From positions 1 to 45,773 of the IMG/VR virus record IMGVR_UViG_3300031976_000716: 45,773 bases of DNA, one strand, 5' to 3'. Under the pieces are notes generated by a model. The model saw nothing but the letters and a program-made list of their open reading frames with translations. It ran no database searches and was not told where the DNA came from. The position numbers were made by a program, and so were the translations under genes. This DNA comes from a virus. Positions 1 to 45,773 of the stretch are shown in pieces; position 1 is the first letter of the stretch; each line of letters begins with the position of its first letter.

Positions 1-978
1 TGCGTCATACTCGCACCCGACGACCTGTGCCCCTGCCCTGCGCAGTTCATCCATGAAGCGCCCGCACCCACATGACGGCTCAAGGACGCGCCTCCCCTTG
101 ATGCCATAGAGATCCGCGACGATCTTTTGCACCACCTTGGCGGGCGTCGGGTAGTATTGCAGATCCTTGCTGACATTCGTGCCGGTCCGCTGCTTGCTTG
201 GGCGCTCCTCGGGGCAATCGGCCAAGACCTCGCCGTAATACTCGGACAAGGCGCGGTTGACATCGGCCAGCGTATCAGGCGCGAAGAACAGATGCCCATT
301 GCCGTTGCTGAACCGCTTCAGCCAGACGCCGCGCTGCAAACGCAGGCTGTCGCCGTCCTTCATAAAGCCCTCAATGTCACCACAGGACGGCAGGGGCTTG
401 CCCTGATATGCCGCGATGGCGTTCAGGATGTTCAGCAGCCTGTCGCGGCCCCATGAACCATAACCGCTGACGTTCGACAGGATGACGCGCTTGGGCAGTC
501 CCTTGACACCGACCTTCATTTTCTCGTGCGACTTGAACGCCGGGTCCAACTGGCTGAACACCTCCGCCAAGCCGCGAAGGATCGACCCCCACGGGTCCAT
601 GACATACGCCCCGAACTGATCGCGGATGTTGTCGATGGTGAACGGCGGGGGCGATGCGAACATCTGTTCGATGCGGCGCTTGTCTTCAGCGCTGACGATG
701 GTTTCCAGCTCATACAGCGAATAGGTGTGACGCCATGCCGATGCGAGAAGCGCTTCCTCCGCCTGCCGCTGATAGATGTCACCTGTGCTGATGGTCACGT
801 GCCCCCAAGTGCCGCCGATGGTCAGGCCGGACTTGGCTTGAACGCCCGCCGCCTTGAAGGCCTCGATCAGATCCGGGATGGCTTCGCGCTTAGCTTCATA
901 TTCGGCAACCAGATCGGACGGCTTGCGGCGTCCGGTGCTGACTTCGGTGCCTGTCAGGATTTCGGGACGCGCGTTCAT
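1..978 (-). CDS. DUF4942-type DNA methyltransferase, 3' end cut by window edge
   Basis: The reading frame is open from an ATG at 978 to the left edge (326 codons) with no stop, so the C-terminus is missing. The last 30 residues hold a SAM-binding motif I, VLEPSCGCGRF, at about residues 299-309. Before it, a roughly 290-residue region resembles the DUF4942 domain that precedes the catalytic half in phage methyltransferases. The catalytic (N/D)PPY motif would lie beyond the edge. The start overlaps the stop of the small upstream gene as ATGA. Its place at the distal end of the early leftward operon, with a second methyltransferase 1.7 kb upstream, fits a role in modifying phage DNA against host restriction; that role is inferred. 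The family call rests on remembered family features, not on a search. Confidence 0.75.
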   Translation of the reverse strand, partial: MNARPEILTGTEVSTGRRKPSDLVAEYEAKREAIPDLIEAFKAAGVQAKSGLTIGGTWGHVTISTGDIYQRQAEEALLASAWRHTYSLYELETIVSAEDKRRIEQMFASPPPFTIDNIRDQFGAYVMDPWGSILRGLAEVFSQLDPAFKSHEKMKVGVKGLPKRVILSNVSGYGSWGRDRLLNILNAIAAYQGKPLPSCGDIEGFMKDGDSLRLQRGVWLKRFSNGNGHLFFAPDTLADVNRALSEYYGEVLADCPEERPSKQRTGTNVSKDLQYYPTPAKVVQKIVADLYGIKGRRVLEPSCGCGRFMDELRRAGAQVVGCEYDA

Positions 979-1169
979 TGGCTCTCTCCATCGCTGTGCG
1001 GCCCGTTACGGGGCCTTCTCCATCCTGCGGTGCCATCGCACCAGACAGACGCTTCATCTGGCCCCACGGCTGCGACAAAGGCTGTGCGCTGCTGGTCCGT
1101 CTGCCTACGGGCGCGGCGCTCGCGTTGGCGCTGCTTGCGGCGGGCAATCTTGGCGTCGATCGGCTTCAT
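975..1169 (-). CDS. small basic protein of unknown function
   Basis: This 64-residue protein is very basic in its first third (KIARRKQRQRERRARRQ), which suggests nucleic-acid binding. The start at 1169 has a strong AGGAGG ribosome-binding site 6 bases upstream and overlaps the stop of the HTH gene before it (ATGA). Its own stop overlaps the start of the DUF4942 methyltransferase gene in the same way. A longer frame begins further upstream but would lie wholly inside the preceding gene, so I rejected it. I do not recognise the family. Confidence 0.6.
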   Translation of the reverse strand: MKPIDAKIARRKQRQRERRARRQTDQQRTAFVAAVGPDEASVWCDGTAGWRRPRNGPHSDGESQ

Positions 1170-2035
1170 GCGGTGGCCTCCTGAAAGCCCGACACGTCCA
1201 ACCGACCGTCGGGAAGCAGGTTGACGCGCAGACGCCAGCTGTTGATGCCATAGTGAGCGCAGGCATCGCGGCGGCATGCGAACGTCTTGCCATCAGTGGT
1301 GGTCACAGGGATGCGCTTGGCGCGGGCCATCTTTTCTGACGCTGATCCCAGGTCGATCTGGTTCTCTGCGATGATGCGGCTGACCGTTGTGGCGTTGATG
1401 CCAAGCTTGCGGGCGATCGCACGCTGCGAAGATGCCGCCTTCGTCATCCGCAAGACCTTGTCGGCCAGTGCGTCACGCTTGGCGGCGCGGGCGCGAAAGT
1501 ATGCCAGCCGCGCGGGCGTCTGCCCCGGATCGCGAACCTTGACGCCGTTTTCGTCCAGGATGCGTCCGACAGTCGTTGCGCCGATGCCCATGCGTTCCGC
1601 GACCTGAAGCTGGCTCATGCCGGACTCGTAAAGCCGCGCCACTTCCCCGGCGATGCGCTGACGGGCAGCACGGGCGCGATCCGCCAGCTTGTGCGACCTT
1701 GCGCCGTTCTGCTGTTCCAGCGGGACGTGGTCGGAGATGATGCGGGCAACCGTGTTCTTGTGGCAGCCCAAGGTCAGGCCAATCTGGAGATCCGCCATGC
1801 CCTGCTCGTGCAGCTCGATCACCTTCGGGGCCAGTTCGATCCTGCGGGCTAAGCCGCGATCCGGCTTGCGGTCATAGGCAACGTCCTTCAGCATCGCCGG
1901 GGCCTTGCGGGCTTGCTCCATCATCTTTTCGCGGATGATGTCTTGGGCAAAGCTGATGTCCGAACTGGTGGCGAAGGCACGGGCGGCAACGGCTGCGCTC
2001 AGGCTCTCGATGGACGGGCGGGCGATCGCGGTCAT
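1166..2035 (-). CDS. tandem helix-turn-helix protein (three clear HTH units)
   Basis: The 289-residue protein carries three similar helix-turn-helix units at about residues 67-103, 127-164 and 189-226, a spacing near 60 residues. Each follows the pattern of a helix, a GMxxLQ- or SSQRAI-type turn, and a recognition helix such as IGATTVGRIL or INATTVSRII, as in resolvase or sigma region 4-like HTH domains. A possible weaker fourth unit (DACAHYGINSWRL) lies near residues 255-267. There is no catalytic domain. It sits near the distal end of the leftward early operon, just before the methyltransferase and, in circular order, the terminase genes. A late-gene regulator or a multi-site DNA-binding protein is possible, but neither is shown. 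Both ends overlap neighbours by ATGA. Confidence 0.7.
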   Translation of the reverse strand: MTAIARPSIESLSAAVAARAFATSSDISFAQDIIREKMMEQARKAPAMLKDVAYDRKPDRGLARRIELAPKVIELHEQGMADLQIGLTLGCHKNTVARIISDHVPLEQQNGARSHKLADRARAARQRIAGEVARLYESGMSQLQVAERMGIGATTVGRILDENGVKVRDPGQTPARLAYFRARAAKRDALADKVLRMTKAASSQRAIARKLGINATTVSRIIAENQIDLGSASEKMARAKRIPVTTTDGKTFACRRDACAHYGINSWRLRVNLLPDGRLDVSGFQEATA

Positions 2036-2238
2036 GCCGTCGCCTCCGCATGCGCCGCACGGATGATGGCGATGACCTGGGCAACCGTGGCTTTCGGCTC
2101 ACGAGGGGCGCGCTTGGCTCCGCAACGGATGTCGCGAGGGGCCGTGTCGTCGGTGACAGCGGGCGGGATGGGGAACGGGGCGTCCAGCTTGACGCGGCTC
2201 TTGGCTTGGATGTTGCCGAATACGATCTTGGGGGTCAT
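2032..2238 (-). CDS. hypothetical protein (68 aa)
   Basis: This is a short protein with no motif I recognise. Its N-terminal half is rich in proline and its C-terminal half has one predicted helix (VAQVIAIIRAAHAEA). It is translationally coupled on both sides by ATGA overlaps, between the two tandem-HTH genes. That tight coupling is the main evidence that it is a real gene. It could form a complex with, or be a cofactor of, the flanking HTH proteins, but this is only suggested by position. Confidence 0.55.
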   Translation of the reverse strand: MTPKIVFGNIQAKSRVKLDAPFPIPPAVTDDTAPRDIRCGAKRAPREPKATVAQVIAIIRAAHAEATA

Positions 2239-2657
2239 GCGCGGGCCTCCTTCAGAATGCGGGCGACGATGTTCTGGCCGATGCCAAGCTCGTCGGAGAT
2301 GTGCTTGTTCTTCATGCCGCGCTCGTGCAGGCGCAGCGTGGCCGAGACGATGGCGGGGGTGGCCTTGTTCGACGGACGGGACTGAACCCCGATGCGGGCG
2401 AAGGCGCGGCTGATGCGCTTGCGGGATACGCCGAGGACTCCTGCGGTTTGCTCCAGCGTCTTGCCGGAGCGATACAGATCCGCCGCCCGCTCGACGTCAA
2501 GCGCAGCCATGGGGCGTTCGCGCTTGTCGCGGGGGAGCGCACAGCCGGTCAGCCGGGCCCGCTCACGGGGACGCAGAGCAGCCGGGACTGTGGCGATCAT
2601 GGCAACGCGCAGGGCGTCTTGCATGGCGTCCCAATCGGAGGGGGCGAGGATGCTCAT
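2235..2657 (-). CDS. protein with two HTH units
   Basis: The 140-residue protein has two helix-turn-helix units at about residues 55-90 (LYRSGKTLEQTAGVLGVSRK) and 101-139 (LRLHERGMKNKHISDELGIG). They are of the same type as the three units in the larger protein two genes downstream. The N-terminal 50 residues are not recognisable. It overlaps the methyltransferase stop (ATGA) and the following 68-aa gene. The shared HTH type suggests that the two proteins arose from a common repeated module. The DNA target is unknown. Confidence 0.65.
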   Translation of the reverse strand: MSILAPSDWDAMQDALRVAMIATVPAALRPRERARLTGCALPRDKRERPMAALDVERAADLYRSGKTLEQTAGVLGVSRKRISRAFARIGVQSRPSNKATPAIVSATLRLHERGMKNKHISDELGIGQNIVARILKEARA

Positions 2658-3484
2658 TGCGCGGCCTCCCGGAACATGTCTGATGTATGGCCCGCAATTT
2701 GATCAACCCGCTCGGGGATCATCGCGGCGTAATCAGAGTTCAGTTCACACAGGATCGCTTTGCGCCCGTGCTTAATGGCTACGCCTGCGGTCGTCCCGCT
2801 GCCACCGAACGGATCAAGCACAGTGCCGCCAATGGGGCAACCGGCCAAAATGCACCGTTCAGCCAGTGCTGCCGGAAATGCCGCGCTGTGCGCTTTTGCT
2901 CCGCGCTCGTGACCAATGTGCCAAACACTCTGTTCTGGCAACGCCGATCGATCGAAGTCATACCAACGCGACTTGGAGAACAAAAAGACTGTCTCATGCT
3001 GCCGGTGCGGTCGATCCTTTACGGATGGTTCTGGAAAGGCAGTCTCCCGGCACCAGATGATCTCTTGACGTAGTGTCCATCCGTCCGCCTGCATTGCCAA
3101 GGCCACCCGCCAAGGCATCCCTAGAAGCGACTTCTTCGGATACCCAAGCCCCGACACATCCAGCGGCCTGACCGTTTTTCTGATCCAGTCTCGCGACGGG
3201 CTGCGCGGGTCGTTTCCTTTGGGCTGGCCGTTACCGTTGTAATAGCTATCCCCCAAGTTCAGCCAAAGCGTTCCCCGCTCACTCAGAACGCGGCGCACCT
3301 CAGCAAAGACTGCGACCATTTGCGAAACGAAAGCCTCCGGCGTGTCTTCATGCCCATACTGACCTTCGCAGTTGTAATCGCGCTGCCAGTAGTAAGGCGG
3401 GCTGGTCACACAGCAATGAACCGACTGATCCCGCATTGTGCGCAGGCTTTCGAGGCAATCGCCCAGTTTGATCTCGTAGTTCAT
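2654..3484 (-). CDS. site-specific DNA methyltransferase (N4-cytosine or N6-adenine)
   Basis: The 276-residue protein has the catalytic motif TSPPYY at residues 27-32 and the SAM-binding motif LDPFGGSGTTAGVA at 223-236. Catalytic motif before SAM motif is the beta-group order. An SPPY form is common in N4-cytosine enzymes but also occurs in N6-adenine enzymes, so the modified base is not settled. It transfers a methyl group from S-adenosylmethionine to phage or host DNA. No cognate restriction endonuclease is nearby, so it is probably a solitary enzyme that protects phage DNA from restriction. It is coupled by ATGA overlaps to the genes on both sides. Confidence 0.9.
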   Translation of the reverse strand: MNYEIKLGDCLESLRTMRDQSVHCCVTSPPYYWQRDYNCEGQYGHEDTPEAFVSQMVAVFAEVRRVLSERGTLWLNLGDSYYNGNGQPKGNDPRSPSRDWIRKTVRPLDVSGLGYPKKSLLGMPWRVALAMQADGWTLRQEIIWCRETAFPEPSVKDRPHRQHETVFLFSKSRWYDFDRSALPEQSVWHIGHERGAKAHSAAFPAALAERCILAGCPIGGTVLDPFGGSGTTAGVAIKHGRKAILCELNSDYAAMIPERVDQIAGHTSDMFREAAQ

Positions 3485-3945
3485 GCCTTCACCTCCGGCA
3501 TGCGGCGCGGGGCAATGACGCCCAAGCCGGGGAACTTGGCCGCAAGCTCAGCAGCGACCTCGGCAGCACGTTCCGGCGTCATGCCCTGATGCTCGGGAAC
3601 CGGCGCGTCGATCTTCGCCTTCGCCAGCTTCTGACCGCGTGCCTTCTTCAGCAGGCCAACGATGTCGCCGGGCGTCGGTCGGCGGCGCGGGTTCTCGCGG
3701 TTCCACGAACGAAGCGCCCAGACAACCTGCTCGTGGGTCCAGTCCTGCAATTCGTCGCAGAACCATGCCAGCAGGCCAGCCTTCACCTCGTCGCTCTCGG
3801 ATGGGTCGAAGTAGGCCGCCAGCACGATCTTGACTTCAGAAGCAATCACCATCCGATGTTTTGATAGCTCTTGCTGCGAAAGCGATTTGGCGTGCTGTGG
3901 CGTCGGAGCGGGCAGCGGAGCGTTGATCTTGGCGGGAAGGTTCAC
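3481..3945 (-). CDS. hypothetical replication-associated protein (helicase-loader candidate)
   Basis: This 154-residue protein has a helical middle section (about residues 32-105) with the segment WTHEQVVWALRSWNRENPRR followed by PTPGDIVGLL. It has no Walker motif, so it is not a DnaC-type ATPase. Position directly after the DUF1376 replication protein, as lambda P follows O, suggests a helicase loader; this is inference. The start is GTG at 3945 with GGAGG five bases upstream. It overlaps the 3' end of the DUF1376 gene by 110 bases in another frame. A later ATG at 3852 would reduce the overlap but has no ribosome-binding site. Confidence 0.55.
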   Translation of the reverse strand: MNLPAKINAPLPAPTPQHAKSLSQQELSKHRMVIASEVKIVLAAYFDPSESDEVKAGLLAWFCDELQDWTHEQVVWALRSWNRENPRRRPTPGDIVGLLKKARGQKLAKAKIDAPVPEHQGMTPERAAEVAAELAAKFPGLGVIAPRRMPEVKA

Positions 3946-4678
3946 GGGGGCCTCCGGGGATCAGGGTTAGGGTTGGTTGGATTTCGTCAGTCCAGCGCTT
4001 GCCGTTGAGGTAGCTGGCTGGGTGAATGGGGCTGGCCTGCGGGTGGTTATGCCGCCAATGGGCGGACCAGACCTGAGCCCGATCTGTGGCCAATGCACGA
4101 TCAGCCACAGACAGCTTGCGCCATGCCTTTTCGGCGGCTTGCTTGCAGATCTTGCCGAGAGGCCAGACCGCCCAGAAGTCTGAGAATGAAGGGCCTGCAT
4201 CTTTCGCGACCGCAGGCAACGTCGGCTCAGCCGACAAGGATACGTTAGTATCCTCTCTTACTTCTGGCTCTGGTTCTGGTTCTGGTATGGTTTTGATTGG
4301 GTTATCCGAAACAGAACCGTTCGCTTTTGCCAAGTCATTGTTTTTGCTTGATACAGGGCGTCCACCTTTGGCCCCATTGGCGCGGTTCTTCTCGATCTTT
4401 TCTTGGGTATTTTTCCACAATTTTTGCAGCTTTTTCTGCGAAATCTCCCCGTTCTCGAAGATCAGGAAGCCAGCCAGGCGGGCTTTTGTCTTGGCCCATT
4501 TGCCCTTGGTCATCCCCAAGATGCGGGCGATGTCGCTGTCATCTTCAGGGATCGACCCGTTGCGCCGCCACATTGCCGCCAGCAGCAGCATGTATGCGCC
4601 GTGTTCCTCGGTGGTCAGGTGGGTCGTGTCTGCAAGGTATGCGTCCCAGTACATGGGCATAGACGGCGCTTGGCTCAT
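3836..4678 (-). CDS. DUF1376 phage replication initiation-type protein
   Basis: The 280-residue protein starts with the DUF1376 signature: MPMYWDAYLADTTHL, then LTTEEHGAYMLLLAAMW, within residues 8-40. This winged-helix-like domain is typical of phage replication proteins in the lambda O position. A low-complexity linker with proline-glutamate repeats (PEPEPEPE) follows near residues 132-140. A C-terminal region (SFSDFWAVWPLGKICKQAAEKAW) resembles a domain often found at the end of such proteins. The start at 4678 shares one base with the upstream stop (TAATG). A longer frame exists upstream but lies inside the nuclease gene. It probably binds the phage origin. No iteron repeats were seen inside the gene by eye. 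Confidence 0.8.
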   Translation of the reverse strand: MSQAPSMPMYWDAYLADTTHLTTEEHGAYMLLLAAMWRRNGSIPEDDSDIARILGMTKGKWAKTKARLAGFLIFENGEISQKKLQKLWKNTQEKIEKNRANGAKGGRPVSSKNNDLAKANGSVSDNPIKTIPEPEPEPEVREDTNVSLSAEPTLPAVAKDAGPSFSDFWAVWPLGKICKQAAEKAWRKLSVADRALATDRAQVWSAHWRHNHPQASPIHPASYLNGKRWTDEIQPTLTLIPGGPREPSRQDQRSAARSDATARQIAFAARAIKTSDGDCF

Positions 4679-5157
4679 TAGAAGACCTCCGCGTCTGTGA
4701 TCGACCCGGCGATCTTGCGGTGCAGGGTCGTGTAATCGTTGGCGAACCAATCACCGAAGCACTCGGCCATGCGTTCGCGGGCGATGAAGGCGAAGCCCTC
4801 CAGCGTGACCTCTGCCCACTGGTCGGCGGGCCACGTGGCGCAGAGGGCGCGAAGCGGGACCGCAACGCGGGTCTGGCGACGGTCGAAGCGGAAGACGACT
4901 GCCGGGATCTTGCGGGCCGCTTGCGCCGCCTTCTCCGCTTGGGCTTTCCATGCGGGCAGGCAGGCATCACCAGCAGCATACCGCTTGCATTCGATCAGGA
5001 ACGGGAATGCCGCATCGTCGGGGATCAGGTCGCCGCGATCGGCCTTGCGATACTGGTCCAGATCCCGCTCGAACGTGATGCCGAGAAGGGCGAACAGTTC
5101 CGCCGCGACCTCACGCTCGAAGCTGCTGCCCTTATTGCGTGACTTAGCGCCCATCAT
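4678..5157 (-). CDS. PDDEXK nuclease, Holliday-junction-resolvase-like
   Basis: The 159-residue protein has the arrangement of an Hjc-like PDDEXK nuclease: a basic start with E14 (KGSSFEREVA), D43 in RGDLIP, and E56-C-K58 in FLIECKRYA. The metal-binding acidic residues and the lysine are all present. Such enzymes cut branched DNA during phage replication and packaging, in the role of lambda Rap or RusA. The start at 5157 overlaps the preceding stop as ATGA; a second ATG follows at once at 5154. It stands between a small zinc protein and the DUF1376 gene. The substrate is inferred from fold-type motifs only. Confidence 0.7.
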   Translation of the reverse strand: MMGAKSRNKGSSFEREVAAELFALLGITFERDLDQYRKADRGDLIPDDAAFPFLIECKRYAAGDACLPAWKAQAEKAAQAARKIPAVVFRFDRRQTRVAVPLRALCATWPADQWAEVTLEGFAFIARERMAECFGDWFANDYTTLHRKIAGSITDAEVF

Positions 5158-5402
5158 GCACCCCCGAACAGATCGCCGTTGCCAGGGTGCGGTGAATTGC
5201 CAGATACCGCTTGCGTGCCTCGTTGCTGCGGAACTGCATCTGCTTTGCGCGATTGGCGATCATAGCGTTCGCGCCACCAACGGTCAGCGTCCTCGACGTG
5301 CTGCTGGCAGGCGTAAATGCGCGGGCCTCGTTGGCCAAAGCCAGGTCCAAAGCCGCGTATTGAAGGCGCGCCGCAACGCCCGCATCGATGTGCGTGTGGC
5401 AT
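5154..5402 (-). CDS. small zinc-binding-type protein (82 aa)
   Basis: The protein starts with a paired-cysteine motif, CGRCGAP at residues 7-13, followed by a glycine-rich stretch and YACQQHV near residue 31. This makes a CxxC...CxxH metal site of the kind seen in many small phage proteins of unknown function. It begins one base after the stop of the GIY-YIG-like gene and ends in an ATGA overlap with the resolvase-like gene. An alternative frame (5144-5572) covers the same bases but has no recognisable motif and overlaps both neighbours heavily, so I chose this one. Confidence 0.6.
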   Translation of the reverse strand: MPHAHRCGRCGAPSIRGFGPGFGQRGPRIYACQQHVEDADRWWRERYDRQSRKADAVPQQRGTQAVSGNSPHPGNGDLFGGA

Positions 5403-5403
5403 G

Positions 5404-5895
5404 TCATGCGATGCCCCGCTCTTCGGCGCTGAACATGCGTTCCGAGATGCAACGATGGTCTATGCCGTTCGATCCGTTCCACCCGAAGGCATGGGACGGA
5501 CAACGCACGCCTTGCTCGACACATATCGTGGCAACGATCAGCGCCCAATATGCGGGCATCCGGTCGCGCCAATGGGCATTGCGAACGGCAGTGAAGGTAA
5601 CGCCTAGTCGTGACGCCAAATACTCTTTGCCAACACGGTCGATGAATTCTGCCGCACCGCGCGTCTTGCCCGCCGAATGGATGTTATTTCGGGGCGACTC
5701 TTTACCGATGGAAATCGTTTCAGCCAGCAGCGCATCCGCACGGCTAGGCTGCCACTCGATCTCGGTCCTTGCCACTTCAGCGAACCAAGGCGAATTCTTC
5801 TTATGCGCAGCAGTTCGTTTTGTTGGATCGCTGGTTACGCCGATATACAGAAGCGATCCATCGGCGTCAAAATGGCGATACAGTGCGCACTTCAT
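5404..5895 (-). CDS. GIY-YIG domain protein
   Basis: The N-terminus fits a GIY-YIG nuclease domain: LYRHF at 5-9 in place of GIY, LLYIGVT at 15-21 with Y17-I18-G19, and R27 in the position of the conserved arginine. A helical C-terminal half (residues 85-163), which may be an HTH, follows. The expected catalytic glutamate is not clearly placed, so activity is uncertain. Such proteins may be free-standing homing-type nucleases or serve in phage DNA metabolism. It is second in the leftward operon and is coupled by ATGA to the Cro-like gene. Confidence 0.65.
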   Translation of the reverse strand: MKCALYRHFDADGSLLYIGVTSDPTKRTAAHKKNSPWFAEVARTEIEWQPSRADALLAETISIGKESPRNNIHSAGKTRGAAEFIDRVGKEYLASRLGVTFTAVRNAHWRDRMPAYWALIVATICVEQGVRCPSHAFGWNGSNGIDHRCISERMFSAEERGIA

Positions 5896-6119
5896 GCTGC
5901 ACCTGCCTTGCTGGTGCGCTGTGCCGTTCCCGTCATCATGAAGTGACGGATACGGCGAATGGTTTTGCTGCGAAGTTCTCGGCCTTCGCGCAAGTTCGAG
6001 ATCAGTGACGGATCACCAACCGCGAGCTTTCCGAACGTGGTATGCCGGATGCCCTTCGCCGCCATGAAGGCAGCTACTTCCTCGGCAAGTTCGGGGTGTT
6101 TGGGGAATGTGATGTCCAT
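5892..6119 (-). CDS. Cro-like HTH regulator
   Basis: This 75-residue protein is the first gene of the leftward operon and is divergent from the CI-like repressor. Residues 22-60 form a plausible helix-turn-helix (ITTFGKLAVGDPSLISNL-like segment with a REGRELRSKT loop), and the C-terminus is short and basic. Size, position and fold type match lambda Cro, which binds the shared operators and turns off repressor synthesis. The ATG has no ribosome-binding site and lies about one base-pair turn below a predicted -10, so its mRNA may be leaderless. The function is inferred from synteny. Confidence 0.65.
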   Translation of the reverse strand: MDITFPKHPELAEEVAAFMAAKGIRHTTFGKLAVGDPSLISNLREGRELRSKTIRRIRHFMMTGTAQRTSKAGAA

Positions 6120-6125
6120 GACCGG

Positions 6126-6154
6126 ACAGTAGGATATTTCCGATCATCAGGCAA
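6126..6154 (-). promoter_or_regulatory. leftward early promoter with operator O1 in its spacer
   Basis: On the minus strand, TTGCCT (6154-6149) and TACTGT (6131-6126) are separated by 17 bases. The spacer contains GGAAATATCC (6141-6132), one copy of the operator motif. Only six bases separate the -10 from the Cro-like ATG, so transcription would begin at or next to the start codon. The two hexamers are weak matches (4/6 and 3/6). The call depends on the same geometry recurring at two other promoters in this region. Confidence 0.45.
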
Positions 6155-6156
6155 CT

Positions 6157-6166
6157 GGAAATTTCC
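6157..6166. promoter_or_regulatory. operator O2 (GGAAATTTCC)
   Basis: This is a perfect 10-base palindrome and the best copy of the motif shared by five sites in 6132-6726. It is followed by GATT, as O1 is followed by GATC. It lies between the divergent starts of the Cro-like and CI-like genes, 25 bases centre to centre from O1. The CI-like protein, the Cro-like protein or both are the likely ligands. Confidence 0.65.
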
Positions 6167-6190
6167 GATTGGCGCCCCTATCTGACATTA

Positions 6191-6200
6191 GGTAAATTCC
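6191..6200. promoter_or_regulatory. operator O3 (GGTAAATTCC) at the repressor promoter
   Basis: This imperfect copy of the operator motif ends six bases before the CI-like ATG at 6206. A weak promoter reading right, TTGGCG (6169-6174) and TAAATT (6193-6198) with an 18-base gap, would overlap it. If that promoter is right, the repressor mRNA would also be leaderless and the site would serve autoregulation or Cro repression. The promoter assignment is weaker than the operator assignment. Confidence 0.5.
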
Positions 6201-6205
6201 TAGCC

Positions 6206-6550
6206 ATGGGACGCTCAGATATAACCATGCTGTTCGCAGCCAACATACAATCCATTATGAAGATGAAGGGCTTTGACCCCGCCAGTCTTGGTCGGGCGGC
6301 GGGGATGAACAGAACTGGCATCTATGACATTCTGTCCGGCAAGAGCAAAAACCCTCGCCTCGATACGGTCGAAAAGATCGCAGCGGCGCTAGAGGTCTCA
6401 CCTTCTGCGCTCTTTGTGGATACTGCTATAGATGAGCTGCAATCGCAGCTATATGGCGTCCTGATGGAGCTTACCGACCATGAACGCGACCGGCTACTTC
6501 TGACTGCCCGTGCCTGGGCGAGCCATACCGCACCTCAAGCGCCAGCATAA
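6206..6550 (+). CDS. CI-like XRE-family repressor (114 aa)
   Basis: Residues 8-70 form an XRE/HTH_3 domain (IQSIMKMKGFDPASLGRAAG, then NRTGIYDILSGKSKNPRLDT and VEKIAAALEV). The remaining 45 residues are helical and may dimerise. There is no LexA-type peptidase domain, so RecA-stimulated self-cleavage of the lambda kind is not expected, and induction must work another way. It is the only cI-like gene seen and lies divergent to the Cro-like gene with shared operators. The first ATG has no ribosome-binding site; an in-frame ATG at 6227 also lacks one. A rho-independent terminator follows at 6579. Confidence 0.8.
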   Translation: MGRSDITMLFAANIQSIMKMKGFDPASLGRAAGMNRTGIYDILSGKSKNPRLDTVEKIAAALEVSPSALFVDTAIDELQSQLYGVLMELTDHERDRLLLTARAWASHTAPQAPA

Positions 6551-6644
6551 GCATTTCCAACAACTGATTCTTGTCTAGGCCCGTGACGATCTCGCGGGCT
6601 TTTTGCTGTTCCGTTTCAAAATCAATGTTCACGTTTGTCCCCAT
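6471..6644 (-). CDS. candidate small leftward gene antisense to the repressor 3' end
   Basis: A 57-codon frame on the minus strand encodes an acidic, leucine-rich peptide that looks like two helices (TEQQKAREIVTGL, KNQLLEMLMLALEV). It is preceded by a predicted leftward promoter with a perfect TATAAT at 6681-6676 and an operator in its spacer. It overlaps the last 80 bases of the repressor gene and contains the repressor terminator hairpin. The ribosome-binding site is weak, and a GTG at 6632 is an alternative start. It could be a real switch protein, or the transcript may act as an antisense RNA. I am unsure that it is translated. Confidence 0.38.
   Translation of the reverse strand: MGTNVNIDFETEQQKAREIVTGLDKNQLLEMLMLALEVRYGSPRHGQSEVAGRVHGR
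6579..6604 (+). terminator. rho-independent terminator after the repressor gene
   Basis: GCCCG (6579-6583) pairs with CGGGC (6595-6599) across an 11-base loop and is followed directly by TTTTT (6600-6604). It stands 28 bases after the repressor stop. It would separate repressor transcription from the rightward early promoter at 6708. The stem is only five base pairs, so termination may be partial. Confidence 0.6.
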
Positions 6645-6675
6645 TTACTCGGTCAACAATAACGAAGCTGCCTAA

Positions 6676-6702
6676 ATTATAAAGTCGGATTCTTCCTAAC
6701 AA
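6676..6702 (-). promoter_or_regulatory. leftward promoter with perfect -10 and operator O4 in spacer
   Basis: On the minus strand, TTGTTA (6702-6697) and a perfect TATAAT (6681-6676) flank a 15-base spacer. The spacer contains GGAAGAATCC (6696-6687), an operator copy. It would drive the 57-codon candidate gene or an antisense RNA against the repressor mRNA. The short spacer would make it weak unless an activator helps. Confidence 0.5.
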
Positions 6703-6707
6703 AGTTA

Positions 6708-6736
6708 TTGACAGTCGGATGTTTCCGACGCATCTT
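6708..6736 (+). promoter_or_regulatory. rightward early promoter with operator O5 filling its spacer
   Basis: A perfect TTGACA (6708-6713) and CATCTT (6731-6736) are separated by 17 bases. That spacer is almost exactly the inverted repeat GTCGGA-TGTT-TCCGAC (6714-6729), which contains operator copy GGATGTTTCC. A bound repressor would block RNA polymerase. This is the likely PL-equivalent promoter for the rightward recombination/integration operon that begins at 6816. A 13-codon mini-frame (MSLWTTAAFEAAA, 6759-6800) lies in the leader, with no clear ribosome-binding site. Confidence 0.65.
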
Positions 6737-6815
6737 ACTCCCATACCCAGAGCGACACATGAGCCTCTGGACCACCGCAGCGTTCGAAGCCGCTGCCTGA
6801 TTGGGAGACGCAAGA

Positions 6816-6995
6816 ATGAACATCCACGCCGAGATTTCCTTTTACGAGAGCCGCCAGCCTGTCAGCCTGGTGACGCCGCCTTGGATCATCGTTGATCCGC
6901 GCATCATTGATCTGGACCGCAGCGAATATGCCGTGGTCGATCCGCTGACCGCCGCCATCGAGACGGGCGCGTTTGTGCCGCAGGTTGGCCGCTGA
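6816..6995 (+). CDS. hypothetical early protein (59 aa)
   Basis: This is the first gene of the rightward operon. The start at 6816 has GGGAGA eight bases upstream; an ATG at 6801 lies inside that ribosome-binding site and was not used. The protein has alternating hydrophobic stretches (PPWIIVDPRIIDL) and no cysteines or membrane segment. I recognise no family. First position after an early promoter suggests a host-takeover or regulatory role, which is only a guess. Its stop overlaps the next start (TGATG). Confidence 0.6.
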   Translation: MNIHAEISFYESRQPVSLVTPPWIIVDPRIIDLDRSEYAVVDPLTAAIETGAFVPQVGR

Positions 6996-7291
6996 TGGCT
7001 CGGCGTTTCACCGAAGCTGAAGACGGTCATCTTCTCGAATGGTGCCAGCTTCCCATGTCGATGATCTGCATTCGCATTGGCCGCAGCCCTGAAAGCTGCA
7101 AGGCCCGCTTGAAAAAGCTGATCGACAGCGGCGCGGCATACCACTTTGCATGCGCGACCATTTCGATAATCGAATATCGCCTCGCTGCTACGTCAGTGCA
7201 TTCCGATTTTAGCATGGACGTCGCTCACGACAGCCTCACGGACTGGTTCGAGAAAGCAGCGAAGTGGAAGCCTGTCGGAGGTGCCCAGTGA
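6995..7291 (+). CDS. small protein with Myb/SANT-like HTH
   Basis: Residues 1-42 (RRFTEAEDGHLLEWC, then GRSPESCKARLKKL) fit a Myb/SANT-like or SigF-type three-helix DNA-binding domain, in which a W/F-spaced first helix is followed by a turn and a basic recognition helix. The C-terminal half is not recognisable. It is coupled to its neighbours by TGATG overlaps. It may be an early regulator; the targets are unknown. Confidence 0.55.
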   Translation: MARRFTEAEDGHLLEWCQLPMSMICIRIGRSPESCKARLKKLIDSGAAYHFACATISIIEYRLAATSVHSDFSMDVAHDSLTDWFEKAAKWKPVGGAQ

Positions 7292-7557
7292 TGGCCCTGC
7301 ATGACCCCCGCCCCGACTTTGACGAGCAACGCGGCTGGCAGGCTGACATGCGCGACGAGCAGCTGAAAGGCCCGCGCGGCTTGTTCTACGGCTTGGCTCT
7401 TGGCGGTCTGGCATGGGCGCTGCTGGCGGCTGGTGTTGCGGCGCTGACGCTCTTCCTCGCGGCCCCTGCCATCTCTGACATGTTCGACGCCCGCCTGCCG
7501 GACGTCTGCCACGGATACGCGACGGAATGCACCGCCGCAGCTCAAGGAGCGATGTGA
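7291..7557 (+). CDS. small single-pass membrane protein (88 aa)
   Basis: A soluble, charged N-terminus of about 32 residues (ALHDPRPDFDEQRGW) is followed by one long hydrophobic segment, FYGLALGGLAWALLAAGVAA and onward to about residue 58, then a short tail with two cysteines. Start at 7291 by TGATG coupling; an upstream in-frame ATG at 7264 lies inside the previous gene. A membrane protein made early could be an exclusion or lysogeny-associated factor, but nothing in the sequence shows which. Confidence 0.6.
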   Translation: MALHDPRPDFDEQRGWQADMRDEQLKGPRGLFYGLALGGLAWALLAAGVAALTLFLAAPAISDMFDARLPDVCHGYATECTAAAQGAM

Positions 7558-8087
7558 TGGAAACGGGAACGCTGAAAGAGCTGAACGCTAAGCCGGGTGA
7601 TGTGGTGGAATGCGTCACTGAGAATTACGTCGAAACGAAAGCCATTGCCGTTGGCGACCGCTTCACAGTGAACGGCAATGGCGAAGTTGACGCTCCAAAG
7701 GGAGCAACCGGCTTGTGCGCCACTTTCCGCATCATCAGCCGCGCCACCCCTCAGCCCGACCTGACCGCGATCACGACGCCGTTTGGATTGCTGGACGCCG
7801 CCACGCAGGAAACATTGCGGGCGCATGGCGGGCCGTATCAGTGGTTTGGACAAAAGGGCTGGCAGACTACCAGTGGAAACACGGATTGCTGGGTCAAGTG
7901 CCACACCTACCGCGTCAAGCCCGCCCCCAAGGTCGAGGAAGTCGGCGTCAACTGGTTCGTGGACAAGCTGGGCCTCGTTCAGCCTTCCCACATCAAGGGC
8001 CTGACGACCCCCGTCCGCGCCACCTTCAACCGCATCGACGGCGTGATTGACCTGTCCAGCTATCGTCTGGAGGCCCGCGATGCTTGA
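7557..8087 (+). CDS. hypothetical phage protein (176 aa)
   Basis: The protein starts METGTLKELNAKPGD. It seems to contain a repeated beta-rich layout with a WFGQKGWQT segment and a later TYRVKP. Phage proteins with the opening 'LKELNAKPGDVVE' type are common but have no assigned role. The start at 7557 is coupled to the previous stop (TGATG). The next gene starts within its last eight bases. Confidence 0.6.
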   Translation: METGTLKELNAKPGDVVECVTENYVETKAIAVGDRFTVNGNGEVDAPKGATGLCATFRIISRATPQPDLTAITTPFGLLDAATQETLRAHGGPYQWFGQKGWQTTSGNTDCWVKCHTYRVKPAPKVEEVGVNWFVDKLGLVQPSHIKGLTTPVRATFNRIDGVIDLSSYRLEARDA

Positions 8088-8250
8088 CCGCACCCCCCAC
8101 GCCCTGACCGTTGACGCCCGCCTCTGCGCCCTACCTGCCAGCGTGTCCCGCGACATCGCAGCGCAAGCCCTGGCAGCCGGTGCCGAGGATGACGCAGCCC
8201 GCATGATCGCACAGATCGAACGCCGCAACGCACGGAGGATGGCAGCATGA
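8080..8250 (+). CDS. hypothetical protein (56 aa)
   Basis: This short, arginine- and alanine-rich helical protein starts at 8080, with GGAGG seven bases upstream inside the end of the preceding gene. It ends in an ATGA overlap with the next gene. No motif is recognisable. The strong ribosome-binding site and coupling on both sides support it as a gene. Confidence 0.55.
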   Translation: MLDRTPHALTVDARLCALPASVSRDIAAQALAAGAEDDAARMIAQIERRNARRMAA

Positions 8251-8495
8251 TCAAGGTGGATGTCGATTCAAAATTCCCGCTGTTCATCCGCGCAGATCCT
8301 GACGCCTTCGGGCAGGTCTTCGCGGCGATGTCTGACGGCGATCAGGTGCAAGTCATGCGGTCCATCATGATGGCCATGAAAAAGCACCCGACGCAGTGGG
8401 ACTTCATCAGCATCGAGCTTGAGAAGCCCGAAAATGCGGACGTGCTGTCGGCATGGCTTCAACCGCTGCTCGAAGCGAAAGGCGGTGCAGCATGA
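8247..8495 (+). CDS. hypothetical protein (82 aa)
   Basis: The protein is acidic and mixed alpha/beta by eye, with no cysteines, signal peptide or membrane segment. Methionine-rich helix VQVMRSIMMAMKK lies near residue 40. It is coupled by ATGA overlaps to genes on both sides. The family is unknown to me. Confidence 0.6.
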   Translation: MIKVDVDSKFPLFIRADPDAFGQVFAAMSDGDQVQVMRSIMMAMKKHPTQWDFISIELEKPENADVLSAWLQPLLEAKGGAA

Positions 8496-8680
8496 CCTAC
8501 AACGCCACCCTTACCGCCATCTGCGAACTGATCGAGGACGCCCGCGACAACGGACTGCTCTCGTTTCAGGTGGCTGACCTGATCACCAACATTCCTGCCG
8601 AACTGGAAGGCCGAGCCGAACAGCGGATGGCCGCAACCTTCGCGAACTTCGACCGCATGATGAAGGAGGCCGCACGATGA
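8492..8680 (+). CDS. hypothetical protein (62 aa)
   Basis: A short helical protein that starts at 8492 in an ATGA overlap and ends EAAR in the repeated junction sequence described below. A longer frame from 8453 would lie in the preceding gene. Composition gives no functional clue. Confidence 0.55.
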   Translation: MTYNATLTAICELIEDARDNGLLSFQVADLITNIPAELEGRAEQRMAATFANFDRMMKEAAR

Positions 8681-8916
8681 CCGCGCCCCAAGAACACCTT
8701 CCCGCCTGCCCGTTCTGTGGGTCTGCATTGCGAATCCACAGCTTTAGCAAGCGCATTGGCAAGGCGACACCGCACGTTTTCCAGACTGCACAGGTCAAGT
8801 GCAAGAAGCAGTCATGCGGCATGTCCGGCCCGCTGGCTAAAGGCGAGGGATGCCGGAAGATCGCTGCTGAACGGTTCATCGCAGGTCTTGCGCGCATCTC
8901 GGAGGCCGCACGATGA
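8677..8916 (+). CDS. Lar-like zinc ribbon protein
   Basis: The 79-residue protein has CPFCG at residues 11-15 and a second pair of cysteines in CKKQSC at about 42-47, followed by a short helix with AAERF. This is the layout of the Lar restriction-alleviation family, small phage proteins that modulate type I restriction. It is one of three such proteins in the window. Whether it alleviates restriction cannot be read from sequence. It starts and ends in the repeated GGAGG junction. Confidence 0.6.
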   Translation: MTAPQEHLPACPFCGSALRIHSFSKRIGKATPHVFQTAQVKCKKQSCGMSGPLAKGEGCRKIAAERFIAGLARISEAAR

Positions 8917-9173
8917 TACGTGACCTTTCGAATATGACCGTTGCAGAAATTCTGAGCAGCGAAGATCGCTTCGTTGAACAGCAAGTTCTATTGGCCGCAG
9001 CGTTCGGTGTCGCGGCCTATGAAAAGCATGTCGGATGTGATGTCGGCGCAGTTTGTGCTTTGAAATGGGCCTTCCTGACAGCTCTTGCCGATCCACTAAG
9101 CGCCGAACTGGATCACCTGCGCCAGTGCCCCGAAATGGCCGAGGCCGCCCGTATCTCGGAGGCCGCACGATGA
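8913..9173 (+). CDS. hypothetical protein (86 aa)
   Basis: A helical protein with one hydrophobic stretch (LLAAAFGVAAYE) and two cysteines. Its C-terminal AARISEAAR matches the end of the previous protein (LARISEAAR) because both lie in the repeated junction. No family is recognised. Confidence 0.6.
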   Translation: MIRDLSNMTVAEILSSEDRFVEQQVLLAAAFGVAAYEKHVGCDVGAVCALKWAFLTALADPLSAELDHLRQCPEMAEAARISEAAR

Positions 9174-9664
9174 CGCCGGAACAGATCGACCTGCTGCCCT
9201 GCCCGTTTTGTGGGGGCAAGGCGCACATGGCTTCGGAACACGACGCAGATACTGGCGGAAAATTTTACTTCATCACGTGCGCATCCTGCCGTGCGAAGGG
9301 TCAGGAAAGCTACGCCAGAGAAACTTGCCCAATTTTCTTCGGTCAGGTTCGAGACGCATGGAACCGCCGCGCATCCCCCGTCATCACCGCACTGGCAGAG
9401 GACGCCGCCCGCGCGCACGACCTGGCGCTGGAGAATGCGAGGCTGCGTGAGGCGCTGAAATCCTGCCTCGATACGGTTGAGGACTATCTTAACTATACGC
9501 ACGACGGCGACCCGTGGACAGAGGACGCTAGGGCCATGGGTGAGATGGACATTAACGATTTCAAGAACGATGGGCGTCTTGATCGCGCCGTCGCCGCCTT
9601 GGACACCCACGCCGCGACCGCCGCCGTCCTGTCCGCACGCGACAGCATCCCGGAGGGCGAATGA
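9170..9664 (+). CDS. Lar-like zinc ribbon protein with helical extension
   Basis: The 164-residue protein starts MTPEQIDLLPCPFCGGKA with a CxxC at residues 11-14 and a second CxxC (CASC) near 38-41, then a DAWNRRA segment typical of Lar-like proteins. A helical region of about 100 residues follows, with a coiled-coil-like stretch (ALENARLREALKSCL). The start follows the third repeated junction. The longer upstream frame was rejected because it lies in the previous gene. A role in restriction alleviation is suggested only by the family. Confidence 0.65.
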   Translation: MTPEQIDLLPCPFCGGKAHMASEHDADTGGKFYFITCASCRAKGQESYARETCPIFFGQVRDAWNRRASPVITALAEDAARAHDLALENARLREALKSCLDTVEDYLNYTHDGDPWTEDARAMGEMDINDFKNDGRLDRAVAALDTHAATAAVLSARDSIPEGE

Positions 9665-10038
9665 TGCGCAGGGAGCCGGGCGATCCTGGATACTGCAAGT
9701 TCACCGATGCGCCGCTGCCGCCTTTGGTCAACATCTTCACTGGCATGAACGCTGAACGGTTCTCTGGCTACAAGATCGATCGAAGCGCGGACGACACCTT
9801 GCAGCTTGTCGGCGTGATGGCATGCGGAACGCGCGTCAACATAGGCGAGCCAGTCGATCGCGTGAAGCCGACGAACCGCAGCTCGTGGGAAGCCCCCCAG
9901 GATCGGGAACGGTTCTTCGCAGGCGATCGCGTCTGCCGCCACTGCCACGGCTCCGGCCAGTATTCCACCGACACGGGCTTCACCGCAGGCCCTGCCGTTT
10001 ACGACTGCCCCACCTGCAACGGTGCAGGCAGCCTCTGA
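9661..10038 (+). CDS. protein with DnaJ-type zinc finger
   Basis: The C-terminal 34 residues hold two CxxCxGxG repeats (C92/C95 and C116/C119), forming one DnaJ-type zinc site. The N-terminal 85 residues have no J domain and are not recognisable. Such isolated zinc fingers are frequent in phage early regions and may act in protein binding. The start is coupled to the previous gene (ATGA). The 82 bases after its stop hold two strong hairpins. Confidence 0.6.
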   Translation: MMRREPGDPGYCKFTDAPLPPLVNIFTGMNAERFSGYKIDRSADDTLQLVGVMACGTRVNIGEPVDRVKPTNRSSWEAPQDRERFFAGDRVCRHCHGSGQYSTDTGFTAGPAVYDCPTCNGAGSL

Positions 10039-10039
10039 T

Positions 10040-10096
10040 CCGCACGTCCTCCTCCCCGTGCGGCCAGCCGGGGGCAGCTTCGACCCCGCCCCCGGC
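10040..10096 (+). other. two consecutive strong hairpins between early genes
   Basis: CCGCACG (10040-10046) pairs with CGTGCGG (10057-10063) across a 10-base loop rich in TCC. GCCGGGGGC (10067-10075) pairs perfectly with GCCCCCGGC (10088-10096) across 12 bases. Neither is followed by a T-run, so they are not ordinary terminators. They occupy the only sizeable gap in this operon. They may be an RNA processing or stability element, or coding sequence if the next gene starts further upstream. Confidence 0.6.
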
Positions 10097-10120
10097 AACC
10101 CATTCACAAGGACACGAGAC

Positions 10121-10375
10121 ATGGAACAACCACGCTTTCACAACCCGGTGCCGGTCCTGCTCGATCAGTTCGGCATCGGCCAGACCGCAGTCGCCCGTAT
10201 CAACGCCGAGATGGCCCGCGAGACGATGCACGACATCGCCCGCCGTGCCTTTCGCTGGAGCGATGACCCGTCGCCGCTGGACCTGATCCGCGAGACGGAG
10301 GCGCTGGCCCATCTGCACGCACAGGCAGCGATGGAACGCAACGCCCTGGCCGTTCTGCGCGCGGGGGTGATGTGA
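10121..10375 (+). CDS. hypothetical protein (84 aa)
   Basis: A helical, arginine-rich protein starting at 10121 with AAGGA nine bases upstream. An in-frame ATG at 10022 would extend it by 33 residues through the two hairpins, but that part is proline-rich and has no ribosome-binding site. Its stop overlaps the next start (TGATG). No motif is recognised. Confidence 0.6.
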   Translation: MEQPRFHNPVPVLLDQFGIGQTAVARINAEMARETMHDIARRAFRWSDDPSPLDLIRETEALAHLHAQAAMERNALAVLRAGVM

Positions 10376-10596
10376 TGCCGACGCTCGGAAAGGCATTCAC
10401 TGAAATCGCCAAGGAACGCGCCGACTGGCTGGTGGACGCAGTCGCTTGCGCCACTCAGGACCGCCGCTTTCTGCGCGGTGAGCCAGAGGCGGATGATGTC
10501 GCAATCGAGGCAATTCTGCTGAACGCACAGAAGGCAATCGAGGTAGCCATTGAGCGCGCAGTTCTGGCCTTGCAGTTGGCTCAGGAGGGAAACTGA
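10375..10596 (+). CDS. hypothetical protein (73 aa)
   Basis: A helical protein with no cysteine motif or membrane segment, ending in a leucine- and alanine-rich helix. It lies directly before the Rad52-like gene and is coupled to it by a one-base overlap (TGATG). A role in recombination is possible from position alone. Confidence 0.55.
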   Translation: MPTLGKAFTEIAKERADWLVDAVACATQDRRFLRGEPEADDVAIEAILLNAQKAIEVAIERAVLALQLAQEGN

Positions 10597-11261
10597 TGGA
10601 CTGGCAGAAAGCATCCGCAGAGCTGGAGCGCAAGCTAGACCCGAAGAACGTCAAGCCCGCGCAAAAGTTTGGCCCCAAGGGCGACTATATCGAAGGCTGG
10701 CACGCGATGGCGGAGGCCAACCGCATCTTCGGACACGGTGAATGGTCCTACATCGTCGCGTCTTGCAACGTGGTTCAGGAACGCCCGCGCGAGATTGGCC
10801 GCGAGAAGAAGGAAGGCTTCGGCGTCACCTACGTTGCGACGGTTCGCGTGACGGTCGGCGACGTGATCCGCGAAGATGTTGGCGCGGGGCACGGCTACGA
10901 CGTTGATCTCGGCCTGGCCCACGAAAGCGCGATAAAAGAAGCGGTCACCGACGCTCTAAAGCGTGGACTGCGCAGCTTCGGCAACCCGTTCGGCCTCGCC
11001 CTCTACGACAAGACGCGGGAAAACGTCGGCGTCGATGATCAAGCTGAAAAGCAAAAGCCGCGCCAGATCACCAAGGCAGAGCCGAGCGATGCTGACCTGC
11101 TGCGCAATAAAATGGTGGCTGGGCTGCGCGAGAAGGGTGCAGGTCTGGCCGACTTTGCGCCGTTCAAGGCCGACTTGGAACGCCTGCGCAAGCTATCCGT
11201 CGAACTCGCAGCCAGCGTCGAGGCTGAAATCGAAACACAGAAGCAAGGAGCGGCAGCATGA
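10596..11261 (+). CDS. Rad52-family single-strand annealing protein
   Basis: The 221-residue protein has the Rad52/22 core: a segment [20 protein letters not shown] at residues 28-47, then a beta-rich stretch and [21 protein letters not shown] at about 108-128. The C-terminal 90 residues are charged and helical. Proteins of this family anneal complementary single strands and serve phages in the role of lambda Red beta. No paired 5' exonuclease was seen beside it. It is coupled to the SSB gene (ATGA), which fits annealing of SSB-coated DNA. Confidence 0.85.
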
Positions 11262-11692
11262 GCGGCAGCGTCAATAAGGTTATCATCATCGGCAATCTTG
11301 GGCGCTACCCCGAGATCCGCACCTTCCAGAACGGCGGCAAGGTCGCAAACCTGCGCATCGCCACGTCGGAAAGCTGGAAGGACAAGAACAGCGGGGAACG
11401 CAAGGAGCGGACCGAGTGGCATACCGTGTCGATCATGTCCGAGGGGCTGGTCAACGTGGTCGAGCGCTTCCTGAAGAAGGGCAGCAAGGTCTATATCGAA
11501 GGCCAGCTTGAGACCCGCAAATGGCAGGACCAGTCCGGCGCTGACAAATACAGCACCGAGATCGTCCTGCGCAGCTTCAACGGCACGCTGCAAATGCTTG
11601 ACGGCCCGTCGGGTGGATCGCAGCAGTCGGGAGGCGGCGAAAGCCAGTCATCCGGTGGCGGCTATGATTACGACGATAGCGTGCCCTTCTGA
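11258..11692 (+). CDS. ssb: single-stranded DNA-binding protein
   Basis: The 144-residue protein has a full OB-fold SSB domain (start [17 protein letters not shown], then WHTVSIM and [16 protein letters not shown]), a glycine/serine/glutamine-rich linker, and an acidic tip ending DDSVPF. This tip is close to the bacterial DDIPF tail that recruits partner proteins. It protects single strands during replication and recombination. It lies between the Rad52-like gene and a small gene, overlapping both by one to four bases. Confidence 0.95.
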
Positions 11693-11895
11693 TGCGCCCC
11701 GTCATGCCCGAATACCCCGACACCACGTTCACCTGCGCCCAGCTTTGCCGCGCATGGGATGCAGCGCAGCCGTGGAACGCGCCGGACGAGCTGTTCTGGG
11801 ACGTGGCTGTGTCGGCGCTGCTTGACCGCCAGGTGACGGACGCAGAGGTCGAGATGTATCGGCCCCTGATCCGGCAGGCGAAGGGCGAAAGCTGA
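11692..11895 (+). CDS. hypothetical protein (67 aa)
   Basis: A short, tryptophan-containing helical protein with one pair of isolated cysteines at most. It is coupled to SSB and NinB by one-base stop/start overlaps. Position within the recombination block suggests an accessory role. I recognise no family. Confidence 0.6.
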   Translation: MRPVMPEYPDTTFTCAQLCRAWDAAQPWNAPDELFWDVAVSALLDRQVTDAEVEMYRPLIRQAKGES

Positions 11896-12275
11896 TGGCT
11901 CAGACCGTCATCCTGCGTGGGCTGGAACAGCGGGCGCTGGCCTGCGGGCTGATCAAGGCCGCCCCGGTCGATGCGGTGGTGACGATCAAGGAAGCCGCCC
12001 GGACGCTGGACCAGAACTCGAAGCTGTGGGCGATGCTTTCTGACGTCGCCCGCGCCAAGCCGGAAGGCCGCGTCATGACTGCCGAAATGTGGAAGTCGGC
12101 ATTCATGAACGCCCTGGGACACGAGATCCTGTGGCAACCCGGCATCGACAACGGCCCGCCGTTCCCGGCTGGCTTCCGGTCATCGCGGCTGAGCAAGGCG
12201 CAGATGGCCGATCTGATCACCTTTGTCAGCGAATATGGCGACCGTCACGGCGTCAAATGGAGTGATGAACAATGA
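11895..12275 (+). CDS. ninB: NinB-like recombination protein
   Basis: The 126-residue protein matches lambda NinB in size and layout: a start of VILRGLEQRALACGLI, a central KLWAMLSDVARAKPEG segment, and GFRSSRLSKAQMADLITFV near the C-terminus. NinB (Orf) acts as a recombination mediator that binds single-stranded DNA and SSB in the Red pathway. It follows Rad52-like and SSB genes here, which strengthens the call. It overlaps the HNH gene start by ATGA. Confidence 0.85.
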   Translation: MAQTVILRGLEQRALACGLIKAAPVDAVVTIKEAARTLDQNSKLWAMLSDVARAKPEGRVMTAEMWKSAFMNALGHEILWQPGIDNGPPFPAGFRSSRLSKAQMADLITFVSEYGDRHGVKWSDEQ

Positions 12276-12883
12276 AACTCTCTGCATCTCATCGCGTGTC
12301 GCCTAGCCGACTAGCTGAATTGCTAGACTACGACCCAGGCACAGGACGCCTCACATGGAAAGAGCGGCCCGTTGAAGATTTCAAAGGCAAAACTGATAGT
12401 ATCAGAAACCGCATTTGGAAATCTTGGAATGCAAAGCATTTCGGAAAGCCCGCTCTTGCTTGCGGCGAAGATTATCCGGGCGGAACTATCTTGGGGATGA
12501 ACGCTCGTGCGCATCAGGTGGCATGGGCGATTACCCACGGGGTGTGGGCCTCTGGTGAGATTGACCACATCAATGGAGACCCTTCAGACAATAGCATAGC
12601 CAATCTTCGCGATGTTCCGAAGTCCATAAACTCCAGAAACAAGCCGAGCAAGCAGCCGTCACGTTCGGGGAGAACGGGGGTCATATGGGATGCTGAGAGA
12701 CGGAAATGGGCGGCCAGAATTAAGATTGATCGCCAGCACTACAACCTGGGTCGGTTTGACAATCTGTCTGATGCCGTTGCTGCACGTGAGGAAGCTGAGA
12801 TTGGGCACGGGTTCACCAAGCGGCACGCCTCACCTGATTGGACCGCGCAGGGGGTGATCCTGACAATGCCAGAGGGCCGGTGA
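12272..12883 (+). CDS. HNH endonuclease with AP2-like DNA-binding region
   Basis: The 203-residue protein has an HNH core: H81 in AHQVAWAITHG, E96-I-D98-H99-I-N101, and N107/N111 in SIANLRD. Residues 133-175 (GVIWDAERRKWAARIKI, then NLGRF) form an AP2-like DNA-binding region. This pairing is typical of free-standing HNH homing endonucleases of phages. Base composition is visibly richer in A and T than the flanks, which fits a mobile insert between ninB and the following small gene. It could also be a domesticated recombination nuclease. Confidence 0.85.
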   Translation: MKLSASHRVSPSRLAELLDYDPGTGRLTWKERPVEDFKGKTDSIRNRIWKSWNAKHFGKPALACGEDYPGGTILGMNARAHQVAWAITHGVWASGEIDHINGDPSDNSIANLRDVPKSINSRNKPSKQPSRSGRTGVIWDAERRKWAARIKIDRQHYNLGRFDNLSDAVAAREEAEIGHGFTKRHASPDWTAQGVILTMPEGR

Positions 12884-12884
12884 C

Positions 12885-13082
12885 ATGGCGCGCCCCGATC
12901 CCCAAGCGATCTGCACTGGCCGACCCGCATTCATCTGCCGCCGCGATGCGATCCGCGAAAAGGAACGGCTGACCGTCAAGCCCTGCCGTGGCTGGCACAA
13001 CTACAAGAAGATGCCGCCGCTCAGGGAATACCGTTGCCCTGTCTGCCATCAGTTTCACGTTGCAGCGGAGACCCGGCATTGA
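12885..13082 (+). CDS. small cysteine-containing protein (65 aa)
   Basis: A short protein with cysteines at about 10 and 19 and a C-terminal CPVCHQFHV zinc-knuckle-like segment. It starts two bases after the HNH stop. Its stop overlaps the TTG start of the next gene. It may bind metal or DNA. No family is recognised. Confidence 0.6.
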   Translation: MARPDPQAICTGRPAFICRRDAIREKERLTVKPCRGWHNYKKMPPLREYRCPVCHQFHVAAETRH

Positions 13083-13414
13083 GCTTCATTCGCCAGGCGG
13101 GGCCGAACTTCAAGCCCGAGAAGCCCGTCCGGGGAACCGCCGCCGCCAAGGCGCACATGGCAAAGGTCGCCCAGCTGCGCTGCGTCACCTGCGGGGATTG
13201 GCCGGTTGAGATCCACCACGTCATTTGCGGGCGCTTCGGACAGCACAAGGCATCGGACATGGACGTCATTCCGCTTTGCCCTTGCTGTCACCGCACCGGC
13301 CCGCTTGCGATCCACAGGGGCAAGGAAACGTGGGTGCAGGCTTATGGGCCGGACTACGGCTATTTGCCGGTCGTCGCCGCCCTGCTGGACCCGAACAACG
13401 AAATCGACTTCTGA
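13079..13414 (+). CDS. Ref-like HNH-type nuclease
   Basis: With a TTG start at 13079 (GGAG eight bases upstream) the protein has 111 residues. It has C35xxC38, H46-H47 in EIHHVICGRFG, and DVIPLCPCCHR with C67, C70 and H71. This pattern matches the phage Ref family, RecA-dependent nucleases of phage P1 type, and related DUF968-like proteins in the lambda nin region. A longer frame beginning at 13034 overlaps the previous gene and gains no motif. Position after NinB fits the nin-region layout. Confidence 0.75.
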   Translation: MSFIRQAGPNFKPEKPVRGTAAAKAHMAKVAQLRCVTCGDWPVEIHHVICGRFGQHKASDMDVIPLCPCCHRTGPLAIHRGKETWVQAYGPDYGYLPVVAALLDPNNEIDF

Positions 13415-13425
13415 GGAGTGAACCC

Positions 13426-13620
13426 ATGAAAAGCGACATCATCGATATTGACGTGCAGCTTCTCCACGAGACGGAGAAGGCCGTTCTTGTCACAGCCGAC
13501 ACCCCCGATAATGGCGTGTGGCTTCCCCGATCCAAGATCGAGATCGAGGAAACTGGAATCGCTGGCATCCAGACAGTTAGCCTGCCTGAATGGCTTGCTC
13601 TGGATAAGGGGCTAATCTGA
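13426..13620 (+). CDS. hypothetical protein (64 aa)
   Basis: The start at 13426 has GAGGAG eight bases upstream. The protein reads as a small beta-rich domain (AVLVTADTPDNGVWLPRSKI) like those in several phage early regions with no assigned role. Its stop overlaps the next start (TGATG). Confidence 0.6.
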   Translation: MKSDIIDIDVQLLHETEKAVLVTADTPDNGVWLPRSKIEIEETGIAGIQTVSLPEWLALDKGLI

Positions 13621-13868
13621 TGCGGCTGCAAAGATACCCAGACGGCGCAATGCACTGGTCGCTGACAATATGGGGTCGCCACCCTGATTGGTCATCCACG
13701 TGGACGCATGTTCTCGCGCTGACCCGATACCGCGCTTCCAGTGGCATCACCAGCGCACCCCGATTGATACGACCCAGCAGCAGATTTCAGCGCCAGTACG
13801 GCGTGACGGCCTTTCGGTTCCAACTGACGATGACCCGGCAAGACGCGTCAAGGAGGCTAGACCAATGA
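13620..13868 (+). CDS. hypothetical basic protein (82 aa)
   Basis: A basic protein rich in arginine and aromatic residues (DGAMHWSLTIWGRHPDWS near the start). It is coupled at both ends (TGATG before, ATGA after), the main support for this frame. An overlapping frame from 13688 encodes a different sequence that runs into the next gene, but it has no ribosome-binding site of its own at that start. No family is recognised. Confidence 0.5.
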   Translation: MRLQRYPDGAMHWSLTIWGRHPDWSSTWTHVLALTRYRASSGITSAPRLIRPSSRFQRQYGVTAFRFQLTMTRQDASRRLDQ

Positions 13869-14068
13869 CCGAGCATCCCCGCCCCATGATCCGCATCCTG
13901 ACGGAGCGGCCCGACCTGCGCACCCGCCTTGCCGAGCTGTATGCCAAGCGTGGCGACGACATGGCCCGCCCGACGCTGACGGTGGGCCGATCCACCATCA
14001 TCGGCGCGCGTGAGATTGCCGCGCATCAGGCGAAAGTGGCCGCCCTCGCACAGAAGGGGGATGCGTGA
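13865..14068 (+). CDS. hypothetical protein (67 aa)
   Basis: The start at 13865 has AGGAGG eight bases upstream and overlaps the previous stop (ATGA). The protein is helical and charged, with no cysteines. It ends in a TGATG overlap. The function is unknown. Confidence 0.55.
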   Translation: MTEHPRPMIRILTERPDLRTRLAELYAKRGDDMARPTLTVGRSTIIGAREIAAHQAKVAALAQKGDA

Positions 14069-14334
14069 TGGCCGAGGACAGCCCCATCAGCTTTTCTATA
14101 AATCGCCGCAACTATGGGCACTGGGATTTTACCAATCGAGACCGTGGGCGGCTTTTCAGATTGCGTGGAGGACCTGGCAAATGGCGGGCGATGGACGAGC
14201 GTGCCGCGCCCTATCCGGTAACTTGCTTCAAGGAGCAATCCGCCGCTGTCGCCTTCATATGCGCGGAACTGATGCACGAGCTACTGACCGTCGAAGGTCA
14301 AGAACCTTATGTCATGGAGGCATGGAATGTCTGA
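14068..14334 (+). CDS. hypothetical protein (88 aa)
   Basis: A mixed alpha/beta protein with several aromatic residues in the first half (NRRNYGHWDFTNRDRGRLF). It begins at the previous stop and overlaps the next start by eight bases. I do not recognise it. Confidence 0.55.
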   Translation: MAEDSPISFSINRRNYGHWDFTNRDRGRLFRLRGGPGKWRAMDERAAPYPVTCFKEQSAAVAFICAELMHELLTVEGQEPYVMEAWNV

Positions 14335-14803
14335 CACGCGGGATGAAGTGGAGCGGGTTGCAATCGTCTTGCATGGAGACGGCCCAATTACCCTGTCCAT
14401 GGCAACGGTGCGCCGTCTTGTTGACGAAAACCAAGCCCTGCGCCAGCGGGCAGAGGCGGCGGAGGCTGAACGGGACGCTGCGATTGAGGCAGTCGACGCC
14501 AATTGGGTGACGCATCAGGCGGTGGCCGAAGCCCGCGCCCAAGCGGCTGCGGCATGGGAAGCTGCGGCGGCTTGGGTTGATGCTGGCATCTACATGGGCA
14601 GCAACAAGAAGGGACAAGCTGAGTTCAGCCCCATGACGGGTGCCTATCTGCTAACTTGCCGCCCCGCCGACGCATCAGCCGCGCTGACCGCCAGGCTGGA
14701 CGCTGAGCGCCGTGCCTGCGCGACCGAATGCGAGATGTGCCCCGACGAGAACTGGGGCCAGTGGATGGCTGCGCGCATCATGGCGCGGTGTGAGGGGGAA
14801 TGA
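14327..14803 (+). CDS. coiled-coil protein of unknown function (158 aa)
   Basis: The start at 14327 has GGAGG six bases upstream. Residues 30-85 form a strongly helical, alanine- and glutamate-rich coiled coil (LVDENQALRQRAEAAEAERD). The last 40 residues hold three cysteines (ACATECEMCPDENWGQW). Proteins of this layout are common in alphaproteobacterial phage early regions. The role is unknown. It precedes the excisionase-like gene. Confidence 0.6.
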   Translation: MSDTRDEVERVAIVLHGDGPITLSMATVRRLVDENQALRQRAEAAEAERDAAIEAVDANWVTHQAVAEARAQAAAAWEAAAAWVDAGIYMGSNKKGQAEFSPMTGAYLLTCRPADASAALTARLDAERRACATECEMCPDENWGQWMAARIMARCEGE

Positions 14804-15051
14804 TGGCAAGGGTCGAACTGACATTCCAGCCGCGCCTGCTGGCGGGACCGGAGGCCGCGCGATACATCGGCATCAGCGAGGCCAACCTGCGCACCCTGGG
14901 GCTGCCCCGCCGCATCTTGGGCAAGCGCCGCCTCTATGACCGATATGACCTTGATGCGTTCGTCAATTCCATGGAAATCGAAGGGCAACAATTCGAAACG
15001 CTGGAAGAGGAACAGGCGGAATGCGACAAGCTGTTTGGGGCGGGAAGCTGA
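14803..15051 (+). CDS. excisionase-like HTH protein
   Basis: The 82-residue protein carries a MerR/excisionase-type HTH at residues 10-50: GPEAARYIGISEANLRTLGL, then a basic wing (RRILGKRRLYDRYDLDAF). It is immediately upstream of, and overlaps, the integrase gene, which is the usual place for an excisionase. It would bend attP DNA and steer integrase towards excision. A general MerR-like regulator of int is the alternative. The start at 14803 is chosen by coupling to the previous stop. Confidence 0.7.
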   Translation: MARVELTFQPRLLAGPEAARYIGISEANLRTLGLPRRILGKRRLYDRYDLDAFVNSMEIEGQQFETLEEEQAECDKLFGAGS

Positions 15052-16070
15052 AGGGCATCCGGAGACAGAAGCGCGGCGATAAGATCGTCCGCTACCATCG
15101 GGCGACAGGCATCCGTCTGCCTGACCTACCGGAGACGCATCCCGACTTCGTGTCGGCATGGGCAAAGGCTGAGGCTGGGGAAAGCCCGATGGATAAAGCG
15201 CAGCGATTGGCCCCCGTCGTGCAAGGGCAGATCGCCGCTGCCGTTCGTGACCTGCTGAACGGGGCATGGTTTCGCGGCAAGTCGAAGACCTATCAAGCGA
15301 TGATGCGCCGCAACGCCGAAGACATCTCGGCAAAATACGGCCCTGGCAAGATCCGCGCCGTCACCTCCCAGCATATCGAGATCGACCTGTCGAAGATGGA
15401 CCCGAACCCCGCCAATGCGCGGCTGAAGGTCTGGCGGGCGCTGATGGACCACGCCAAGGTCAAGCCCAACCCTGCGCTTGCCGTGAAGCGGCGCACGGTG
15501 AAGGTGATTGGCTTCGCAGCATGGGACAGCGACGACATCGCCATCTATCGCGCGCGCTGGCCGATCGGCACCCCTGCGCGTGCTGCTTTCGAGCTGCTCT
15601 ACTGGACAGCCACGCGAACCAATGACGCCGTGACGCTTGGGCCGGGGAATATCGGGCCTGATGGCATCCTGACGTTCCTGCAATCGAAGACGGGCGGGCG
15701 GGCCTATGTTCCGTGGAACAACCCGCTGCCAGAGTTTGCCGAAGGTTGGGAAGACGAACGGGAAACGGCCAAGCAGGCGGTCGCAGGCACGGGGCTGACG
15801 TTCCTGGCGGTCGGCGGGCGACAGCGCAGCGTGAAAGGCTTGGGGAACTTGATTGCCGACTCGGCGCGCGCGGCTGGCCTAAAGGACCGGACGGCGCACG
15901 GATTACGCAAGGCGCGACTGACGGCCATTGCCGAAGCGGGCGGAACGTCGCACGCGATCATGGCATGGGGTGGTCACGCATCCTTGGCGGAGGTCGAACA
16001 CTACACCAAGGCGGCACAAATGCGGCGATTGGTGGGCAGGGAACGGGGCAGGAACGTTGTATCACGTTAA
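15021..16070 (+). CDS. int: tyrosine recombinase integrase
   Basis: The 349-residue protein has the complete tyrosine-recombinase catalytic set: R199 in TATRTNDAV, K223 in QSKTGG, H293-xx-R296 in AHGLRKA, H319 in WGGHAS and nucleophile Y328 in EHYTK. The N-terminal 60 residues (KLKGIRRQKRGDKIVRYHRATG) look like an arm-binding region. It catalyses integration and excision at attP/attB. The start overlaps the excisionase-like gene by 31 bases. It is the last gene of the rightward operon, with a 182-base AT-rich gap after it that probably contains attP. Confidence 0.93.
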   Translation: MRQAVWGGKLKGIRRQKRGDKIVRYHRATGIRLPDLPETHPDFVSAWAKAEAGESPMDKAQRLAPVVQGQIAAAVRDLLNGAWFRGKSKTYQAMMRRNAEDISAKYGPGKIRAVTSQHIEIDLSKMDPNPANARLKVWRALMDHAKVKPNPALAVKRRTVKVIGFAAWDSDDIAIYRARWPIGTPARAAFELLYWTATRTNDAVTLGPGNIGPDGILTFLQSKTGGRAYVPWNNPLPEFAEGWEDERETAKQAVAGTGLTFLAVGGRQRSVKGLGNLIADSARAAGLKDRTAHGLRKARLTAIAEAGGTSHAIMAWGGHASLAEVEHYTKAAQMRRLVGRERGRNVVSR

Positions 16071-16252
16071 TCTAGTGATACACTTTCGCCCGTTTGAGCT
16101 AGCAAATGCTGGTGTTTGGAAACGTAGTGGCAGCCCGTAGGGGAATAGCATATACTAGCTAAATCAGACAGCTAGTCCGTATCATATAGCATAATGCGCC
16201 GATTATATATCAATGGCTTGTGGGCTGATTGGTATCGCAGAAGGAGAAAGAA
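16071..16252. other. candidate attP region
   Basis: This gap is markedly richer in A and T than the rest. It contains a 7-base inverted repeat, ACTAGCT (16154-16160) and AGCTAGT (16170-16176) around AAATCAGAC, as expected for integrase core sites. It also has two direct copies of ATAGCATA (16145-16152 and 16186-16193) about 41 bases apart, possible arm or Xis sites. No tRNA end was recognised. Nearness to int and the repeats support attP; the exact core is uncertain. Confidence 0.5.
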
Positions 16253-16777
16253 ATGACCGATCGCCTTATGCCGGAACGCCTCAGCCTGGGGGACTTCATG
16301 TCAACGACCGTGGGGGCAGCGATCCACCACGGAGAGATGGACAACACGCCCAACAATCAGGGGTATCGCACTGTGCTGGGGTTCTTTCTGCCGTCGTGGC
16401 AGCGCGGGCTTGTCTGGTCGCAGGCGCAGAACGTCCGGCTTCTGGAGAGCCTCTGGCTCGGCCTGAATATCGGCACCTACACCTTCAACCGATCCAAGAC
16501 GCACGGCGGGCCGATGGACAATATTCTGATCGACGGCCAGCAGCGCATGCACGCCATTGAGTGCTACCTCCGGGACGAGTTCCCCGTGTTCGGCTATCGC
16601 TGGTCGGAGGTTACCCCGGTGGATCGTCGCGCCTTCTCGTTCTCGCGGCATTTTCACAGCTACATCACGTCCAGCGAGGACGAAGACTATCTGCGCGGAT
16701 ATTACGACACGATGAACTTTGGCGGCGTTGCCCACAAGGAAAGCGAACGCGCCACCCCCACAGGAGCAAGCACATGA
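16253..16777 (+). CDS. stand-alone DUF262 (ParB-like) domain protein
   Basis: The 174-residue protein carries a DUF262 core: LPSWQRGLVWSQAQNVRLLE near residues 44-63, GLNIGTYTFNR at 68-78, and ILIDGQQRMHAIECYL at 90-105, with the conserved DGQQR. DUF262 is the NTPase/ParB-like part of GmrSD type IV restriction systems, but the DUF1524 nuclease part is absent here. It starts with AAGGAG seven bases upstream and is the first gene after the presumed attP. It may be a defence, anti-defence or regulatory factor; none is shown. Confidence 0.75.
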   Translation: MTDRLMPERLSLGDFMSTTVGAAIHHGEMDNTPNNQGYRTVLGFFLPSWQRGLVWSQAQNVRLLESLWLGLNIGTYTFNRSKTHGGPMDNILIDGQQRMHAIECYLRDEFPVFGYRWSEVTPVDRRAFSFSRHFHSYITSSEDEDYLRGYYDTMNFGGVAHKESERATPTGAST

Positions 16778-17265
16778 CCGACCCGAAGATGCCCCCGAAC
16801 GTGAGGGTGAAGCCGCTGGTGTGGGAAAGCCCGGATGAATGGGAGAACTCCAACTCACGATACCCTGATGGGACAGTGAGGGAGTGGCGTTCAGTTCGCG
16901 GACCATTTGCATACTTCATCCACCGCGGGCTGTTCACCGGCAGCTTCAGAGCTGTATTTGGGAATACTCAGTTTTGGCTGGGCAACTGGGATACCCTCGA
17001 AGCCGCCAAGGCCGCAGCGCAGGCCGATTACGATGCCCGCATCCTGTCTGCGCTGGAAGTGGTGGAGGATGATGGCACCATGCGGGATGCTTTGCAAAGC
17101 ATTGCTGCGCCGAAATACGGATTGCAAGGCATCATTGAAGACACTCGCCATGATACCAACGCATTCAATTACTATGCGATGAAATATTGGAGGGCATTGG
17201 CCAATAGGTATGAGTCTGCCGCTGCCGCCGCCCTCACGAAAGGATCGACCGATGACCAAGCGTGA
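16774..17265 (+). CDS. hypothetical phage protein (163 aa)
   Basis: The protein begins MTDPKMPPNVRVKPLVWE, an opening shared by many alphaproteobacterial phage and prophage proteins of unknown role. A beta-rich first half is followed by a helical second half. It has AGGAG eight bases before the start and overlaps the previous stop (ATGA). Its C-terminal KGSTDDQA lies in a junction sequence repeated downstream. Confidence 0.65.
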   Translation: MTDPKMPPNVRVKPLVWESPDEWENSNSRYPDGTVREWRSVRGPFAYFIHRGLFTGSFRAVFGNTQFWLGNWDTLEAAKAAAQADYDARILSALEVVEDDGTMRDALQSIAAPKYGLQGIIEDTRHDTNAFNYYAMKYWRALANRYESAAAAALTKGSTDDQA

Positions 17266-17447
17266 TTGCCTGCCTTGCCCCGAATGCGGAAATCAACCGC
17301 ACTGGCACCCCTCCATGATCCGCGATGCCGAAGCGATCACCTGCGAGACGGACGGCTGCGAATTCGACTTTGACACGGGCTATCTGCCGGACATGCAGGC
17401 AGTCGCATCTTGGAACGCAGCAGTAGCGAAAGGATCGACCGATGACC
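17237..17447 (+). repeat. duplicated gene-junction sequence
   Basis: A 21-base sequence containing gaaaggatcgaccgatgacc occurs at 17237-17257 and 17427-17447. Each copy holds a ribosome-binding site (AAGGA), the end of the upstream gene (KGSTDD) and the ATG of the downstream gene. This is the same kind of reused junction as at 8665-9173, but with a different sequence. Confidence 0.85.
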
Positions 17448-17455
17448 GCACCTGA
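17252..17455 (+). CDS. Lar-like zinc ribbon protein (67 aa)
   Basis: CPECG at residues 8-12 and a second pair of cysteines in CETDGC near 31-36 form a zinc ribbon. The end, with VASWNAAVA, resembles the AxxxWNxRA signature of the Lar family. It is the third Lar-like protein in the window. The start lies in the duplicated junction. A restriction-alleviation role is suggested by family only. Confidence 0.6.
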   Translation: MTKRDCLPCPECGNQPHWHPSMIRDAEAITCETDGCEFDFDTGYLPDMQAVASWNAAVAKGSTDDRT

Positions 17456-17708
17456 TAAGATCTGGCTCCAATTCTCATTCGACATGCTGGACAAACACGA
17501 CGACCATCCGTTCCCGCATTCCGAACCCTACCACCACCAGCGCACCGTGGACGAACTGCTGGAGGCGTTCGCAGATGCGACGGTTCATATGAAAGCGGCC
17601 AGTGCAGCGCTGCGGGCTGACGGCATGGATGACCTGTGGCTCAATGACTTCGACAGCGCCACGGAACGCGCCCGCGCCCTGATCGCCAAGCACCGGAAAG
17701 GGGGCTGA
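17442..17708 (+). CDS. hypothetical protein (88 aa)
   Basis: A helical, acidic and histidine-rich protein (FSFDMLDKHDDHPFPHSEPY near the start). It starts in the duplicated junction and stops one base before the next gene. There is no motif I recognise. Confidence 0.6.
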   Translation: MTAPDKIWLQFSFDMLDKHDDHPFPHSEPYHHQRTVDELLEAFADATVHMKAASAALRADGMDDLWLNDFDSATERARALIAKHRKGG

Positions 17709-17709
17709 T

Positions 17710-17931
17710 ATGGACGAACTCTGGAGAGATTGCGACGTTCGCGTTATCGATCAACGCATCGGGGCAGGCATAGGCGGCATGGACACGGTTGTGCGAATTG
17801 TCCACAAGCCGACTGGCCTGATCGTGGAAGTGCCGCGCGTGACATCTTCGCAGTATTACGACAGGGAGATTGCCATGCAGATGATCGAGGCAGCCATCAC
17901 CCACCCGAAATTCACCCCGCCCTCTCCCTGA
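17710..17931 (+). CDS. release-factor-like protein lacking the GGQ glutamine
   Basis: The 73-residue protein fits the catalytic domain of class I release factors/YaeJ: AGIGGM, then VVRIVHKPTGLIVEV, then SSQYYDREIAMQMIEAAI. In true release factors the loop is GGQ and is followed by VRITHxPTG; here GGQ is replaced by GGM. Without the glutamine, peptidyl-tRNA hydrolysis should be lost or reduced. Similar reduced proteins occur in other phages, with unknown roles at the ribosome. Its 3' end overlaps a convergent minus-strand gene by 20 bases. Confidence 0.7.
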   Translation: MDELWRDCDVRVIDQRIGAGIGGMDTVVRIVHKPTGLIVEVPRVTSSQYYDREIAMQMIEAAITHPKFTPPSP

Positions 17932-18127
17932 CCGCCTCCAGGGCCGCGTCGAACGTCTCGGCGTGGCCCATGCCTACCCTGCCGACCTGCACGGCCCAGA
18001 CCCATCGACCGCCGCCTGTGCTGATACGCGCGTCATACACCCGCCCGACGGGGATGCCGTGTTTCAGGATCATCCAGTCGTCGGGTTCGGTCTTGCCATT
18101 GATGACGGTCAGCTTGCGGGTAAACAT
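17912..18127 (-). CDS. hypothetical protein at end of late operon (71 aa)
   Basis: A small beta-rich protein (DDWMILKHGIPVGRVYDARI, then GRWVWAVQV and ETFDAALEAVRER) that resembles short phage proteins with a 'GRIY...W.W' pattern and no known role. It is the last minus-strand gene, after the spanins, and converges with the rightward group. The ribosome-binding site is weak. Confidence 0.6.
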   Translation of the reverse strand: MFTRKLTVINGKTEPDDWMILKHGIPVGRVYDARISTGGGRWVWAVQVGRVGMGHAETFDAALEAVRERAG

Positions 18128-18159
18128 GCCCGCAGGTTAGCAGGCACCCCACGGGCGCG

Positions 18160-18354
18160 CTATTGGCAGTTTACGTCCAGCGTCTCGATCAGCACCAGCC
18201 CTGCCCGCCTCGACTTCGGCCCGCCATCATCCACAAGCGCCCCAGCCAGATCGGCTCGGGGCGCTTCTGTCACTTGGCACAGCGCCGGGTCACTTGCGGG
18301 AACGGTCGCGCAGGCGGTCAAGAACATCAGCGTCAGACATGCCAGATACTTCAT
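18160..18354 (-). CDS. outer spanin, Rz1-like lipoprotein
   Basis: The 64-residue protein starts with a lipoprotein signal, MKYLACLTLMFLTACAT, with lipobox LTAC and lipidated cysteine C15. It overlaps the 3' part of the Rz-like gene in another frame, the classic embedded Rz/Rz1 arrangement. The start has AAGGAGG six bases upstream. The protein would be anchored in the outer membrane and fuse membranes with the inner spanin at the last step of lysis. It has less proline than lambda Rz1. Confidence 0.8.
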   Translation of the reverse strand: MKYLACLTLMFLTACATVPASDPALCQVTEAPRADLAGALVDDGGPKSRRAGLVLIETLDVNCQ

Positions 18355-18511
18355 CGCGGGCCTCCTTGGCCTTGCTGTGGGCTTGTGCGTCGGCCTTGGC
18401 TTGCTTGGCGGCGCGGGATGACTGTTCCTGCTTGCGGCCCTTCCTGGTGCCGAGCAGATATCCCCCGACCACCACGACAGCGGCGATGATCAGGCTGACG
18501 AGGCTGTCCAT
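18290..18511 (-). CDS. inner spanin, Rz-like
   Basis: The 73-residue protein has one N-terminal membrane segment (LVSLIIAAVVVVGGYLLG) and then a charged helical region (KQEQSSRAAKQAKADAQAHS) expected to form a periplasmic coiled coil. It is shorter than lambda Rz but has the same topology. It overlaps the holin stop by one base (TGATG) and the Rz1-like gene by 65 bases. Together they form the spanin complex. Confidence 0.75.
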   Translation of the reverse strand: MDSLVSLIIAAVVVVGGYLLGTRKGRKQEQSSRAAKQAKADAQAHSKAKEARDEVSGMSDADVLDRLRDRSRK

Positions 18512-18702
18512 CACGTTGCCCCGCCGCGCTTCTTGGCCAGCGCATAGGCCGCTTCAGCAGCAGCGCCGAGGCCGAGGCCAACGATCATCAGCAGATCCGG
18601 GTCGGTCGCGATCTGGTTGCCGATGTCTTCGGAGATCACGCCATAGGTGACGAGAGCTGCGGCGGCGTATCGCAGGACGATGCGGGCGATCGGTCCAATC
18701 AT
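18511..18702 (-). CDS. holin-like small membrane protein
   Basis: The 63-residue protein has two hydrophobic helices (IARIVLRYAAAALVTYGV and DLLMIVGLGLGAAAEAAYAL) and a basic C-terminus (KKRGGAT). Two-helix hairpin, small size and position between endolysin and spanins fit a holin that times lysis. It starts four bases after the endolysin stop. The order endolysin then holin is the reverse of lambda. Confidence 0.75.
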   Translation of the reverse strand: MIGPIARIVLRYAAAALVTYGVISEDIGNQIATDPDLLMIVGLGLGAAAEAAYALAKKRGGAT

Positions 18703-18705
18703 GGG

Positions 18706-19515
18706 TTATCCTTTCAGGAATGCGAAGGCCACGCCGACAGCGGCGACGATGGCGGCAATGATGATGCTGGTGGGGCCGGAGGGGGCGTTGGGCTTGGCAG
18801 GCGGGCGCACGGCGTCGGAGACCGTCACACCGAACGAAACAGGCGGCATGGTGGACAGCGCCTTGTGCATGGACGCGATGGTCGCAGGGCCGACAACGCC
18901 ATCAGCGACCAAGCCGACCGCCTTCTGATAGCCCTTCACGTCAGCCGGGTTGCGGCCCATCAGGGTTAGCGCCGCGCGGGCATAGCGTTCCTGCCGATCC
19001 TTGTAGCCGTTCAGCCCGCCATTGATCCGGCGTGTCACCGTCTCGTAGTCGCCCCGGTCGGCCATGCTGTTGATGTTGCGGGTGTCCCAGTACCAGATCG
19101 GGCCAAGCCCTTCCCACGGGTCGGTGTTAACCGCATCGGGATTGGCAACGAAGTCCGGGGCGTCGGACGCCATCTTGCGCGCCCATGCCGTGAACTGGCG
19201 ATAGTTGTCCTTGCCGGTGATCTGGATAGGACCGCGCCCGCGATAGAGGAACCCGTCGCCATCAGCGGCGGCGGTGTTGCCCAGATCGGTGCGGGTGTCG
19301 TATCGCTTCTGCGCGGCGGTCGGGCCCCAAAGTTCGCGGTCGTATCGCCAGCCTTGGCTTTCATGCGACAGCTGGCCAAGGAACATCGCCAGCCGGTGCG
19401 GACGCTCCAGCCCTGCCCCGACGCCGCTGCGCTGCAATCCCGCAACCGTGCTGCGCATGTTCTCATTTTCGGTTCCGCCAGCGACCTGCGCCAGCGTCTT
19501 TGCCGTGACCTGCAT
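18706..19515 (-). CDS. endolysin: GH19-type domain, peptidoglycan-binding region, C-terminal membrane segment
   Basis: The 269-residue protein has a GH19 chitinase-like lysozyme domain: catalytic E52 in LGQLSHESQGW, E61 in RELWG, and YRGRGPIQITG at 91-101. A peptidoglycan-binding helical unit follows at about 192-225 (GYQKAVGLVADGVVGPATI). A proline-rich linker leads to a hydrophobic C-terminal helix at about 250-269 (SIIIAAIVAAVGVAFAF). It cleaves the glycan strand of the cell wall. The C-terminal membrane segment is unusual and suggests membrane tethering until the holin triggers. A terminator lies just upstream. Confidence 0.88.
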   Translation of the reverse strand: MQVTAKTLAQVAGGTENENMRSTVAGLQRSGVGAGLERPHRLAMFLGQLSHESQGWRYDRELWGPTAAQKRYDTRTDLGNTAAADGDGFLYRGRGPIQITGKDNYRQFTAWARKMASDAPDFVANPDAVNTDPWEGLGPIWYWDTRNINSMADRGDYETVTRRINGGLNGYKDRQERYARAALTLMGRNPADVKGYQKAVGLVADGVVGPATIASMHKALSTMPPVSFGVTVSDAVRPPAKPNAPSGPTSIIIAAIVAAVGVAFAFLKG

Positions 19516-19531
19516 GGCGGGCCTCCATATG

Positions 19532-19555
19532 AAAAGACCCCGCGCGATGGCGGGG
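19532..19555 (-). terminator. minus-strand terminator upstream of the endolysin gene
   Basis: On the minus strand CCCCGC (19555-19550) pairs with GCGGGG (19543-19538) across a six-base loop, followed by TCTTTTC. It lies between the 83-aa gene and the endolysin start. If active it would limit read-through into the lysis genes unless antitermination operates. Confidence 0.6.
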
Positions 19556-19581
19556 CGTCATGTTCGATTGTCGGGGTTCGG

Positions 19582-19833
19582 TTAACGCGTCGGGCTGGGG
19601 TTGTTAGCTATCCAGCGGGCGTGAATGTCGCGGCAGTGATTGGGATCGCGCCAGCAGATGGCCATGCAGGCGATGAACAGCCGCCACTGGCCTTCCCATG
19701 CCCGGGCGCAAAGAGGCTGCCCCGGGTCGCCAAGAAGGCAGGCGTTGATGGCGCAAGACGATTTCCAGTGGAACCCGCCCTCACTTGCTGCGGATGATTT
19801 CGCGGGTAAGGACTTCCATTGCATCGCCTGCAT
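19582..19833 (-). CDS. cysteine-rich hypothetical protein (83 aa)
   Basis: The protein has about six cysteines, several in WKSSCAINACLLGDPGQPLC and the region after it, and several tryptophans. It overlaps the previous gene by 53 bases, and the exact start is uncertain (a second ATG is four codons in). No family is recognised. The tight clustering of cysteines and aromatics supports a real coding sequence. Confidence 0.5.
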   Translation of the reverse strand: MQAMQWKSLPAKSSAASEGGFHWKSSCAINACLLGDPGQPLCARAWEGQWRLFIACMAICWRDPNHCRDIHARWIANNPSPTR

Positions 19834-20101
19834 CCTTCGCGTTGGTCGCGGCTTGCTTGCACGCTTCCGTGTTCAGCTTGATGTTGTGGGAAAGATCCTC
19901 CACCGCCTCGATCCATTCCCGTGCAACGCGGTCGCTGACGATTGCGCCAGCCACCTCCATCATGTTGCCGCCGCTTGCTGGCTGCGCCTCACGCTGTGTC
20001 AGTATCTCTTTCCCTTTGCGCCCACCCATGACAGCCAGCAGGGCGGTCGCGATTGCGGTAAATACCAATCCGAGGTCATCAGCACTTAGTCCGAGCATCA
20101 A
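19781..20101 (-). CDS. small membrane-anchored helical protein (106 aa)
   Basis: One N-terminal membrane segment (LGLVFTAIATALLAVMGG) is followed by a basic GRKGKE and a long charged helix to the C-terminus. The topology is like an inner spanin or a small membrane regulator. It sits among membrane-protein genes between the tail fibres and endolysin, so a lysis role is plausible but unproven. It overlaps its upstream neighbour by 23 bases. Confidence 0.6.
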   Translation of the reverse strand: MMLGLSADDLGLVFTAIATALLAVMGGRKGKEILTQREAQPASGGNMMEVAGAIVSDRVAREWIEAVEDLSHNIKLNTEACKQAATNAKDAGDAMEVLTREIIRSK

Positions 20102-20552
20102 CCATCCCCCGCGTGACCCTCATGTCCACGCGCGCGACATAGACATTTCGTAATTCCAAAATCGTGAGCGTTCCGTAGGCAACCCACGCGGTGGGCGCGC
20201 CTCCGTATTCCGTCCACGCCTGATAAAATCCGGTGGCGAAAGTTGACCAGGACAGCGCTGCGACGATCGACGCGCAAACGCGGATGGTCGGGCTATGCCG
20301 GAAGGACTGGAATGAACCGTTGATAATTAGGGCGAATAGCCGAAGGACGCCAACTGCAAGCAGCACATTGGCCCATGTCGCTTCATTGGCCCATTGGCTG
20401 ACGACCTCGAAACTTGGCGAAACGTCAAAGACGTTCAGTTCGTCCCAGAGGACATAGCCAATTCCAAGCAGCGGCAGCGCCCCGATCCATTCCGTCGCCC
20501 GCACGCCCGCATGAGACCAGACGCCGGTTGCGATTGTTCGCACAACGATCAT
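20079..20552 (-). CDS. multi-pass membrane protein (157 aa)
   Basis: About four hydrophobic segments are visible (IGALPLLGIGYVLW, ANVLLAVGVLRLFALIING, VCASIVAALSWSTFATGF and WVAYGTLTILELRNVYVA). The start at 20552 has GGAGGA seven bases upstream and overlaps the preceding stop (ATGA). A longer frame upstream lies inside the neighbour. Paired phage membrane proteins of this kind are common between tail-fibre and lysis genes. Their role is unknown. Confidence 0.65.
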   Translation of the reverse strand: MIVVRTIATGVWSHAGVRATEWIGALPLLGIGYVLWDELNVFDVSPSFEVVSQWANEATWANVLLAVGVLRLFALIINGSFQSFRHSPTIRVCASIVAALSWSTFATGFYQAWTEYGGAPTAWVAYGTLTILELRNVYVARVDMRVTRGMVDARTKC

Positions 20553-20920
20553 GCGCGCTTCCTCCAGCCCGCGCCCATGACGCCGACAGAGGCACCCCAG
20601 CAAGCAACGGTTTCAATTAACATTCGATCGGCAAGGAAGGCCGCAGAACAGCACGCAAATGCAAACGCCACGGCATCCAGAATACAGTCCCACGCCAGTT
20701 CCCGCGTCCGGTTCGTGGCAAAGTAAAACTGCGCGCCTTCCCAGAAGACCAGGTAGAGCAGCGGCGTTACCAGCGTTGCAGTCCACGTGTCCCACGCCAG
20801 CGCCACTAGACCCCAAGGGCCAAGCGCGATCCACGCATGGCCCCCGAAAGTCGCTGCCCAGGAATAGCTGTCGTCTTGGCTTTCCGGGGATGTGAACATT
20901 TTGGCGATATATTCCAGCAT
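20549..20920 (-). CDS. multi-pass membrane protein (123 aa)
   Basis: About three hydrophobic segments (WIALGPWGLVALAWDTW, TLVTPLLYLVFWEG, DAVAFAFACCSAAFLAD) are visible. It is coupled to the GH16 gene before it and the membrane protein after it. The two proteins are probably partners. Possible roles are holin accessory, superinfection exclusion, or membrane effector; none is indicated by a motif. Confidence 0.65.
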   Translation of the reverse strand: MLEYIAKMFTSPESQDDSYSWAATFGGHAWIALGPWGLVALAWDTWTATLVTPLLYLVFWEGAQFYFATNRTRELAWDCILDAVAFAFACCSAAFLADRMLIETVACWGASVGVMGAGWRKRA

Positions 20921-22335
20921 CAGTATGTGTATCCCGTCGGAAAATACGCTATGTCCCTGACCAGCATGTCGCCGGATCGCGGGTCGTTGTTGTAGCTGTC
21001 CGCCGTGCTGTCGCTCAGTGCCCGCACGGCCACGTTGGCGATGGGGTAGAACGGCAGGCGGGTCTTCATGTCCTGGTGGCGGGCCAGCAAAACCTGCGTG
21101 GCGACCTCCTCGTCATCGAAGAAGAACGTCACCTCGGCTGCATCGCCGTTCCAGACGACAGCGCAGGCATAGGCATGATGCGCCTCGTTGTTGGCCTCGG
21201 TCGCGCCCATGATCTCGTTCGTCTCGATGATGTAGCCGCGCGAACCCTTGCGGCTATTCGATCCCGCGTTGCCGTAATGCTGACCGCAGGACGTGGTGAA
21301 CGGCGTATAGGCGGCACCCCACGAGCGGTTGAACTGCTCCATGATGTCGATTTCCGGGGGCCATTGCGTATGCCCACCCTTTGCGCCGTTGCTGCCGCGA
21401 CCCAGCAGCCAGAACGCGGGCCACGCATACTGGCGGCTGGTGGTCTTGGCGACCATGCGCCAGACGCCTTCGACCCCGCAAACATCGTCAATCGTCTGCC
21501 CCTGAATAATGGCAGCTTGATGCTGGAACACGCGGCCCTCAGCGATCAACGGCTTGTCATCCGGCGCTGCGAAGGTATGCAGGCGTATGGCATCCTCGGC
21601 GGCGTCATATGTCACCGGGCTTTGCGCCATGTCGGGGAAGCGTTCCTCGTTCATGTAGAGGCCCGTTTCGCCATTGCCGACCTGCGAATAGCCGTGCGAA
21701 AGACGCGACCGCCAGCATGGCTTGCCGTCCTTGGTGAACCCGCTGTCGCTGTGCTGGAGCGCGGCGGGAGCGAACGTGTTCTTGCGGACGGCTTGGGAAA
21801 GATCCAGCTTGCGTGCGGGGCGGTGCTTCTGTGGTAGCATCTCAGGATGGGCAGCGCCATCCTTGAAGGTCACCGTGACCACATGGCTGCTGTTCCGCGC
21901 GCCGATGATCTCGAAGTGATACTTGATCTGCTTGCCGTCGCTGTAGCTCGTGCCCGGCAGTTGAAGCCGGACGTAATGCACCAGGTCATCGCCGGGGGAC
22001 CAGCGATAGATATCCTTCGGCAGATATGGCTCCTGATTGCGCCCCACATTGATCGTTGCAGGGCGCGCATTCTGCGCCCGGTTGACGCGCAGCAGGACGG
22101 TTCCCGCGTCGGTGTGATCGACAGACACAGGCACCCATGCCACGTTTTGCCCGGACGGGACAAAGACCTCGTCTTCCGCGTGAACGGTGGGCAGCGTTGC
22201 GGTTTCCCAGATCGGTTGCGCAGTCTCGGGCTCTGCCGGGGGTTCGACTGGGGGCACGCTTTCGCGCGCCTCCAGTGCGTCAAGCCGCGCGTGAATGGCG
22301 GCAAGGATCGGGTCTAAGTCGGGATCATAGGCCAT
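20920..22335 (-). CDS. glycoside hydrolase family 16-type tail enzyme
   Basis: The 471-residue protein has the GH16 catalytic motif E328-I-D330-I-M-E333 (WPPEIDIMEQF), with substrate-cleft residues upstream in WPAFWLLGRG. The N-terminal 170 residues, with a proline/glutamate-rich stretch at about 28-40, are probably a binding or attachment region. GH16 enzymes cut beta-1,3/1,4-glucans, agar- or carrageenan-like polymers. The phage may use it to degrade host capsular glycan. It lies directly downstream of the big fibre gene and upstream of membrane-protein genes, and lacks a signal peptide, so virion attachment is more likely than secretion. Confidence 0.85.
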   Translation of the reverse strand: MAYDPDLDPILAAIHARLDALEARESVPPVEPPAEPETAQPIWETATLPTVHAEDEVFVPSGQNVAWVPVSVDHTDAGTVLLRVNRAQNARPATINVGRNQEPYLPKDIYRWSPGDDLVHYVRLQLPGTSYSDGKQIKYHFEIIGARNSSHVVTVTFKDGAAHPEMLPQKHRPARKLDLSQAVRKNTFAPAALQHSDSGFTKDGKPCWRSRLSHGYSQVGNGETGLYMNEERFPDMAQSPVTYDAAEDAIRLHTFAAPDDKPLIAEGRVFQHQAAIIQGQTIDDVCGVEGVWRMVAKTTSRQYAWPAFWLLGRGSNGAKGGHTQWPPEIDIMEQFNRSWGAAYTPFTTSCGQHYGNAGSNSRKGSRGYIIETNEIMGATEANNEAHHAYACAVVWNGDAAEVTFFFDDEEVATQVLLARHQDMKTRLPFYPIANVAVRALSDSTADSYNNDPRSGDMLVRDIAYFPTGYTY

Positions 22336-22353
22336 TGGTGGTCCTTTCTGGAC

Positions 22354-25314
22354 TTAGGGCAGCGTGATGCCTTTTTCGGTTGCGATGGCGCGAAGTTCCG
22401 CCTCGACCTCTGCAATGTCGCCAGCCGTCGCGTTGTGAACCCGACGCGCCGCCGCCATGCTTCCGTTAAAGAAGTCGCGGTATCCTGCTGCGGACGTTGA
22501 CGGGTTGTAACGGCAACCCCACTGGAACCCGGCAGCATCCACGCCCGCGCCCGCGTTCAGCGCAGCGTGTGTCGTATCGACCACGGTGATGCCGTTCTTG
22601 CGAACAGTGACCGCTTCTTGCCGCGCATGGATCAGGAACAGCCCCCACTCGTTTGCGGCAACGGAACCTGCGTTGATCGGGGTGGTGGTTCCTGCGTTGT
22701 ACGGCAGGTATTGCAGCTGCCCATTGGAAGTCTGAACGCGCAGCGTAAACACGCGGTCTGTCAAGCTTCCAAGCCCGTTCCGGCTGACAAGCACCGGATC
22801 GCCGGTCAAAACGTTGAACCGCGCAACGATGCCAACGATGAAGTCGGAACCTTCATTCGCACCCGACGGGGGCGGCGTTTCAAGTCGGTCGTTCACGCCG
22901 TCGAATTCAAGCCGCGTGGGGGCGGTGGCCCAAGTCGCGCCGATAATGTCGCCGGTTTCTCCTTCGCCGTTCGTAATCGTCGCGCCACTGCCCTCGTTCA
23001 TCTGATACGCAAGGATCGCGGGCGCAGCGCCGCCGACTGTGAATGCGCGGGGCGATGACGCAGGGCCGGTTCCGATGGCGTTGACCGCAGCGACAGTCGC
23101 GGAATAGTTTCCATCGGGCAGCACGCCGAAATCGTAGCTCGTGGCGGTTCCGACCCCATCTGCGACAACCTCACCGTTATTGGTGATGATGTAGTCGGTG
23201 ATGGGCGACCCGTTATCTTCGGGCGCGGTCCAAGACAGAACCGTTCCCGTGATAGCGGGCGTGGCAACCTGCGCGGGGGCCAAGACCTGCTGATATCGAT
23301 CCATGTAGCTTGCGACCATGGAATACCACGCAGCCAGATCGACAGCCGCTTCCGCTGCCGGATAGCTGTTCACCGTCAATTCAGGTGCCCAGATCGTCGG
23401 GGACCATGTGACGCCCTCGGGGTTGGGGACAGTTCCAAGGCCGCTGCCCGCGCCATAGCCGACGGTCTGCGACGGCCAAGGATTGACGCCCTCATAGGTG
23501 CGATAGGAGCCGCAAAGGTTCGCCGGGTTTTCAGGATCAAAGTTGCCCAGATCCTTTGCCGACTTCAGCCAGAACCAAATGCCCGCATCGCCAGCCCGGA
23601 AGTGCGGGGTCTTGTAGGTGCCGCCCGCGCGGGTCAGGGTGTTGCGCAAGTGCTGACCGAATGCCGACCGCTCGGTGATGTCGTTCCAGAACGTGGTGTC
23701 GGTGGTTCCATTATCGCGGTTGAAAGCGTGCCATTGCAGATAGCCGCAGATCATCCACAGGTCGCCGAACATGCCCGGCACGCCGTCAGCGGGCCATGCG
23801 TTGCTGAAAATGTAGTTCCACGAATTGGGCGCTTGCGAACTATTCCAGTTCGGCTGACCGACAACGCGGATGCGGTCCAGAATGTCGGGCAGTTCCATCG
23901 GGCCAGCAGGGTCCATGGCTTCATACAGAGCCTGTGCCAGCGTGACGTATCCGCCCTGAACAGCAACCCACAGCTTGCGGGTCGGATCGTTGCTGATCGG
24001 GTCGCCGTGGTCGCGGGCGTTGGCGATCAGCAGTTGCGCCGCCGCATGGGCGTTCGTGTACTGGCTTTCACCGACCAAGCGATAACCGCGCGCCGGGGCG
24101 TCAGCGTTCGCACCGTCCTGCACCAAGGCCAACAGTTCCGCGCCGGTCTTGAAGTCAGCCGAGTTGATGCCGGGCTTCGCAATGATCGTTGGGCGATCGG
24201 TCTCATAGGCGTTGATGCAGTTGATGTATTCTTGATGGTTGCCATCAGGCGGCGAGCAGGTGAAGCCGAGCAGGTTGAAGTCGTCCTGATTGCCCAGCCA
24301 CATCGCCATCGCTGCGATGTCGTCGCGTTCGCCAACTGTGTCGATGTCTGCGTCCACATGGACTGCCAGGCGCGACAGAGCTGCCGCCTCTGCGCCGCTG
24401 GTGACAGACTTGGCCGTGCTGACCAGACCCGTGCCGATCGCGTTTCGGGCGCGGATGCGGACGCTGTAAACCGCCCCTGCATCCGGCATCGTCAGCGTGC
24501 GTGCGCCGGTGCCGTTCCCGGACAGGATGGTCCAGCCAGCGCCAGCGTCATATTGCAGCGACGTGATCTCCGAGCCGCCATCATCCGGCAGCGCGGTCAC
24601 GTTCACGACGATCTGGAACGGCTCAAGCCCGGTCGAAACGCTCCACTGATCGGTCGTGAAGGCCACCGGGACAGTTGCGCCGGTCACGACCAGAAGGTCG
24701 AAGCTGTCGCTGACGGTCTGGCCGGTGCTGTTCGACGCCGTGACGGTATAGCTTGCGTTGCGTTCTGCGGCTGCGCTGATGGTCAGGTTCGCGCCGCTCA
24801 GGGTGACGCCCTGCCCCGTCGGGCTGATGCTGTAGCTGGCCGCGTCTGCGAAATAGGAGCCAAGCGCCAGGACCACGTTCGCATCACCGACCGTCAAGTT
24901 CTGATCGGGCAGCGCAGCGGTCAGCGTCGGGCTGACGGCATTGATGGTCAGCGTGAAGGTCATCGACACGGTGCCGCCCGCATTGGTGCCGGACACGGTG
25001 ATCTCGGTAGCCGCACGGGTCTGCACGGGGTCGATGGTGACGGTGGCCCCACTGCGGGTGACGCCGGGAATGTTGGCCGGGGCCATGCCGTAGCTGATCG
25101 CCCCGACGAAACGCTCCGACAAGTCGATGGTGACAGGTGCCCCGCCGACGACATAGGTGCGGTCAGCGATGGCGGGGCCAAGCGTGGGCGCTGCAACTGC
25201 TTCGTTGGAGATCAGCGAGACACCCAGGCTGTCCAGCATATCCGCAGGGACTTCGGCCCCGTTCGCGTCAGTGACGTAGATGGCCGAGATGCGGCGGGCG
25301 ATATATTCTTTCAT
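22354..25314 (-). CDS. large tail fibre with nucleoside-hydrolase-like, FN3 and LamG-like domains
   Basis: This 986-residue protein is built from modules. Repeated Ig/cadherin-like beta domains occupy about residues 40-300 (PDQNLTVGDANVVLALGSYF and similar). A DUF1593/nucleoside-hydrolase-like region runs from about 315 to 675, starting with an Asp cluster (VHVDADIDTVGERDDIAAM). A fibronectin type III domain lies at about 680-765 and a LamG/concanavalin-like domain at 770-985. It is most likely a receptor-binding or glycan-degrading fibre. The Asp cluster suggests a metal-binding catalytic site, but the substrate is unknown. Confidence 0.75.
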   Translation of the reverse strand: MKEYIARRISAIYVTDANGAEVPADMLDSLGVSLISNEAVAAPTLGPAIADRTYVVGGAPVTIDLSERFVGAISYGMAPANIPGVTRSGATVTIDPVQTRAATEITVSGTNAGGTVSMTFTLTINAVSPTLTAALPDQNLTVGDANVVLALGSYFADAASYSISPTGQGVTLSGANLTISAAAERNASYTVTASNSTGQTVSDSFDLLVVTGATVPVAFTTDQWSVSTGLEPFQIVVNVTALPDDGGSEITSLQYDAGAGWTILSGNGTGARTLTMPDAGAVYSVRIRARNAIGTGLVSTAKSVTSGAEAAALSRLAVHVDADIDTVGERDDIAAMAMWLGNQDDFNLLGFTCSPPDGNHQEYINCINAYETDRPTIIAKPGINSADFKTGAELLALVQDGANADAPARGYRLVGESQYTNAHAAAQLLIANARDHGDPISNDPTRKLWVAVQGGYVTLAQALYEAMDPAGPMELPDILDRIRVVGQPNWNSSQAPNSWNYIFSNAWPADGVPGMFGDLWMICGYLQWHAFNRDNGTTDTTFWNDITERSAFGQHLRNTLTRAGGTYKTPHFRAGDAGIWFWLKSAKDLGNFDPENPANLCGSYRTYEGVNPWPSQTVGYGAGSGLGTVPNPEGVTWSPTIWAPELTVNSYPAAEAAVDLAAWYSMVASYMDRYQQVLAPAQVATPAITGTVLSWTAPEDNGSPITDYIITNNGEVVADGVGTATSYDFGVLPDGNYSATVAAVNAIGTGPASSPRAFTVGGAAPAILAYQMNEGSGATITNGEGETGDIIGATWATAPTRLEFDGVNDRLETPPPSGANEGSDFIVGIVARFNVLTGDPVLVSRNGLGSLTDRVFTLRVQTSNGQLQYLPYNAGTTTPINAGSVAANEWGLFLIHARQEAVTVRKNGITVVDTTHAALNAGAGVDAAGFQWGCRYNPSTSAAGYRDFFNGSMAAARRVHNATAGDIAEVEAELRAIATEKGITLP

Positions 25315-25318
25315 CGGA

Positions 25319-25753
25319 TCACCCCCGGACCAGATAGACGGTGTTCGGCGCTTTGGTCACCAGCGCATCATATTGAGCCTGCGTCATGACTTGCAGCGCG
25401 TAGGGCTTCACGGCCCCGGCTGCCTTGGTCTCGAATGCGACATCCTCGATAGTCTTGGCCGTCTCGGATGCGCGCACGTAGATGCTTTTCAGGCCGGGGA
25501 CGGTGGACCCATCATCGAACGTGAAGCTCATGGCATAGGTGGTGTTGCCCTCCATGCCTGCATCGTTTGGCCACAGCGTGACGGTGAAATCGCCGGTCGC
25601 CGTGGTGACTTCTGCCGTCACCGTGTTGGCTGCGATGATCTCGCCAGCCTCATAGTCCGAGCCGCTGAGTTTGAAGGTGACGCCAGTGATAGCCGCGTCC
25701 GCTGCGGCAGGCGTCTTCACCGACCCGGTGATGGTCGTTTGGGAAATCGGCAT
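25319..25753 (-). CDS. tail adaptor or small fibre protein (144 aa)
   Basis: A beta-rich protein that starts TTITGSVKTPAAADAAITG and ends AQYDALVTKAPNTVYLVRG. The end resembles C-terminal tips found in several phage tail appendage proteins. It lies between the terminators after the GSCFA gene and the large fibre gene, and stops four bases before the fibre start. A connector between tail tip and fibre is plausible. Confidence 0.55.
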   Translation of the reverse strand: MPISQTTITGSVKTPAAADAAITGVTFKLSGSDYEAGEIIAANTVTAEVTTATGDFTVTLWPNDAGMEGNTTYAMSFTFDDGSTVPGLKSIYVRASETAKTIEDVAFETKAAGAVKPYALQVMTQAQYDALVTKAPNTVYLVRG

Positions 25754-25797
25754 GTCTGCCTCCTGGTGATGTGGGAAGGGTGTCGCGGCTCAAACGC

Positions 25798-25819
25798 GAA
25801 AGACCCGCGCGGCGGCGGG
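25798..25819 (-). terminator. weak minus-strand terminator in a leader
   Basis: On the minus strand CCCGC (25819-25815) pairs with GCGGG (25808-25804) across GC-rich bases and is followed by TCTTTCG. It lies inside a 16-codon mini-frame (25790-25840) with a GGAG ribosome-binding site, just upstream of the adaptor gene. It may be an attenuator-like element. The T-run is poor. Confidence 0.4.
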
Positions 25820-25856
25820 GTGGTGGGTAACGGTTGTCATGGGATCTCCAGACATG

Positions 25857-25881
25857 AAAAAGCCCCGCTCAATGGCGGGGC
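25857..25881 (-). terminator. minus-strand terminator after the GSCFA gene
   Basis: On the minus strand GCCCCGC (25881-25875) pairs with GCGGGGC (25868-25862) across six bases and is followed by TTTTT (25861-25857). This is a good rho-independent terminator, 26 bases after the GSCFA stop. It separates the spike/GSCFA genes from the fibre genes. Confidence 0.75.
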
Positions 25882-25906
25882 AGTGGCTTGCTTTTATTAA
25901 GATGGC

Positions 25907-27034
25907 TCAGTCGTAGTATGATTGCATGAACGTGTCGGTCACCATGCGCACCATTTCAGGCTGCACATGGACCGCATCATCTTTCCAAGCAAGACCGCGT
26001 GGAGACATGCTGACCATTTCGTAACTCGGAAAATAATCGACGTAGTCATATATTCTGCTAACAGTTTCCGCAGCCGTGCGCAGGGTGCTTTTTGACCCAA
26101 TGCTGGCTGGAATTATATCTCTTAACGAAAAAGTTGAACTTGGAACCGGCGACACGGTGACGATGATTTTGACGCCATCTTTTCTGTTCTCGGCTATCAT
26201 CTCGATAAGCCTTTTTAAAACATGAACAATATCGTCATAGCCAAAATCTACGAAGTCAAATAGATCGCTGCGCTTGACCAGGAAATTGCCGCTCGGCGCA
26301 CGGTTCATGATCAATCCATTTTTGTTTTCACGCCAAGACTCAGTCAGGCCCAGAGTCATGATAACGACATCGGCTCTGTTCACCTTCCGCATTCCTGCAT
26401 CCACTGACGCTCGGTTTTCCAATGCCTCGTCTTTTGAGGCTAGTGCCAGACCAGCTGCGTGGGGGTCAAACCACCTTCCATCTGCCAATTCTAGCAGGCC
26501 ATTTTCTGAAACGTTGTTCCCGTAGAAGGCGCGATGAACATCAAAGAACATGGAATGCGTTGTGTATTTGTGAAATACGCCACGGCTTATCTTCCCTGCT
26601 GGCACGCCGCCACCCATCTGCTTTTCTTCTCGCCAGCTTTCATATTTTTCGGCGATTACCCCGTGTCCAGCCAACAGAAGCGGCACCTTATGGCTTTGAA
26701 GCGCATTCTCAATTTCTCGCGCGAAGCACGAGCCAATGGTGAATACCGCTTCATCCTTCGATATTTTGAACTTCGGCTTGTGCGTGACCGACATGCGGCC
26801 ACCACTGGATAACCTTGCCTTGGCAGAGTTATGCCCAATATTCCATTGCCGCGCTTCATTTTGCTTGGCAAAGCCTAGTGCTTCCTTCGCCGGGTATGAC
26901 ATTGATGTGCCGGACACCTCCAAGGTCAATGATGGCTGGCCGCTAGAAACCATCTGTAAAGTCCCTCTCACAAGTCTTTTGGTGCAATTTTCAGTTGCAG
27001 AATGGACCACAGAGAGGCTTTCGGAAAGGGGCAT
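25907..27034 (-). CDS. GSCFA-family (SGNH-like) esterase-type protein
   Basis: With the ATG at 27034 the protein has 375 residues. The family-naming motif GSCFA is at residues 101-105 (VFTIGSCFAREIEN), with a predicted catalytic serine at the C-preceding position. The family is related to SGNH/GDSL hydrolases that remove acyl groups from polysaccharides. The gene is visibly richer in A and T than its neighbours, which suggests recent acquisition. It follows the spike gene by 17 bases but has no clear ribosome-binding site, so coupling may be needed. A deacetylase acting on host O-antigen or capsule is the best guess. Confidence 0.75.
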   Translation of the reverse strand: MPLSESLSVVHSATENCTKRLVRGTLQMVSSGQPSLTLEVSGTSMSYPAKEALGFAKQNEARQWNIGHNSAKARLSSGGRMSVTHKPKFKISKDEAVFTIGSCFAREIENALQSHKVPLLLAGHGVIAEKYESWREEKQMGGGVPAGKISRGVFHKYTTHSMFFDVHRAFYGNNVSENGLLELADGRWFDPHAAGLALASKDEALENRASVDAGMRKVNRADVVIMTLGLTESWRENKNGLIMNRAPSGNFLVKRSDLFDFVDFGYDDIVHVLKRLIEMIAENRKDGVKIIVTVSPVPSSTFSLRDIIPASIGSKSTLRTAAETVSRIYDYVDYFPSYEMVSMSPRGLAWKDDAVHVQPEMVRMVTDTFMQSYYD

Positions 27035-27051
27035 TATCAGGAGAGTTGGCT

Positions 27052-28668
27052 TTAGACCGAATTCCCGTTGAAATCGATCCACGCCGAGCCGGTCCACATG
27101 ATGGGCTTGCCGAGGCTGGTGTCGTAATACGTGCCGGTGTTTCCTGCACCATAGCTGGGACGGTTGCCCGTCGTGCCGCTGCGCATGATCGGACCCAACC
27201 GCGTGATGACCTCGGTGCTTGCGCCCTTATCCGCGATGATGTGCGCGGTGTCATAGCTGCCGTAGTTGCCGATGACTGGAACCGTCGGTCCCGTGAAGCC
27301 TTGCGCTTCATAGCGGTTGTGGTTGCCGCCTGTGATGTCCAGCAGGCCAAGCTCACTCGTTGCCTGGATGGCAATGATGTTTTTGCTGCCACTGTTTCGC
27401 AAGACATACCCATCCACACCCAAGGCTTGCTTTTCGGCGGTGATGTGCAGGCTGTTATAGTTGCCCGTGTTGATGAAGTGCCGGTTGCCCGTGATGTTGT
27501 AGGTGTAGACGTCGAACCGGCAATGCGATCCGGTGTTCAGAACGCCTGCCGTTTGCGCCGTTTCAATATTCACGCCAATGAACGACGCCCCCCCGCTGGC
27601 GTTTTTGATCCCGTAGCGGTGCTTGTTGGTATGGAAGCCCTTGCGCCAGATCGCGCCGTTCGTCCAGCGGATCAGTTTCGTCGCCGTCACTGCGTCATAG
27701 GTGTTGTCGGCTAGCTGCCCCGGCGATGCGATGTTGATGTTGGTCCAGTTACTGTCGCTTATCTGCCAGTCGATGCCGTGACCGCCGCAGACGTCGATGA
27801 ACACACCTTCAAGGTTGGCATTGTAGGGGCTGAAGCCCGAGCCGCTGACGTTCATGTAACTAGCCCGCAGGCCGTGGCGCGGGGCGTCCTTGATGTAGAC
27901 GTTCCGCAATGTGAAGTCGCGTCCGTAGAGGTTTACACCATCGCCCCGTGCCGAAGTGTCCGCGCCGTTGCCCGCCGCATTGGCATTGAACAGCAGGTTC
28001 TCGAAGATGAACGTCTGCGATCCAGCCGCCGCGTCATTGCCTGCTGTTGCTAGCGACGTGAAGTTGCGCGTTTCTAGCAGGGTGTCGGCCATCCCGTCTT
28101 TGGCCTTGATCTCCGCGCGGCCCGCGTGACCTCTGAGCGAAACCTTCGCATCATGCAGCAGCTTCTGGCCAGTGATCCATGCGCGCCCCGTCGAGGGAAA
28201 ATAGACCGTTCCGCCGCCCTGCAATGAAACGGCATCCATAGCCGCTTGGATTGCCGCCCCGTCATCAGCCGCCCCGTCATTCACAGCCCCGAAGTCAAAA
28301 GGCGTCGGGCCAGCGTTGCGCTTGGCAAGGGCTGCGATGGTGGCCGTCTCAGCGACTTCATCGATCTGGTCGAAGATCTGATCCATTGCCGAGATGGCCT
28401 GCCGGGAATAGGCAAGGACCCGCACGGCATCGGAGACATAGCGGACCTCATAGATCTCACCCGTTGCAGCGGGGCCGCGCCAGGGTTCGGCAAGCGTGAT
28501 CTGCGTGTTGCTGTCAACGCTCTGGACGCTGACGGTCAGACCACGGGCGGCGAAGATGTCGCCATCACGGACGCCTGAAGAAAGCCAGTTGGTGTTGGTG
28601 CCGGTCACAACGGCACTATCGACCGACACCGAGACGGTGCCGACCTTGTAGCTTGACGGAAGGGCCAT
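27052..28668 (-). CDS. beta-helix tailspike (pectate-lyase-like)
   Basis: The 538-residue protein has an N-terminal attachment region (about 1-120), then a right-handed beta-helix beginning at GAVNDGAADDGAAIQAAMDA near 130, with repeated short strands and turns rich in N and G to about 470. The C-terminus (NRPSYGAGNTGTYYDTSLG, then WTGSAWID) is like the tip of other phage spikes. It probably binds and cuts surface polysaccharide. It is first in the receptor cassette after the tail chaperone-like gene. Confidence 0.8.
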   Translation of the reverse strand: MALPSSYKVGTVSVSVDSAVVTGTNTNWLSSGVRDGDIFAARGLTVSVQSVDSNTQITLAEPWRGPAATGEIYEVRYVSDAVRVLAYSRQAISAMDQIFDQIDEVAETATIAALAKRNAGPTPFDFGAVNDGAADDGAAIQAAMDAVSLQGGGTVYFPSTGRAWITGQKLLHDAKVSLRGHAGRAEIKAKDGMADTLLETRNFTSLATAGNDAAAGSQTFIFENLLFNANAAGNGADTSARGDGVNLYGRDFTLRNVYIKDAPRHGLRASYMNVSGSGFSPYNANLEGVFIDVCGGHGIDWQISDSNWTNINIASPGQLADNTYDAVTATKLIRWTNGAIWRKGFHTNKHRYGIKNASGGASFIGVNIETAQTAGVLNTGSHCRFDVYTYNITGNRHFINTGNYNSLHITAEKQALGVDGYVLRNSGSKNIIAIQATSELGLLDITGGNHNRYEAQGFTGPTVPVIGNYGSYDTAHIIADKGASTEVITRLGPIMRSGTTGNRPSYGAGNTGTYYDTSLGKPIMWTGSAWIDFNGNSV

Positions 28669-28677
28669 GCTTTAATC

Positions 28678-29121
28678 CTAGCTTGTTGGTTTTTCGGGCC
28701 AGACCGGGTTCGCAGGGTCTTCGGTCGTTTCGGGCATGTCGCGCAGTTCATCGCGATAGGCTTGCCATGTGGCATGCTGCTCTGTGGTCAGCCTTGCGTT
28801 GGGCAGGTCGGTCCAATCGCACTCGGCCAGACGCCGGTCGCGTTCGGCGCGCAAGGCCGTCCACAGGATCGCCTCGGCGGCTGCGTGTTCTGCTGCCGTG
28901 CGGGGGTCGATCCATGCGGTGCCGTTCCACCTCGCCCAAGGTCCGGGGCGGGGCGGGTATTCATTAAAACCGCTGCCAGACCAATAGTGCAGGTCCGGGT
29001 CCGGGTCGCCGGGGTGGTAGTCTTGCCCCGCCCCGACATTCAGCAGCAGATGTTCCAGATCGGGCGCTTCCAGAACCTTGGCGACGACACCAGACATCTC
29101 GTCAAAGATGGCGTATTTCAT
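28678..29121 (-). CDS. phage tail assembly chaperone-like (tail fibre assembly) protein
   Basis: The C-terminal 75 residues carry the pattern LRAERDRRLAECDWTDLPNA, then LTTEQHATWQAYRDELRDMP, typical of phage tail assembly chaperones (Phage_tail_APC). The N-terminal half includes GPWARWNGTAWID. These proteins help fold or attach tail fibres. It overlaps the fibre gene before it by four bases (ATGA). Confidence 0.75.
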   Translation of the reverse strand: MKYAIFDEMSGVVAKVLEAPDLEHLLLNVGAGQDYHPGDPDPDLHYWSGSGFNEYPPRPGPWARWNGTAWIDPRTAAEHAAAEAILWTALRAERDRRLAECDWTDLPNARLTTEQHATWQAYRDELRDMPETTEDPANPVWPEKPTS

Positions 29122-32100
29122 CGCTTCACCCCCAAGGCGACCATGCTGGCCCTGCCGGAAATGCTGTCATTCACGGCACTCCAGTAGATGCTGTATGTTC
29201 TGGTCGCCGACCCGGACCCCGTGTCGTAGTAGATGCCGCTCGGCCAGTCGGTGCGCGCCCGCATGTTCGTGCGCTCTCGCAGGACCGTTGAACCCCGCCG
29301 CAGGCTGAAGTCCCACGCAGAGTCGGTGCTGTTCCCGAAGCTCTGCTCGATGCCCCACAGGATGATGACGGGCACGCCGACAGGAACCGACATGGTCAGG
29401 CTAAGGATTTCTCGCAGCGTTCCGTTGTTGCCAAGGAACGTTGACCCCGTCACCCCGACGGGAACCGTGACTGCATTGCCTGCAATATACAGTTCATCGA
29501 TACTGCCGACCCTGATCCGCGCCTCGTCCATATAGACGACGCCGTTATCCACGATGAACGGGATCGACTTGGATGCCGCAGGTCCGGGACCCGATGCGAT
29601 GGCAAAGCGGTCCACATCGAAGACCGCCTGCGTCGTTCCGTCAGACCGAGCGTCCAGATACATGGCAGCCGAATGGGCTTCCCCGTCCGCCGTGACCTCT
29701 GCTCGCAGCCCGATCCGCGCCTCCACCCCGGATGGCTTGCTTTCGCCCGTCACCCGAAGCTGGCCGGATGCCGTGCCGCGATTGGTTTTGGCAGTAACCT
29801 GCGTGATCGCGTCAGCCTGCGCCGAAAGCCCGTCCTCGGTCGCATCGACCCGTGACACCAGCGCCTGCGTGGCACTGGCAACCGAGTCATCGATCGACGC
29901 TTCTACGCTGTCGATCCGCGAACCAAGCGCGCTATCCTGCTGCGCCCTGGCGATCTCCTCGGTCGCCACGCGCGCGTCAACAGAAGCTATATCGCCGCCG
30001 GCGATATCAAGCGATGCCTCCAATTCCGTGGTGCGGATTGCGGCAGCTTCCTGCGCCGATGTCAGGACAAGTATGTCCTGATTGAACGCTGCCACACTGC
30101 TGTTGAACTGCGCCGTCAGCGAAGTCTGTTGGCGGGCGAATGCCACCTGATCCGTGATGACCGTCTCGATACGCTCGTCAAAGCTGGCTCTGGCGTTGCC
30201 GATCTCCGTGGTCAGGCTGCGGCGCAGCTCGTCACGGGCCAGAAGGTTGCCAAAATCGGCTTCGGCTGTCTGGGCGATGACCTCATTGATCTCGTCGCGA
30301 ACATCCCGAAGATAATCCCCGGTGCCGTCCATCCATTCATCGAAGTAGGCCAGGTCCTCGCGGACCTCGTTCTTGATCTGCTCGACATCCACATCCAGCG
30401 GGCCAAGGCGCACGTCCGGCGTGGTCACGACGTACCACAGCGACCATGCCGACTTGGGCGTCAGGTCCGAAATCAGCCGCGCCCGGACCTCATACGCCAC
30501 CGCAGGAAGCACGTTGCGCAGATACCAGACGAACGGCTCACCGAAGCGGGCCAGCCGGTCGATCTCCTGATCCGTGTCGCCCAGAACGCGGGCTTGGATC
30601 TGGATGTTCGTCACGCCGGTCTCATTGCCGTCGCAGGACACCTTGATTGCCGCAGCGCGCGCCCGGTTGGCTTCGTCGGTCAGGATCACGCCCTCGACCA
30701 GCAGGCCACGGATGGGCTGCACGAATGCCGTCTGCTGCTTCGGCGGGACAATCGAAATCGGGGCCTCGAAGTCCGACGACCAGTCATAATCCGACGGGTC
30801 GATTTCCCGCAGGCTGACCAGCACGTTCATGCCGGGGGTCTTGCTGACGCTCTCCACCAGGAAACGCTTGTTCACATAGCCGTTGCGCTGGCTGGTCCAC
30901 GACACCGTGTCGATGCCGGGTTCCAGCGCATAGGCTTCGGGCGGCAGGAAGAACTGATGCCGACGCATGCGGCGGAAGTCCCGCATCTGCGACCGCATCA
31001 GGCGCTGAACCTGCTTGCCGTAGGGCGCGGCAGGGTAGCTCATAGACGTGGGCAGGTAGCGCCCGCCGTCATCGGCCAGCGCCTCGGCGTCGATGTACTG
31101 AACCGCGTCCTTGCTGGTCCAGCCCTCGCCCGGTTCGGGATAGGTGGCCGACAAGGCGTTGTAGGTATCAGCGACGGGATAGAACGGCTTGAAGCTCTGC
31201 CCCTCGGTGATCAGCACGCTGTCATCGGAGAAGCTCAGCGCCGAGGTACCAGCGATGCCGACGATAGGCTTGATGGCCCCGCCGACTTCCGCAAAGCGCA
31301 TGGTGGCCGCGCGCCCGATTTCCTCCAGCACATCAGCCGGAACCTGGCTGACCAGCACCTCCAGCCCGCAGCGATAGGCAGGCTCGGTGCCGCCCCCGGC
31401 AAGCGTCACAGTCGCATCGCATTCGTTGGCAGCCGCGATCCATTCCGCCGACGGCAGACGCCACGCGGGCATGTTCTTGCCGCCCCAGACCCATTCCCCG
31501 CCGAAGTAGATGCCGCGAATGATGTTGTAAGCGATAACAGCCGGGTTAGTCGAAGGCTGCCACGTCGCGGGGTTGTCCCACCGCTGCGAGCCGGATCCGC
31601 CATTGGTGCTGTCGAAGCGCAGGTCATAGACGGCCAGCGGGGTCGCCTTGAACATGAACTTCGGATAGCTGGTCAGCGTATCGTCGTCATACCGCGTGGT
31701 GACGATGACGTATGCTTTGCCCTTGCCGATGGCGTTGGCCGTCCACGGGTAATCTTCATCCGACCCGAAGACATAGCGCAGGAACGGGTCAGCCGCCGTC
31801 TGCGTGCCGTCCACCAGCTTGACGGTGATCCGGTTGCCGTCATCCGACATGTTCGTCAGGATGCGGCCCATATCCAGCGCGCCAGCGGGGACGGTCTCGC
31901 TTTCAGTCCAGCCCTCGTGATCAAAGACCAGCCCAAGCGGCAGTTCGATGTTGCCGTTGATCGGCGTGATATGCGCCCGACGATCCGGCACGAAATCGCC
32001 CGTCTCGTCATTCACCCAGACTGCATCCAGACCGCGCACGGGAACGGCGCTGATCTCGATGACCTCGGTGATGAAACGCGTGTTCTTGCCCCAGCTGCCG

Positions 32101-32396
32101 ATATACTTGCGCTGCCCTGCGGTGACGTAATCGCCCAGGGTGAAGCGCAGCGGCTGATCGTCGCCCATCTGGACGTCGAACTGGACCTTGGTTTCGCCGC
32201 CCTGTACCTGCTTGCCCATGATGAAGGTGCCGATCGCGTTCAGCGCGGTTCCGATGGCCGTAGACACCAGGAAACCAGCAACGCCACCCGCAGCGATTGT
32301 GCTGCCGACCCATGCCGCCACAGCAGCGACGGGGCCAGCATGTGCGGGGGCAGCCGCCGCGACCAGCGCGACGAGGGCAAGAGCAAATTTATTCAA
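29118..32396 (-). CDS. host specificity/central tail fibre protein, gpJ-like
   Basis: The 1092-residue protein is like lambda J. It has an N-terminal tail-tip domain (about 60-560) with a hydrophobic opening of about 50 residues (FALALVALVAAAAPAHAGPV and a second apolar segment). FN3-like strands follow (590-690), then a helical coiled region (710-890) and a C-terminal receptor-tip region with DUF1983-like features. It would form the central tip of the tail and contact the host receptor. The signal-like start is probably a hydrophobic tail-tip insert, like that of lambda I. It follows the NlpC/P60-like gene. Confidence 0.85.
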   Translation of the reverse strand: MNKFALALVALVAAAAPAHAGPVAAVAAWVGSTIAAGGVAGFLVSTAIGTALNAIGTFIMGKQVQGGETKVQFDVQMGDDQPLRFTLGDYVTAGQRKYIGSWGKNTRFITEVIEISAVPVRGLDAVWVNDETGDFVPDRRAHITPINGNIELPLGLVFDHEGWTESETVPAGALDMGRILTNMSDDGNRITVKLVDGTQTAADPFLRYVFGSDEDYPWTANAIGKGKAYVIVTTRYDDDTLTSYPKFMFKATPLAVYDLRFDSTNGGSGSQRWDNPATWQPSTNPAVIAYNIIRGIYFGGEWVWGGKNMPAWRLPSAEWIAAANECDATVTLAGGGTEPAYRCGLEVLVSQVPADVLEEIGRAATMRFAEVGGAIKPIVGIAGTSALSFSDDSVLITEGQSFKPFYPVADTYNALSATYPEPGEGWTSKDAVQYIDAEALADDGGRYLPTSMSYPAAPYGKQVQRLMRSQMRDFRRMRRHQFFLPPEAYALEPGIDTVSWTSQRNGYVNKRFLVESVSKTPGMNVLVSLREIDPSDYDWSSDFEAPISIVPPKQQTAFVQPIRGLLVEGVILTDEANRARAAAIKVSCDGNETGVTNIQIQARVLGDTDQEIDRLARFGEPFVWYLRNVLPAVAYEVRARLISDLTPKSAWSLWYVVTTPDVRLGPLDVDVEQIKNEVREDLAYFDEWMDGTGDYLRDVRDEINEVIAQTAEADFGNLLARDELRRSLTTEIGNARASFDERIETVITDQVAFARQQTSLTAQFNSSVAAFNQDILVLTSAQEAAAIRTTELEASLDIAGGDIASVDARVATEEIARAQQDSALGSRIDSVEASIDDSVASATQALVSRVDATEDGLSAQADAITQVTAKTNRGTASGQLRVTGESKPSGVEARIGLRAEVTADGEAHSAAMYLDARSDGTTQAVFDVDRFAIASGPGPAASKSIPFIVDNGVVYMDEARIRVGSIDELYIAGNAVTVPVGVTGSTFLGNNGTLREILSLTMSVPVGVPVIILWGIEQSFGNSTDSAWDFSLRRGSTVLRERTNMRARTDWPSGIYYDTGSGSATRTYSIYWSAVNDSISGRASMVALGVKR

Positions 32397-32399
32397 GGG

Positions 32400-32819
32400 T
32401 CAGTCCCCGACTTTGAACGCCCGGATCATGTCCTTGCGTGGCCTGTGGCCGTGTCCTGTCTCGGTCATCACGACCAGTCCGGTCGCGTCCACCATGCAAA
32501 TCGCCTCGGTGATTGGGCCTTCAGCCGGGATCACGCCAATGTCGCCAAGACGGGCAAAAGCGGGATTGATCTCCGGCAGCTTCATCGCCACGAAGTCGCC
32601 AAGAGTCTCCGCACCGGCTTCCTTCATCAGCTTCAGCGCGCCGCGCGAGGTGGCGTATCTGCCGCGATACCCGCGTGCCAAGTCCTCGCCCGTGATCGCC
32701 TCGACAATCGCCGCAGCGAAGCCGATTGCGCAGTCATGCTTGCCCCACACGAAGGGGTCTTGGCGCTGGCGATCCGTCTCTGCGGACAGCCTCGCGCGCC
32801 AGTCGTCGCGGCGCTTCAT
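32400..32819 (-). CDS. NlpC/P60-like (DUF6950-type) tail-tip peptidase
   Basis: Starting at 32819 (GAGGGG seven bases upstream) the protein has 139 residues. It has a catalytic-type cysteine in FVWGKHDCAIGFAAAIVEAI near residue 30, followed by YRGRYATSRGALKL. This is the layout of phage tail cell-wall peptidases that sit in the GTA gp14/lambda K position. It probably hydrolyses a peptidoglycan stem peptide during DNA entry. A longer frame from 32852 would overlap the previous gene. Confidence 0.75.
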   Translation of the reverse strand: MKRRDDWRARLSAETDRQRQDPFVWGKHDCAIGFAAAIVEAITGEDLARGYRGRYATSRGALKLMKEAGAETLGDFVAMKLPEINPAFARLGDIGVIPAEGPITEAICMVDATGLVVMTETGHGHRPRKDMIRAFKVGD

Positions 32820-32823
32820 GCCG

Positions 32824-33444
32824 TCACCCCTCTTTGTAATACCAACGGACATTGCGCGACTTGATGCTGCCCGAATACTTGCTGAAATCGTCGCCCGCCT
32901 GCCGCTTCTGCTGCTGGGCGTGTGACGACTTGGCCGGGTTCACAGCCGTCAGCTGCGACATGGCATCGGACCGGACAGACAGCCCGATCTGGCCTTCCCC
33001 GTTCACGTCGGGCGTGGCGATGTCCACGTCATCCACGATGCCCACCCAGACAAGCTCAGGCGTGCCCGTCAGGCGTCCCTTCGTCCATGTGGTGGCATGC
33101 ACCTCGCAATAGGCTAGACGCACGTCATAGCCGCGCACAAGCTGCTGCGTGGCATCCGCGATCTGCGAGAACGTGACGGTAATCGGGTTGTCCGTCAGGT
33201 CCACCACATACTGGATGCCCTCGACCGACAGGTTGGTGTTGCCGAGGAACGTCCGGCTGACCAAACCGCCCGTCGTCGCGCGGACGTTGATCGTGATGTC
33301 CTCGTCGCCGGTCCACAGCCCCATGGGCCGCGCCTCGCCCGTATCCCGGTCCTTCGCCACGATATAGACGAAGTACACCGGCGCGATGCCGTCATCCCGC
33401 GCCGCCGTGAGGCTGTTGAATAGTTCGGCGTCGATCTGCTTCAT
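32824..33444 (-). CDS. minor tail protein, GTA gp13/DUF2163-position
   Basis: The 206-residue protein (start 33444, ATGA overlap) is beta-rich (YFVYIVAKDRDTGEARPMGL, then TGGLVSRTFLGNTNLSV). It occupies the place of the GTA gp13/DUF2163 protein, between the distal-tail and peptidase genes. The family call is by position and general layout. It probably helps form the tail tip baseplate. Confidence 0.7.
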   Translation of the reverse strand: MKQIDAELFNSLTAARDDGIAPVYFVYIVAKDRDTGEARPMGLWTGDEDITINVRATTGGLVSRTFLGNTNLSVEGIQYVVDLTDNPITVTFSQIADATQQLVRGYDVRLAYCEVHATTWTKGRLTGTPELVWVGIVDDVDIATPDVNGEGQIGLSVRSDAMSQLTAVNPAKSSHAQQQKRQAGDDFSKYSGSIKSRNVRWYYKEG

Positions 33445-34073
33445 GGCTTCTGCACCAAGCTGATGGATGCGCCGTCGCCCCACCGCCCCTTGAAGTTGCT
33501 GAACGGCTGGAACCCACCGGGCGGGACCATCACCTTCATGCGCGGCGCTGCCAGCCGAACGGATGCGCCGACCGTCACCCCGAACGGCACAACCGGGCGA
33601 ACCGTCAGATTGCTGACGTTACCGGTGCCGCTAGCTGTCCCGCTTTCCGCGAAGGTGGCGAAGTATTCCCGCCCGCTGGTATGCGTGACGCTGAAGTAAT
33701 CGCCCGCCGTGATCTCGAAGCCCGCAGGAAGCCCCGCAAGGCTGATCGCGTCCCGGTCGGTCGATATGGCCCCAACCGTCACCCCGCCGCCTGCATTGCC
33801 GCCCACAGGCCCCTCGTAGAACGGGTCAGCCCACAGGAATGGCGTCGAACCGTCCAGAGCGTAGATCTTGGCGTTGATCTCGCGCGCATGGGCGGCTGAC
33901 TTGCTGTAGAGGTCGATGCTGACATGCCAGAGCGGCTTTGCCAGTGAGTATGTCCAGAACCGACCGTCGCCGGACCCGGACATCTCGTCTTTGCGCCGCA
34001 ACTCCAGATTGATCCTGTCGCCTGTCAGGCAGTCGGCCAGGAAGGACAGCGGATATGGATAGGTGAGGGCCAT
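33441..34073 (-). CDS. distal tail protein, GTA gp12/DUF2460-position
   Basis: The 210-residue protein directly follows the tape measure gene (one-base overlap). It begins LTYPYPLSFLADCLTGDRIN and has the beta-rich layout of distal tail proteins. Its middle (FSVTHTSGREYFATFAESG) is rich in strands. It would close the tail tube at the tip. The position matches GTA gp12. Confidence 0.7.
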   Translation of the reverse strand: MALTYPYPLSFLADCLTGDRINLELRRKDEMSGSGDGRFWTYSLAKPLWHVSIDLYSKSAAHAREINAKIYALDGSTPFLWADPFYEGPVGGNAGGGVTVGAISTDRDAISLAGLPAGFEITAGDYFSVTHTSGREYFATFAESGTASGTGNVSNLTVRPVVPFGVTVGASVRLAAPRMKVMVPPGGFQPFSNFKGRWGDGASISLVQKP

Positions 34074-36277
34074 TATCGCTTCCTTGGGTTGGCTTGGATG
34101 CTCTGCACGCGGGTTGGCAGCGCCTTGTCATAGGACGACAGGCCCTGGCGAACGCCGGACGACACCATCTCCTGGATCTCCGCGTTGCCGCGCGCCCCGG
34201 TGACGTTAATGTTGATGTTCACCTCGCCAGCGCCGCCGCCAGCCTGCCCCATTGCCCGCTGCGCCTGCGCGCCGTTTAGTATCGTGCCGCTGACGTTAGG
34301 GACGAACAATTCCGGCTCATTCTCGCCCACAACGTAAGCGCGTCCAGCCGAGACAGACCCGCCGCCCGCACGAAAGCCGCTGATTCCGCGAAGCGCGCCG
34401 GACAGGGCGTCATTGCCTGCCACCTGAGTGCCGCCAAACAGCCCGCCGAACAGCGATCCCAGATTAAAGCCGCCGCCGCTGAACTGCGACGATAGCGCGT
34501 TCTGGATGCCGCTGTTGATGATGTCCGCCGCGATCTGCTTGAACACCTGCGCCAGCCCATCCCGCAGGCTCTCGCCCGCCAGAAGCGTTCCGGCCATGCT
34601 ATCGGCCACGCCTTGGATGGCGTCGTCAAACTGCTGCTGGCTCGTCTCAGCCGCCTCCAGTTCAGCCGTCAGCCGCCCGACCTGCGCCGCCTGCGCGTCG
34701 ATCTGCGCGTTCAGTTCAGCGTTGACCGGGATGCCGCGCTTCTTGGCCTCGTCCAGAAGCTCCCACCGGGCTTTCGCCGTGGCGACTTCCTCGTTGGACT
34801 TGCCGACCAGGCTGATCTGGCGTTCCAGATTGGCAAGGTCTTTCTCGATGTCACCGAAGAATGGGGCTTCGGCGCGTGCTGCGCGTCCAGAACCGCCGCC
34901 ACCGCCGCTTGACCGTCCGGACGACTTGCGCCCGCCGCCAGATGAACCGGCTTGAGACTTGCGAAAGGCCTCCTCGGCAGCTGAAACCTGTTCCTCAAGT
35001 GCTGCGATTTCTCGTGCGCCATTGGCGATATCTGCCGCTTGACCGTTCAGGCTATCCAGAGCGCCGTAGTTGCCGCGACTAATTGCAGCGTAAGCCGCAG
35101 AACCCGACTTTTCGAGATAGTCCTGCTGCGCCAACTGACCAGCGCGTTCGACCGGCTGACCTACAGTGTTGAGCTTGATGCGAGCAGTCGCCAGAGCCTG
35201 CCTCTGCGCTGCTTGGATGCCCTGAACGACGTTATTCAGTTCAGCCATTGCGCCGCGAAGCGTGGCAGTCAAACCCGCTGCGGCAGAATTGGCGTCATCA
35301 ATGACCGGAGCAATGCCGCTGGATGCCACCGCAACACCGTTCGCGGCATCTTCCGCATCGCGTGTCGCTTCTGCTAGTTCGTAGGCGCTCAGCGAGCCTT
35401 CAGCAGCGGCACGGGCACCTTCAAGGAGCGAACCGTTCATATCGTCGCTTGAGCTGACAGCTTGCTCTAGGAACCGGGACACCTCACCGATCGCTGCCGC
35501 TTTCTCTTCCACCGAACGCGCCGCTTGTGCGTCCGACAAAAGCGCCATCAACTCGCGGGCTTGTGGCAGTGTGAGGCCAAATTGCTCTTGCAACTTTGCA
35601 GCCAGAGTTTCGAGGCCGGAACTGCCCTCTCCGAACTGCTGGATCTCTCCATCAGCTAAGGTAATGTAGCTCTGCAGGTCCTGAAAAGTCGCTGCCAGCG
35701 CCGTGATATTGTCACGAAGTGCTGAGGCCGCCTCTAGGCGAGACAGGCGGGCCACCTGCTCAAGCAATTCTCTCGCAGCACCGGTTGCCTCACCATATTT
35801 TTGCACCAGATCAGCAGTCGGTGCGACAGCCGCTTCCGCCGCCTTTTTGTAATCGCCAACAGCCGTTTCAAGCCGATCAAGGGCCTTGCCGAGGTCTTCG
35901 GCTTCTTTGCCCATGCCGAGAAGCGAAGCTGCCAGTGGAACACCAGCAGCAACGACAACACCGAACACCGCGCCAAGCGCACCGAAGCCGCCAAGCAACT
36001 GGGGCAGCTGTTGGCTAAGTGCGCGCACGGCACCCTGACCGCCCGATATCTGAACGAAGATATCCTGAAGCTGGAAGCTGACATTCTGCAATTGCGCCGT
36101 CGATTGGCGCGACATGCTTCCAAACGAATTGCCAATCTGCTGGTTGCTCTTGACGAAGCCGCGTTCCGCGCGCTGTGCCGACTTAATCGCCCTAGACTCA
36201 ATGCGAGCCAACTGCTGGAGAAACTTCTGTTCGGTCAGACCAATTGGAAGTTCAAGTCCGGCTTCACCTTCCGCCAT
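34073..36277 (-). CDS. tail tape measure protein
   Basis: The 734-residue protein has the helical, alanine- and glutamine-rich composition of tape measures. It has a hydrophobic segment at about 95-120 (GGFGALGAVFGVVVAAGVPL), a glycine/serine-rich linker near 430 (GSSGGGRKSSGRSSGGGGGS), and coiled regions on both sides. It sets tail length and enters the cell with DNA. At 734 residues the tail would be near 110 nm by the usual 1.5 Å per residue rule. It overlaps the frameshifted chaperone stop by 14 bases. Confidence 0.9.
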   Translation of the reverse strand: MAEGEAGLELPIGLTEQKFLQQLARIESRAIKSAQRAERGFVKSNQQIGNSFGSMSRQSTAQLQNVSFQLQDIFVQISGGQGAVRALSQQLPQLLGGFGALGAVFGVVVAAGVPLAASLLGMGKEAEDLGKALDRLETAVGDYKKAAEAAVAPTADLVQKYGEATGAARELLEQVARLSRLEAASALRDNITALAATFQDLQSYITLADGEIQQFGEGSSGLETLAAKLQEQFGLTLPQARELMALLSDAQAARSVEEKAAAIGEVSRFLEQAVSSSDDMNGSLLEGARAAAEGSLSAYELAEATRDAEDAANGVAVASSGIAPVIDDANSAAAGLTATLRGAMAELNNVVQGIQAAQRQALATARIKLNTVGQPVERAGQLAQQDYLEKSGSAAYAAISRGNYGALDSLNGQAADIANGAREIAALEEQVSAAEEAFRKSQAGSSGGGRKSSGRSSGGGGGSGRAARAEAPFFGDIEKDLANLERQISLVGKSNEEVATAKARWELLDEAKKRGIPVNAELNAQIDAQAAQVGRLTAELEAAETSQQQFDDAIQGVADSMAGTLLAGESLRDGLAQVFKQIAADIINSGIQNALSSQFSGGGFNLGSLFGGLFGGTQVAGNDALSGALRGISGFRAGGGSVSAGRAYVVGENEPELFVPNVSGTILNGAQAQRAMGQAGGGAGEVNININVTGARGNAEIQEMVSSGVRQGLSSYDKALPTRVQSIQANPRKR

Positions 36278-36437
36278 TCCATTTATCTCCCAATTCGCAA
36301 AGCTTGTCGTATTCTTCGTCTGTCATCGGATCGCCCTGGTGGGCGTGCCCGCCACCCTGTGAGCGGTTCCAGCCCGCCACGCAGGCCGTGTATTCCCACA
36401 GGCTCATCAGCTTTATTTCGCGCGGCGCGAAACCCAT
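36264..36437 (-). CDS. tail assembly chaperone, frameshift extension (gpT-like)
   Basis: A 57-codon frame (MGFAPREIKLMSLWEYTACV..., ends in GDKWNGGR) lies between the GTA gp10-like gene and the tape measure. It is -1 relative to the upstream frame and is open upstream past that gene's stop, back to the slippery site at 36506-36500. The ATG at 36437 has no ribosome-binding site. The short, tryptophan-containing helical protein has the look of the second half of a lambda G/GT pair. It is most likely made only as a -1 frameshift fusion, as in many siphophages. Confidence 0.7.
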   Translation of the reverse strand: MGFAPREIKLMSLWEYTACVAGWNRSQGGGHAHQGDPMTDEEYDKLCELGDKWNGGR

Positions 36438-36469
36438 CGCAGCGCCGTTGCCATAGAAGCTGGAGAACT

Positions 36470-36844
36470 TTATTCGGGCGGGTTCTCCGCCGCCTCCGGC
36501 TCCCCCACCACGTCATGCTCCTTGCCCTTGAGCGAGTTGCTGATGATCGTGAAGGCCAGCAGGTTCAGTTCTGCGATATCGCCGTCAATGAGGGCGTTCT
36601 TGGCTTTCAGTTCTGCCTTCGCCCGATCCATTCCCGCCCCGATCAAGCCAAGCCGCAGGCAAGCCATTACTTCGCGGATCTTGACCGGGGAATATGCGAG
36701 ACTGCCACGCTGAACGCCCTGAGAGAGACGGAAACGGAGGTCCAAGACCCCCGCGTCAGTCTGGTCGTCAAGGGCCTCAAGCTCGCCAATGCGAAGGAGA
36801 AACTCGTCTTCGCCGCAGCACCAGTTGGCCTTGATCGGTTCCAT
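36470..36844 (-). CDS. tail assembly chaperone, GTA gp10-like (gpG-like)
   Basis: The 124-residue protein matches the GTA gp10/TAC_11 family in size and layout: FLLRIGELEALDDQTDAGVL near residues 15-34, then IREVMACLRLGLIGAG. It lies between tail tube and tape measure, where gpG sits in lambda. The last 13 codons are read in two frames because a -1 shift at GGGGGAG (36506-36500) would skip its stop. It shares one base with the tail tube stop. Confidence 0.8.
   Translation of the reverse strand: MEPIKANWCCGEDEFLLRIGELEALDDQTDAGVLDLRFRLSQGVQRGSLAYSPVKIREVMACLRLGLIGAGMDRAKAELKAKNALIDGDIAELNLLAFTIISNSLKGKEHDVVGEPEAAENPPE
36500..36506 (-). other. candidate -1 ribosomal frameshift site (GGGGGAG)
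   Basis: On the minus strand, G-GGG-GAG is in register with the GTA gp10-like frame (codons GGG 36505-36503, GAG 36502-36500). A -1 slip re-pairs GGG exactly and continues in the open frame that ends in the gpT-like extension. The -1 frame is closed by TGA only four codons upstream, so the slip must happen in the 15-codon window that contains this site. The A-site match is imperfect. Lambda uses GGGAAAG at the same place. Confidence 0.6.
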
Positions 36845-37293
36845 CAGATCGTCGTGTTGAAGGTCAGTTCGCCATCGGAGACGATCGACACGGATGCGTT
36901 GGCTTTACCACCACGCTCGCCGGAGATTTCCAGACTGGTGATGTGAATGTTGCCCGACCAGAAGCGGCCATTCACCGTATCGTCAGCCTTCCCGATGACG
37001 ATGCGCGCGGGAATGCTTTCGGTCGTGTTGAAGGCGTTCCACCACAGATCGACCGCCTCGGCAGCCAGAACGCCGTTCCCGCTTCCGCTGAAGTCCAGGC
37101 TTTCCACGCCGCGCTCGATCCATGCGGCCATCTCGGGGTCATCGCAGTCGGGGACGGTAACGTCCTGGGTGTTCTTCGAGAAGGTCAGCGTGTGGTTGGT
37201 CAGACCGCAGGGGCGGATGTATTGACCGGGCGTGTCGGGATCTTCCAGGAAGATCGCGACCGAGCTGCCCACATAGGTAATCGGCTTCGCCAT
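36844..37293 (-). CDS. major tail tube protein
   Basis: The 149-residue protein starts MAKPITYVGSSVAIFLEDPD and continues as a beta-rich fold with DVTVPDCDDPEMAAWIERGV, a layout typical of siphophage tail tube proteins. It lies between the tail completion genes and tail chaperones and has CAGGAG 8-9 bases upstream of its start. It polymerises around the tape measure. An own promoter in the 247-base gap upstream is possible. Confidence 0.85.
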   Translation of the reverse strand: MAKPITYVGSSVAIFLEDPDTPGQYIRPCGLTNHTLTFSKNTQDVTVPDCDDPEMAAWIERGVESLDFSGSGNGVLAAEAVDLWWNAFNTTESIPARIVIGKADDTVNGRFWSGNIHITSLEISGERGGKANASVSIVSDGELTFNTTI

Positions 37294-37540
37294 TTGTTAG
37301 GCTCCTGATGTGATTTGCCTTGCCCAAGGGCGAGATGGGCGCAGGGCCTAACGGTCCCTGATCTCTTGCACGCGACCCCCTGCCCTTTCCAGGCAGGCCC
37401 GCGTCAGGCCGGGGCGAACCTCGCCAGCCTTAAATGCGATAATGACGTTAGGTCTTGGCTTCCAATCGAATGGCGCAAGAACCAGCCATTTTCTTTGTTT
37501 TGGCATCGGCAACGCCTATGTTTCACAAAAGGAGGGCCGA
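37294..37540. other. intergenic region between tail tube gene and moron
   Basis: The gap holds leaders for two divergent genes. Reading right, TTGTTT (37495-37500) and TATGTT (37517-37522) with 16 bases between form a plausible promoter for the plus-strand gene at 37541. A hairpin CCTGCC/GGCAGG (37379-37384, 37392-37397) and a GCCCA/TGGGC inverted repeat (37322-37340) lie in the leftward leader. No T-run follows them, so they are not clear terminators. No further gene is seen. Confidence 0.55.
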
Positions 37541-37813
37541 ATGTTCAGATTCGCAATTTTTGTCGCCGCCACTTCCATCACCCACCCTGCGATGGCGCAG
37601 ACCGCGCAATGCCATGACGTTGTGACCGTCGCAGAAGCCTATTCTCAGCACGTTCGTATTTTTACGGACATGGCCAATTGGTGCATGGACGATCGCATGC
37701 AGCAGGAAGCCTGCCAGCGGCTAGGCAATTTGGCTGTGGATGGCATGTCTGCCGAGAAGGACAGCATGGCAAGTGCATCTCTGGCTATGCTCGCTCGCCA
37801 GTGCCCTGATTAA
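37541..37813 (+). CDS. secreted cysteine-containing moron protein
   Basis: The 90-residue protein starts at 37541 with AAGGAGG six bases upstream and its own predicted promoter. It has a signal peptide (MFRFAIFVAATSITHPAMAQ; predicted cleavage after AMA at residue 19) and a mature helical domain with four cysteines (24, 48, 58, 88), enough for two disulfides. It is the only plus-strand gene inside the minus-strand structural block, and its stop overlaps the neighbour's stop (TTAA). That is the mark of a moron. A periplasmic exclusion or lysogenic-conversion factor is likely; the exact function is unknown. Confidence 0.75.
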   Translation: MFRFAIFVAATSITHPAMAQTAQCHDVVTVAEAYSQHVRIFTDMANWCMDDRMQQEACQRLGNLAVDGMSAEKDSMASASLAMLARQCPD

Positions 37814-38217
37814 GCCGCCTCGACCTCGTAGCGCAGGCTGATGATGCCGTGCGTCGTGAGGCCGTCGGGATCGGTGAGAATGCGGGTCAACGGCGTTTCC
37901 GCCAGCACCAGCGCGTTGTCCGTCAGTTCAGGCAGCGCCAGCAACACCCGCCGCGCTTCCGCGACGATCCGCTTGCAATGCACCCGGCCAACCTTGCGGG
38001 ACCATGCGTCCAGCTGGATGTTCACCTCTTGCAGATCGATGCACTCAACGTCCTCGTAGATAGTAAATTCCGGCCCGAAGCTGATGTATCCCTCGGCCTC
38101 CCCGAACGGCGAAGAAGGCACCCGGTCATAGACGCCGCTGATCAGCGCCATCATATCCGCATCTGCCGTAAGCGCCTCGTAGATGGCGGCTTGCAGTTCT
38201 TCCGACGGGCTGCTCAT
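37810..38217 (-). CDS. DUF3168-type tail completion protein
   Basis: With the start at 38217 (ATGA overlap with the upstream gene) the protein has 135 residues. It fits DUF3168/tail terminator proteins: helical opening (SEELQAAIYEALTADADMMA), DRVPSSP, then a beta-rich half with DAWSRKVGR. It probably caps the tail tube at the head end. An ATG three codons upstream is also possible. Confidence 0.75.
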   Translation of the reverse strand: MSSPSEELQAAIYEALTADADMMALISGVYDRVPSSPFGEAEGYISFGPEFTIYEDVECIDLQEVNIQLDAWSRKVGRVHCKRIVAEARRVLLALPELTDNALVLAETPLTRILTDPDGLTTHGIISLRYEVEAA

Positions 38218-38711
38218 GATGTCCAAGCCTTCCTGATCGCCCGAGTGATAGCACCCCGGACCCGCGTCTTGTTGGCCCGCCAGGCGGGGTAAAAGAACGG
38301 GTTTGCGGGCATGTTCTTCGTGCCGAACTCTTGCAAGCGGGCGTTCTGGAATACCGTGCCGCGCCGAACGCCGGACTTCTTGCCCGCCGCCTCGCCTGTC
38401 ACAAGCGTGCTGGTGTCGCCAGCCTTCAGCATGACCCCAATGAAGTCGGCCCTGCGGTTCGTCTTGACGCCTGCTGATGCGCTACCTGCGCGGCTGGCAT
38501 ATGCACCCTTTGGACCGCCAGCCAGCGCGATGCTGTCCACGTCCTCGACCCGGATTGACTTCAGCAGCTTGCCTTCATCGCGCGGGGCAAGGAAGCGCAT
38601 TGCAGATGCGGTCTGCTCACCGCCATTCCGCGCCGCATTCTTGGCCGCAGCCCTGACAGCAGCCGCCTTGCGCCGAAACATGGCCTGCACCTGCGGGATG
38701 CCGTTAACCAT
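38214..38711 (-). CDS. HK97 gp10-like tail completion protein
   Basis: The 165-residue protein has the HK97 gp10 layout: basic helical start (AMFRRKAAAVRAAAKNAA), APRDEGKLLKSIRVE near residue 45, and NARLQEFGTKNMPANPFFYP near 130. It joins tail to head. Start 38711 is chosen because it follows the upstream stop closely; the ribosome-binding site is weak. An upstream ATG at 38741 lies inside the preceding gene. Confidence 0.8.
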   Translation of the reverse strand: MVNGIPQVQAMFRRKAAAVRAAAKNAARNGGEQTASAMRFLAPRDEGKLLKSIRVEDVDSIALAGGPKGAYASRAGSASAGVKTNRRADFIGVMLKAGDTSTLVTGEAAGKKSGVRRGTVFQNARLQEFGTKNMPANPFFYPAWRANKTRVRGAITRAIRKAWTS

Positions 38712-39039
38712 CTGCGACCCCCGACTCCGCCAGAAACTCATACATCATCCGGTCATCGCTTGGTCGCGGGTATTCGCGGATATTGTATGTTCTGCCGTTG
38801 ACCATGCAGCGCATGCCCGGCTCTACCAGATCGGTTTGAGGGTCTTTTCGCACGGTGATGATGACCGGCTGCCGGCCCTCCAGACGTGCGGCTATAACTG
38901 TCTCTGATCCGCGCAGATAACGAACATTGCACCAGCGCGAAAAGTCGCCAGCCCAGGTTGAAACTACGTTCCCGAACCCGTCTGGTTCATCTCGCCTGCT
39001 CTGAAATGTGACCCGATCACGAAGTTTACCCGCCTGCAT
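38704..39039 (-). CDS. head-tail adaptor/head closure protein
   Basis: The 111-residue protein has the SPP1 gp16-like head-tail adaptor pattern: AGKLRDRVTFQSRRDEPDGF at the start, then VRYLRGSETVIAARL and a beta-rich end with YNIREYPRPSDD. It closes the portal after packaging. The start at 39039 is coupled (TGATG). Confidence 0.85.
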   Translation of the reverse strand: MQAGKLRDRVTFQSRRDEPDGFGNVVSTWAGDFSRWCNVRYLRGSETVIAARLEGRQPVIITVRKDPQTDLVEPGMRCMVNGRTYNIREYPRPSDDRMMYEFLAESGVADG

Positions 39040-39326
39040 CACGCCACCGCAGGGTCGCGGTCGCGCCGCAGCAGGTCTCGAACATGATCCGGAAGGGCAC
39101 CGCCATCCAGTTCCCCGCCACGGTCGCCATAAAGTCGCGACAGAACGTGCAAAATTGCAGCTCGAACGTGCGGCGGCACAGTTGGCGCAGTCCAGCCATG
39201 ATCAGGCCGCTTGATATAGTCTGTCACTACATCCGACGCCTGGTCGATCAAGTCCTGGATTAGCAAATCCTCACTGTCATGCTCAACTCGCAGCCAGCGC
39301 TTAGCCATTGTTAGATCAACAAGCAT
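39039..39326 (-). CDS. head-tail connector protein (gp6-like)
   Basis: The 95-residue protein begins LVDLTMAKRWLRVEHDSEDL, LIQDLIDQASDVVTDYI, which is the helical signature of HK97 gp6-like connectors (DUF-type gp6). The start at 39326 has AAGGAGG four bases upstream and overlaps the previous stop. It forms a ring below the portal. A longer frame starting at 39419 lies inside the collagen-like gene. Confidence 0.85.
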   Translation of the reverse strand: MLVDLTMAKRWLRVEHDSEDLLIQDLIDQASDVVTDYIKRPDHGWTAPTVPPHVRAAILHVLSRLYGDRGGELDGGALPDHVRDLLRRDRDPAVA

Positions 39327-40021
39327 CACGCCTCCTTGCCGTTGCGGCCCTTCTTGACCGACAAGCGCCAGTCGTCGCTGAGTCCCGGCTTGTTTTCGGT
39401 TGCCCGCTTGGCAATCCACATGGAACCGCCAAAGCTGACTGCATCGCCAGGCGCATATTCCTTGCCGTCGGTGAAGACGCCACGATCGAGGATTACAGGC
39501 ATATCGAAGGAAAAGACCCGCTTGGTCTCGCCCTTGGCAAACACCATCTTGAAGTTGCGTTCGCCGTCATATTCGATGCTCATGTCATCAAACCCGAGAC
39601 CGTCGCGCCCATCAGCACCGTCCTTGCCGTCAGCGCCCTTTGTGCCGTTCAGGCCATCCTTGCCGTCAGCGCCATCCCTGCCGTCACTGCCAATGACACG
39701 GCCAAGCGTCTTGATTGCCCCGGTCGATGTGGTCAGAACCAAATTCCCATCCCGATCGATCATGGCGTCCGAGACACCGATGCCATCGATCCCATCGCGG
39801 CCAGCGGCACCGTCTTTTCCGTTCAGCCCGTCCTTGCCGTCGATGCCGTCGCGACCATCGGCACCGTCAGCGCCATCCTTGCCGTCGATGCCATTGAGAG
39901 GGGCGGGCGCTGGTGCATTCGAAAACTGCTTTTCCAGGTCCGCGATGCGGGCCAGCAAAGGGGCGGTATGTTCTTTGATCACCGACACCGTGACCTGCGC
40001 GATTGCTTTCTCAGTGAGCAT
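39326..40021 (-). CDS. collagen-like repeat protein near the portal
   Basis: The 231-residue protein has a helical N-terminus (1-38), two collagen-type Gly-X-Y blocks (about 43-81 with KDG/RDG triplets, and 110-144), and a C-terminal carbohydrate-binding-like region (EYAPGDAVSFGGSMWIAKRA). The collagen blocks would form a trimer. Its place between portal and connector genes is unusual. It may be a head decoration or neck fibre. It overlaps the portal gene by 11 bases. Confidence 0.8.
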   Translation of the reverse strand: MLTEKAIAQVTVSVIKEHTAPLLARIADLEKQFSNAPAPAPLNGIDGKDGADGADGRDGIDGKDGLNGKDGAAGRDGIDGIGVSDAMIDRDGNLVLTTSTGAIKTLGRVIGSDGRDGADGKDGLNGTKGADGKDGADGRDGLGFDDMSIEYDGERNFKMVFAKGETKRVFSFDMPVILDRGVFTDGKEYAPGDAVSFGGSMWIAKRATENKPGLSDDWRLSVKKGRNGKEA

Positions 40022-41345
40022 TCAGAAGCCCCCGCATCTCTTTCTCCAGAAGCGCGGCTGACCGCTCTTCGGTATCCGCTTCCGGTGCCGGTGTTGCTAC
40101 GCCGAACGGATCCGCCTGCGCATCCCGACGAGCCAATGCGGCCAAGCTATAGTTCTGCTCTTGCAGATAGGCGCTTTCGCCACCAGCAACGGGCGGCAAG
40201 TCAATCCGCTTGCGGGCCTCGTTCGGCGTCAGGATGCCAGCTCCGACAGCCTGCTTGGAAACCTCAATCTGCGTCAGGCTGTCCATCTGCAACAAGTCGT
40301 CGCGAACGAACTCCATCCCCATCTTTGACGGCGTATTAAGGCCCTCGTCCATGCACAACTCGGCCTCCTCCATCAGAGACTGGAGGGCCTGGCTGTAGTA
40401 TTCGACGTTCAATGACTGGATGTTGTTGTAGGTTGGCATATCACCCACGCCGATCTTGTAGCGGGGAACGTGAAAAGCGGAACAGACAACCTCAGCGGTC
40501 CATTGCAGTTGCTCGATAACCTGCGCGTCAGTTGCGGCAACACGCATCTGCTCAAACTTCAGCCCATCCCCAACGACGGCAATCTTGCCCGCGTTCTGGC
40601 CGGTGAAATTCGACTCCCAGTAATCCTTCAGCCTGCGGGCGGTGTCGTCACCGATAGCGCCGGGGGCCGTCAGGATACCACCAGGCACAGCACGGTTGGC
40701 GAAGAAGTTTGCGCTGTCGTTCTGGATCGCGCTACCCTGCATGGCCGCAAGCCCCGCCGCCGTGATCGGGGAAAGCCCGACAAGCGGATGGAAAAGACAG
40801 TTCATGCGGTCGTGGATGATCTCTGACGCAGGAACCGTGACGTCATCCTCCACACCAGCGACATTGTCGGCAGAAAGCCGATAAAAGACCTCTCCCGACG
40901 GAGAAACCAGCGGCTGAACCCGTTGCGGGTCCAGAATGTGAAGCTGGACCACCACGTTCCGGTTGTCGCGCTGTTTCAAGACATAGGTGTTGCCGTTGGA
41001 CAGCTTCGACAGGAACCACGTTTCCCAGAATTGGATGCGGTTCTGGATCTTGTTCGGCTTGCGCAGGACTGGAGAGAACGCGTTGTTCTCGACCTCAACC
41101 CAAACACCATTTCCGTCTTGCTGCACCAGACGCACGCGCAACTTGGCGATGTCCCGCGCAATGAGCGTCATGCAAGAAAATACTGCAAAATACGTCAGGG
41201 CCGTGTCGCGGTTGACCTCTACGTTCTGCTGCCACGCACCAGCGAAGCTTTCCCGAACTACAGGCAGCCAGCCGCCCCGGCTTTGGGGCTGGCTCAGCGC
41301 CTTCTCTTGCGCAGGTTTGCGCCTAAACAGCCCCAGCATGTTCAT
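40011..41345 (-). CDS. portal protein (HK97 family)
   Basis: The 444-residue protein fits the HK97 portal family: GLFRRKPAQE opening, NVEVNRDTALTYFAVFSCMT near 40-60, FWETWFLSKLSNGNTYVLKQ near 105, and HDRMNCLFHPLVGLSPITAA. It forms the DNA gate at one capsid vertex. The ATG at 41345 overlaps the stop of the small gene before it (ATGA). Confidence 0.93.
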   Translation of the reverse strand: MNMLGLFRRKPAQEKALSQPQSRGGWLPVVRESFAGAWQQNVEVNRDTALTYFAVFSCMTLIARDIAKLRVRLVQQDGNGVWVEVENNAFSPVLRKPNKIQNRIQFWETWFLSKLSNGNTYVLKQRDNRNVVVQLHILDPQRVQPLVSPSGEVFYRLSADNVAGVEDDVTVPASEIIHDRMNCLFHPLVGLSPITAAGLAAMQGSAIQNDSANFFANRAVPGGILTAPGAIGDDTARRLKDYWESNFTGQNAGKIAVVGDGLKFEQMRVAATDAQVIEQLQWTAEVVCSAFHVPRYKIGVGDMPTYNNIQSLNVEYYSQALQSLMEEAELCMDEGLNTPSKMGMEFVRDDLLQMDSLTQIEVSKQAVGAGILTPNEARKRIDLPPVAGGESAYLQEQNYSLAALARRDAQADPFGVATPAPEADTEERSAALLEKEMRGLLNAH

Positions 41346-41596
41346 TCCTTCGCTTCGGCGATTTTCTCGCGCAGCGTTTCGGCATCCCAGCCATGATACG
41401 GCTTCTTACCGACGGCTTCCTGGTAGTCAGCACGCAGGCTCGTCAGATCGTCATCTGCGCGGGCCTCGCTTTGTGTTTTCTGGCCTGCCTGAACATCCGC
41501 TGCGACCATATCGCGCCGGTTGTATCCAAGCCTCGACAGGATGCGGGCATAGCGCGGATCTTTCGACTTCATCGCGCGGGTCATGTATCCAGCCAT
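41342..41596 (-). CDS. small protein between capsid and portal (84 aa)
   Basis: A basic N-terminal half is followed by a C-terminal LEM/HeH-like motif (DYQEAVGKKPYHGWDAETLREKI). Such small genes are common in HK97-type modules and may affect portal or capsid assembly or DNA binding. The function is not established. The transcript order is capsid, this gene, portal. Confidence 0.65.
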   Translation of the reverse strand: MAGYMTRAMKSKDPRYARILSRLGYNRRDMVAADVQAGQKTQSEARADDDLTSLRADYQEAVGKKPYHGWDAETLREKIAEAKE

Positions 41597-41650
41597 CTGT
41601 CATCCTCCGATCAAGTAGGAGGCAGGGCGCGAACGCCCCGCCAATTGGGC

Positions 41651-43066
41651 TTAGTTGCCCCAGTTCACGCTGCCCAGAACGGCGACGGCATTGCTGCGGC
41701 GCTTCATCCAGTTCAGGATGCGCTCAGCGCGGAAAGCCACGCTGTTGGTCTGGAACATCGACACCAGCTGCGAAGCGGTGGGGGTGACCGAACCGTGTGA
41801 GGGGTTGTCAGCCATCTCCAGCGATGCCTCACGGCTGAAATCGACCATCACGCCGCCTTCATCCGCGAAGTAGATCTCCGAAGCCTTCGCCAGTGCGACG
41901 ATCGCACCTGCTTCCTCTGCACCAGCCCCGTCGGGGTCGTAAGCCGTGGGGACGTAGGCCGAAACGATGACCGGCTTGCCCATGAAGGTTCCACCCTCGG
42001 CGGTGATGCCGGGGAATTCAGCCTGACCAAGCGGGTTGACCATCATCGACAGTGCTTCAGCAACGCCTTCCGGCATGATCCAGACCGAGCCGCTGGTGCT
42101 GCTGTTGTTCGTGCGGAACGCAGCCGACAGCGCGCGCATATCGGCGCGGATGGAGTCGGCGTCGGTGCCGCTCGAAATGATCGGGGTGACGCCGTTGGTG
42201 ATCGACGCAGGCGACACACCGGAAACGGCAGCCTTGGCCGGATCGATGAAGTCGATGTCCAGACGCTCACGCAGCGCAGCGGCCAGCTGGTCGCGGATCC
42301 AGGCGTCAGCAGCCAAGGACGAGCGGCGCAGCATCTCCTCGGTGGCAACTGCGATGTTCGCAACCTTCAGCGGCGTCAGGATATTGCGCCCGGTGCCGAA
42401 GCTGGTCAGCGGCTTTGCCTTGCCTTCCCCGACCCAGTAGCCCTGACCACCGCTGGTCTGCTCCAGGAACGGGACATCAAACGGAACGCGGCGCAGCGAA
42501 GGGACATTGCCGGTTCCGAACTTGCCCAAGATCGTCTGGGGGCGCAGGTATTCCACGAAGTCGGCAAATGCGCCGCCTTCCGTGATCAGGTTGCCTGCCC
42601 AGCTTTCGTTGCCGGTATTGGCGGCGGGAACGGCAGCCTTGACGAAGTGGCCATACACCGACGAGTCTTCGCCGTAATGGGCCTTCGCAACTTCGCGGAC
42701 GCTTTCGCCGTCCAGACGGGCCAGGGCCTTGACCTTGGCAATGCGGGCAAAGGCGATGCCGGGGGCCAGGGTTTCACTGCGCTTGATCTGGACGCCAGCG
42801 CGGGCCATGCCGCCATCGCGGGTGTTGCCGCCCGCAACAGGCTGAGCCGACTTTTCCTGAACGCTGTTCATCAGGCGCAGGCGCTTGATGTGACCGTCGA
42901 TCTCTTTAATCTCGGCTTCCAGGTTGTCGAATTCTTCCTGCTGGGCTTCATCCAGCGTGGCTTGCTCGTCGGCAGCCTTCTGCATGATTTCGTCCATCGC
43001 ACCGACGGTGGCGGCGCGTTTCTGTTCTGCTGCCGAAATCTGTTCGGCGTAAGTGGCTTTAGCCAT
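41651..43066 (-). CDS. major capsid protein (HK97 fold)
   Basis: With the start at 43066 (AAGGA eight bases upstream) the protein has 471 residues. A helical N-terminal delta region (about 10-75: EQISAAEQKRAATVGAMDEI) is followed by HK97-fold features such as LITEGGAFADFVEYLRPQTI and RVPFDVPFLEQTSGGQGYWV. The delta region is probably removed by the adjacent protease, leaving the mature capsid subunit. An ATG three codons upstream has no suitable spacing. Confidence 0.93.
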   Translation of the reverse strand: MAKATYAEQISAAEQKRAATVGAMDEIMQKAADEQATLDEAQQEEFDNLEAEIKEIDGHIKRLRLMNSVQEKSAQPVAGGNTRDGGMARAGVQIKRSETLAPGIAFARIAKVKALARLDGESVREVAKAHYGEDSSVYGHFVKAAVPAANTGNESWAGNLITEGGAFADFVEYLRPQTILGKFGTGNVPSLRRVPFDVPFLEQTSGGQGYWVGEGKAKPLTSFGTGRNILTPLKVANIAVATEEMLRRSSLAADAWIRDQLAAALRERLDIDFIDPAKAAVSGVSPASITNGVTPIISSGTDADSIRADMRALSAAFRTNNSSTSGSVWIMPEGVAEALSMMVNPLGQAEFPGITAEGGTFMGKPVIVSAYVPTAYDPDGAGAEEAGAIVALAKASEIYFADEGGVMVDFSREASLEMADNPSHGSVTPTASQLVSMFQTNSVAFRAERILNWMKRRSNAVAVLGSVNWGN

Positions 43067-43078
43067 GGTGTGCATCCT

Positions 43079-43693
43079 TTATTCGGGCTTTCGCACGTGG
43101 AGAAGTTTGAAGGGTTCCCGAACGCGGGACGGTTCATTCAGCTTGACAACACGCTTTGACTTGCCAGACGCGGCAGGAGCGGGTTCAGCAGAATTGCGGG
43201 GCACGGACGTGTCGAACGCCCGCACGAAATCGATTGTGGCCTCAGAGTTGGCCGGGATTGTCACCAGCGACAGCTCCATCACTTCAGACTTGGTGAAGCG
43301 CCACCCGCCGTCCTTCATGATCTCATGATCAAGGGCGCGGAAGCCGATGGACACAGCGCGGACCAGACCAGCCTTGACCGACTGCCAAGCCTCTTCGATC
43401 CTGTCGCGAAGAACGCCTGCCTCTTCGACCATCGGAAGTTCGGCTTCGAACCGGATGCCATCTTCGGTCGGCGTCTCAAACTTCACAGTCCCGACAGGCT
43501 TTGAATGGTCATGCTGCCACAACAGCGGCATCGGGTTCTGGAACGTCACCCCACGCGGGACAACGATATCTCCCACGCGATCGGCGGTCGGCGTTGTCGC
43601 AATGCCGCGAATGATGCGCTTGTCCTCTGCAAGTTCCTTGACCCGCAGAATTGAATAAGCCCGCTGCTGGAGCGGGCGTTCTGACTCCGACAT
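43079..43693 (-). CDS. HK97-type prohead protease
   Basis: The 204-residue protein has catalytic-type residues H61 (LLWQHDHS), S115 (RAVSIGF) and E140 (VMELSLVTIP), with the GIATTPTADRVGDIVVPRGV opening. This is the caudoviral prohead serine protease. It cleaves the capsid delta domain in the prohead. It stops 12 bases before the capsid start and follows TerL by 11 bases. Confidence 0.93.
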   Translation of the reverse strand: MSESERPLQQRAYSILRVKELAEDKRIIRGIATTPTADRVGDIVVPRGVTFQNPMPLLWQHDHSKPVGTVKFETPTEDGIRFEAELPMVEEAGVLRDRIEEAWQSVKAGLVRAVSIGFRALDHEIMKDGGWRFTKSEVMELSLVTIPANSEATIDFVRAFDTSVPRNSAEPAPAASGKSKRVVKLNEPSRVREPFKLLHVRKPE

Positions 43694-43704
43694 GGCGGGC
43701 CTCC

Positions 43705-45378
43705 TTATAGAACGATCATCTGATATTCAGGTGCCCTTCCAGGCTCCGGGTTGCGGCTCATCACCGTTACGGCGTCGAAAAGAGCCATAGCCGGGTCAAT
43801 TTTGAGATCCCCGGCGTTCTGCTTTGTTGCCCGGATCCCGGTGGCGGTTGGCTCGATCTTGATGTTGCTGACACACCACGCCATGAGCGCGGAGCCATCA
43901 TGCTTGAACGTGCCGTTGATCAGCTTTCGCTCAGTCGTCTTGATGGCGTTCATCAAGGCCCATCCCTGCGGAGCGCCAATCAGCTTGCCGTTTTCAGGCG
44001 TCACGTCGATCTCAGCCAGTGCGTCGATCATTTCGCCCAGCCCAGCAGGGTCGGCGGCAACCGATGCAAGCAATCCGCGCTGGTCGATCTCCTGCACCAA
44101 CTCGACAATCTGCCTGACATCATCAAGCTCATCGCCCACAATGGTCAGCGTGCCTTCCTCTTGGAAGTCCAGAAGCCGGGGCGCGATGCTCTTGCGCCGG
44201 TCAAGAACGCCCTTGTGGCACCAAGCGTGATGCCAGGCCAGCCAGTCCTTGGTTTCCCGATCCCGGCCAACCATGGCCACACCAAACAAGTCATCCGCGC
44301 CGCCGCCGTCCAAGCCAACGACGACAACCTCAGATCGCTCAAGGATCGCCTCTCGGGTCAACCCCTTCTTCGCCCGCCTCGCCCAATAGTCAGCGCCGGG
44401 CCAGCGGTTGGCCCGCAGGTTCATCCCGATCTCGACGTTCAGGTGCTTGGCAAGGAAAGTGGCGCGGGTGCTGGCATCCTTGGCCAGTTCCTTCCCCATT
44501 TCCCGCTCAAGCCAGTCGCGGCTCACACTTCGCCCCATGTTGGGGTTGGTGATGTAGAAGTTCTCCGGACGCATGAACGCATCAGCGTCAATCATGGGCT
44601 TGGGAAACTCATAGATGACCGGCAGAAAACGCTTGTCCACGATCTTGCCGTCCCGCACGTCGCGGGCATAGTCCAGCTTGTCCTTGAACACGCCAGCCGG
44701 GGGCGCGTCCGATTGGGTCGTCAGATAGACAACGAAGCCTTCGGGCCGCGAAATCATCCCGCCCGTTGCCTCTCGCAACATTGCGTCCGCATTCGGGCGT
44801 TTGCCGAAGATCCACAGCTCGTCAATCAGCACCCTGCCGGACTTCTTGCCAGACACGGTATCCGTCTCTGCCGCCACCACCTTCAGCGATGACCGATTAA
44901 CCCGGTGCGTGATGGTCCGGCTGTGATCCTGCACATGCAACAGCGCATCAAGGTCCGGATCAGCCCTGACCATAGCGGCAGCAGGCTTGAAGCTGTTCCC
45001 GGCAACCTCGATCGTCGGGGCCAGGATCAGCAGTTCCTCTTCTTCGCGCCATCCGGTAATCAGCGCCGTCATCATGATCCCGGCTGCCAGCGTGGATTTC
45101 GCGTTCTTCTTGCTGATGCAGAGGAAGAACTCGCTGATCAGCTGGTTCCCCGTGTCGGGATCGTTCGCGCCAAAGATGGCCGACACGAAGTCGAAGATCC
45201 ACGGTTCACAGCAATCGCCAAACCGAGGCTTGCCCGGAAGGTCGCCGACCCTGAGATCCTTGAACACGCTCAGCGCATATTCAGCTTCACTAGGGAAGAG
45301 CGGTGCGAATGGGATCAGGCCTTTGCGATCGGCAATCCGCGCCTCCCAATCGGGACACGCCGTTGACCACTCAGTCAT
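43705..45378 (-). CDS. terminase large subunit
   Basis: The 557-residue protein has a TerL-type Walker A at 87-95 (CISKKNAKS), Walker B RVLIDE at 182-187 with D186/E187, and a nuclease region with VVVGLDGGGADDLFGVAMVG near 350-370. It drives DNA into the prohead and cuts the concatemer. It overlaps the small-subunit stop by eight bases. The packaging type (cos or pac) cannot be read from sequence here. Confidence 0.93.
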   Translation of the reverse strand: MTEWSTACPDWEARIADRKGLIPFAPLFPSEAEYALSVFKDLRVGDLPGKPRFGDCCEPWIFDFVSAIFGANDPDTGNQLISEFFLCISKKNAKSTLAAGIMMTALITGWREEEELLILAPTIEVAGNSFKPAAAMVRADPDLDALLHVQDHSRTITHRVNRSSLKVVAAETDTVSGKKSGRVLIDELWIFGKRPNADAMLREATGGMISRPEGFVVYLTTQSDAPPAGVFKDKLDYARDVRDGKIVDKRFLPVIYEFPKPMIDADAFMRPENFYITNPNMGRSVSRDWLEREMGKELAKDASTRATFLAKHLNVEIGMNLRANRWPGADYWARRAKKGLTREAILERSEVVVVGLDGGGADDLFGVAMVGRDRETKDWLAWHHAWCHKGVLDRRKSIAPRLLDFQEEGTLTIVGDELDDVRQIVELVQEIDQRGLLASVAADPAGLGEMIDALAEIDVTPENGKLIGAPQGWALMNAIKTTERKLINGTFKHDGSALMAWCVSNIKIEPTATGIRATKQNAGDLKIDPAMALFDAVTVMSRNPEPGRAPEYQMIVL

Positions 45379-45703
45379 TCTTCACAGCCAGGCGCGGACC
45401 CTGGCGCGGGGCAAACCGGCCCTTGGTCGCCTCTTCCGCCGCAGCCTGCTTCTGTTCCTTCTTGCCGGGTGCGACATCAGCCGCCCGCGCATGCACATAC
45501 GGAGCCGCAGCCATCGCCATCTTGTCCCGGCGCAACCCATCTTCTTCCGGGTTGTTCATGACGCTCAGCATGTATTCCAGCGGGGTCTGACCATCCAGCG
45601 AAGGACGGGGCCGATCGGCATCCGCGCGATTGCGAACACTGGGCGCTTTGCCCGCTTCTTTCTTCGGACGCCCAGCACCGGGGCGCGATCCCCCACGGGC
45701 CAT
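45371..45703 (-). CDS. terminase small subunit
   Basis: The 110-residue protein begins ARGGSRPGAGRPKKEAGKAP, a basic glycine-rich tail common in small terminase subunits. A short helical section (PLEYMLSVMNNPEEDGLRRD) and a charged tail follow. It would bind the packaging site and recruit TerL. It has AAGGTGAT six bases upstream and is the first late gene. The 70 bases upstream hold two TCGGAAAT/CCGGAAAT half-sites (45736-45743, 45752-45759) but no clear promoter. Confidence 0.8.
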   Translation of the reverse strand: MARGGSRPGAGRPKKEAGKAPSVRNRADADRPRPSLDGQTPLEYMLSVMNNPEEDGLRRDKMAMAAAPYVHARAADVAPGKKEQKQAAAEEATKGRFAPRQGPRLAVKND

Positions 45704-45773
45704 GCCATCACCTTTGATTGTTTGAATTGTCTGGGTCGGAAATCAAACCAGCCGGAAATAATCTGCGCGTTTG

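Follow-up and report, generated by a model that had tools for sequence, protein, structure and literature searches.

The DNA analysed here is a 45.8-kb virus record (the window, taken at its full length) in which a block of minus-strand genes of about 27 kb runs from the terminase genes to the endolysin gene. The window also carries a tyrosine integrase gene, so a temperate phage is probable. The plus strand has a single gene between about 18.7 and 45.7 kb of the window. This gene, which we call P0001, sits between the tail terminator and tail tube genes, and its stop codon and that of the tail terminator gene overlap by 4 bp. The features of the locus and its surroundings are as follows.

15021–16070, plus strand: tyrosine integrase of the window
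34073–36277, minus strand: tape measure protein, the centre of which (about 34877–35955) cannot be aligned to the relative L003
36844–37293, minus strand: major tail tube protein, from profile matches
37348–37506, minus strand: small divergent late gene (MPKQRKWLVLAPFDW...), matching PHROG 29233 (E 9e-7)
37493–37521, plus strand: weak candidate promoter CTTTGT-N17-CTATGT, in register in the relatives L003, L004 and L077
37525–37810, no strand assigned: replaced cassette of 286 bp, with 352 unrelated bases in its place in L003
37530–37535, plus strand: Shine-Dalgarno sequence AGGAGG, 5 nt before the ATG of P0001
37541–37597, plus strand: predicted Sec signal peptide, residues 1–19 (cleavage between AMA and QT), from sequence, hydropathy and a shuffle test
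37541–37813, plus strand: P0001, putative reverse moron encoding a 90-aa orphan protein, from codon score, Shine-Dalgarno sequence and synteny
37810–38226, minus strand: tail terminator (Tail_completion_gp17), from profile matches

An earlier note on this DNA had described P0001 as the sole plus-strand gene of the 27-kb minus-strand block, and this was borne out: the other sizeable gap in the late block, at 41346–41650, is filled by a minus-strand ORF. A second plus-strand gene considered at 41393–41800 was dropped, the gap being occupied by that ORF.

P0001 (MFRFAIFVAATSITHPAMAQTAQCHDVVTVAEAYSQHVRIFTDMANWCMDDRMQQEACQRLGNLAVDGMSAEKDSMASASLAMLARQCPD) starts with ATG and is 90 codons long. Its frame has the best codon score of the six (−0.06, with the other frames at −0.32 to −0.71), below the 0.2–0.39 of typical tail genes, and the gene has a GC content of 55% compared with 61% for the window. 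This atypical composition fits a newcomer gene and, in a gene this short, carries modest weight. Because 5% of mononucleotide shuffles yield an open frame of this length, ORF length is weak evidence for P0001, and the case for it as a gene is carried by the Shine-Dalgarno sequence, the frame, the signal peptide and the synteny.

Judging from its sequence, P0001 is likely to be secreted via a cleavable signal peptide. The N-terminus reads MFR-FAIFVAATSI-THPAMA/Q, the 10-residue h-region having a mean hydropathy of 2.27, and when the residues of P0001 were shuffled 2.9% of the shuffles satisfied the h-region rule and 1.5% also possessed an AxA site. P0001 does not satisfy a stricter 12-residue export rule. 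In place of an N-terminal membrane anchor the protein has a short h-region and the AMA cleavage site. The mature protein is predicted to comprise about 71 residues and to contain all four cysteines (positions 24, 48, 58 and 88). A single-sequence AlphaFold model of P0001, of poor quality (pLDDT 57), has four helices.

The ribosome-binding site and the four cysteines named in the earlier note were thus recovered, the signal peptide it proposed is likely, and its failure to recognise the family agrees with our searches, in which P0001 had no family match in Pfam, NCBIfam, PHROG, PADLOC or PDB. The sole other copy of P0001 is an identical contig fragment. No homologue was detected in a pattern scan of 84,980 species genomes or in 297 genomes of the order, and a single weak match, which sits in a 587-aa frame, was judged to be due to chance.

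The gap that holds P0001 is not otherwise empty, since the small divergent gene at 37348–37506, overlooked in the earlier note, has conserved copies in L003, L004 and L077. The start codons of this gene and P0001 are separated by 34 bp, so that any P0001 promoter must overlie the beginning of its minus-strand neighbour. The claim that P0001 has its own promoter was not confirmed: a standard sigma-70 promoter scan and a terminator search found nothing at P0001, and the one candidate is the weak box common to relatives, which scores 8/12 against the rhizobial promoter consensus. A search with that consensus allowing up to three mismatches does not select the site upstream of P0001. The box, as the pattern CTTTG-N18-CCTAT picked after inspecting the sequences, is retained in register in four relatives. 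It overlaps the start of the divergent gene, and the coding and ribosome-binding constraints of that gene could explain much of its conservation.

The closest relative, L003, aligns to the window at 86–92% DNA identity over positions 28412–38922 (10.5 kb), and the alignment breaks at three stretches: 34250–34429 and 34877–35955, both in the tape measure gene, and 37525–37810, at P0001. The corresponding slot in L003 holds an opposite-strand gene whose 111-aa product has a TM helix at its N-terminus as well as a helical hairpin containing two cysteines. The structure model of this protein's family is good (83.5) and consists of a long TM-stalk helix and a helical hairpin; a structural search with it gave no significant match. 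Relatives of the L003 protein occupy the slot of P0001 in L004 and L077. Homology between P0001 and the L003-type protein was considered and rejected (hhalign probability 0.3%, phmmer at noise level). We place the L003, L004 and L077 proteins in an opposite-strand TM family together with proteins of phages 16-3, RHph_Y3_1 and RHph_N28_2. P0001 resembles this family in slot or module, orientation, size and export signal, and several members have C-terminal cysteines, as P0001 does. In contrast, the anchor motif of the family, LKALVAxACVVVIxxGGY, is absent from P0001, and homology between the two is undetectable. L004 and L077 also carry two different HNH-endonuclease-like ORFs (recognised by eye; L004:5009–5695 and L077:3385–3972), which are oriented in the tail direction and separate the small gene from the tail tube gene, adjoining the moron slot.

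We surveyed 94 dereplicated loci encoding a tail terminator, with genes called by conservation up to the tape measure gene. Besides the slot between terminator and tube genes there is a second insertion slot directly before the tape measure gene, and many relatives have no cargo at the slot, or different cargo. At locus L051 the site is empty, with about 36 bp between the aligned flanks. Three loci that match L051 at 86–90% identity upstream of the insert and 76–84% downstream carry different inserts at this site: an exported protein in L038, a HicB–HicA pair in L050, and a methyltransferase-like ORF with others in L039. The HicBA pair (HicB assigned by Pfam, HicA by eye) lies on the minus strand 1067–1712 bases past the tail terminator gene, against the tail operon and before the tape measure gene. 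In L021 an opposite-strand 172-aa hotspot protein, MltR/HEPN-like by eye, is encoded on the minus strand 1461–1979 bases past the terminator gene. Cargo functions therefore vary, and not all of the products (among them HicBA and the MltR/HEPN-like and methyltransferase-like ones) are exported.

Among cultured phages, an opposite-strand gene occupies this second slot, or lies one gene beyond it, in 16-3, AP-16-3, NV1.1.1, RHph_Y3_1, RHph_N28_2, RHph_X2_25, RHph_TM3_3_14B, vB_MseS-P1 and RcapNL, and most of these genes, not all, encode an export signal. The second slot also holds opposite-strand genes in prophages of Mesorhizobium, Pelagibacterium, Aliihoeflea and Devosia. In Rhizobium phage 16-3 the gene is an unannotated ORF (MDTWLKMLIASACVVIIGGGGYLASLEY...; NC_011103, about 9037–9204, minus strand, which is L129:4010–4177) flanked by p016 and the tape measure gene, and its counterpart is annotated as hypothetical in AP-16-3 and NV1.1.1. 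Similarity searches with the 16-3 protein gave two weak matches (E 0.002 and 0.8), both of them opposite-strand genes that immediately precede the tape measure gene, and a profile match in a bacterial genome (L150) lies at what is apparently the same site, judging by the look of the neighbouring ORF. The LKALVA-type anchor motif recurs in several hotspot proteins, the outer domains of which differ. A cargo hotspot for opposite-strand genes therefore exists in related alphaproteobacterial siphophages. The same TM anchor motif is also encoded in another bacterial genome (L151:1339–1725, minus strand), where it adjoins an integrase-like ORF; genes beside an integrase occupy a place that is usually transcribed in lysogens.

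Antisense ORFs in the gaps of the hotspot are biased towards export. By one rough rule covering signal peptides and TM anchors, 15 of the 27 gap antisense ORFs are export-like, compared with 40/456 shadow ORFs and 8/145 same-strand genes (Fisher p 7e-9 and 3e-9, respectively). An earlier, stricter rule, which P0001 fails, gave 14/27 against 47/455 (p 4e-7) and 22/145 (p 9e-5). The direction of the bias is identical under both rules; all of these p-values overstate the significance, because both rules were devised ad hoc, the outcome of the first was known when the second was picked, and the loci are related to one another.

Taken together, these data make P0001 very probably a moron, that is, a prophage cargo gene. 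It separates genes that are neighbours in relatives, which lack it or have another gene in its place, and its GC content and codon score differ from those of its neighbours. The clean replacement in L003, the empty or varied sites and the opposite-strand exported genes in relatives argue for a reverse moron at a cargo hotspot. The moron reading of the earlier note is upheld on these grounds, together with the temperate character of the phage, and the swaps and absences at the locus show that P0001 is not an essential virion gene present in all relatives.

The function that we favour, by analogy and at about even confidence, is that of a lysogen-expressed, exported reverse moron acting most likely in superinfection exclusion of related siphophages at the step of DNA entry. 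Under this model P0001 would be a cargo gene placed against the direction of the tail operon and expressed in the lysogen, and its product a small, exported, helical, disulfide-bonded periplasmic protein. This protein would hinder DNA entry of related siphophages, plausibly by contacting the tape measure protein or the tail-tip conduit that crosses the periplasm, and upon induction late transcription, antisense to P0001, would switch the gene off. We infer export, disulfides and lysogen expression; exclusion and its target are proposed by analogy only.

Exclusion at DNA entry is favoured because the envelope proteins beside the tape measure gene recall HK97 gp15 by their position, because Ltp and Glo offer precedents, and because the placement of P0001 is like that of TaiEcA. 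HK97 gp15 blocks DNA injection (PMC10883804) and, as is probable for P0001, is a small moron directed at the envelope and located among the tail genes of a temperate siphophage. In the HK97 record it lies immediately before the tape measure gene, a location equivalent to the second hotspot slot, runs in the same direction as the tail genes and has an annotated terminator after it. It is a predicted inner-membrane protein, whereas P0001 lies on the opposite strand, with the terminator and tail tube genes on either side, and is probably soluble; no PHROG or Pfam match connects the two. The HK97 'reverse moron' gp23 is also set against the tail operon but lies before J and has an annotated terminator, and P0001 is likened to it by placement alone. 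A precedent for an exclusion protein that is soluble in the periplasm is Glo, described as one in the temperate Vibrio phage K139 (PMC3952083); its phage type and host differ. Ltp of TP-J34 and Sie2009 of Tuc2009 are exported prophage proteins that block DNA entry, with the tape measure protein as the target of Ltp (PMC3952083, PMC10883804). Unlike P0001, both act in Gram-positive hosts and are lipid or TM anchored, and ltp lies in the lysogeny module. TaiEcA of phi80 is a defence gene set against the late operon, and late transcription has been proposed to silence it (PMC11364771); for a related arrangement in 80alpha such a shut-off was shown (PMC11087260). TaiEcA shares with P0001 the opposite strand in a late operon; it differs in interfering with tail assembly, not acting at the envelope, and in its place in the genome. 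Counting against exclusion, P0001 lacks the membrane anchor that most exclusion proteins and most of its hotspot neighbours possess, and our searches gave neither a homologue of known function nor a solid promoter.

Co-divergence of the tape measure protein was rejected as a sign of the target of P0001. The window and L003 share 31% identity in the tape measure centre and 95% in the tail tube, but L032 and L033, both without a moron, show the same pattern (40% and 97%), and L038, L050 and L051 have similar tape measure proteins despite their different cargo. This control makes co-divergence unusable as target evidence. From L032 and L033, exchange of the tape measure core seems to be common in the group.

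It is possible, if rather unlikely, that P0001 is instead a reverse moron serving host fitness, for instance as a periplasmic inhibitor or stress protein, and so an agent of envelope lysogenic conversion not directed at phages. All of the moron evidence supports such a fitness factor equally, the hotspot cargo is mixed (HicBA, for example), and a soluble four-cysteine periplasmic protein would suit many roles of this kind. However, the recurrent excess of envelope proteins beside the tape measure gene is more easily explained by a role in phage entry, and P0001 matches no host family. We consider it improbable that P0001 acts in the lytic cycle, its antisense transcript or its product tuning late expression or working at lysis. 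Any P0001 transcript would read into the terminator gene, given the 4-bp tail-to-tail overlap, and prophages that switch states via antisense 'noncontiguous operons' are a precedent (PMC11087260), but the content of the slot is unrelated among close relatives and missing in many, unlike that of a core regulator, and antisense control needs no signal peptide. That the ORF is spurious is very improbable, for although its length is reached by chance in shuffles, its codon score is low, its only other known copy is identical and it fails one of the two export rules, it has a good Shine-Dalgarno sequence, the best of six frames and an export-like start rarely seen in shuffles, and relatives have real opposite-strand genes there, such genes being annotated at the neighbouring site in cultured phages.

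Extending the exclusion reading beyond P0001, we tentatively suggest that alphaproteobacterial temperate siphophages may keep a dedicated, fast-swapped exclusion locus opposite their tail genes, which late transcription would silence and each product of which would block particular competitors. Such a locus might encode one conserved membrane anchor joined to varying periplasmic domains, or unrelated soluble disulfide-bonded proteins such as P0001, and could have escaped notice even in 16-3, a classical Rhizobium phage. Orphan though it is, P0001 marks a recurrent place in these genomes for envelope-directed cargo set against the late operon. An opposite-strand ORF between the tail terminator and tape measure genes can serve as a search rule for new exclusion or conversion proteins, and several such hotspot proteins are found in cultured temperate phages, 16-3 among them.

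Two other genes of the window drew our attention. A minus-strand gene among the tail fibre/spike genes (25907–27097) encodes a protein with a 'GSCFA'-like motif (FTIGSCFAREIENAL) and had no match in PHROG. Adjoining the portal gene, the minus-strand gene at 39326–40021 encodes a collagen-like Gly-x-y repeat protein, the C-terminal part of which matches domains that occur in portal protein families (PHROG 1289 and 2271).
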